Positions 1-40,717 of a stretch of 40,717 nucleotides of DNA are shown here, piece by piece. Where the stretch lies: the NCBI GenBank assembly GCA_902517245.1, contig CABYBK010000008.1, positions 1-40,717 of the forward strand, in the 5' to 3' direction. The notes beneath the pieces were generated by a model. It did not search any database, was not told the DNA's origin, and worked only from the letters and a program-made list of their open reading frames with translations. Origin of the DNA: an uncultured Bacteroidota bacterium (lineage in GTDB: Bacteria; Bacteroidota; Bacteroidia; Flavobacteriales; Flavobacteriaceae). How positions within the stretch are numbered: the first letter of the stretch is position 1; every line of letters starts with the position of its first letter. The translations under genes were made by a program, and so were the position numbers.

Positions 1-582
1 AACTGGTCCACCATTATAACTAGCTAATCTGGTAAGTGGAATCATTGTTGTGTCACCATGCCCTCCAATTACAATACCCTGGATATCGTTTACAGGTTTA
101 TCTAAAGCTAACGAAAGATAGGTTTTAAAACGTGAACTATCTAAAGCTCCTCCCATTCCTATTATTCTATTCTTAGGAAGCCCTGTAGACTTTAAAGCCA
201 AATATGTCATTGTATCCATGGGATTTGAAACCACCACAATAATAGCGTTTGGAGAATTAATTAAAATACTCTCTGAAACTTTTTGAACTATCCCCGCATT
301 AATGCCAATTAGTTCTTCACGGGTCATTCCTGGTTTCCTGGGCACCCCAGATGTAATTACTACAACATCACTTCCCGATGTTGCAGAATAATCACTGGTA
401 ACACCTTTTATTGAAGTATTAAAACCTAGAGTTGTTGCAGTTTGAAATAAATCTAAAGCTTTTCCTTCAGCAAATCCTTCTTTTATATCGAGAAGAACAA
501 CTTTACTTGCAATCTCTTTTTGTGCGATGTATTCAGCGCAAGAGGCTCCTACATTACCAGCACCAACAATGGTAACTTTCAT
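1..582 (-). CDS. mdh: Malate dehydrogenase, 3' part truncated by window start
   Basis: Reverse-strand reading from ATG at 582 gives MKVTIVGAGNVGASCAEYIAQKEIASKVVLLDIKEG..., an NAD-binding GxGxxG, then ...VVVITSGVPRKPGMTREELI... typical of MDH; frame open to window edge. Confidence 0.93.
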   Translation of the reverse strand, partial: MKVTIVGAGNVGASCAEYIAQKEIASKVVLLDIKEGFAEGKALDLFQTATTLGFNTSIKGVTSDYSATSGSDVVVITSGVPRKPGMTREELIGINAGIVQKVSESILINSPNAIIVVVSNPMDTMTYLALKSTGLPKNRIIGMGGALDSSRFKTYLSLALDKPVNDIQGIVIGGHGDTTMIPLTRLASYNGGPV

Positions 583-616
583 TTTTATAAATTTAAATTA
601 GATTTTTTCCCTGTAA

Positions 617-2560
<1,944 letters not shown>

Positions 2561-2594
2561 TTAAATGTTTTTTGCCCGTGAAAACTCAGACTAT

Positions 2595-2602
2595 CAAATA
2601 TA
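2595..2602 (-). promoter_or_regulatory. Putative -7 element of gyrB promoter (TATATTTG on minus strand)
   Basis: CAAATATA on + strand = TATATTTG on minus, matches Bacteroidota -7 consensus TAnnTTTG, 37 bp upstream of the gyrB start; no clear -33 seen. Confidence 0.4.
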
Positions 2603-2712
2603 ATTATTTAGCCATTGGAATATTGGCTAAAGCCCTATGAATATTGGGAAGTTATCAACACAAAAGTGTTTAAAAGATGTGTTTTTTGAATTAAAATTCT
2701 TAAGATAAAATA

Positions 2713-4383
2713 CTAATCGTCGTAGCTTTTTTCGTGAACATTTAAAACAGCTCTTCCACTAGGATCATTTTGATTTTGAAATGCTTTGTCCCAAGCTAGT
2801 GCTATTGGTGTGCTACATGCAACCGAAGGTACAGATGGAACACTCAAAGCAGCAGCTTCGCTAGGAAAGTGTGATTCAAAAATAGAGCGATAATAAAACT
2901 CTTCCTTGTTTTGAGGTGTTTGAATAGGAAATCGATAATGAGCATTTTTCATTTGATCATCTGAAATTTCTAGATCTACTAACTCTTTTAAACTATCTAT
3001 CCAACTATACCCAACCCCATCAGAAAATTGTTCCTTTTGACGCCAAGCAATGCTTTTGGGTAAATAATCTTCAAAAGCCTTTCTTAAAACCCATTTCTCC
3101 ATGCGATCCTCTGTTATCATTTTATCTTTTGGATTCAAACGCATAGCTGTTTCGATAAACTTTTTATCTAAGAAAGGAACACGACCCTCAATTCCCCATG
3201 CTGCAAGTGACTTATTGGCTCTTAGGCAGTCGTATTGGTGAAGCTTGTCAAGTTTTCTTACTGTTTCTTCATGAAATTCTTTAGCGTTAGGTGCCTTATG
3301 AAAATAAAGATAACCTCCAAATAATTCATCCGCCCCTTCTCCAGATAAGACCATTTTAATTCCTAATGATTTGATTGCTCGAGCCATCAAATACATAGGT
3401 GTAGAAGCTCTAATTGTAGTAATATCATATGTCTCGAGATGATATATTACTTCGCGAACAGCGTCTAGGCCCTCCTGAACAGTAAATTTAACTTCATGAT
3501 GAACAGTTCCAATATGTTTTGCGACTTCTTTTGCAGCAGCAAGATCTGGTGATCCCTCTAAACCCACTGAAAAGGAGTGTAATTGTGGCCACCATGCTGT
3601 TTGGGTATCATCTGATTCGACTCTTTTCGCAGAAAATTTTTTAGCTAGTGCTGAGGTTATAGATGAATCCAAACCTCCTGAAAGTAGAACTCCGTATGGA
3701 ACATCACTCATTAATTGGCGATGAACTGCATCAGATAAGGCATCATGTAATTTTTTTATTGATGTTGAATTCTCTTTTACTTTTTCATAAGAATCCCAAT
3801 CGATTTTATACCACTTAACTATTTTTGAGTCGCTACTATGAAGATAATGCCCCGGTGGGAATAGTTCAATTTTTGTACACACCCCCTCTAGAGCTTTTAA
3901 TTCAGATGCCACATAAAAAGTTCCATTTTTATCCCATCCCATGTATAATGGGATAATACCCATATGGTCTCTAGCAACAAAGTATTCATTTAGTTTATTA
4001 TCATATATAGCAAATGCAAATATTCCGTTTAATTTGTTGACAAAATTTTTACCATACTTTTGATACATAGAAAGTATAACTTCACAATCGGAATCAGTTT
4101 TAAAATTATAATCATGCTCACAAACATTTCTTAATTCACGATGATTATAAATCTCACCATTTGCAGCCAGAATAAGATTTTCAGATGGACTTATTAATGG
4201 TTGTTTTCCGGAAGTTGGATCTACAATCGCTAGACGCTCGTGTGACATAATTGCATTAGAGGTATCATAGATACCACTCCAATCTGGACCACGATGCCTC
4301 AACTTTTTTGACATCTCTAGTATTTGGGGACGAATAATGTCACTTTTTTGCTTTAAATCAAAAGCACAAACAATACCACACAT
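2713..4383 (-). CDS. asnB: Asparagine synthase B (glutamine-hydrolysing)
   Basis: MCGIVCAFD N-terminal nucleophile Cys glutaminase domain; PPi-loop LLSGGLDSSI; GEGADELFGGY. Confidence 0.96.
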   Translation of the reverse strand: MCGIVCAFDLKQKSDIIRPQILEMSKKLRHRGPDWSGIYDTSNAIMSHERLAIVDPTSGKQPLISPSENLILAANGEIYNHRELRNVCEHDYNFKTDSDCEVILSMYQKYGKNFVNKLNGIFAFAIYDNKLNEYFVARDHMGIIPLYMGWDKNGTFYVASELKALEGVCTKIELFPPGHYLHSSDSKIVKWYKIDWDSYEKVKENSTSIKKLHDALSDAVHRQLMSDVPYGVLLSGGLDSSITSALAKKFSAKRVESDDTQTAWWPQLHSFSVGLEGSPDLAAAKEVAKHIGTVHHEVKFTVQEGLDAVREVIYHLETYDITTIRASTPMYLMARAIKSLGIKMVLSGEGADELFGGYLYFHKAPNAKEFHEETVRKLDKLHQYDCLRANKSLAAWGIEGRVPFLDKKFIETAMRLNPKDKMITEDRMEKWVLRKAFEDYLPKSIAWRQKEQFSDGVGYSWIDSLKELVDLEISDDQMKNAHYRFPIQTPQNKEEFYYRSIFESHFPSEAAALSVPSVPSVACSTPIALAWDKAFQNQNDPSGRAVLNVHEKSYDD

Positions 4384-4397
4384 AATGATTTTTGTTA

Positions 4398-4431
4398 CAA
4401 AATTAATTTATTTAATTTAATATTTAAACAA
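4398..4431 (-). promoter_or_regulatory. Putative asnB promoter: -33 TTG (4429-4431) and -7 TAATTTTG (4398-4405)
   Basis: Minus strand TTG-N23-TAATTTTG matching the TTG/TAnnTTTG architecture, just upstream of asnB start. Confidence 0.4.
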
Positions 4432-4536
4432 TAAAATACATTATGGTTAAATATTTAAACTAATATTTGATATTTAAGAAATAATTTTCATTTTCTAAGA
4501 GTAAAAATGTGAAAATGTTAATATTATCAATTTGTT

Positions 4537-6174
4537 TTAATTGATTCGGTTGCTGTAAACAATATTACCATTTAGTAAAGTAGCAACTATTCTTGTTTTT
4601 AGGATATTACTTTCTTTTTCCAAAATTATATCTCTGTCAAGAATTATGAAATCAGCTACTTTTCCAACTTCTATTGAACCTTTTTGATCTTCTTCAAAGT
4701 TTGCATAGGCACCCCATTCGGTCATTCCAGATAGAGCTTCCATTCTTGAGAGTTTGTTTTTACTAAGGTAACCTCCTTCAGGATATAAATTTTTATCCTG
4801 CCTTGCAACAGCAGCAAAAAATGTTAACAAAGGACTTACTTCTTCAACTGGAAAATCAGTTCCTAATGATATTCGACCTGACATATCTAATAATTTTTTA
4901 TACGCATAGGCACCATCAAGACGACTTGAACCAATTCGATCCTCAGCCCAGTACATATCACTTGTTGCATGGGTAGGTTGGACTGATGGAATGATTTTTC
5001 GATTAAAAAGAGATATGTCAGCTGTATCAATAACCTGAGCGTGTTCAATTCTCCATCTTGGATCATTAGAAAATGTTAAGGCTTTATTGTAAGCTTCTAA
5101 AATTGTCCGATTTGCATCATCACCAATGGCATGAGTATTCATCTGAAATGGAGTTGTAGATAGCATGTAAGCTAGTTTTTCTAAAGAATCCTTAGGAGTA
5201 ATAAATTCACCTCTGTGAGACTTCAAATCGGAATAAGGAGCCTTTAATGCAGCTCCACGAGAACCTAGTGCACCATCGGCATATACTTTGAAAGATCTAA
5301 CATTTAGCTTATTTGTTCTAATAGGTCCTTTTGACAAGAAATGCTCCATATTTTCTTTGTTATTTGAGATCATAGCATAAACTCGTATCTCGAGGTCTCC
5401 AGTTTTTTGTAAACTATCAATCAAATAAATATCATCTTTATCAATACCTGCCACAGAAACGGTTGTAAGACCATTTTCAAATGCAATTTTCTCAGCATTT
5501 TTGAGTGCCTTGATCTTTTCGTTAAGAGAAGGTTTAGGCAAAATTGATGTCACAAATGAAATTGGAGAATCAACTAAAACACCTGTTAATCTTCCATTAC
5601 TCTTGATAATTGTTCCTCCTTTAATTATAGTTTTTTCATTGATTCCAGCCATGTCAAGGGCTTTCTGATTGACAAGAAGAGCGTGCCCATCAATACGCCT
5701 TAATGCAACTGGGATATCGGGGAATAATGAATCTAATTTGGATTTATTTGGTAAAGATTTATCTTTCCAATCATTTTGATCCCAACCTCGACCAGTAATA
5801 GCTTTTAATTTTTTATTTTTTGAATAGTCTTGAACTCGATTTAACACCTCTTCAAAACTTCTTGTTCCTTTTAAATCAACCTGTTGAAGACTAAGACCCA
5901 ATTTTATAAAATGACAATGTGAATCAATAAAACCAGGATAAACAGGTAGTTTTTGAAGATCCAAAACTTTTTTAGCATCATAATTATTGATAAGTTCATC
6001 TCCTCCAACAGCTACAAACCTGCCTTCATCAACAACAAATGCAGTTACTTTTCCAGTAATATCACCTAAGGGATAAACAGTAGCATTATGCACTATAAGG
6101 TCAACTTTTTGCTGACATGAATTAACAAATACCGCAAATAAAATAATAAATAATAAATGAAAAAAGTTTTTCAT
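4537..6174 (-). CDS. Lipoprotein amidohydrolase, YtcJ-like metal-dependent hydrolase
   Basis: Lipobox-like signal FVNSC; PGFIDSHCHF, NTHAIGDDANR, RIEHAQVID, LGTDFPVEE motifs of the amidohydrolase_3 family. Confidence 0.88.
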   Translation of the reverse strand: MKNFFHLLFIILFAVFVNSCQQKVDLIVHNATVYPLGDITGKVTAFVVDEGRFVAVGGDELINNYDAKKVLDLQKLPVYPGFIDSHCHFIKLGLSLQQVDLKGTRSFEEVLNRVQDYSKNKKLKAITGRGWDQNDWKDKSLPNKSKLDSLFPDIPVALRRIDGHALLVNQKALDMAGINEKTIIKGGTIIKSNGRLTGVLVDSPISFVTSILPKPSLNEKIKALKNAEKIAFENGLTTVSVAGIDKDDIYLIDSLQKTGDLEIRVYAMISNNKENMEHFLSKGPIRTNKLNVRSFKVYADGALGSRGAALKAPYSDLKSHRGEFITPKDSLEKLAYMLSTTPFQMNTHAIGDDANRTILEAYNKALTFSNDPRWRIEHAQVIDTADISLFNRKIIPSVQPTHATSDMYWAEDRIGSSRLDGAYAYKKLLDMSGRISLGTDFPVEEVSPLLTFFAAVARQDKNLYPEGGYLSKNKLSRMEALSGMTEWGAYANFEEDQKGSIEVGKVADFIILDRDIILEKESNILKTRIVATLLNGNIVYSNRIN

Positions 6175-6208
6175 AACAGATAAAAAATGTTTTATAAAAA
6201 TCTAAATG

Positions 6209-6241
6209 CAAATGTAATGAAATCATGTTGGCCCACACAAA
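6209..6241 (-). promoter_or_regulatory. Putative promoter of the amidohydrolase gene: -33 TTTG (6238-6241), -7 TACATTTG (6209-6216)
   Basis: Minus strand TTTG-N21-TACATTTG, 35 bp upstream of the ATG; good match to Bacteroidota consensus. Confidence 0.5.
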
Positions 6242-6269
6242 ATTATTGATGTTTTGAAAATTGATGAGA

Positions 6270-8009
6270 CTAGTATTGAAAATCAAACTTATAGGTTACT
6301 CCACCAACTAAAAGTATGGGTTGTTCAGGGAAATAAGCCCATCTTCCATTCTTCCCCTTAGTACTAAAACGTCCTTTTATAAAAACATCAAATTGATCTG
6401 AAATTTTATAAGTAATATGAGCTGTACTCCTAATAAAAAATTCTAGATCCTCTGGTATAATTTGCACATCATTTAAATCTTGTTGAAGAAAAATTGGACG
6501 AAAAGCTGCTTTTCTGTCTCCCCAAAAGCTACCATTTAAGGAGAAAAGTAAACGATCTTTATATTTAAACTGACTTTCCCAATTCATTTCTAAAGCAGGA
6601 ACATTCCACAAATATTGTTCATTTTTTGAATCAAATATCCGATAAACCGTTTTAAAACGGACAAAGTTATTTTTTGCTAAGTCGATTTGAATTGAAGCAT
6701 TAAAGCCATAAATATCAGTATTAGCATATTGACTTTGAAAGGAATTGGATAAGCGGTAGGAAAATTCTTCATTCCTGTTATCATAAGGTAAACGAACAAA
6801 ATATGTGAAGTTCTCTACTTGATCAAAAATAAATCCAAAATCAAAATTTAGGACAGAAGCTAAACTAGATCGAATGCCAACTTTAGCATTGTATTGGTTA
6901 AACGTCGGAGCTAAACTCGTGGTAGGAGCTAGAAAGGGGTTTGATTCTGAAAGTGTTTTATAAGTGTTTTGATTGACTCCCCCATTAGACATGAGATAAG
7001 GACTGATAGTACTTCCAGACTTATTGTAAAATATTTCAATTTTTGGGTAATATAATAATGAGCTTGATAAATCATCAACACCTAGAAGATATGTGACCCC
7101 AGCACCAATAATCATTTTTAGGTCACTAAAGTTTCCTTTCCAGAAAACATCAACAGCACCTTGACCTTGTGAATATTGTTCGTTAGAAAGCTTAAAGTAA
7201 GATGTATCAAAATTGGTTTTAAAACCTTGAATTTTAACTTCAGCCTTAATTTTTCCTTTTCCAAGATCATTTTCTAATCCTGTCCCTATTGCGACTTGCT
7301 GCTCAATACTATTATAGTTATCAGAGCTTATGTTTGCTTGAAAAGTTATATTATTTAATAGAGAATTATACCAATTCCAATTTGTTCTAAGTTTAAAAAA
7401 ATTTCTATTAATTTCTGGATTTAGATTGTTGATCAAAAAATTATTCCAACTTGTATCATAAAGACCAAAATAGTTGTTATGATTTGAAGTAAATTGGATA
7501 TGAGTATTTGCATTATATTCATTACTCCTTAAATTATGATGAAGGCCAAATTGACTGTGACTTTGATTACTTTTAAGTAGGGTATTGTCTAGATTAGCAC
7601 CAAAACCATCACGATAAAACCTAATTCCAAACCGCTGTCCTCTATCAATCTCTATTAAGCTTGAAATATTTAAATACAACTGACTTTTATTACCAAAAGC
7701 ACCACTAAAAAAAGTATTGTAAGGTGTTGATGATGATCTCTGCTGAAGCTTTAAAGGTGTGGCTTTATTTGGTTGAAATGTTGAAACTACTGGCACAGCT
7801 TTAAATTTATATTCTAATTTTTTTTTTGCATTCACTAAACTATCATGAAACTTAGCTGCATTTTTAATTTTAAAAGCATCAGATAAATTTGGTGTATAAG
7901 ATTTAACAACAAGTACCTCTTGAGTGCCAATGGAATTATTTTCTTTATTTTCTTGAGCAGAAATATTTATAGTAAAAATAAAGAAGATTATAAATCTTAA
8001 TCTAGCCAT
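6270..8009 (-). CDS. Outer-membrane beta-barrel protein (TonB-dependent-receptor/porin-like)
   Basis: Signal peptide MARLRFIIFFIFTINISAQ; many alternating amphipathic Y/F/N-rich strands; terminal ...GGVTYKFDFQY ends in an aromatic residue. ORF track starts at 8021, but ATG at 8009 (ATGGCTAG overlap with upstream stop) gives a better signal peptide. Confidence 0.75.
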   Translation of the reverse strand: MARLRFIIFFIFTINISAQENKENNSIGTQEVLVVKSYTPNLSDAFKIKNAAKFHDSLVNAKKKLEYKFKAVPVVSTFQPNKATPLKLQQRSSSTPYNTFFSGAFGNKSQLYLNISSLIEIDRGQRFGIRFYRDGFGANLDNTLLKSNQSHSQFGLHHNLRSNEYNANTHIQFTSNHNNYFGLYDTSWNNFLINNLNPEINRNFFKLRTNWNWYNSLLNNITFQANISSDNYNSIEQQVAIGTGLENDLGKGKIKAEVKIQGFKTNFDTSYFKLSNEQYSQGQGAVDVFWKGNFSDLKMIIGAGVTYLLGVDDLSSSLLYYPKIEIFYNKSGSTISPYLMSNGGVNQNTYKTLSESNPFLAPTTSLAPTFNQYNAKVGIRSSLASVLNFDFGFIFDQVENFTYFVRLPYDNRNEEFSYRLSNSFQSQYANTDIYGFNASIQIDLAKNNFVRFKTVYRIFDSKNEQYLWNVPALEMNWESQFKYKDRLLFSLNGSFWGDRKAAFRPIFLQQDLNDVQIIPEDLEFFIRSTAHITYKISDQFDVFIKGRFSTKGKNGRWAYFPEQPILLVGGVTYKFDFQY

Positions 8010-11000
8010 TACCGTCATCATTAATGATTGAACGATTTGACTTTTCTAACGAAGCTTGATATTTAATTTTTAATTTCTGAGCTTCTTGAACTACTTCTGG
8101 GTAGTTTTCAAAATTATCTATCAAAGAATCTAGAATAAAAATAGCTTGAAATGAATCTTCCAGAGCAAAATAGTTCTTTGCTAGTAAAAGCAATGCTTTT
8201 GCATTCCACTTTTTAGCTTGACCACCGTTTTCAGCAATTTTAGAAATTAACTTATTTGAATCAAAATATGCCTTTTTCCTATTTAAGTGTTCAGCTCTAA
8301 AATAAATTGCTTCTGCAGCAATAAGTATTTGTGAAGAATTTTCTAGTTGTCTATATGTATCGCCAGCTTTTAAACTATCCAAAAGAGCTAAAGAAGAACG
8401 TGCCTTAAATTTAAGGGCGTCAATTTTAATGTTTTCTGTTAATTCAGTTAATCCTAAAACTTTTTCTATTGTCTCTAGTGTTTTCTCATGCTCTTCATTT
8501 GAATAATAAGCTTGCATGAGATTTAAAATAGCGAATCGTTTGTTTTCTTTGTAAGAAGAAACCTCAGCTAACTTTTCCATGTATGGAATTGCAGTGATTT
8601 GCTGATCATTATTTTTTAAAATTATAATTACACGGACTAATGCTTTTTCGGTGTAGCTTGACACATTATCTTCAATCAATTCTTTATAAGCTACCAAAGC
8701 TTTATCAAAAAACTCTTTATCAAAGTATATTTCAGCTAAATAATACAAAACAACCTTACTAAATGAACCTTTTGGGTAAGCTTTAAGATACTCCTCCAAT
8801 AGTTTTAGAGATTTATCAGTATTGCCATCTAAAAATTGGCGTTCGGCTGACTTAAAAGCTGTCTTCTCGATTTCTGAGTCGGAAAATTTATTCAGCCCTT
8901 TATCTTTTGTCCATTCAATAAAACTAGAAACACCACCTTGATCTATAGCTATTTCTTTGAGAGTACTAATTGCCTGTTCCCCAACTGGATATTGATTATA
9001 ATCAAGAGCAACTTTTTCTAATACTTCTTTAGCTAATTCATACTTCTCCAGATTATATAAAATCAATCCTTTATTTAGAGATGATTTAGCTAAAAAGGGA
9101 CTTCTTTCAAAAACAGAAAGAAGTTTATCATATGTTTTAATCGCCTCTTCATCTTCTCCCTCTTGACTATAGGCTGACGCTAACTCAAAAAGAACGTCAT
9201 CTAATAAATCATTTTTAGGATAAATTTTCAAAAATTCAATTAAAGCTTTAATTTTTTGGATATTACGATCTACAAAACCATAACTAACTGCTTTTTGAAA
9301 GCTAGCATAAGCACCATTTTTGGGGCTAAGTAAAATAGCGATATTATAGTTTTCCATTGCAGCCCAATAATTTTTTAATGCGAAATGACAATCTGCAATT
9401 CTTAAAAATGTATCACGTTGATATGAAACATCTAAAATATCATTAGATTTATTGAAAACTTCGAAGGATTTAAGTGCATATTGATACTCGCCTATCTTGA
9501 AATAAGTATATCCTATATCATAATTCAATCTATACTCAGAAACAACCTCCTTGTTGTTTGGATGTTTATCAAATTGCTTAAATAAATCTAATGCTGCATC
9601 AAATTTATTATGCTCATATTCTGAACGTCCATACCAATATAAACAAAATGCTTCCCAATATTTATTATCACCAATCTTCAGACTTCTTTTAAAAAGATTA
9701 CTGGCTTTCAAATAATATCCATCGTTGAATTTTTGAATTCCTGCTAAAGTTAAAACTCGTTGCAGAGTTTCATTATTTTTATAGCCCTTTTTGTTTTGAA
9801 GTATTTCCAATGCTGCTGAATAATTTTCACTTTTGGTGTAGGAATTAATTAAAAGCTCTCCAATGAGATCAATTTTATCATTTTTAGGGTACAGCTCAAG
9901 AAAAGCTAATAATACTACCGGAGGGTCTTCATACGGGTTACCTATATCGTAGCTGAGTTTTGCATAATTCAAAAAAGCATCTTCTTTAATAGTAGAATTA
10001 AAATCCATTTCTGAGGCTCTTTTAAAAGCATTTAATGCAGATACTTTATCATTCGTTTGAAGATAGCATTCAGCGAGAGCATAATAAGCATTTTGCGAAA
10101 GAGCATTATTCTTTCCAATAATTTTATTGAATTGTGCTATTGCTTCATCAAATCTGTTTTTTTTAAAATAAGCATAACCCAATTGATAATAATCAGTATT
10201 ATCCAGAGTTCCTCTTTTCCCATCATAGGCTTCTAAAAAAGGTATTGCTTTTCCATATTGATTATTGTTAAAATAACTTTCACCAATAATTTTTGATAAC
10301 TCAGATTTCTCCTTAATGTTAGAATTATCAAGTGCAATTTTAGCGAATTCAATAGCCTTTTTGAAACGACCTATCCTAAAATTCATATCTGCTTGAAAAT
10401 AATTTAGGTTTTCTTTTTGAGATGGATTAGAAATATTCCCAAACGATGTTATCGCACTATCAAAGTCTTCAAGTTGATATGAAATATGTCCCAAATAATA
10501 GTGAGCGTCAGATTCATATATTGAGTTGTTTTTGACCTTTTCTAGATAGAATCTCGACTTTTTGTAGTTATTTGAAGAAAAAAGAGTATAACCCTTATTA
10601 AAATTGTAAGATGCTAACTCATATTTAGGGACCTCATTATCTGAAATTTTATTAAACCACTTAAGGGCATATCTGTATTTTTCATTTTTAAAATAATAAT
10701 TAGCAACATCTAAATCAATTGTTTTTGTAGTGACAGAGTTAGGATAGTTTTCTTTGTATTGACTTAACATTTTTTCAGTACCAGAATAATTAAGTCTTAG
10801 AGCATTAGAGAGCTTATTAAATTCAACATTTTTTTTATAGAATTTGGAAGAATAAAATTCATCTTCAAAAATACTCCCCTGCCAAGAAGCTGGAAAATAA
10901 TCTAAACCAAAAAAGTGATTTGAAAGCTCATTAATTTTAGTATTGTTAAAGATTTGGCCATGAAGTTTTATTGGTAAAAAAAGTATTCCTATACAAAAAC

Positions 11001-11028
11001 ATAATAAAGTTTTTAAAAAACTAGCCAT
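8002..11028 (-). CDS. Large tetratricopeptide-repeat protein, secreted
   Basis: 1008 aa, N-terminal signal peptide (LCFCIGILFLPIKLHGQ), many TPR-like units (e.g. AYYALAECYLQTNDKVSALNAFKRA; VLYYLAEIYFDKEFFDKALVAYKEL). Confidence 0.88.
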   Translation of the reverse strand: MASFLKTLLCFCIGILFLPIKLHGQIFNNTKINELSNHFFGLDYFPASWQGSIFEDEFYSSKFYKKNVEFNKLSNALRLNYSGTEKMLSQYKENYPNSVTTKTIDLDVANYYFKNEKYRYALKWFNKISDNEVPKYELASYNFNKGYTLFSSNNYKKSRFYLEKVKNNSIYESDAHYYLGHISYQLEDFDSAITSFGNISNPSQKENLNYFQADMNFRIGRFKKAIEFAKIALDNSNIKEKSELSKIIGESYFNNNQYGKAIPFLEAYDGKRGTLDNTDYYQLGYAYFKKNRFDEAIAQFNKIIGKNNALSQNAYYALAECYLQTNDKVSALNAFKRASEMDFNSTIKEDAFLNYAKLSYDIGNPYEDPPVVLLAFLELYPKNDKIDLIGELLINSYTKSENYSAALEILQNKKGYKNNETLQRVLTLAGIQKFNDGYYLKASNLFKRSLKIGDNKYWEAFCLYWYGRSEYEHNKFDAALDLFKQFDKHPNNKEVVSEYRLNYDIGYTYFKIGEYQYALKSFEVFNKSNDILDVSYQRDTFLRIADCHFALKNYWAAMENYNIAILLSPKNGAYASFQKAVSYGFVDRNIQKIKALIEFLKIYPKNDLLDDVLFELASAYSQEGEDEEAIKTYDKLLSVFERSPFLAKSSLNKGLILYNLEKYELAKEVLEKVALDYNQYPVGEQAISTLKEIAIDQGGVSSFIEWTKDKGLNKFSDSEIEKTAFKSAERQFLDGNTDKSLKLLEEYLKAYPKGSFSKVVLYYLAEIYFDKEFFDKALVAYKELIEDNVSSYTEKALVRVIIILKNNDQQITAIPYMEKLAEVSSYKENKRFAILNLMQAYYSNEEHEKTLETIEKVLGLTELTENIKIDALKFKARSSLALLDSLKAGDTYRQLENSSQILIAAEAIYFRAEHLNRKKAYFDSNKLISKIAENGGQAKKWNAKALLLLAKNYFALEDSFQAIFILDSLIDNFENYPEVVQEAQKLKIKYQASLEKSNRSIINDDGNG

Positions 11029-11165
11029 GTTAATAAAGGTAAATTATTCAACTATATTAATGAACGTTATTCTTTTTTGAAAAGTATATTTTATCAACAA
11101 AATAATAAAGACTAACTCAAAATATTTACATTTATAAAAATTCACATTCAAGAATAAATATTCTT

Positions 11166-11834
11166 ATGGTCAGCCTAAAAAACGCGACAATTGTAAATGA
11201 AAATAATATTTTATTTTCTGATATCAATTTCAATGTAAATTCAGGTGAACTAGTATTCCTTATTGGAAAAACAGGAACTGGAAAAAGTAGTCTACTCAAA
11301 GTTCTTTATGGTGATTTACATATCAATTCAGGTCAAGGCTCAATAATGGGATTTGATTTAACTCAATTAAAAGAAAATCAAATACCAAAACTTAGAAGAA
11401 AATTAGGTATTGTTTTTCAAGACTTTAAACTTTTGCCTGACCGAACAGTTTTTGAAAATCTTTCATTTGTTCTAAAGGCTACAGGATGGAAAGAAAAAGA
11501 AAAGATCAAAAAGCGTGTATCGGAAGTGTTAGAGATGGTTAATGTAACCTCTAATGATAAAAAATATCCTTTTGAATTATCAGGAGGAGAACAACAGAGA
11601 GTTGCAATAGCAAGGGCACTTCTAAATAATCCAGAAATTATAATTGCAGATGAACCAACTGGGAATCTTGACCCAGAAACTAGCAACGAAATTATGCAGC
11701 TTTTTAGTAAACTTCATAAAGAAGGTATCAGTTTAATAATGGCAACTCACGACTACAACATTATTGTAAAGTTCCCAGGTAAAATATATCAATGTGATCA
11801 AAAGGGCTTAAATGAAGTCGTAACTAAAAAATAA
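11166..11834 (+). CDS. ftsE: ABC transporter ATP-binding protein, cell-division FtsE-like
   Basis: Walker A GKTGTGKSS, signature LSGGEQQRVAIARAL, Walker B IIIADEPTGNLDP, VFQDFKLLPDRTVFENL typical of FtsE. Confidence 0.9.
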   Translation: MVSLKNATIVNENNILFSDINFNVNSGELVFLIGKTGTGKSSLLKVLYGDLHINSGQGSIMGFDLTQLKENQIPKLRRKLGIVFQDFKLLPDRTVFENLSFVLKATGWKEKEKIKKRVSEVLEMVNVTSNDKKYPFELSGGEQQRVAIARALLNNPEIIIADEPTGNLDPETSNEIMQLFSKLHKEGISLIMATHDYNIIVKFPGKIYQCDQKGLNEVVTKK

Positions 11835-11835
11835 A

Positions 11836-13632
11836 TTAAGTTTTTTTACGCTTCCTTTCATTCTCATCTAATAAGGTTTTTCTGATTCTAAGCGAGTTTG
11901 GAGTGACCTCTACATACTCATCTTTTTGAATGTATTCCAAAGCTTCTTCTAAAGAGAATTTAATTGGTGGAGCAAGTTTCACCTTATCATCTGACCCGGC
12001 AGCGCGAACATTTGATAGTTTTTTTGTTTTTGTTACATTAACAACCAAATCGTCTTTTCTTGTATTCTCTCCTATAACCTGTCCAGTATAGATTGATTCA
12101 TTAGGAGAAATAAAAAATTTACCTCGCTCCTGCAGCTTATCAAGGGAATAAGGTATTGCTAAACCTTTTTCCATGGAAATCAGAGAACCGTTTACTCTAC
12201 CTGGAATTTCTCCCTTATAGAGGCTAAATTCTAAAAACCGATGGTTCATTATAGCTTCACCCGCAGTAGTTGTTAAAAGTTGATTTCTAAGACCAATAAT
12301 TCCACGAGAAGGAATTTTAAATTCACAAACCATGCGACTTCCCTTGGGATTCATAGCTATCATCTCCCCCTTTCTAAGGCTTACCATTTCAATTGCTTTT
12401 CCAGATAGATCCTCAGGCAAGTCTATTGTTAATTCCTCTAGAGGTTCCATTTTAACACCATTAATTTTTTTAATAATTACCTGAGGTTGGCCGATTTGCA
12501 ACTCATATCCTTCTCTTCTCATTGTTTCTATAAGAACAGAAAGATGAAGCACCCCACGGCCAAAGACAATAAACTTATCTGAAGTATCAGTAGTTTCAAG
12601 ACGCATTGCCAGATTTTTTTCAAGTTCTTTTTCAAGACGTTCTCTGATGTGACGGGAGGTCACAAACTTTCCCTCTTGTCCAAAAAATGGGGAATCATTA
12701 ATTGTAAAAAGCATACTCATAGTTGGCTCATCAATTGCTATTGTGGGTAATGCTTCAGGAGTTTCATAATCTGCAATAGTGTCACCAATTTCAAAGTCCT
12801 CAAGGCCAATTACGGCACATAGATCACCAGCATTGACATTTTTTACTTTTTTTCGACCTAATCCGTCAAAAAGATTTAATTCCTTAATAGTAGACTGAAT
12901 TTTGGAACCATCTCTCTTTATTAAATTTACTTTCATCGGTGAAGTCAATTTACCTCTTTGTAATCTTCCAATTGCAATTCTTCCAGTAAATGAAGAAAAG
13001 TCTAGTGAAGTAATTAACATTTGAGTATTTCCCTCATTAATTTTTGGACTAGGAACATATTCAAGAACCATATCTAAAAGAGGGGCAATGGAATCTGTCT
13101 GTATTTTCCAGTCAGTACTCATCCAATTGTTTTTTGCAGAACCATAAACTGTAGGAAAATCCAACTGCCATTCTTCAGCATCCAATTCAAACATAAGATC
13201 AAAAACTGCTTCATGTACAATTTCTGGTGTGCAATTATCCTTGTCAACTTTGTTTATAACTACTATTGGTTTTAATTTGAGATCAATTGCCTTTTTTAGA
13301 ACAAATCTTGTCTGAGGCATAGGACCTTCAAAAGCATCTACCAATAATAAAACTCCATCTGCCATATTTAAAACTCTTTCAACTTCACCACCAAAATCGG
13401 CATGACCAGGGGTGTCGATAATATTAATCTTAATGTCTTTGTAAACTACAGAGACATTTTTTGAAAGAATAGTAATTCCACGTTCTCTTTCCAAATCATT
13501 ATTATCCAAGATAAGTTCTTGGGTATTTTCATTAGATCGAAAAAGATTGCAGTGGTGTAGAATCTTATCAACAAGAGTAGTTTTTCCGTGATCAACGTGT
13601 GCAATAATCGCAATATTTTTAATAGCTCCCAT
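11836..13632 (-). CDS. typA: Ribosome-binding GTPase TypA/BipA
   Basis: GTPase motifs AHVDHGKTTL, DTPGHADFGGEVERVL, NKVDKD; 598 aa with C-terminal RGIIGLRNQLLTTTAGEA typical of BipA. Confidence 0.97.
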   Translation of the reverse strand: MGAIKNIAIIAHVDHGKTTLVDKILHHCNLFRSNENTQELILDNNDLERERGITILSKNVSVVYKDIKINIIDTPGHADFGGEVERVLNMADGVLLLVDAFEGPMPQTRFVLKKAIDLKLKPIVVINKVDKDNCTPEIVHEAVFDLMFELDAEEWQLDFPTVYGSAKNNWMSTDWKIQTDSIAPLLDMVLEYVPSPKINEGNTQMLITSLDFSSFTGRIAIGRLQRGKLTSPMKVNLIKRDGSKIQSTIKELNLFDGLGRKKVKNVNAGDLCAVIGLEDFEIGDTIADYETPEALPTIAIDEPTMSMLFTINDSPFFGQEGKFVTSRHIRERLEKELEKNLAMRLETTDTSDKFIVFGRGVLHLSVLIETMRREGYELQIGQPQVIIKKINGVKMEPLEELTIDLPEDLSGKAIEMVSLRKGEMIAMNPKGSRMVCEFKIPSRGIIGLRNQLLTTTAGEAIMNHRFLEFSLYKGEIPGRVNGSLISMEKGLAIPYSLDKLQERGKFFISPNESIYTGQVIGENTRKDDLVVNVTKTKKLSNVRAAGSDDKVKLAPPIKFSLEEALEYIQKDEYVEVTPNSLRIRKTLLDENERKRKKT

Positions 13633-13649
13633 CGTAATTTTAAACGCTG

Positions 13650-13657
13650 CAAATATA
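13650..13657 (-). promoter_or_regulatory. Putative -7 element upstream of typA (TATATTTG)
   Basis: CAAATATA on + strand, 17 bp upstream of the typA ATG; -33 not evident. Confidence 0.35.
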
Positions 13658-13763
13658 GAGGTATATCTTTGACTTTAACTTGATAAAATTCAAATAAAAA
13701 ACTAAAGATTTTTTTGGCTTAATATTTGTAAATTTGTCTTATCTAATGTTCTTTGAAACTCAT

Positions 13764-14159
13764 GGGGTCGACTGGTTTTGACAGCAGGACGCATGAAAAA
13801 GTAAGCAAGTCGAGCGCTGAATTACAGCTCGTAAATCTCATTTTTCACATTTTTAAATGGCGAGAATAACTACGCTCTAGCTGCATAATTAACCGAATTA
13901 TAGTAAGTTAATGCCAAGTCCTGGCAAGGCCAGGAAGCTGGATGTCTCTAAATAGCCCTTGTTGACGGCGATTTAAATAGAGGCACCATAAAAGTCAACA
14001 TCGAAATACTCAGGCATCGTGGGTGTTTTTCAATAAAGATGCTAAGGTTTGTATGGGCAGTTTTCGGTCAGTTCAAGCTCTAAAATCAAACGAAATCTAA
14101 ACTTGTAGAAAGCTCTTTTATCGCTTGTTTGGACGCGGGTTCGAATCCCGCCGACTCCA
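13764..14159 (+). ncRNA. ssrA: Transfer-messenger RNA (tmRNA)
   Basis: 5' GGGGTCGACTGGTTTTGACAGC and 3' GCGGGTTCGAATCCCGCCGACTCCA; GGGGTCG pairs with CGACTCC (one G-U); internal tag reading frame GGC GAG AAT AAC TAC GCT CTA GCT GCA TAA = GENNYALAA*. Confidence 0.97.
13859..13888 (+). other. tmRNA proteolysis tag coding segment (GENNYALAA-stop)
   Basis: Direct translation of 13859-13888; ends in ALAA followed by TAA. Confidence 0.93.
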
Positions 14160-14165
14160 CTATTT

Positions 14166-14203
14166 AGCCCTGAAATCACGGAGTTTTCGGGGCTTATTTT
14201 TTT
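14166..14203 (+). terminator. Rho-independent terminator of ssrA
   Basis: AGCCCTGAAA ... TTTTCGGGGCT stem (10 bp or so incl. one T-G) followed by TATTTTTTTATTT. Confidence 0.8.
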
Positions 14204-14278
14204 ATTTGCCAGTAGAGTTTTCTTTTCTTCATCTGACACCATCAATTTCTTATCATAAATTTAGGTGGTTTTATCAGA

Positions 14279-15667
14279 TTAGTTCAATGGTTGTTCTAAT
14301 TGATATTGCTCGTCATACAAACCCAATTGATTTCGTTTCCATTTTGCACCTTCCAAGAATAGAATATGAGGAGTAGAAACATCCCAATCCCCTAATTCTT
14401 TTAGCATTGATTTTACCAAATCCATATTTTCAAAAGCAATATTGTTTTGCTCTGAAGGGTCATTATCTAAATTGAATAATAATGGTATTCTGTCAGGTAA
14501 GCGAATCAACTTCCAATTTCCCTTCCTTATACCTGCACTAATAGTAAAACGCCACATCATTGTTTGATGTGGGACTCCTTGAGTTTCATTCGTGATATAA
14601 GGAAAAATATTCACCCCGTCCAGTTTATCTTTCTTGGTGATTTTTCCTCCTGCCAATTCAACAAAAGTTGGCACTAAATCTAAAGATGTGATGGGATTCT
14701 TATAAATACCTTTCTTTAATTTTTCAGGATAAGAGATAACAAATGGGATGCGAATCCCACCCTCTAACAAAATTCCTTTACTACCATTAAAGGGAGCATT
14801 GATAGAGCCATTATTTTTGGTTGGCCCACCGTTGTCACTAAAGAAAACTACAATAGTTTTTTCATAGATCCCTTGTTTTTTTAATTCCTTTACCATTCTG
14901 CCTACATTTACATCCAAACGATGAATCATTGCCGCATAAGTCCTTCTCTTTTTATCCTTTATATGGCTATACATCCTCAAATCCTGATCAATGGCTTGCA
15001 TAGGGGTATGTGGTGCATTGAAAGAAGCATATAAAAAGAAAGCTTCGTCTTTATGCCTTTTTATAAAGTCTACACACTCATCCCCTTTGTCGTCTGTTAA
15101 ATATGTTATGGCTTGAGGTTTTTTATAATTTGAGATAATAGATCTGTCATATTTTGCTCCATTATATTCTGATGGAAAATAGTTATGTCCACCTCCTAGG
15201 TAACCCCAAAACTCGTCAAATCCTCTATTAGTAGGATAAAATTGTTCTTTTTCTCCCAAATGCCATTTACCAACTATACCATTTACATAACCTAAGTCAG
15301 AAAGTCTATCAGCAATTGTTTTTTCAGAAACTGGGAGTCCTGAATATTGAGGATTAAATTGAGGGAGTGGAACACTTAGATTGTTGTCATAACCAAAATT
15401 CACTTGATTTCTCCCTGTAATTAAGCCTGCCCTAGAAGGGGCACATACTGGAGCAGAAACATAAGCTTCTGTGAATATTACACCAGAATTTGCCAAAGCG
15501 TCAATATGTGGTGTTTTAATTTGTTTACTTCCGGTAAACCCTAGGTCTCCATATCCTAAATCATCTGCTAAAATAATTATGAAATTTGGTTTTTTCTCTG
15601 CATTTTGTTGGGCTTCAACACATCCACTTAATACAATTAAAACTGATAAAACTATTCTAATTTTCAT
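14279..15667 (-). CDS. Sulfatase (arylsulfatase-type, S1), lipoprotein signal
   Basis: PNFIIILADDLGYGDLG metal site; sulfatase signature C-A-P-S-R (APVCAPSRAGLITGR) with formylglycine Cys; GKWHLG; lipobox VLSGC. Confidence 0.94.
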   Translation of the reverse strand: MKIRIVLSVLIVLSGCVEAQQNAEKKPNFIIILADDLGYGDLGFTGSKQIKTPHIDALANSGVIFTEAYVSAPVCAPSRAGLITGRNQVNFGYDNNLSVPLPQFNPQYSGLPVSEKTIADRLSDLGYVNGIVGKWHLGEKEQFYPTNRGFDEFWGYLGGGHNYFPSEYNGAKYDRSIISNYKKPQAITYLTDDKGDECVDFIKRHKDEAFFLYASFNAPHTPMQAIDQDLRMYSHIKDKKRRTYAAMIHRLDVNVGRMVKELKKQGIYEKTIVVFFSDNGGPTKNNGSINAPFNGSKGILLEGGIRIPFVISYPEKLKKGIYKNPITSLDLVPTFVELAGGKITKKDKLDGVNIFPYITNETQGVPHQTMMWRFTISAGIRKGNWKLIRLPDRIPLLFNLDNDPSEQNNIAFENMDLVKSMLKELGDWDVSTPHILFLEGAKWKRNQLGLYDEQYQLEQPLN

Positions 15668-15684
15668 ATTTTTAATTTATTAGC

Positions 15685-15705
15685 TAAAAGTTATTGAAAC
15701 TTTTA
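15685..15705. repeat. Inverted repeat TAAAAGTT-ATTGA-AACTTTTA in the sulfatase leader
   Basis: Perfect 8-bp arms, 5-nt spacer, 18 bp upstream of the sulfatase ATG. Confidence 0.5.
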
Positions 15706-15720
15706 TGGGACTTGTCTCCA

Positions 15721-15728
15721 CAAAGATA
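15721..15728 (-). promoter_or_regulatory. Putative -7 element of the sulfatase gene (TATCTTTG)
   Basis: CAAAGATA on + strand matches TAnnTTTG on minus; 54 bp upstream of the ATG. Confidence 0.3.
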
Positions 15729-15756
15729 ATTCAACAATAGAAGATTTTATTTTCAT

Positions 15757-16314
15757 CTAATCTAACCAGATGACTTTATCTTTTATTGGTCCAGGGGTTC
15801 TAGTATTAATTTCCTTATCATAATTACCCATATAAAATAAACCAAGACATTTTTCTCCTTTATTTAGAGCTGTAAATTCATCGATAGAATCAATTATTTT
15901 TGGGGAACTCCAATAAGAACCAATATTAAGTTTTGTACACATTAACCACATATTTTGAACTGACATAGAAACTGATGCAATTTCCTCCCATTCTGGAATT
16001 GACTCCAATGGATCTCGCTGCATACATATTAGAATTACTACTGAAGATTTTTTTGTTTTTTCTATAATACGATCATATCTAAACTTTGAGAATTTTGGGC
16101 TATTGTCTTTGTATTTTTTAGCCAAAAAATCTCCAAGACTATTTTTTGATTTCCCTTTTAAGACTCTAAACCGCCAAGGTTCTGTTTTTTTGTGAGTTGG
16201 AGCCCAATTTGCAGCTTCGAGAATTAAGTTGATCTGTTCATCTCTCAGGGGTATGTCGTTATATTGATTTGGCATTATAGAACGACGAGATTTAATTGTA
16301 TTAATTATTTCCAT
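15757..16314 (-). CDS. Nitroreductase family protein
   Basis: MEIINTIKSRRSIMPNQY...ILEAANWAPTHKKTEPWRFRVL; FMN-dependent nitroreductase fold. Confidence 0.88.
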   Translation of the reverse strand: MEIINTIKSRRSIMPNQYNDIPLRDEQINLILEAANWAPTHKKTEPWRFRVLKGKSKNSLGDFLAKKYKDNSPKFSKFRYDRIIEKTKKSSVVILICMQRDPLESIPEWEEIASVSMSVQNMWLMCTKLNIGSYWSSPKIIDSIDEFTALNKGEKCLGLFYMGNYDKEINTRTPGPIKDKVIWLD

Positions 16315-16403
16315 TTAAATAGATTCTTTTATTATAAAGCTTACATAATCACTTAAAATAATTTTACAATATTAAAATGGCCGTAAACTCTATCAAATTA
16401 AGT

Positions 16404-16754
16404 TTAAGCTTTAGATTTTCTCGCTGAAATAAAACTTTGAATAAATGTAACCATTGCCCACAAAGAGGTTAAAATCATTGCAGAAACTCTAATAATTCCA
16501 GCTATATTCCCTCTGTCTAAAGTTCCTAAAAAAGGCTTCACCAAACCAATAATTATTAATAACGTCAAAAGAACTGCGACATGAGCTGCAATTTTATTTT
16601 CTTTTTTAACACCATTATTGATTAAAAGTAGAATAACACCTACAATTACCGGTATTAAGGCAGTGATAGGTCTAGAATCAGACTCAAAATAACCCCATAA
16701 ACCCATGGATACTAAAACTAAAGAGTTTATTAAACTTACTGTATTTGCTTTCAT
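16404..16754 (-). CDS. Small (116 aa) multi-pass membrane protein of unknown function
   Basis: Several hydrophobic segments (LINSLVLVSMGLWGYF; ALIPVIVGVILLLI; HVAVLLTLLIIIGLV; VSAMILTSLWAMVTFI). Confidence 0.7.
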   Translation of the reverse strand: MKANTVSLINSLVLVSMGLWGYFESDSRPITALIPVIVGVILLLINNGVKKENKIAAHVAVLLTLLIIIGLVKPFLGTLDRGNIAGIIRVSAMILTSLWAMVTFIQSFISARKSKA

Positions 16755-16834
16755 TTTTTAATTTTTTGTAAATATAAAGCACCTTCATAAAATAAATGTA
16801 TTTGCATGAAGTATTTTTGAAATTAACAACTTCG

Positions 16835-18295
16835 TTAAAATGGATTATTAAATGCATCAAAATTCCAAACAATTGGAAGAACAAAATATACCATTAGGAA
16901 AATGATTATAATTGATATGATATTCATCAAAATACCTACCCTTACCATATCTGATATTTTTAAATAATTAGATCCAAAAACCACGGCATTTGGAGGAGTT
17001 GCCACTGGGAGCATAAAAGCACAAGACGCAGCTAATGTAGCACCTACCATAAGTATGTAAGGATGAACCCCAAGTATTAAAGCTGTAGGTGCTAAAATTG
17101 GAAGTAGCATTGCAGTTGTTGCTATATTAGAAGTAATTTCTGTTAAAAAATTTACTGCAGCAATAACTACCATTAAAATAATAAATAATGAAAAATTATT
17201 TAGTTGACTTAGGTTTTCAGCGATCCATATTGCTAATCCACTGGACTTAAAACCTGAAGCAATAGCCAAACCACCTCCAAAAAGCAATAATATTCCCCAT
17301 GGTAATTTAACGGCATCATTCCAATGCATTATTTTTTGGTCCTTATATTTTTTTCCTGTACTAATTAAAAATAATGAAATTCCAGATAGCAATGCAATGA
17401 TCGAATCGTCTAATCTAGGTAAAAATAGATTTAAAAAAAATGTTCTTGAAATCCAGGCAGTTCCGGTAAATAAAAAAATAAACAAAACAACTTTTTCTTC
17501 ATAACTCATTTTACCTAGTTCAGCCAATTGTCTTTTGATTTCTACTTTTCCTTGATCAAAATTATTTTGGGGAAAATTGAAAGCTACTCGAGTTAAATAA
17601 AACCAAGAGATAGTCAACAGTATTATAGAAATTGGGAGACCTAAAGCAATCCATTTTAAAAAACTTATCTCTATGTTATACAATTCTTGAACGATTCCCG
17701 CAAATACTAAATTTGGAGGAGTACCTATCAAGGTCGATATTCCTCCAATGGAAGCACTAAATGCTATTGACAACATTAATGCTTTTCCGAAAATAAGATT
17801 CTCATCATCAGTTGTGCTTTTCAGGTCTTTCATCTGTTTAATTATTGCTATTCCAATTGGAAGCATCATAACAGCCGTAGCAGTATTAGATATCCACATC
17901 GATAAAAAGGCTGTAGCAATCATAAAGCCTAAAATAATTTTTTTTAAATCCGTCCCAATTAATTTAATTATGTTAAGTGCAATTCTTTTATGTAAATTCC
18001 ATTTTTCGATTGCTAGGGCTAGAATAAATCCACCCAAATAGAGAAAAACATAAGGATGTCCAAAAGAAGAAGATGTTTGGGTAAGTGGCAAGGCACCTGA
18101 TAATGGAAAAAGAATAATTGGTAATAGAGATGTTGCAGCTATAGGAATTGTCTCGGTTATCCACCAGACCGATATCCACAATGTAGATGCTAAAACTGCA
18201 TTTGCTTCATCTGTTAGTCCATCAGAGGAAAAAAAAAGCCTAGTTAATATGAATAATAATGGTCCTATAAAAAGACCTATTTTTTTAAAATTCAT
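16835..18295 (-). CDS. DASS/SLC13-type anion transporter (sodium:dicarboxylate/sulfate symporter family)
   Basis: 486 aa polytopic; duplicated SNT motifs SNTATAVMMLPIG and TSNIATTAMLLPIL; GTPPNLVF and TPPNAVVF. Confidence 0.9.
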   Translation of the reverse strand: MNFKKIGLFIGPLLFILTRLFFSSDGLTDEANAVLASTLWISVWWITETIPIAATSLLPIILFPLSGALPLTQTSSSFGHPYVFLYLGGFILALAIEKWNLHKRIALNIIKLIGTDLKKIILGFMIATAFLSMWISNTATAVMMLPIGIAIIKQMKDLKSTTDDENLIFGKALMLSIAFSASIGGISTLIGTPPNLVFAGIVQELYNIEISFLKWIALGLPISIILLTISWFYLTRVAFNFPQNNFDQGKVEIKRQLAELGKMSYEEKVVLFIFLFTGTAWISRTFFLNLFLPRLDDSIIALLSGISLFLISTGKKYKDQKIMHWNDAVKLPWGILLLFGGGLAIASGFKSSGLAIWIAENLSQLNNFSLFIILMVVIAAVNFLTEITSNIATTAMLLPILAPTALILGVHPYILMVGATLAASCAFMLPVATPPNAVVFGSNYLKISDMVRVGILMNIISIIIIFLMVYFVLPIVWNFDAFNNPF

Positions 18296-18314
18296 TTTTT
18301 CTATTTCTCATATT

Positions 18315-19586
18315 TTAAATTAATTCATACGGTTTTCTGTAACGCTTACTTTTCCTTTGATTTGCTTCAAAATCGTTAATAAATTCTTCTTTTACAGGAT
18401 CCCAATTTAAGGGCCTTCTATACTCATAAGCTAAATTTGCAATATGACATAAAGTCGCTGTTCTATGGCCAACTTCGGCATCACAAATTGGCTTTGAGCC
18501 ACTTTTAGCAGAAGTTATCCAATCATTTTCATGACTTTTAGAAACATAGAGCTTAACATCTGCAGCTTTCAATTTAATATTCAATAATTCTTTTGGATTA
18601 GATTCGAAAAAGCCTCTACTAATATCAAGTGTTCCGTTTGATCCAAAAAAACGAACTCCATATCCACGGCCAAAATTTTTATGTTCAACTTCAATGCCAT
18701 TATCATAATACATCTTAAGCCCCCTGGATGCAGTAGGCTCAATGGGTGCCTCATATTTAACAGGTCCAGAGTTATCCATTCCTAATGCCCATTGAACTAT
18801 ATCAAACATGTGTGCTCCCCAATCAGAAAGTATTCCTCCTCCAAACTCTCTATACCACCTCCAGTTTGGAAACCAGTCCTTCTCAACAATAAGATCATGA
18901 TAAGAACGGGCAGGCGCTGGTCCCAACCACCTATCCCAATCTAAATAATCTGGAGTTTCTTGGAACGGAAGATTACATGCAGCTGAGGGATTACCAACTT
19001 CAACCCAAACTTTTTCAATTTTCCCAAGATAACCGTTCCGCACCAACTCGCATGCTCTTCTAAAATCTCTTCTTGAGCGCTGCATACTTCCGGTTTGTAA
19101 AATACGTTTGTATTTTCGTGCAGTTCTTTCCATGATCCTTCCTTCATTTATGCTATGGGATAATGGTTTTTCACAATAAACATGTTTTCCAGCTTTCATT
19201 GCATTAATAGAAGGAATGGCATGCCAATGGTCAGGTGTACTAACAACAACTCCGTCAATGTTTGAGTTTTCAATTAGTTTGTCAAAGTCCTCATATACTA
19301 AAGCAGCTCCCTTTATTTCATACTTCTTGTACTCATTGGCCATTAATTCACGAAATCTATTTAACCTTTTTTGATGAATATCACAACCAGCTATAACTCT
19401 AGATTCAGGAATTTTTGACATACGCTCAATAAGGCCACCGCTTTGAGCCCCTAATCCAATAACACCAATATTAAATCTATCGCTTGGTGGAGTAAAACCT
19501 TTACCCATTACATGCCTAGGAATAATTGTTATTCCTAAAAATGCTGAACTTGTTTTTTTTAAAAATTGTCTTCTATTATTAATCAT
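18315..19586 (-). CDS. Gfo/Idh/MocA family oxidoreductase with twin-arginine signal
   Basis: N-term NNRRQFLKKTSSAFLGITIIP; Rossmann GVIGLGAQSGG; VVSTPDHWHAIPSINAMKAGKHVYCEKPL. Confidence 0.93.
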   Translation of the reverse strand: MINNRRQFLKKTSSAFLGITIIPRHVMGKGFTPPSDRFNIGVIGLGAQSGGLIERMSKIPESRVIAGCDIHQKRLNRFRELMANEYKKYEIKGAALVYEDFDKLIENSNIDGVVVSTPDHWHAIPSINAMKAGKHVYCEKPLSHSINEGRIMERTARKYKRILQTGSMQRSRRDFRRACELVRNGYLGKIEKVWVEVGNPSAACNLPFQETPDYLDWDRWLGPAPARSYHDLIVEKDWFPNWRWYREFGGGILSDWGAHMFDIVQWALGMDNSGPVKYEAPIEPTASRGLKMYYDNGIEVEHKNFGRGYGVRFFGSNGTLDISRGFFESNPKELLNIKLKAADVKLYVSKSHENDWITSAKSGSKPICDAEVGHRTATLCHIANLAYEYRRPLNWDPVKEEFINDFEANQRKSKRYRKPYELI

Positions 19587-19705
19587 ATTATAAATATTAA
19601 CCTTCCATTGAACTAATTCAAATTACAAATAATTATTCTATATTTTTTAAAGAACATTCAATTCTATATAATATTTAGATTTACTATAAGTGAAATCAAA
19701 ATCCT

Positions 19706-19713
19706 TATATTTG
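19706..19713 (+). promoter_or_regulatory. Putative -7 element of GH3 gene (TATATTTG)
   Basis: Exact TAnnTTTG match 41 bp upstream of the GH3 ATG, overlapping the palindrome 19708-19727. Confidence 0.5.
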
Positions 19714-19727
19714 GAAACTTCCAAATA
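19708..19727. promoter_or_regulatory. Operator-like palindrome TATTTGGAA-AC-TTCCAAATA upstream of GH3
   Basis: Perfect 9-bp inverted arms with 2-nt spacer located 27 bp before the GH3 start. Confidence 0.6.
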
Positions 19728-19754
19728 ATTCAAAAACATAAACAAAATCTAATA

Positions 19755-22190
19755 ATGAAAATCAGTAAATTATTAATAAATATTTCCCTTACTCTTTGTA
19801 CTTCATTAGCCATTATTAGTTGTAATCAAAATCAAAATGAAAAAAAAGATCTTTGGCCATCTATAGAGCCTCTACCACTAAATCCAGTAATTGAAGCTAG
19901 AATCAATGAAATACTTCCCAAACTTACCTTGGAGCAGAAGGTTGGACAGGTAATTCAAGCTGATTCTGATCACGTAACTCCTAAAGAGGTGAAAGAGTAT
20001 CGTTTAGGTTCTGTCTTAAGTGGAGGGAATTCTGCACCAGGACCTTTGCCATATGCTGATACAAAAAAATGGATTGAAATGGCTGATAAATATTATAATG
20101 CATCAATCGATAATGATGATGTTGAAATAGCTATTCCTATTATTTGGGGTATTGATGCTGTCCACGGACATGCCAATTTAAAGGGTTCTATTATATTTCC
20201 TCACAACATTGGTTTAGGTGCGATGAATAATCCTGATTTAATTGAAAAAATTGCAAGTGTTACTGCACATGAATTAACTATTTCGGGTCATGATTGGACT
20301 TTCGCTCCTACCCTTGCAGTTCCACAAGACGTAAGATGGGGTAGAACATATGAAGGATTTTCCGAAAACTCTGAAATTGTTAAATCATATGGAGGACGTA
20401 TAGTAATTGGATTACAAGGAAAGTTTGGATCAGATAATTTTATGAGTGATGGTAAAGTAATTTCAAGCGCAAAACATTTCTTAGCTGATGGTGCAACTCA
20501 AAATGGAGCAGATCAGGGTGATGCTTTAATTAGTGAGGATGAGCTGAGTAAGGTTCATGCAGCAGGATACTATAGTGCTATTCCTGCTGGTGTTCAAACA
20601 GTTATGGCTTCATTCTCTAGTTGGCAAGGAAGAAAACTACACGGTGATAAAGAATTGCTAACCAATGTATTAAAAGGAAAGATGGGCTTTAAAGGTTTTG
20701 TAATTGGCGACTGGAATGGCCATGGTCAAGTACCAGGATGTAAGAATACAGATTGTGCACAATCTTTAAATGCTGGATTGGATATGTATATGGCACCAGA
20801 TAGCTGGAAAGGCCTATATGCAAGTACTTTACAACAGGTAAAAGATGGTGTCATTTCAATGGAGCGTTTAAACGATGCCGTACGTCGCATACTGAGAGTA
20901 AAACTAGTATCAGGAATTTTTGAGAAAGGAGTACCAAGTTCCCGAACAAATGCAGGTGACGAAAATATTTTAGGGTTACCGGAAAACAGATCTATCGCAA
21001 GACAAGCTGTTAGGGAATCTATGGTTCTTTTAAAAAATAATGACCAGGTACTACCTATAGACGCTTCTAAAACGATATTGGTGGTTGGAGATGGTGCTAA
21101 TAGTATTTCAAAAGCCAGTGGTGGATGGACACTTTCTTGGCAAGGAACAGGACACTCAAATGATGAGTTTCCAAATGGTGAATCTATCTTAAGGGGCATT
21201 GAAGAAGTAGTAAGCCAAGCTGGTGGAAAGGTAATCCTCTCACCTGAGGGGGATACATCAATTAAGGCTGATATTGTCATTGCTATATATGGTGAGGATC
21301 CTTATGCAGAGTTTCAAGGAGATCGTGAGAACCTAGATTTCGTATCCAATAGCTTTGATACTAATAGATTATCTCTCTACAAAAGCATAAGTATTCCTGT
21401 AATATCTGTATTCTTGTCTGGACGTCCGATGTGGACTAATCCTGAAATTAATAATTCCGATGCCTTTGTTGCAGCATGGTTGCCAGGAACTGAAGGTGGT
21501 GGAATTTCTGATTTATTATTTAAAACTGATCCATCATTCGATTTTACAGGAAGATTATCATTTAAATGGCCCTCAAGTGCATTAGTTTCAGATAAAAGTG
21601 AACCCCTATTCAAATTAGGTTACGGACTCAGTTTTTCTTCAAAGGAAAATCTCGTTAAATTAAATGAAGAATCAGGCTTAGAAAATACTAAAGCTGCTTC
21701 GACGGGAGAATTTTTTAATAAAGGAGCTGCAATAGCACCATGGGGACTTTATTTAAACTCAGAGGATTTAATAAAGAAAATCGAGAGCTTTCCAACATCA
21801 GTCGGTGGTCTTATAATTAGCAAAACAGACCATCTAGCACAGGAAGACGCCTTAAGAATTAATTGGACTAAATCTGATGGAGATTATTTTTCTATTTCTT
21901 CAGCTGAACTAGATGATATGTCGCGTCAGTCAAATGGTGCAATGAAATTAGCTTTTAATGCAAAAACATTCACTGGATCTGATGCTATTTTACAAATTGG
22001 TCAATGTAACAAGATTAGCAATTGCAATAAAACAATAGAATTTAAGATAAGTGGAGACTGGAACGAATATAGAATTAGCTTAAGCTCATTTGAAAAATTA
22101 GGTATAGACATGTCAAAAATTAACTCTGCATTAATTATCAAGGGAGACAAAGGGGTTGATATCGGATTAGCTAACGTACGTTTAGAGTAA
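19755..22190 (+). CDS. Glycoside hydrolase family 3 (beta-glucosidase / exo-1,3-1,4-glucanase-like) lipoprotein with C-terminal ExoP-like galactose-binding-type domain
   Basis: Lipobox AIISC; GH3 motifs WGIDAVHGHANLKGSIIFPHNIGLGA, SAKHFLADGAT, nucleophile region GFVIGDWNGH; extra ~190 aa C-terminal beta-rich region. Confidence 0.93.
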   Translation: MKISKLLINISLTLCTSLAIISCNQNQNEKKDLWPSIEPLPLNPVIEARINEILPKLTLEQKVGQVIQADSDHVTPKEVKEYRLGSVLSGGNSAPGPLPYADTKKWIEMADKYYNASIDNDDVEIAIPIIWGIDAVHGHANLKGSIIFPHNIGLGAMNNPDLIEKIASVTAHELTISGHDWTFAPTLAVPQDVRWGRTYEGFSENSEIVKSYGGRIVIGLQGKFGSDNFMSDGKVISSAKHFLADGATQNGADQGDALISEDELSKVHAAGYYSAIPAGVQTVMASFSSWQGRKLHGDKELLTNVLKGKMGFKGFVIGDWNGHGQVPGCKNTDCAQSLNAGLDMYMAPDSWKGLYASTLQQVKDGVISMERLNDAVRRILRVKLVSGIFEKGVPSSRTNAGDENILGLPENRSIARQAVRESMVLLKNNDQVLPIDASKTILVVGDGANSISKASGGWTLSWQGTGHSNDEFPNGESILRGIEEVVSQAGGKVILSPEGDTSIKADIVIAIYGEDPYAEFQGDRENLDFVSNSFDTNRLSLYKSISIPVISVFLSGRPMWTNPEINNSDAFVAAWLPGTEGGGISDLLFKTDPSFDFTGRLSFKWPSSALVSDKSEPLFKLGYGLSFSSKENLVKLNEESGLENTKAASTGEFFNKGAAIAPWGLYLNSEDLIKKIESFPTSVGGLIISKTDHLAQEDALRINWTKSDGDYFSISSAELDDMSRQSNGAMKLAFNAKTFTGSDAILQIGQCNKISNCNKTIEFKISGDWNEYRISLSSFEKLGIDMSKINSALIIKGDKGVDIGLANVRLE

Positions 22191-22223
22191 TTAATCTATC
22201 TCAAATAAATATAAACTGAAACT

Positions 22224-22247
22224 CAATAAGACATTCAATAAGGCATT
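22224..22247. repeat. Tandem 12-bp direct repeat CAATAAGRCATT x2
   Basis: CAATAAGACATT immediately followed by CAATAAGGCATT, spanning the stop codon of the DsrE-like gene. Confidence 0.6.
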
Positions 22248-22765
22248 AAAATATAACCATTTAATTGATAGGTAGCTAGAACGCTTAAACCCGAAAAAGC
22301 ACGCTGAATTTTTATGTTGATTGATTTTTCATCTATACCTCTGGCAGAAGTGGCCTGAGAACAAACGAAAAGTTTTACTCCATTTGTTATTAATTTATCT
22401 ATTAAATCAAGATTTGGATTAGATTTACCAAATTTATTTTGAAAAGCTTGATCTGTTAAAGCAAGAAAAGAGGCTTCGCCATGTATAGATGCAACTATTT
22501 CAATATTATTTCTTGGCACCTTACCTAAAGAAAGCATATTAAGTGTACGTGCTATAACCCATAAACCTTTATTTACACCATTTTTTTTTGTTTGATCCTT
22601 AATATCAAACAATAGTTTATACTGTGAAGATGGGTCAGGTTGAATGGCTGTCTTTTCGAAATATTTCACTTCACCATACCCATCAATTAGTGGAGTTTCC
22701 CATTTTTGGGCATTAGTATATCCTAAAGAAATTGTTAGCAATAAAAAGTATGTTTTAATCCTCAT
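22235..22765 (-). CDS. Secreted DsrE/DsrF-like family protein
   Basis: Signal peptide MRIKTYFLLLTISLGYTNAQ; KLLFDIKD...ARTLNML...IEIVASIHGEA...LITNGVKLFVCSQATSARGI fits DsrE-like fold with a Cys in FVCSQAT. Confidence 0.75.
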   Translation of the reverse strand: MRIKTYFLLLTISLGYTNAQKWETPLIDGYGEVKYFEKTAIQPDPSSQYKLLFDIKDQTKKNGVNKGLWVIARTLNMLSLGKVPRNNIEIVASIHGEASFLALTDQAFQNKFGKSNPNLDLIDKLITNGVKLFVCSQATSARGIDEKSINIKIQRAFSGLSVLATYQLNGYILMPY

Positions 22766-22807
22766 AATTATACTAAATTAATAGTTTAGATTATCGTTTT
22801 AATTTAC

Positions 22808-22815
22808 CAAAGTTA
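22808..22815 (-). promoter_or_regulatory. Putative -7 element of the DsrE-like gene (TAACTTTG)
   Basis: CAAAGTTA on + strand matches TAnnTTTG on minus, 42 bp upstream of the ATG. Confidence 0.35.
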
Positions 22816-22921
22816 TAAAATCAAAGAACCAAGTATTATAATTTAATTGATTTTAAATTAAAATTTAAGTGCGAAAAAGAAACTGAGAAAGTATTATATT
22901 CATCTATAGTTTTACTCAATT

Positions 22922-23962
22922 ATGTTAGTGTTTCAAAAACTCGTTAAAAGATTATTAGCATTAATAATGGTACTTTTTATGCTTATGATCACCGTTTTTT
23001 TTGGAGTTATTTATTATGATATATCAGAGCCCTCACAAAATGATATATTAGAACCCTTACCAAAGGAAATCATTGTTGAATGGGATGCAGATAAATTTGT
23101 ACTTAATAATTCTCTTGTTGATAAACAAGTCGTAGATGGTTATTTACTATTGAGTGCATCATCTGAGTATATGGGGCCGCTAAATGAAGACCCTAATCTT
23201 AGATTTAGTGGTAATAATCTCTCATGTACAAATTGTCATTTAAATGGTGGAACCATGTCAGGAGCTGCGTCTTGGATTGGTATTACAGGCCGTTTTCCAC
23301 AATTTGGTGGAAGAGCAAATAAAGAAGGTTCGCTTGTAGATAGAATAAATGGCTGTATGGAGAGAAGCATGAACGGTAAAGCATTTCCAGAAAATTCAAA
23401 ACAGATGAAAGCAATGATTTCATATATGAAATGGCTTGATGAAGGAATCCCAAAATTAAATACCAAAGACTTTAAAGGGTACCCAAAAATTGAAGCTCCT
23501 ACATTTGCTGTGGATTTGAATAAAGGAAAATCTATATATGATCTTGAATGTGTCGTTTGTCATGGAGATAACGGAGAAGGAATTCGCTATAAAGACAATA
23601 AAAAAGGGTATCAGTATCCTCCATTATGGGGTCCAGATACTTACAATGATGGTGCTGGAATGAATAGAGTGCTCACTGCTGCAGCATTTATAAAAAATAA
23701 TATGCCTTACCTACAGGCTACTTGGGAAAACCCAAAACTTTCAGATGAAGATTCATATCATGTTGCCGGGTATATCAATAGCTTCTATCGACCAAAAAAA
23801 GCAAATAAAGAAATGGACTACCCTGATAAAAAATTAAAACCTGTTTCCACGCCCTACGGACCATGGACTGATAATTTCTCTCCAGAGCAACATAAGTTTG
23901 GTCCATTTCCACCTATTATCGAATTTTACAAAAATGAATTTAATATCATTAAAACTAAATAA
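22922..23962 (+). CDS. Membrane-anchored diheme cytochrome c, TsdA-like (thiosulfate dehydrogenase family)
   Basis: Two CxxCH motifs (CTNCHLNGG and CVVCHGDNGEG), TsdA-like LVDRINGCMERSMNGKAFP with a Cys, FIKNNMP near C-terminus, N-terminal hydrophobic anchor. Confidence 0.85.
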   Translation: MLVFQKLVKRLLALIMVLFMLMITVFFGVIYYDISEPSQNDILEPLPKEIIVEWDADKFVLNNSLVDKQVVDGYLLLSASSEYMGPLNEDPNLRFSGNNLSCTNCHLNGGTMSGAASWIGITGRFPQFGGRANKEGSLVDRINGCMERSMNGKAFPENSKQMKAMISYMKWLDEGIPKLNTKDFKGYPKIEAPTFAVDLNKGKSIYDLECVVCHGDNGEGIRYKDNKKGYQYPPLWGPDTYNDGAGMNRVLTAAAFIKNNMPYLQATWENPKLSDEDSYHVAGYINSFYRPKKANKEMDYPDKKLKPVSTPYGPWTDNFSPEQHKFGPFPPIIEFYKNEFNIIKTK

Positions 23963-23983
23963 TTCGTTTTTTTAATCACCGAT

Positions 23984-24928
23984 CTATTTAGGCTCTTGTA
24001 TCCTAATGTTTCGAAATTCAACTTTTCCGTGATCACCCTGGAGCATAATAGGTCCTGGTAATGCTTCTTTACTATCGATTGCACCTCCTGTGATCCCAGG
24101 AATAATTTGATCTATTATAATTGGTTTACCGTTTGCAGAAATACTAACTCTTCTCCCTATTAATGTAATATCAAATACTTGCCATTGACCCGCTGGATTG
24201 GCTGCCATTTGATTGGGAGTTAAAAAACCATATACACCACCAAAAAGAATAGATTCTGGATCATTACCATAACTGTCTTCTACCTGAACCTCATAGCGTC
24301 CTCTCAAATAGATTCCTGAATTACTCCCTTTAGGGTATCGCACTTCAACATGCAATTTAAAATCTTCATAATTATTATTAGATATTAGGTTTACACCCGA
24401 TTTTGGATTTTTCAATAGTCCATCTGAGGCTATCCATTGATTAATCATATTCTCGTCAGATGAGTGCCAACCATCTAAGGTTTCTCCATCAAATAAAGAC
24501 TTGATTTTTCCCCATCTTAATTCATTATCTCTTATCAGTTTTGGGGCAGGAGTACCAGTAAAACTGTGTGAACCACCCTCGCTACTAAGAATAGTTCCTT
24601 TTAAATTTCCATCTGACAAAATTCCCTGTAAATGCAAATCATTTTGGCCATCCCATTGAGGTGGAATACTAAAATCCACTATGCCATTATGAAAAAATAC
24701 CTCTGATATTGGTCTTGCACTTCCATTATGTGCTACAAAGAAGCCAACCAGGGCTTTTGTTCCAGATTGTTTAACTTGGAGCCATGATGGGAAGATTTTC
24801 CCATTCATTTCTACCTCTAAGTCCCAACTTCCAATTACCCCTTTGTTTGTTTGTGCTACTACACTAAAAGAAATTAGTGAGAATAAAATTGTAAGGAAAA
24901 AATTTCTGCATTGATTATAATAATTCAT
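23984..24928 (-). CDS. Secreted DUF1080 (3-keto-disaccharide hydrolase family) protein with extra N-terminal domain
   Basis: Signal peptide; SLFDGETLDGWHSSDENMINQWIASDGLLK... NSGIYLRGRYEVQVEDSYG ... PIMLQGDHGKVEFRNIRI. Confidence 0.88.
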   Translation of the reverse strand: MNYYNQCRNFFLTILFSLISFSVVAQTNKGVIGSWDLEVEMNGKIFPSWLQVKQSGTKALVGFFVAHNGSARPISEVFFHNGIVDFSIPPQWDGQNDLHLQGILSDGNLKGTILSSEGGSHSFTGTPAPKLIRDNELRWGKIKSLFDGETLDGWHSSDENMINQWIASDGLLKNPKSGVNLISNNNYEDFKLHVEVRYPKGSNSGIYLRGRYEVQVEDSYGNDPESILFGGVYGFLTPNQMAANPAGQWQVFDITLIGRRVSISANGKPIIIDQIIPGITGGAIDSKEALPGPIMLQGDHGKVEFRNIRIQEPK

Positions 24929-24939
24929 AAATTTTAAAT

Positions 24940-25653
24940 TTAGTTAAGAGTCAATTTATCAATCCCTAAAAATTTATTATTGGAATTTAAATACCAACTT
25001 CTATTTTTTGGCATTTTAATTCCGTTTACTTCAAGTTCATCTTCGAGTAAAATAAATTCTCCATCATTTTTTGATTCATCATGATAAAACTTATATTGTT
25101 TTAAAGCAAAAGTTTTTTGGTCAAAGTAAAAGTACCAGGTATCTTTTCCTACTGATTCTTCATAAGTTACCTTCATCATAAAATATTCTTTATCCTCAAT
25201 AATTATTTTTTGAACCTCGGGATCAATTATCGTTCCAGGATCTTTAAGTTTCATTGGTAGGCCATATAAATAACTATAATAGTCCTTTAAAACAGAAGCT
25301 CTTTCACAATCTAATCTATACTCATTCTTTATTTCATCGCTAAAAAATTCCTCACCATTAAACAATAAAAGGCATTTGTCACTACTTAGAGTCGACTGAA
25401 TAATATTATTATTTTGATCAACAGTTAGGCGAAAAAAAGAAGAGGGTAAGTTTAATTCAATCTTGCTTTTACGAGGTAATCTCTGCGGTGATTCCATAGT
25501 AACATAAAAATCTGAATTAAAAGACTCCCATCTTGAAAAAGGGTCATGATAGGAAATGGCTTTTTCTAATAAATCCTTTCCATCAATTTTCTGAGAATTG
25601 ACTGCGAAACTTAGAGATAAAAAAAAACTCAAATACAAATTTATTTTAATCAT
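24940..25653 (-). CDS. Secreted DUF6503-like protein (outer-membrane lipoprotein-sorting-like fold)
   Basis: Signal peptide; KAISYHDPFSRWESFNSDFYVTMESP... DTWYFYFDQKTFALKQYKFYHDES; typical of this Flavobacteriia family. Confidence 0.65.
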   Translation of the reverse strand: MIKINLYLSFFLSLSFAVNSQKIDGKDLLEKAISYHDPFSRWESFNSDFYVTMESPQRLPRKSKIELNLPSSFFRLTVDQNNNIIQSTLSSDKCLLLFNGEEFFSDEIKNEYRLDCERASVLKDYYSYLYGLPMKLKDPGTIIDPEVQKIIIEDKEYFMMKVTYEESVGKDTWYFYFDQKTFALKQYKFYHDESKNDGEFILLEDELEVNGIKMPKNRSWYLNSNNKFLGIDKLTLN

Positions 25654-25682
25654 TTTGAAAGATTTTAAACAATATAAAAAAA

Positions 25683-26579
25683 TTAATGATCTTTATAAGT
25701 GTTAATAAATGACTCAATATCATTCATAGAGATAGTTGGATTTGCCCCAAAACTATTTGCCACAAGTGCTCCCATAGCGCATGCATAATCTATAGTTTTT
25801 TGTAACGGTTCTTTTTCAATTAAGCCATTGATCAAGGTTGCTAAAAAAGAATCTCCAGCTCCTACAGAATCCTTTACTATGACCTTATAACCATTATTGT
25901 AAAACCAATCACCATGATGGTATAAAACAGCTCCACATTTTCCTTTAGTAACACAAATGATTTTGGTTTTAGTTCTTTCGGCAATAAACTCAATGTTTTT
26001 ATCAATTGAATTAAACGGTGATTCTAATCCATTAGCAATTATATCTAACTCTTCATCATTAAATTTGAGCATATCTGATTTATTCATCAAATCGATTAGT
26101 AATGATTGATTATAAAATGGAGGTCTTAAGTTAATATCAAAAATACTGAATTTAGATACTTTTAAAAAAGAATTAAGTGCTTCAAAAGATTTTGCTCTAG
26201 CTATGAGACTTCCGAAAACAAATGCAGAAGCATCACTTACCATTTTGACTGTTTTAGCCTCTTTTTCTATATAATCCCAAGCGGAATCATTGTCTATTTC
26301 ATATTTTGCTGATCCATCAGAATCTATATCCACAGTCACTTTTCCAGTGGGGTAAATAGGGTCCTCTTGTAAAAAAATAGTTGAAACTCCACGACTTTTA
26401 AGTTCTTTTAGTATTTCGTTACCTAAAAAATCTTTGCCAATCCTACTAATGAACTCAACATCAGCGCCAAGATCTTTTAAAGAGTTTGTCACATTAAAAG
26501 GTGCTCCACCTAATTTTTTCCCATCTTCAAAAATATCCCAAAGGATTTCTCCAAAACAAATTATTTTATTTGATTTCAT
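25683..26579 (-). CDS. PfkB-family carbohydrate kinase (fructokinase-like)
   Basis: CFGEILWDIFEDGKKLGGAPFNV; C-terminal DSVGAGDSFLATLINGL anion-hole signature. Confidence 0.92.
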   Translation of the reverse strand: MKSNKIICFGEILWDIFEDGKKLGGAPFNVTNSLKDLGADVEFISRIGKDFLGNEILKELKSRGVSTIFLQEDPIYPTGKVTVDIDSDGSAKYEIDNDSAWDYIEKEAKTVKMVSDASAFVFGSLIARAKSFEALNSFLKVSKFSIFDINLRPPFYNQSLLIDLMNKSDMLKFNDEELDIIANGLESPFNSIDKNIEFIAERTKTKIICVTKGKCGAVLYHHGDWFYNNGYKVIVKDSVGAGDSFLATLINGLIEKEPLQKTIDYACAMGALVANSFGANPTISMNDIESFINTYKDH

Positions 26580-26653
26580 TGAGATATAAAAATTAAGTTT
26601 TATTATTATTTACAATCATACTTCTGAGAAACTGAATTGATAAGATAATGTTT

Positions 26654-27835
26654 TTAAATATTCATTGTTTTAGTTATTCCTTGTGCTAAACCTCGAATTT
26701 CAGATAGTCCACGAAGTCTTCCTATTGCTGAGTATCCAGGTTTGGTTTTTTTATTTAAATCATCTAACATTTGATGTCCATGGTCAGGACGCATCGGGAT
26801 TTCCCAATCTGAACGCCCTTGTTTCAGTCTCTTTTTTTCTTCAACTATTATATCGTAAACTACAGAAAACATATCAACATCTCCCTCTAAGTGGTTTGCT
26901 TCAAAAAAGCTACCTTCACCTTGCCATTGAATACTTCTGAGATGAAGAAAATGAATACGGTTTGCAAATTTTTGAAAAATGACAGACAAATCATTTTCTT
27001 TTCTAACACCCAAAGATCCAGTACAAAATGTGAGCCCATTCGAAAGAGATGGTACTCTATGGAAAATAGTCTTCAAATCTTGAAGATTTTTTACAACTCT
27101 TGGAATACCAAACAGATTATAGGGCGGATCATCTGGATGGACACACATCCTGACATTCATACTCTCAGCGATTGGAATGATTTCCTCCAAAAAAAGAAGA
27201 AAATGCTCTTGTAAATCTACCTCACCCAGAAATTCATATTTTTCTAATTGTGATCTAAATTGCTCCAATGTATAGCGCTCTGAAGCACCTGGCATGCCAG
27301 ATATAATATTTTTTGATAGAGTCTCAATTTCATTTGAAGAAAGTTTTTTAAAGTAGCTTTTTGCCTTTTGGATTTGTGATGAATTGTATTCCCTTTCAGC
27401 ATCTTTCCTTTTTAAAATAAATAAATCAAAAGCTGCTAGAGCAGAACTGTTGAAGTATAAAGCTAATGAACCATCGTCCATAGGGTAAAATAAATGAGTC
27501 CTTGTCCAATCTAGAACAGGCATAAAATTATAACATACAGTTTTTATTCCACATGAAGCAAGATTATCAAGAGTTGCTTTGAAATTATCTATATAAGTTT
27601 GAAAAGAACCAGTGCGTTGTTTAATATCTTCATGGACTGGAACAGATTCTACAACTTCCCAATCTAAACCTGCATTTCTAATAATTTGTTGGTGCTCTTT
27701 AATATCATCTTTATTCCAAACTAAACCATTAGGAATTTGATGTAATGCAGAGACTACACTTTTCGCACCTATTTGAGAAATATTATTTAAACTAACAGGA
27801 TCGTCGGGTCCATACCATCTAAAAGATTCTTTCAT
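26654..27835 (-). CDS. uxuA: D-mannonate dehydratase
   Basis: FRWYGPDDPVSLNNISQIGAKSVVSALHQIPNGLVW; MCVHPDDPP; MRPDHGHQMLDDLNKKTKPGYSAIGRLRGLSEIRGL. Confidence 0.95.
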   Translation of the reverse strand: MKESFRWYGPDDPVSLNNISQIGAKSVVSALHQIPNGLVWNKDDIKEHQQIIRNAGLDWEVVESVPVHEDIKQRTGSFQTYIDNFKATLDNLASCGIKTVCYNFMPVLDWTRTHLFYPMDDGSLALYFNSSALAAFDLFILKRKDAEREYNSSQIQKAKSYFKKLSSNEIETLSKNIISGMPGASERYTLEQFRSQLEKYEFLGEVDLQEHFLLFLEEIIPIAESMNVRMCVHPDDPPYNLFGIPRVVKNLQDLKTIFHRVPSLSNGLTFCTGSLGVRKENDLSVIFQKFANRIHFLHLRSIQWQGEGSFFEANHLEGDVDMFSVVYDIIVEEKKRLKQGRSDWEIPMRPDHGHQMLDDLNKKTKPGYSAIGRLRGLSEIRGLAQGITKTMNI

Positions 27836-28050
27836 AATACTACTAATTTCATGACTATTAGAATTTTAAAAAAACCAATCTAAAAGCTAAAAATTATTTT
27901 AAAGTTTTAAATTATAATAAAAGAAAAAGTAAAAAATAAATTTAATGCTTTATTGGTGGATTAATATCATATCAATAGTTCTAATTAGTTTTTTTTGGAA
28001 TTAATTTATTTGTATTAAGTTATATTTATAAAATTTACTTTTAATAAATC

Positions 28051-28866
28051 ATGAAAAATAAATTATTGTCTAAATATAAATATCCAGATCCCGACGGACA
28101 AACTCAATTGATTACCCTAAAAAAGGCTAATTGGAAGTACGTATCTTTTGAAACAAAAGAACTTGAAAAAAATCAAACCACCCTTATAAAAAGTGACTCC
28201 AATGAAATTTGTATTGTTGTAATTTCTGGCAAATGTAATGTTCGTAATCAAAAAATAAACCTGACTCAAATTGGAGATAGAATGTCACCCTTCGAACGAA
28301 AAAAACCTTGGGCAGTATATATAAACAAAAATGATTTTATAGAACTTAAAGCCGTGTCATCATTAGAAATAGCGATTTGTAAAGCTCCCGGTGGGGGGAA
28401 TTATGAATCAAGGATTATTTCCCCTAGTCATATGGATTCAGAAAAAAGAGGAAAAGGACAAAACAAAAGATTAGTTCATAATATATTACCAGAAACAGAA
28501 CCAGCAAATAGTCTTTTAGTTGTTGAATGTTATACTGATCAGGGTAATACCAGCTCATATCCTTCCCATAAACACGACACTGATGATTTTCCAAACGAGA
28601 CATATTTGGAAGAAACATATTACCACCGTTTTAATCCCAAACAAGGTTTTGCATTTCAGAGAGTTTATACCGAAGATGGAAGCCTTGACGAGTCTATGGC
28701 GGTTTATGATAAAGATGTTGTTATGGTTCCAAAAGGCTATCACCCAGTTGCCACGATCGCAGGTTATGATAATTATTACTTAAATGTAATGGCTGGACCT
28801 GTTCGAAAATGGTGTTTCACTTGGGAAGATGATCACGATTGGATTAATGGAGAAACTTACAATTAA
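28051..28866 (+). CDS. iolB: 5-deoxy-glucuronate isomerase
   Basis: 271 aa; VVECYTDQGNTSSYPSHKHD...EETYYHRFNPKQGFAFQRVYT...VPKGYHPVATIAGYDNYYLNVMAGP. Confidence 0.95.
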   Translation: MKNKLLSKYKYPDPDGQTQLITLKKANWKYVSFETKELEKNQTTLIKSDSNEICIVVISGKCNVRNQKINLTQIGDRMSPFERKKPWAVYINKNDFIELKAVSSLEIAICKAPGGGNYESRIISPSHMDSEKRGKGQNKRLVHNILPETEPANSLLVVECYTDQGNTSSYPSHKHDTDDFPNETYLEETYYHRFNPKQGFAFQRVYTEDGSLDESMAVYDKDVVMVPKGYHPVATIAGYDNYYLNVMAGPVRKWCFTWEDDHDWINGETYN

Positions 28867-28880
28867 GATTTTCTTAAGTA

Positions 28881-29888
28881 TTACCTATAAAATTTTGGTG
28901 TCTCTACAATTGAAAATGGTTCAATAGCTTTTGTCTTTTGTGCTTTAATACATATATCACAAGCAATTGCGGCAACATATCCATCCCATGAAGATGGACC
29001 TTGAATTTTATTACCCACAATACCATCAATAAATTCTTGTAATTCTATGTCATAAGCTTTTATAAATCTTTTTTTCCAATCAGTATCTATACTTGTAAAT
29101 TTCTTTTCGTCTTTTCGAATCACTAAACTTTCAGGTTCAGGAAGCTTAGCAATTCCATCCGAGCCAACTAATTCGCATTGAATGTCATAACCATATTGAC
29201 AATTAACAAACATTTCAACATCAATTCGAATTCCACTCCTTGTTTCCAACAATAAAATTTGAGGATCATGTAAGTTCCCGTGGCTTCGTTTTGTTTTTTT
29301 TGCAAAAATCATTTGAGCTGTTACATAGTCTTCTTTTAATAACCACCTAATTACATCTATCTCATGAACTAATGAATCTGATACAGCCATCTCAGTTACA
29401 TAAGATTCTGGAACTGTAGGATTCCTGTGTGCACAATGAATCATCAGAACATCTCCAATTTCAGAATTTTCAATGACTTTTTTTAATTTTTGATATCCAG
29501 AGTCGTATCGACGCATGAATCCTACTTGGACTAATCTTTTTCCGAAATTCATTTCAGCATCGACAATATTCTTACATGCACTTGCAGAAGTAGCCAAAGG
29601 TTTTTCGCAAAAGACATATTTTCCTGCTGCAATTGATGCCAAAACAAATTCTTCATGAGTTGAACCAATTGAACATACTAATATAGCATTAACTTCAGGG
29701 CTTCTTATAAGGTCATAAGGATCCTCAAATACTTCTGCTGTTCCTAATTCAGCAACAAGTCTTTTGGCGCTTTCTATATTAATATCATTAACAGCAGTCA
29801 CGATTCCCCCATTTAAACTTTTATTAATTCGTGTAGCATGATCTGAACCAATCATTCCTGCTCCTATTATTCCAAATTTAATATTCAT
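28881..29888 (-). CDS. iolG: Inositol 2-dehydrogenase (Gfo/Idh/MocA, cytosolic)
   Basis: KFGIIGAGMIGSDHATRI; FCEKPLATSA; VQVGFMRRYDSGYQKLK; HEIDVIRWLL; no Tat signal; inside iol cluster. Confidence 0.9.
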   Translation of the reverse strand: MNIKFGIIGAGMIGSDHATRINKSLNGGIVTAVNDINIESAKRLVAELGTAEVFEDPYDLIRSPEVNAILVCSIGSTHEEFVLASIAAGKYVFCEKPLATSASACKNIVDAEMNFGKRLVQVGFMRRYDSGYQKLKKVIENSEIGDVLMIHCAHRNPTVPESYVTEMAVSDSLVHEIDVIRWLLKEDYVTAQMIFAKKTKRSHGNLHDPQILLLETRSGIRIDVEMFVNCQYGYDIQCELVGSDGIAKLPEPESLVIRKDEKKFTSIDTDWKKRFIKAYDIELQEFIDGIVGNKIQGPSSWDGYVAAIACDICIKAQKTKAIEPFSIVETPKFYR

Positions 29889-29957
29889 TTAAATTTATAT
29901 TTATATTTATCTATTCGTGTGATGATGATTTGTTAATTCAATAACTAAGTCTTCAAT

Positions 29958-31460
29958 CTAATCCATTGTTGGCATTATAAATTCATTACCGCTTCTTATA
30001 CCTTTCGGCCATTTTGTTGTTATAGTCTTAAGTTGAGTATAAAAACGTATACCATCAGTTCCATGCATATGATTTATGCCAAAAAGGGAAGACTTCCAAC
30101 CTCCAAAACTGTGAAAAGCCATTGGCACAGGAATAGGGATATTTATTCCTACCATACCAGCTTGAATATTGTGAGCAAAAGTACGAGCAGAATCCCCATC
30201 CCTTGTGAAAATTGATGTTCCATTACCAAATTCATGATTATTAATCAATCTTACAGCCTCCTCAAAATCAGCAACTCTTACCATTGATAATACCGGACCA
30301 AAAATTTCTTCTTTGTAAATCTTCATTTCTGAGGTAACATTATCAAAAAATGTACCTCCCAAAAAGAATCCATTTTCATATCCCTCTTTATCCATTTTGA
30401 ATTCACGACCATCAACAACCAATTCAGCCCCTTGATTAACGCCTGAATGAATATATTTCTCAACACGTTCCAGATGTTGTTGATTTATTAGGGGACCCAT
30501 TTCTGCATTTGGGTCTGTCCCGGGTCCAATCTTTAAGCTTGATAAGCTTGAAGTTATTGCTTTCTTTAATTTTTCAGCTACATCATCTCCAACAGCAATA
30601 ACCACCGATATAGCCATACAGCGTTCTCCAGCAGAACCATATGCTGCTCCCATCAACCCATTAACCGCAGCTTCCATATCAGCATCAGGCATAACAAGCA
30701 TATGATTTTTCGCACCACCAAGTGCCTGTACACGTTTACCGTGGGCGGAGCCTATTTCATAAATATACTTGGCAATTGGAGTTGAGCCTACAAAACTGAC
30801 AGCTTTTATATCTGGGTGTTTTAGTAATCCATCTACGGCAGATTTATCACCTTGAACAACATTAAATACACCATCTGGGAATCCTGCTTCTGTCATAAGC
30901 TTCGCATAATATATAGCAATGGAAGGATCTCTTTCAGAGGGTTTTAAAATAAACGTATTACCACATGCTAATGCTATTGGAAACATCCACATAGGAACCA
31001 TAGCTGGAAAGTTAAAAGGAGTAATTCCTGCCACCACACCTAGAGGTTGACGCAGAGAGTGACTATCAATGTCTGTACCCACGTTTTCGCTCATTTCACC
31101 CTTCAAGAGATGGGGAGCTCCACATGCAAATTCAACTACTTCTAAACCACGAATAACTTCCCCTAAGGCATCAGAGTGCACCTTACCATGTTCGCGACTT
31201 ATCAATGCTGCCATTTCATCGGTATTTTGTTCTAGTAAATCTCGAAATCTATTCATGATTCGAGAACGTTTCAAAGGTGTGATTTTAGACCAACTCTCAA
31301 ATGCACTTTTGGCCTTAGCTACAGCAAAATCAACGTCTTCTGTTGAAGAGAGCCCAACTTTGGCGATGATCTTTCCAGAAGCTGGGTTAAAAACATCAGA
31401 TGTGCGTCCACTTGATATTTTAACAGTTTTTCCATCTATATAATTATTAATTATGTGCAT
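29958..31460 (-). CDS. iolA: Methylmalonate-/malonate-semialdehyde dehydrogenase (CoA-acylating)
   Basis: ALDH with catalytic GSAGERCMAIS, ITPFNFPAMVPMWMFPIALACGNTFILKPSE, ALGGAKNHMLVMPDAD. Confidence 0.95.
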   Translation of the reverse strand: MHIINNYIDGKTVKISSGRTSDVFNPASGKIIAKVGLSSTEDVDFAVAKAKSAFESWSKITPLKRSRIMNRFRDLLEQNTDEMAALISREHGKVHSDALGEVIRGLEVVEFACGAPHLLKGEMSENVGTDIDSHSLRQPLGVVAGITPFNFPAMVPMWMFPIALACGNTFILKPSERDPSIAIYYAKLMTEAGFPDGVFNVVQGDKSAVDGLLKHPDIKAVSFVGSTPIAKYIYEIGSAHGKRVQALGGAKNHMLVMPDADMEAAVNGLMGAAYGSAGERCMAISVVIAVGDDVAEKLKKAITSSLSSLKIGPGTDPNAEMGPLINQQHLERVEKYIHSGVNQGAELVVDGREFKMDKEGYENGFFLGGTFFDNVTSEMKIYKEEIFGPVLSMVRVADFEEAVRLINNHEFGNGTSIFTRDGDSARTFAHNIQAGMVGINIPIPVPMAFHSFGGWKSSLFGINHMHGTDGIRFYTQLKTITTKWPKGIRSGNEFIMPTMD

Positions 31461-31462
31461 GC

Positions 31463-32365
31463 TTAAATTTGATTTATGTTAAGATTTGTTTCTTTTGCTA
31501 ACTTCAATATATTTTCATACCCCATTCGAGCGTAAATTAAGGGTTCAGCAATGGATGGATCTTGTTCAGCCTCTATTACTAGCCAACCTTCATAATCATT
31601 ATCATTTAAGAGCTTAAATATACTTGAATAATCAATAATTCCATCTCCAGGTACTGTGAAGACTCCTTTTAGTACTGCATTTAAAAAACTTAAATTTGAA
31701 TTTTTTACATAATCCAATACATCTTTTCTAATATCCTTGCAATGAACATGATGAATTCTATGTTTCCAATTAACTAAAATTCTAGATAAATCTGCTCCAG
31801 CAAAATAGGCGTGACCTGTGTCAAAAAGTAGTCCTACTTCATCAGAGGTATTTTGCATAAGTTTATTGATTTCATTTTCATTTTGTATGATAGTACCCAT
31901 ATGATGATGATATACAAGTTGAAGCCCCTGCTCTTTTAAAAACATTGAAAATTCATTGAGCTTCTTTCCGTATTCTATCCATCGATTTTTTTGAAAAGGC
32001 ACTCTGTTTCTCAAAGGTGTACTAATACTGCCATGAATACAATATGAAAGTTCACAAAAAATAAAAACTTTACAGCCCATAGTTCTAAGAAGCTCTATAT
32101 GTCTCTTCGCATTTTCTATTTCTTCATCTACTGATCTATTTAAAAGGAAACCTGAATACCATCCAGACACCAATTTTAAATTAAACTTATCAAGGATTGG
32201 TTTTAGCTTACTTGCTTCACGAGGAAATTTATTTCCAAGTTCAAAACCTGCATATCCAGATTCAGAACCTTCTTTTAAACATACCTCTAGAGGTGTTTTC
32301 CCACCAAGAGAAGGCATATCATCGTTTGTCCATGTCAGTGGATTAATACCAATTTCAATTGCCAT
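31463..32365 (-). CDS. iolE: Inosose dehydratase (myo-inosose-2 dehydratase)
   Basis: IGINPLTWTNDDMPSLGGKTPLEVCLKEGSESGYAGFELGNKFP; xylose-isomerase-like TIM barrel; HHHMGT; DTGHAYFAG. Confidence 0.94.
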   Translation of the reverse strand: MAIEIGINPLTWTNDDMPSLGGKTPLEVCLKEGSESGYAGFELGNKFPREASKLKPILDKFNLKLVSGWYSGFLLNRSVDEEIENAKRHIELLRTMGCKVFIFCELSYCIHGSISTPLRNRVPFQKNRWIEYGKKLNEFSMFLKEQGLQLVYHHHMGTIIQNENEINKLMQNTSDEVGLLFDTGHAYFAGADLSRILVNWKHRIHHVHCKDIRKDVLDYVKNSNLSFLNAVLKGVFTVPGDGIIDYSSIFKLLNDNDYEGWLVIEAEQDPSIAEPLIYARMGYENILKLAKETNLNINQI

Positions 32366-32368
32366 TAT

Positions 32369-34228
32369 TTATAAATTTTTGATCTGCTTTTCTTTTTGAA
32401 GCTCATAATTTTTTCTTGCCTTATTAACTCCCTTTTCGTTAGAAACTTCAGCTACAGCTACATCCCACCAATTACCACCTTCTTCTACAGTTTTATTTGG
32501 ATCTGTTAAAATATTTATCACATAAGTCGTTTCTGAATTTCTAGCCCTTTCTAAAGCTTTCTGAAGTGATGCTATACCTTCAACTTCTTCTGATTTAGCA
32601 CCCATTGAACGAGCATGTGCTGCAAAATCAACTCGCATAACTTCATTTTGTGTAGATCTACAATCCCGAATCAGATTATTAAATCCTGAATTACCACAAT
32701 TTTCTTGAAGTCTATGAATACAACCATAGCCTCCGTTATCTACAACTACTATAATTAATTTCAATCCTAGCATTACTGATGAAAAAATCTCCGAATTCAT
32801 CATTAAATAAGAACCATCTCCAACCATAACATAAACTTGTGAATCAGGTAATGCCATCTTAACTCCTAACCCTCCAGCAATTTCGTAGCCCATACATGAG
32901 TAACCATATTCAACATGATAACCTCTATCAAAACTCGTCTTCCATAACTTTTGCAAATCTCCTGGAAGTCCACCTGCAGCACAAACAACTACATCTCTCT
33001 CACGAGAAGACCTATTTACTGCACCAACAACCTCACCATCGGAGGGTAATAATGTTCCTTTATCTCTTGAAGCCTCATCAACAGCAATTAACCATTCTTT
33101 CCTAAGTATGGATACCCTTTGTTGCCAATCATTTGAAGTTTTTATCGCAGTACAATATTTCATTAGCGTGTTAAGAGTTAGTTTGGCATCGCCAACTAAT
33201 GATAGTGCTCTATGTTTAATAGAGTCATAAGCACATACGTTAATTGACAATAATGTAGCCTCTGAATTAAATAGTGTCCGAGAGCCGGTTATAAAATCTC
33301 CAAGTCTAGTACCAATAGCGATAATTAAATCAGCTTCTTTTAATAATTCATTACAAGCAGACCCCCCTGTAACTCCAACTGAGCCAACATTCATAGGATT
33401 CTCCCAAGGTATAGCACCCTTACCTGCTTGAGTTTCACCGATTGGAATCAATAAATTATTTGAAAAATCCTCAAGCTCCTTAGTTGCCAACGAATAATGA
33501 ATACCTCCACCGGCAATTATTACTGGTTTTTTAGCTTTGAGTATCATTTGAACAGCACTCTTGAGTTGATTTTCGTCAGCATGTTGTCTTCTTAAAAAAT
33601 GAATTTTTTCTTCGAAGAATCGTTCTGGATAGTTCCAAGACATTGTTTGAACATCTTGAGGGAATGCAATTGTTACAGTTCCAGTATCGACAGGGTCTGT
33701 CAATACCCTAATTGCTTGAGGTAAAGACGTTAATAATTGTTCTGGACGCATAATTCTATCAAAAAATCGACTTACAGGTTTAAAACAGTCATTTGTTGTT
33801 ATGGTCTGATCAGTATTGTCCTCTAATTGCTGAAGTACGGGATCTGGTATTCGTGTAGCAAAAGTATCACCTGGTAAAAGCAATAATGGTATTCTATTTA
33901 TATGGGCTAGTGCAGCAGCTGTGACAATATTAGTTGAGCCTGGACCAGCAGAAGAAGTACAGGCCATAATTTGCTGTCTATTTAAAGTTTTTGAATATGC
34001 AATGGCAGCATGTGCCATAGATTGTTCATTTTGACCTCTATAGGTTGGAAGTGCTTTTTGATGTTGAAATAACGCCTCACCAATCCCAGCAACATTTCCA
34101 TGACCAAATATTGCCCAAACTCCAGGAAATAAGGGTTTTATCTCTTCATTTATTTTTACTTTTTGGGCGATCATAAAGCGAATTAACGCTTGTGCTGCTG
34201 TTAGTTTAATCACTTTCTTACTACTCAT
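32369..34228 (-). CDS. iolD: 3D-(3,5/4)-trihydroxycyclohexane-1,2-dione acylhydrolase
   Basis: ThDP enzyme; LTAAQALIRFMIAQ...FPGVWAIFGHGNVAGIGEAL; GDGSYLMMNSEIFSSVMLGLKLIIVVVDNGGYGCIHRLQ. Confidence 0.96.
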   Translation of the reverse strand: MSSKKVIKLTAAQALIRFMIAQKVKINEEIKPLFPGVWAIFGHGNVAGIGEALFQHQKALPTYRGQNEQSMAHAAIAYSKTLNRQQIMACTSSAGPGSTNIVTAAALAHINRIPLLLLPGDTFATRIPDPVLQQLEDNTDQTITTNDCFKPVSRFFDRIMRPEQLLTSLPQAIRVLTDPVDTGTVTIAFPQDVQTMSWNYPERFFEEKIHFLRRQHADENQLKSAVQMILKAKKPVIIAGGGIHYSLATKELEDFSNNLLIPIGETQAGKGAIPWENPMNVGSVGVTGGSACNELLKEADLIIAIGTRLGDFITGSRTLFNSEATLLSINVCAYDSIKHRALSLVGDAKLTLNTLMKYCTAIKTSNDWQQRVSILRKEWLIAVDEASRDKGTLLPSDGEVVGAVNRSSRERDVVVCAAGGLPGDLQKLWKTSFDRGYHVEYGYSCMGYEIAGGLGVKMALPDSQVYVMVGDGSYLMMNSEIFSSVMLGLKLIIVVVDNGGYGCIHRLQENCGNSGFNNLIRDCRSTQNEVMRVDFAAHARSMGAKSEEVEGIASLQKALERARNSETTYVINILTDPNKTVEEGGNWWDVAVAEVSNEKGVNKARKNYELQKEKQIKNL

Positions 34229-34250
34229 TTCTAATTTATTATAATAATTT

Positions 34251-36155
34251 TTATCGTTTATTCCACATTTGAATAATCTCTCTGTAGTTTTCTTTTACTT
34301 CTTTAATTAAAGTACGATCATCTATATCCTTATCTAACCATTTATTAGAAGGCTTTGCGAAAATGGTTCTGCCTACTGCAAACCCTTTGACATATTTTGA
34401 AGTTGACGCTTTTTTAAATCCAATATTAAGCTTTTGTTTATCTGCACCTAAACCTAAAATTACAACTCCTCTACAATATGGATCATTTTGTTCAATAAGA
34501 CTATCAAGTAAATTCCAATTATTTTTCGAAAACGGTGGTAGTTTCCACCAATCAGGCTTTATACCAATGTTGTAAATTCTTTGAATAGAACGTAAGTACT
34601 TATTTGTTTTTAAATTAGGTGCATTTGGGATTATTAATTCTAATAAAATTTCATGTCCAGTTTTCAAGCAAGCTTCATATACTTCTTTTATAAGATCTTC
34701 TTGTTCTATTCTAAGCATATTAGTATCATCAGGATCATAAAATACTAAACATTTAACAACTTGTTCAATTGGCCAGCTCATCAACTGAGTTCCTATATTG
34801 CCATGCTCTAATCGTAATGGCTTTGAGCCAGGCAACTCTATAGGTCTAGCAATCCAAAATCCTTGGCCAGTAACATTATTTAACTCATTTTGTCCAAAAG
34901 CTTGATCTATAAATACTCCTGTCTTTCCTTTTAGAGAATCTTCTTCAGTTACTTCAATAAATGCTTTTAATATTAGCTGTTTTAGATCTGCCACTCTATT
35001 CAATGAACTATTTGATTCAATTGCCATTTCTATAAATTGTGATCTATGGTCAAAGGCAAGCAAAAACAATTCTTTCCAATTTTTTGACCTAGTAGTCACT
35101 CTGTGTAAATGATTTAAATGATCATCTATATCGGGCCTAGGAATATTTTTTTCTTCAGATAAATAATAATCTAACTCCTCACGAGTTGGCATAGCTGGAG
35201 CACAACCATGTCTTGAAACTACTAAAGCACCGCAAGCGTTAGCATATTTACAAGATTCTTCTAAACTTTCACCACTTAAATATCCCCTCAAAAACCCAGA
35301 CATAAATGCATCTCCAGCACCCAATACATTCAAAACTTCTACTTTAACTCCTGTAATTGTTAATCCTTCATCTAAATGATTCGGTATTTCATCTTTGAAA
35401 ACTGAACAACCTAGTGCTCCTCTTTTACATACCAAAATAGCATTTGAAAATTTTCTAACATTTTTCAAAGCTTTTAATGTATCAGTATTTCCTCCGGCAA
35501 TATGAAACTCTTCCTCAGTACCTACAATAAGATCAAAGTGATTAAGAACCTCTTGTAATTCTGAGGTTACATGTTTAGATGCTATAAATCTAGTTTCACC
35601 ATCACCTAGGTCAGTAAGACCCCACAAAACAGGTCTAAAATCAATATCCAATATTCGTTTTAAACCATGTTTGGTGGCAAAAGAAAGGGCGGTTAATACA
35701 GCTTCTCTTGTGTCTTTGTGTGAAAGATGTGTGCCTGTAATAGCTAGTGCTTTTGAAGATGATATATAATCTTCATTAATGTCATCTTTAATAAGCGCCA
35801 TATCGGCACAATTGTCTCTATAAAAAATTAGTGGAAAAGTCTCTCTGTCTTTTATACCTAAAATTACAAGTGCTGTTAATCGAGTTGGATCAGAAATAAT
35901 ATTGCTAGTGTCTACACCTGCTCTATCTAATTCTTCTTTTAGAAAACGACCCATGTGTTCGTCACCCACTCTTGCTAACATAGATGTTTTTAATCCCTGC
36001 CTAGCTGCTCCGTAGGCAACATTTGCTGAAGATCCTCCAAGGTATTTAGAAAAAGTACTTGTGTCCTCGAGCCTTGAACCAATTTGATTACCATAGAAGT
36101 CAACTGCTAATCTTCCTAAACATATTAGATCAAAATTTTTAACCTTTTTTGACAT
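34251..36155 (-). CDS. iolC: 5-dehydro-2-deoxygluconokinase fused to C-terminal DUF2090 aldolase-like domain
   Basis: N-terminal PfkB domain (DLICLGRLAVDFYGNQIGSRLED..., NVLGAGDAFMSGFLRG); C-terminal ~300 aa WKELFLLAFDHRSQFIEMA... VVILGLGADKQKLNIGF...FAVGRTIFAKP. Confidence 0.94.
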   Translation of the reverse strand: MSKKVKNFDLICLGRLAVDFYGNQIGSRLEDTSTFSKYLGGSSANVAYGAARQGLKTSMLARVGDEHMGRFLKEELDRAGVDTSNIISDPTRLTALVILGIKDRETFPLIFYRDNCADMALIKDDINEDYISSSKALAITGTHLSHKDTREAVLTALSFATKHGLKRILDIDFRPVLWGLTDLGDGETRFIASKHVTSELQEVLNHFDLIVGTEEEFHIAGGNTDTLKALKNVRKFSNAILVCKRGALGCSVFKDEIPNHLDEGLTITGVKVEVLNVLGAGDAFMSGFLRGYLSGESLEESCKYANACGALVVSRHGCAPAMPTREELDYYLSEEKNIPRPDIDDHLNHLHRVTTRSKNWKELFLLAFDHRSQFIEMAIESNSSLNRVADLKQLILKAFIEVTEEDSLKGKTGVFIDQAFGQNELNNVTGQGFWIARPIELPGSKPLRLEHGNIGTQLMSWPIEQVVKCLVFYDPDDTNMLRIEQEDLIKEVYEACLKTGHEILLELIIPNAPNLKTNKYLRSIQRIYNIGIKPDWWKLPPFSKNNWNLLDSLIEQNDPYCRGVVILGLGADKQKLNIGFKKASTSKYVKGFAVGRTIFAKPSNKWLDKDIDDRTLIKEVKENYREIIQMWNKR

Positions 36156-36199
36156 AAGTTACTTTTAAAGTATTGGGTTTAATTAATTACATATTATTC

Positions 36200-36236
36200 T
36201 TGCATAACCCTATAAATCTAATATTGATTTGCATAA
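36200..36236. repeat. Direct repeat TTGCATAA x2 (36200-36207 and 36229-36236)
   Basis: Two identical 8-mers 29 bp apart in the iolC leader. Confidence 0.5.
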
Positions 36237-36278
36237 AGCTTGAACAAAAAAATAATGCTCAAACTATTTTATATACAA

Positions 36279-36286
36279 CAAATATA
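36279..36286 (-). promoter_or_regulatory. Putative -7 element (TATATTTG) of the iolC-D-E-A-G operon
   Basis: CAAATATA on + strand; exact TAnnTTTG on minus in the intergenic region between SDR stop and iolC start. Confidence 0.4.
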
Positions 36287-36301
36287 TTTTTATATACATA
36301 T

Positions 36302-37105
36302 TTAAACTCCACTGAATGCACTAAAACCCCCGTCAACTGGTAAAACAACACCGGTTATAAATTTAGAACTATCACTGCATAAAAAATGTATTGCACCATT
36401 TAATTCCTCGGGCTTACCAAAACGTTTCATAGGGGTGTTTTGAATAATTTTTTTTCCTCGATCAGTCAAGCTTCCGTCCTTATTTAATAATAGCTTTTTA
36501 TTTTGCTTCCCAATAAAAAACCCTGGGGCTATTGCGTTAACTCGAATTCCTTCTCCAAATTTTAAAGCCATCTCAACAGCCATCCATCGTGTGAAATTTT
36601 CCATCGCAGCTTTAGCTGCAGAATAACCGACGACCCTGGTCATAACTCTATCTACAGTCATTGAAGAATAATTAACGATACTTCCTTTACCTTGATTTGC
36701 TATTATCTCACCAAACACTATTGAGGGTAAAATAGTTCCTTTTAGATTCATTTCAACAACCTCATCAAAATCAGTTTCTGAAAGATCAAAAATATTTTTA
36801 TCATCAGGAATAACAGCACCAGGAAGATTTCCACCTACGGCATTAATTAAAGAATCAATTTGACCCAGAGTTTGAATTATGGAGGTTCGAACTTTCTCTA
36901 ATTCATGACGGGCCAAAACATTTACAACATGATATTCTACATAAGTTAAATGAACTAATTTTTTCTTTAATTCATCTAGTAATACTTCATTCCTTCCCAA
37001 AATCACCAACTTTGCATTGGCTTTTGCTAAACTTAATGCCAGTTCGCTCCCTAATACGCCAGTAGCACCAGTTAAAACTATTACTTTATCTTTTAATTCA
37101 AACAT
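36302..37105 (-). CDS. SDR-family oxidoreductase, D-mannonate oxidoreductase (fructuronate reductase)-like
   Basis: GATGVLGSELALSLAKANAKLVILGR; NAVGGNLPGA; YSAAKAAMENFTRWMAVEMA; INDEED SDR-type with FxIG-Q; neighbour uxuA supports uxuB-like role. Confidence 0.8.
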   Translation of the reverse strand: MFELKDKVIVLTGATGVLGSELALSLAKANAKLVILGRNEVLLDELKKKLVHLTYVEYHVVNVLARHELEKVRTSIIQTLGQIDSLINAVGGNLPGAVIPDDKNIFDLSETDFDEVVEMNLKGTILPSIVFGEIIANQGKGSIVNYSSMTVDRVMTRVVGYSAAKAAMENFTRWMAVEMALKFGEGIRVNAIAPGFFIGKQNKKLLLNKDGSLTDRGKKIIQNTPMKRFGKPEELNGAIHFLCSDSSKFITGVVLPVDGGFSAFSGV

Positions 37106-37106
37106 A

Positions 37107-38300
37107 TTATAAATTATATTTTGGATCCCAAGAAACTACTTGTTCTGTATCCATTGCACGAATCCCCATATCTACAGCAAGTGAAACATCTGCACCACTT
37201 TTTAAATTTGACATTGGAGTTGAGTCATTAATTATTGCATATCTAAAATCTTCAAGAGCTTGATAAGTTGGCTCTTTATGATCAAATTTAATAGGATTAC
37301 CCTTGCCCTCTATCCAACTTGAAGTTGCTCCTGAAACACCATCAACATTCTTTATAACTTTATTGTATTTACCTTCAGGATATATCCAAGCATCTTTATA
37401 ACCTATGATGATAGAAGCCTTGTCACCCATTACTTTAATTTGATAGTCATCTTTTCCGTTTGATGTAAGACATGTAAAGCTCGCCTTTACACCACTAGGA
37501 TAGGAATAAGTTAGATGAATATTATCATAAGTTTCACGTCCATCTTTCCAATAATCTATACCACCAAAACCTACAACTTTTTTTGGAGTAGATTTAAGAA
37601 GCCAATTGGAAAAATCAATTTGATGTGAACTAAGTTCAGCTGTAAGTCCATAAGAATATTCACGGTACATTCTCCAATTAACTTGACGTTCAAATTTAGG
37701 ATCCTGTACTTGTCTTCTCCAATTTCCGTTACGATTCCATTGGGCTTGAATAGCGATAATTTGTCCAATTTCTCCACTTTGCACCAATTCAACTATATGT
37801 GAATATAATCTCGAGCTATGATATTGATGACCAGTCTGGAAGATTTTATTATGATCCTTTTTTACTTTTTTAACTAAATTCATAGTACTTATATCGCCTT
37901 TTACCATGGTTTTTTCACAATAAATATGCAAAGATGCATCTACAGCGTCACTAGCAATAGATGCATGAGTATTTAGTGGCGTACTAATAATTACAGCATC
38001 TAAATTTTTATTAGATAATAGCTCTTTATAATTTGAATATTTTATGGCTTTTGGAGCTATTTTTGCAGCCTGATCTAATCGAAACTGAAGATTATCACAA
38101 ATTGCAATCAATCTCATACCATCAATTTTGCTAATAAGTTTTATTAGTCCTTGACCACGATCTCCAGTTCCTATAATACCAATATTCAGTTGATTTAAAG
38201 GTGAACTCTTAAATATGGAAAATAGATCTGATTTTGGTGTTATTAGCGGTGCGCTAAAAGCAACAGTACTTTTTTTAATGAAGGATCTTCGCGTTGCCAT
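37107..38300 (-). CDS. Gfo/Idh/MocA family oxidoreductase with twin-arginine signal
   Basis: MATRRSFIKKSTVAFSAPLITP; IGIIGTGDRGQGLIKLI; IYCEKTMVKG; TAELSSHQIDFSNWLL. Confidence 0.92.
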   Translation of the reverse strand: MATRRSFIKKSTVAFSAPLITPKSDLFSIFKSSPLNQLNIGIIGTGDRGQGLIKLISKIDGMRLIAICDNLQFRLDQAAKIAPKAIKYSNYKELLSNKNLDAVIISTPLNTHASIASDAVDASLHIYCEKTMVKGDISTMNLVKKVKKDHNKIFQTGHQYHSSRLYSHIVELVQSGEIGQIIAIQAQWNRNGNWRRQVQDPKFERQVNWRMYREYSYGLTAELSSHQIDFSNWLLKSTPKKVVGFGGIDYWKDGRETYDNIHLTYSYPSGVKASFTCLTSNGKDDYQIKVMGDKASIIIGYKDAWIYPEGKYNKVIKNVDGVSGATSSWIEGKGNPIKFDHKEPTYQALEDFRYAIINDSTPMSNLKSGADVSLAVDMGIRAMDTEQVVSWDPKYNL

Positions 38301-38374
38301 ATCAGAATTAAATTAAAATACACAAATTTTGGCATCTGCAATTTAACAAAAACTTTTGCTATATTAGGTTAACT

Positions 38375-38380
38375 TATAAT
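38375..38380 (+). promoter_or_regulatory. Putative TATAAT -10-like element upstream of double-DUF1080 gene
   Basis: TTTTG ... N16 ... TATAAT ending 20 bp before the proposed TTG start codon; resembles a canonical rather than TAnnTTTG promoter. Confidence 0.3.
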
Positions 38381-38399
38381 GTAACAAAATCCCTACAAA

Positions 38400-39788
38400 T
38401 TGTATTTTTTTAAAAAAAACATACTACTCTTAATTATATTTTTAGTTTTTGCCTATATCAAGGTTAAAGGGCAAAAAACGAAATGGAATAATTTACTTGA
38501 TAACAATGATCTCAGTGAGTTTATTCAATTAAATGGCAAAGCCGATTTCACTTTAAAAGATGGTGTTCTTATTGGAACATCTAAATTAAATACCCCAAAT
38601 AGCTTCTTGGCTACAAAAAGTAAATATTCTGATTTTATTCTTGAATTTGATGTCTTGATTGATAATGATTTAAATTCAGGAGTACAATTTAGAAGTCAAA
38701 GTATTAAAAACTACTTGAATGGGAGGGTTCACGGATACCAATGTGAGATAGAAACAAGCCCTAGAAGATGGGCGGGTGGTATATACGATGAAGCACGAAG
38801 AGGTTGGCTTTACCCACTTTCAAGAAATAAAATAGGGCAAAAGGCTTTTATAAATGGTAATTGGAATAAATATAGAATTGAAGCAATTGGCAACTCAATA
38901 AGAACTTTCGTAAATGGTGTTGAAACAGCAAATTTATTTGATGATATGACAAAAGAAGGATTTATTGCATTTCAAGTACATGGAATTTCTAAACCTGAAC
39001 AAGAAGGAAAACAAGTACGATGGAAAAACATCCGTATTTTAATTTCTGACCTTGAAAAAAATCAAATGCTTGCTTCAAATAAAGCTCCTCATATTAGTTA
39101 TATTGACGGAAACTTAACTCATGAAGAAAAGCGCCTCGGTTTTAGAATGCTTTGGGATGGAAAAACAACAAAAGGTTGGCGTGGTGCAAAAAAAAGTATG
39201 TTTCCTGAAAAAGGATGGATAATAAAAGATGGTATACTAACAGTAGAAGCTTCAGATGGAAAAGAATCTAGAAATGGTGGTGATATTATAACCATAGAAT
39301 CATTTAGAAACTTTGAATTAAGTGTTGATTTTCTTTTGAGCCCAGGTGCAAACAGTGGAATTAAATATTTTGTAAAACCCGAGTTAAATAAAGGCAAGGG
39401 ATCTTCTATAGGGTTAGAATTTCAAATCCTCGATGATGAAAAACATCCTGATTATAATTTAGGAAAAAATGGGAATCGATCAGTGGGCTCACTTTATGAT
39501 CTAATTAGGGCAGAAAATAGAACTACCGGAGCCCGTGGAAAAAACTTTAAGGGAGTTGGGCAATGGAATAACGCGCGAATCATAGTTAATGGTGGAAAGG
39601 TAGAGCATTGGTTAAATCATGTTAAAGTTGTTGAATTTGATCGCTTTAGTCAAACTTTTGAAGCACTAGTAGAAAAAAGTAAATATGAAATTTGGGAACA
39701 GTTTGGTAGATGGCCAGAGGGAGTAATACTTTTGCAAGACCATGGTGATAAGGTTTCATTTAAAAATATAAAAATTAGAGAATTTTAA
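38400..39788 (+). CDS. Secreted protein with two tandem DUF1080 (3-keto-disaccharide hydrolase family) domains; TTG start
   Basis: Signal peptide YFFKKNILLLIIFLVFAYIKVKGQ; repeat 1 LLDNNDLSEFIQ...LNSGVQFRSQ; repeat 2 MLWDGKTTKGWRG...ANSGIKYFVKPE...VILLQDHGDKVSFKNIKIREF. Confidence 0.9.
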   Translation: MYFFKKNILLLIIFLVFAYIKVKGQKTKWNNLLDNNDLSEFIQLNGKADFTLKDGVLIGTSKLNTPNSFLATKSKYSDFILEFDVLIDNDLNSGVQFRSQSIKNYLNGRVHGYQCEIETSPRRWAGGIYDEARRGWLYPLSRNKIGQKAFINGNWNKYRIEAIGNSIRTFVNGVETANLFDDMTKEGFIAFQVHGISKPEQEGKQVRWKNIRILISDLEKNQMLASNKAPHISYIDGNLTHEEKRLGFRMLWDGKTTKGWRGAKKSMFPEKGWIIKDGILTVEASDGKESRNGGDIITIESFRNFELSVDFLLSPGANSGIKYFVKPELNKGKGSSIGLEFQILDDEKHPDYNLGKNGNRSVGSLYDLIRAENRTTGARGKNFKGVGQWNNARIIVNGGKVEHWLNHVKVVEFDRFSQTFEALVEKSKYEIWEQFGRWPEGVILLQDHGDKVSFKNIKIREF

Positions 39789-39790
39789 AA

Positions 39791-40717
39791 TGGGTAATAC
39801 AAGGAGAGATTTTATTAAAAAAACAGCTTTAAGCGCGACCGCAGTGGCTTCAGTGGGCCCTAATATTATGATTGGTAAAAACATTTTAGGTGCGAATGAT
39901 CGAATAAATTGTGCAATTGCAGGTGTGCGAAGTAGAGGGAAAGCTCACGCAGCCTCTATAAACCTTCAAGACAATGCTAAAATTCTCTTCAGCTGTGATG
40001 TAGATGAAAAGATAATAGAAGAGCACAATAAATGGAGTAAAAAAAATATAGGCTATATAGCTAAAATAGAAAAGGATTACAGGAAACTTGTTGAAAACAA
40101 AGATATTGACGTAATTTTTATTGCAACTCCTGAACATTGGCATACTCCAATGACTATAATGGCTCTTCAAAATGGGAAACATGTTTATGTCGAGAAACCT
40201 TGTAGTCATAACCCCCATGAAAACGAGTTACTTGTTGCTGCTCAAAATAAATATGGATTAAAAGTGCAAATGGGTAACCAACAGCGTTCCGCACTAAGCA
40301 GTATTAATGCCATTAATGATATAAGAAATGGAACTATTGGAGAGGTATATAAAGGCGAAGCTTATTATTCGAATAATAGAGGATCAATAGGAATAGGTAA
40401 AATTACTCCAATTCCTCAAACTTTAGATTGGGATTTATGGCAAGGTCCAGCACCTAGAACTCAATATAAAGACAACTTTCATCCTTATAATTGGCATTGG
40501 TTCAGAAGTTGGGGAACTGGAGAAGTTCACAACAATGGTACTCACGAGATTGATATATGCCGATGGGCTCTTGATGTTGATTTACCAGAAAGTGTAACTT
40601 CCTTTGGAGGCAAATACGCCTATCAAGACGATTGGGAATTTGTAGACAATCAGCAAGTTACATTCAAATATCCAGGAGGTAAATTTATTACATGGACAGG
40701 CCATAGCAGAGGTCTGA
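39791..40717 (+). CDS. Gfo/Idh/MocA family oxidoreductase with twin-arginine signal, truncated at window end
   Basis: Not in the ORF track (no stop in window). ATG at 39791: MGNTRRDFIKKTALSATAVASVGPNIMIGKNILGANDRINCAIAGVRSRGKAHAAS...IATPEHWHTPMTIMALQNGKHVYVEKPCSHN...; open to 40717. Confidence 0.93.

Follow-up and report, generated by a model that had tools for sequence, protein, structure and literature searches.

An exported Gfo/Idh and double-DUF1080 gene module in a marine Bacteroidota bacterium: a candidate oxidative route to hexuronates

Gene content of the locus

The window analyzed here (40717 bases) is the whole of contig C8 of a marine Bacteroidota bacterium. ORF calls on the window place the genes SDR, Gfo1, dDUF1080, and Gfo2 at 36302-40717, where we use dDUF1080 for a protein with two PF06439 domains; below, UxaC denotes glucuronate isomerase and MIOX denotes myo-inositol oxygenase. 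The spacing between Gfo1 and the SDR is exactly 1 nt, as the first-pass annotation had reported, while the start of Gfo2, which it had put at 39791, is an ATG at 39790. The Gfo2 frame is still open at 309 aa on reaching the contig end, and its orthologues are about 441 aa. Because the contig ends inside the gene, Gfo2 cannot be completed in this genome, and the L013 orthologue stood in for the full-length protein. A promoter and terminator scan of 36100-38500 returned sites no more numerous than in shuffles.

Table 1. Features of the module and its neighbors in the window.
Feature	Position	Strand	Description and basis
SDR	36302..37105	-	267 aa; SDR-type D-mannonate oxidoreductase (fructuronate reductase, UxuB/YjmF-like), predicted cytoplasmic; NCBIfam NF006132, beside uxuA in relatives
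Gfo1	37107..38300	-	397 aa, starts MATRRSFIKK; Tat-signal Gfo/Idh/MocA oxidoreductase; Pfam, RRxF, invariant columns
Gfo1/dDUF1080 intergenic region (genes divergent)	38301..38399		contains a block (approximately GCAATTTAACAAAAACTTTTGCTATATTAGG in this genome) kept within one subclade; 22 intergenic regions aligned
dDUF1080	38400..39788	+	462 aa, TTG start; exported, two tandem PF06439 (3-keto-disaccharide hydrolase) domains; Pfam, 4jqt_A match
Gfo2, partial	39790..40716	+	starts MGNTRRDFIKK; Tat-signal Gfo/Idh/MocA oxidoreductase, glucoside-3-dehydrogenase-like; Pfam, PDB matches 8tdf/8tdh, L013 model
uxuA, mannonate dehydratase	26654..27835	-	TIGR00695, 531 bits (cut-off 199.55); adjoins SDR in relatives
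PfkB kinase, candidate 2-keto-3-deoxygluconate kinase	25683..26579	-	PF00294; kept next to module in relatives
myo-inositol genes iolB, iolG, iolA, iolE, iolD, iolC-DUF2090	28051..36155		between uxuA and SDR; NCBIfam models

Gfo1 and Gfo2 both belong to the Gfo/Idh/MocA family, each joining a PF01408 Rossmann domain to a C-terminal Gfo domain (PF22725/PF02894 in Gfo1, PF22725/PF19051 in Gfo2). The dDUF1080 protein matched PF06439 twice (273.8 bits, gathering cut-off 26.8), each domain passing the cut-off singly. ORFs, Pfam, and signals thus all agree with the earlier description of two RRxFIKK-signal Gfo/Idh/MocA enzymes around a double-DUF1080 protein. The RRxF motif is present in every homologue compared (27/27 for Gfo1, 27/27 for Gfo2, and 43/43 for GfoX), and TatC is encoded in the same genome on contig C25; from the conserved twin-arginine signal and TatC, we predict that Gfo1 and Gfo2 are Tat-exported. 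Gfo1 residues K130 (EKT) and H226 (SHQID) are invariant among ten orthologues, as are Gfo2 K136 and H252 among 15 homologues. The dDUF1080 N-terminus carries a hydrophobic Sec signal peptide that has no lipobox Cys. Both of its domains are conserved across 82 sequences and differ from each other in subtype, and in a PDB sequence search the protein aligned over its full length (E 3.7e-156) with 4jqt_A, a solved double-DUF1080 protein of the same two-domain architecture titled 'putative glycosyl hydrolase'.

The SDR passes the curated NCBIfam model for D-mannonate oxidoreductase (NF006132, 336.1 bits, cut-off 281), and by that family we assign it as a D-mannonate oxidoreductase, the partner of uxuA. 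We rejected it as a 3-keto-sugar reductase, the role first proposed for it, on these family grounds and because it travels with uxuA. The PfkB kinase reached no NCBIfam equivalog cut-off. Among the myo-inositol genes, IolB, IolE, and IolD have NCBIfam equivalogs, an IolC-aldolase model and the MMSDH subfamily (IolA) are also matched, and IolG falls just short of its cut-off (503 of 540). These genes separate uxuA from the SDR, an insertion seen in this genome only: no iolB, iolA, iolE, iolD, or iolCJ adjoined dDUF1080 at the other dDUF1080 loci examined, and the stretches covered around iol in genomes G004, G006, and G007 yielded no SDR, uxuA, or dDUF1080. Given the lack of adjacency at other loci, we rejected the idea that iol belongs to the conserved module, and the suggestion that these genes receive its products is likewise unsupported as a conserved feature. 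The iol clusters of G004 and G007 are divergent.

Conservation and linkage to uronate genes

Across the genus, the divergent halves uxuA-SDR-Gfo1 and dDUF1080-Gfo2 form a conserved unit. In relatives it is followed by UxaC and by a TRAP transporter similar to hexuronate importers, and MIOX is often close by. The link to the uxu genes, already noted from the window, is strongly conserved. A Gfo/Idh gene adjoins dDUF1080 in 15/16 loci sampled across the class, and among 56 well-flanked named dDUF1080 loci, 48 have a Gfo gene within 10 kb, 30 have UxaC, and 36 have a uronate gene of any kind. The Gfo-dDUF1080 arrangement, at 48/56 and 15/16 loci, is not a product of chance; the module as a whole is likewise more than a chance grouping because RRxF is invariant, TatC is present, and gene order is kept in the genus.

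Single-domain DUF1080 genes from the same genomes provided a comparison. UxaC lies within 12 kb of dDUF1080 in 21 of the 24 genus genomes that have both, versus 0/87 single-domain loci, and MIOX lies within 5 kb in 11/21 versus 0/84. The linkage recurs in distant families with varied gene orders: UxaC-DctMQP-LacI next to dDUF1080-Gfo2-Gfo1-SDR-uxuA (L134), dDUF1080-Gfo2-UxaC-SDR-uxuA (L139), and dDUF1080-Gfo2-SDR-uxuA-UxaC (L036). UxaC and the TRAP binding protein were not found in the bacterium's own genome, which is 62% complete, and the cluster of L013, the closest relative examined, has no UxaC. The best PDB matches of the relatives' TRAP binding protein DctP are 4n8y, 4x8r, 4ovr, 4n91, and 4mhf, all of which we take to be uronate (hexuronate)-binding proteins.

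Relation to known oxidative glycoside-cleavage systems

Oxidative (non-Koshland) glycoside cleavage is known chiefly from gut Bacteroidota and from glucosides. In the BT2156-BT2159 operon of Bacteroides thetaiotaomicron, two Gfo/Idh genes, one of them for an exported enzyme, accompany a gene for a DUF1080 protein, and the present module resembles it in this respect. It differs in that the DUF1080 protein here is two-domain, uronate genes are linked, and Gfo1 and Gfo2 lie below the BT_2158 and BT_2159 equivalog cut-offs. Against BT_2158_fam glycoside 3-dehydrogenase (NF058561, cut-off 750 bits), Gfo1 scored 101.5, partial Gfo2 165.8, and full-length L013 Gfo2 164.7; against BT_2159_fam disaccharide 3-dehydrogenase (NF058563, cut-off 650 bits), Gfo1 scored 37.6 and Gfo2 26.9. 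Since the proteins fall so far under the BT_2158 cut-off, both substrate and carbon position may differ.

By sequence, the nearest solved relatives of Gfo2 are DgpA and the Alistipes glucoside 3-dehydrogenase AL3 (8tdf, 8tdh), the latter being its best PDB match, with an active-site-type His aligned. The L013 Gfo2 model matched the folds of both. Of the 50 listed fold matches, AL3 scored highest (query TM-score 0.69) and aligned with about 23% identity; its substrates are glucosides. The Gfo1 AlphaFold model was unusable (pLDDT 49) and was discarded. PDB entry 8tdi (P2B11), a Gfo/Idh enzyme carrying the name glucuronide-3-dehydrogenase, is weakly similar to Gfo1 (1.5e-10) and Gfo2 (3.6e-5). 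A literature search returned nothing on glucuronide 3-dehydrogenase, nor on MIOX with glucuronate isomerase in Bacteroidetes.

BT2158 is a periplasmic glycoside 3-dehydrogenase (PMC11300592), and BT2157, a 3-ketotrehalose hydrolase, and CCNA_01705 are precedents for 3-keto-glycoside cleavage, an activity established for some PF06439 members (PMC9007349). An oxidize-cleave-reduce scheme is plausible for the present module and agrees with the BT2156-2159 and AL3 systems.

Proposed pathway and alternatives

On balance, we lean toward reading the module as an exported, oxidative, NAD(P)-dependent pathway of glycoside cleavage by which glucuronides yield glucuronate for catabolism. The exported set probably cuts sugars off larger molecules after oxidizing them, and the neighboring glucuronate-catabolic genes in relatives suggest feeding on glucuronides. 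Such chemistry is established already; what is new is the likely fuel. With gene families, export signals, and linkage established, we infer oxidation, cleavage, re-reduction, the Gfo roles, and the substrate as follows. A Tat-exported Gfo/Idh enzyme with bound NAD(P)+, probably Gfo2, would act on a sugar at the non-reducing end, most likely a glucuronosyl unit, and oxidize its C3-OH. The labile glycosidic bond would then be cut by dDUF1080 via elimination and hydration, and its two domains may divide these two reactions, or the anomers, between them. Still in the periplasm, the reduced cofactor would convert the 3-keto sugar back into its parent hexuronate, possibly via Gfo1, which would make the cycle redox-neutral. 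The TRAP transporter, whose gene is present in relatives and would lie past the end of this contig, would import the hexuronate. Its catabolism through fructuronate, mannonate, and 2-keto-3-deoxygluconate would then involve UxaC, as encoded in relatives, together with the SDR, UxuA, and the PfkB kinase.

The first-pass annotation had likewise read the locus as oxidative cleavage. Its coupling of exported Gfo/Idh enzymes to a DUF1080 protein stands, with the pairing kept across families and Gfo2 nearest AL3 and DgpA, as does its uxu link; its SDR role, iol receivers, and import of the keto sugar before reduction find no support. Re-reduction before import fits better because the relatives' TRAP binding protein resembles the hexuronate binders named above.

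The same chemistry could instead serve a neutral glycoside (glucoside, disaccharide, or glycosyl-inositol) or a broad range of substrates, the uronate genes being neighbors that handle MIOX-derived or imported free glucuronate. MIOX by itself would account for UxaC-SDR-UxuA in many loci, the known BT2156-2159 and AL3 enzymes work on glucosides (PMC11300592), and at Arenibacter loci dDUF1080 is paired with another Gfo and has no uronate genes, so uronates are not obligatory for it. However, uronate linkage recurs in several families with varied gene orders and is absent from single-domain DUF1080 loci, and no MIOX match was found in the stretch read at the uronate-linked loci L036, L089, L134, and L139. 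We consider a neutral or broad substrate somewhat unlikely.

That the exported enzymes interconvert or epimerize hexuronates or inositols to supply glucuronate to the uxu pathway, with no glycoside cleavage, is improbable: Gfo1 is weakly similar to inositol dehydrogenases (3cea) and the neighborhood includes inositol genes (iol in this genome, MIOX in relatives), but the conserved double-DUF1080 protein would go unexplained and Gfo2's nearest relatives are glycoside 3-dehydrogenases. We give still less credence to Gfo1 and/or Gfo2 being self-contained GH109-type NAD-dependent glycosidases (a single active site performing oxidation, elimination, addition, and reduction) beside a binding or unrelated dDUF1080, since the GH109 proteins 6t2b and 2ixa, although among the PDB matches, are weak beside 8tdf for Gfo2, dDUF1080 keeps its place beside a Gfo across families with both domains strongly conserved, and its relatives are tied to 3-keto-glycoside cleavage (PMC9007349).

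Returning to the glucuronide pathway, a bolder form, which we regard as doubtful, is that dDUF1080 fuses elimination and hydration in a dedicated glucuronide route replacing conventional glucuronidases in marine Bacteroidota, possibly acting on glucuronosyl-inositol head groups; such a substrate would explain the recurring inositol genes. A conserved link between a double-DUF1080/Gfo module and hexuronate catabolism would provide a substrate for an abundant, unassigned family of exported proteins and would point to an overlooked route of marine glucuronide turnover.

Gene content and export signals at the contig end

The window is one entire contig of 40717 bases from a source genome of 1.48 Mb that is 62% complete. 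The genes that the first-pass annotation had placed at its right end proved real by open reading frames and Pfam profiles: a short-chain dehydrogenase (SDR), two Gfo/Idh/MocA oxidoreductases (Gfo1 and Gfo2), and between the latter a protein with two tandem DUF1080 domains (dDUF1080). We also found the twin-arginine signals described there, with RRSFIKK at the N-terminus of Gfo1 and RRDFIKK in Gfo2. The RRxF core is kept in every homologue counted, namely 27 of 27 distinct Gfo1 and 27 of 27 distinct Gfo2 homologues having an N-terminus, and 43 of 43 proteins of a second Gfo type found in relatives (GfoX). TatC is encoded in the same genome. dDUF1080 is predicted from its sequence to carry a Sec-type signal, in which no lipobox cysteine is present.

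Positions of the genes discussed, in window coordinates
Gene	Position	Strand	Basis or content
SDR	36302-37105	-	ORF call
Gfo1	37107-38300	-	ORF call; Gfo/Idh/MocA by Pfam
dDUF1080	38400-39788	+	ORF call; two PF06439 domains by Pfam
Gfo2	39790-40716	+	ORF call; Gfo/Idh/MocA by Pfam; broken off by the contig end
iol genes	28051-36155		
Third Gfo/Idh gene	18315-19586		Tat signal NRRQFLKK
Predicted c-type cytochrome protein	22922-23962		PF00034, SoxA/TsdA-like
Single-domain DUF1080 gene	23984-24928		

Elsewhere in the window, a third Tat-signal Gfo/Idh protein (191 bits to the NCBIfam 3-dehydrogenase family BT_2158_fam) is adjoined by a Na+/sulfate-type symporter, and the cytochrome gene has its 3' end toward a second, single-domain DUF1080 gene. 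The third Gfo and the single-domain DUF1080 protein are possibly another oxidative glycoside module.

Conserved neighbourhood and hexuronate genes

In loci of the same genus, the mannonate dehydratase gene uxuA, the SDR, and Gfo1 lie divergently from dDUF1080 and Gfo2 (or GfoX) as a conserved unit. In relatives, the glucuronate isomerase gene UxaC and the TRAP transporter genes DctP, DctQ, and DctM lie 3' of Gfo2, and myo-inositol oxygenase (MIOX) lies upstream of uxuA in many loci. UxaC was within 12 kb of dDUF1080 in 21 of the 24 genus genomes holding both genes (the remaining three have them on separate contigs) and within that distance of none of the 87 single-domain DUF1080 loci listed in the same genomes, where at least 87 such loci exist. 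UxaC and TRAP genes were not found in the window's own genome, a result that is uninformative because the contig breaks off within Gfo2, immediately ahead of their site in relatives. However, the closest relative read (L013) has the TRAP genes in the cluster, and UxaC is not in the cluster.

Among 56 well-flanked named dDUF1080 loci, 48 have a Gfo gene within 10 kb, 30 have UxaC, and 36 have some uronate gene; the 20 with no uronate gene include all eleven Arenibacter loci. We additionally drew 197 genomes from the class, 16 of which, besides the window, gave a strong dDUF1080 match. A Gfo2- or GfoX-type gene (at least 40% identity) adjoins dDUF1080 in 15 of these 16 loci; two (L134 and L139) have UxaC, SDR, and uxuA beside dDUF1080 and Gfo2, one (L138) has UxaC about 9 kb from dDUF1080, and one (L143) has an SDR.

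In Arenibacter-type dDUF1080 loci, GfoX is followed by DUF6807 and by another protein with a single DUF1080 domain (L070:12709-14389). A palindrome, CGTTAACGTTAACG, lies in the intergenic region 5' of dDUF1080 in loci L027-L042 and L081; it is a candidate LacI-like operator, and a gene for a LacI regulator lies downstream in several of them.

The SDR and the inositol genes

The SDR was considered as the enzyme that would reduce the 3-keto sugar. Because it exceeds the cut-off of a curated D-mannonate oxidoreductase model and travels with uxuA, we reject it as a 3-keto-sugar reductase and assign it, by sequence, to the hexuronate pathway. The suggested link to neighbouring iol and uxu genes held in part: uxuA belongs to the unit conserved in the genus, and the iol genes part uxuA from the SDR in this window only. 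Four genus genomes have a true iolD (three exceed the cut-off and one is truncated at a contig end), and MIOX was detected in none of the four (Fisher p ~0.01), as if two inositol routes substitute for each other. The pattern is only suggestive because the genomes are incomplete.

Active sites and the proposed cycle

By sequence, Gfo2 is closest among solved proteins to the glucoside 3-dehydrogenase AL3 and to DgpA. A model of the L013 orthologue of Gfo2 (pLDDT 78) matches both folds; among the 50 fold matches listed, AL3 has the top TM-score on the query (0.69) and DgpA1 the best E-value. A lysine and a histidine of the Gfo active site are invariant in ten homologues of Gfo1 (K130 and H226) and fifteen of Gfo2 (K136 and H252), and by analogy these residues would be catalytic. 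Both proteins scored below the cut-offs of the BT_2158 and BT_2159 family profiles.

The double-DUF1080 architecture is, on sequence comparison, already known, since a solved protein, 4jqt, matches dDUF1080 over its full length (E 3.7e-156). The two domains are unlike each other: the C-terminal domain resembles many solved single-domain proteins, and 4jqt is the sole strong match to the N-terminal domain among solved structures. Neither domain looks decayed, as conserved residue blocks are kept in both across 82 sequences. A guess would be that elimination and hydration are divided between them.

Among solved proteins, those nearest to the L013 TRAP binding protein are 4n8y, 4x8r, 4ovr, 4n91, and 4mhf, which we take to be uronate-bound structures. 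DUF1080 proteins have been tied to hydrolysis of 3-ketotrehalose (BT2157) and to lactose use (CCNA_01705) (PMC9007349), BT2158 is a glycoside 3-dehydrogenase of the periplasm (PMC11300592), and a review covers the role of the BT2157/BT2158 operon with glucosinolates (PMC12385236). Together with the kinship and model of Gfo2 and the invariant lysine and histidine residues, these precedents and the TRAP protein matches lead us to favour an exported cycle that would oxidise, cleave, and reduce its substrate and deliver a hexuronate; we infer the substrate, what Gfo1 and Gfo2 each do, and the order in which the steps follow. The chemistry of the module is of a known kind. This analysis adds that hexuronate catabolism and uptake are coupled, in a conserved way, to the double-DUF1080/Tat-Gfo module.
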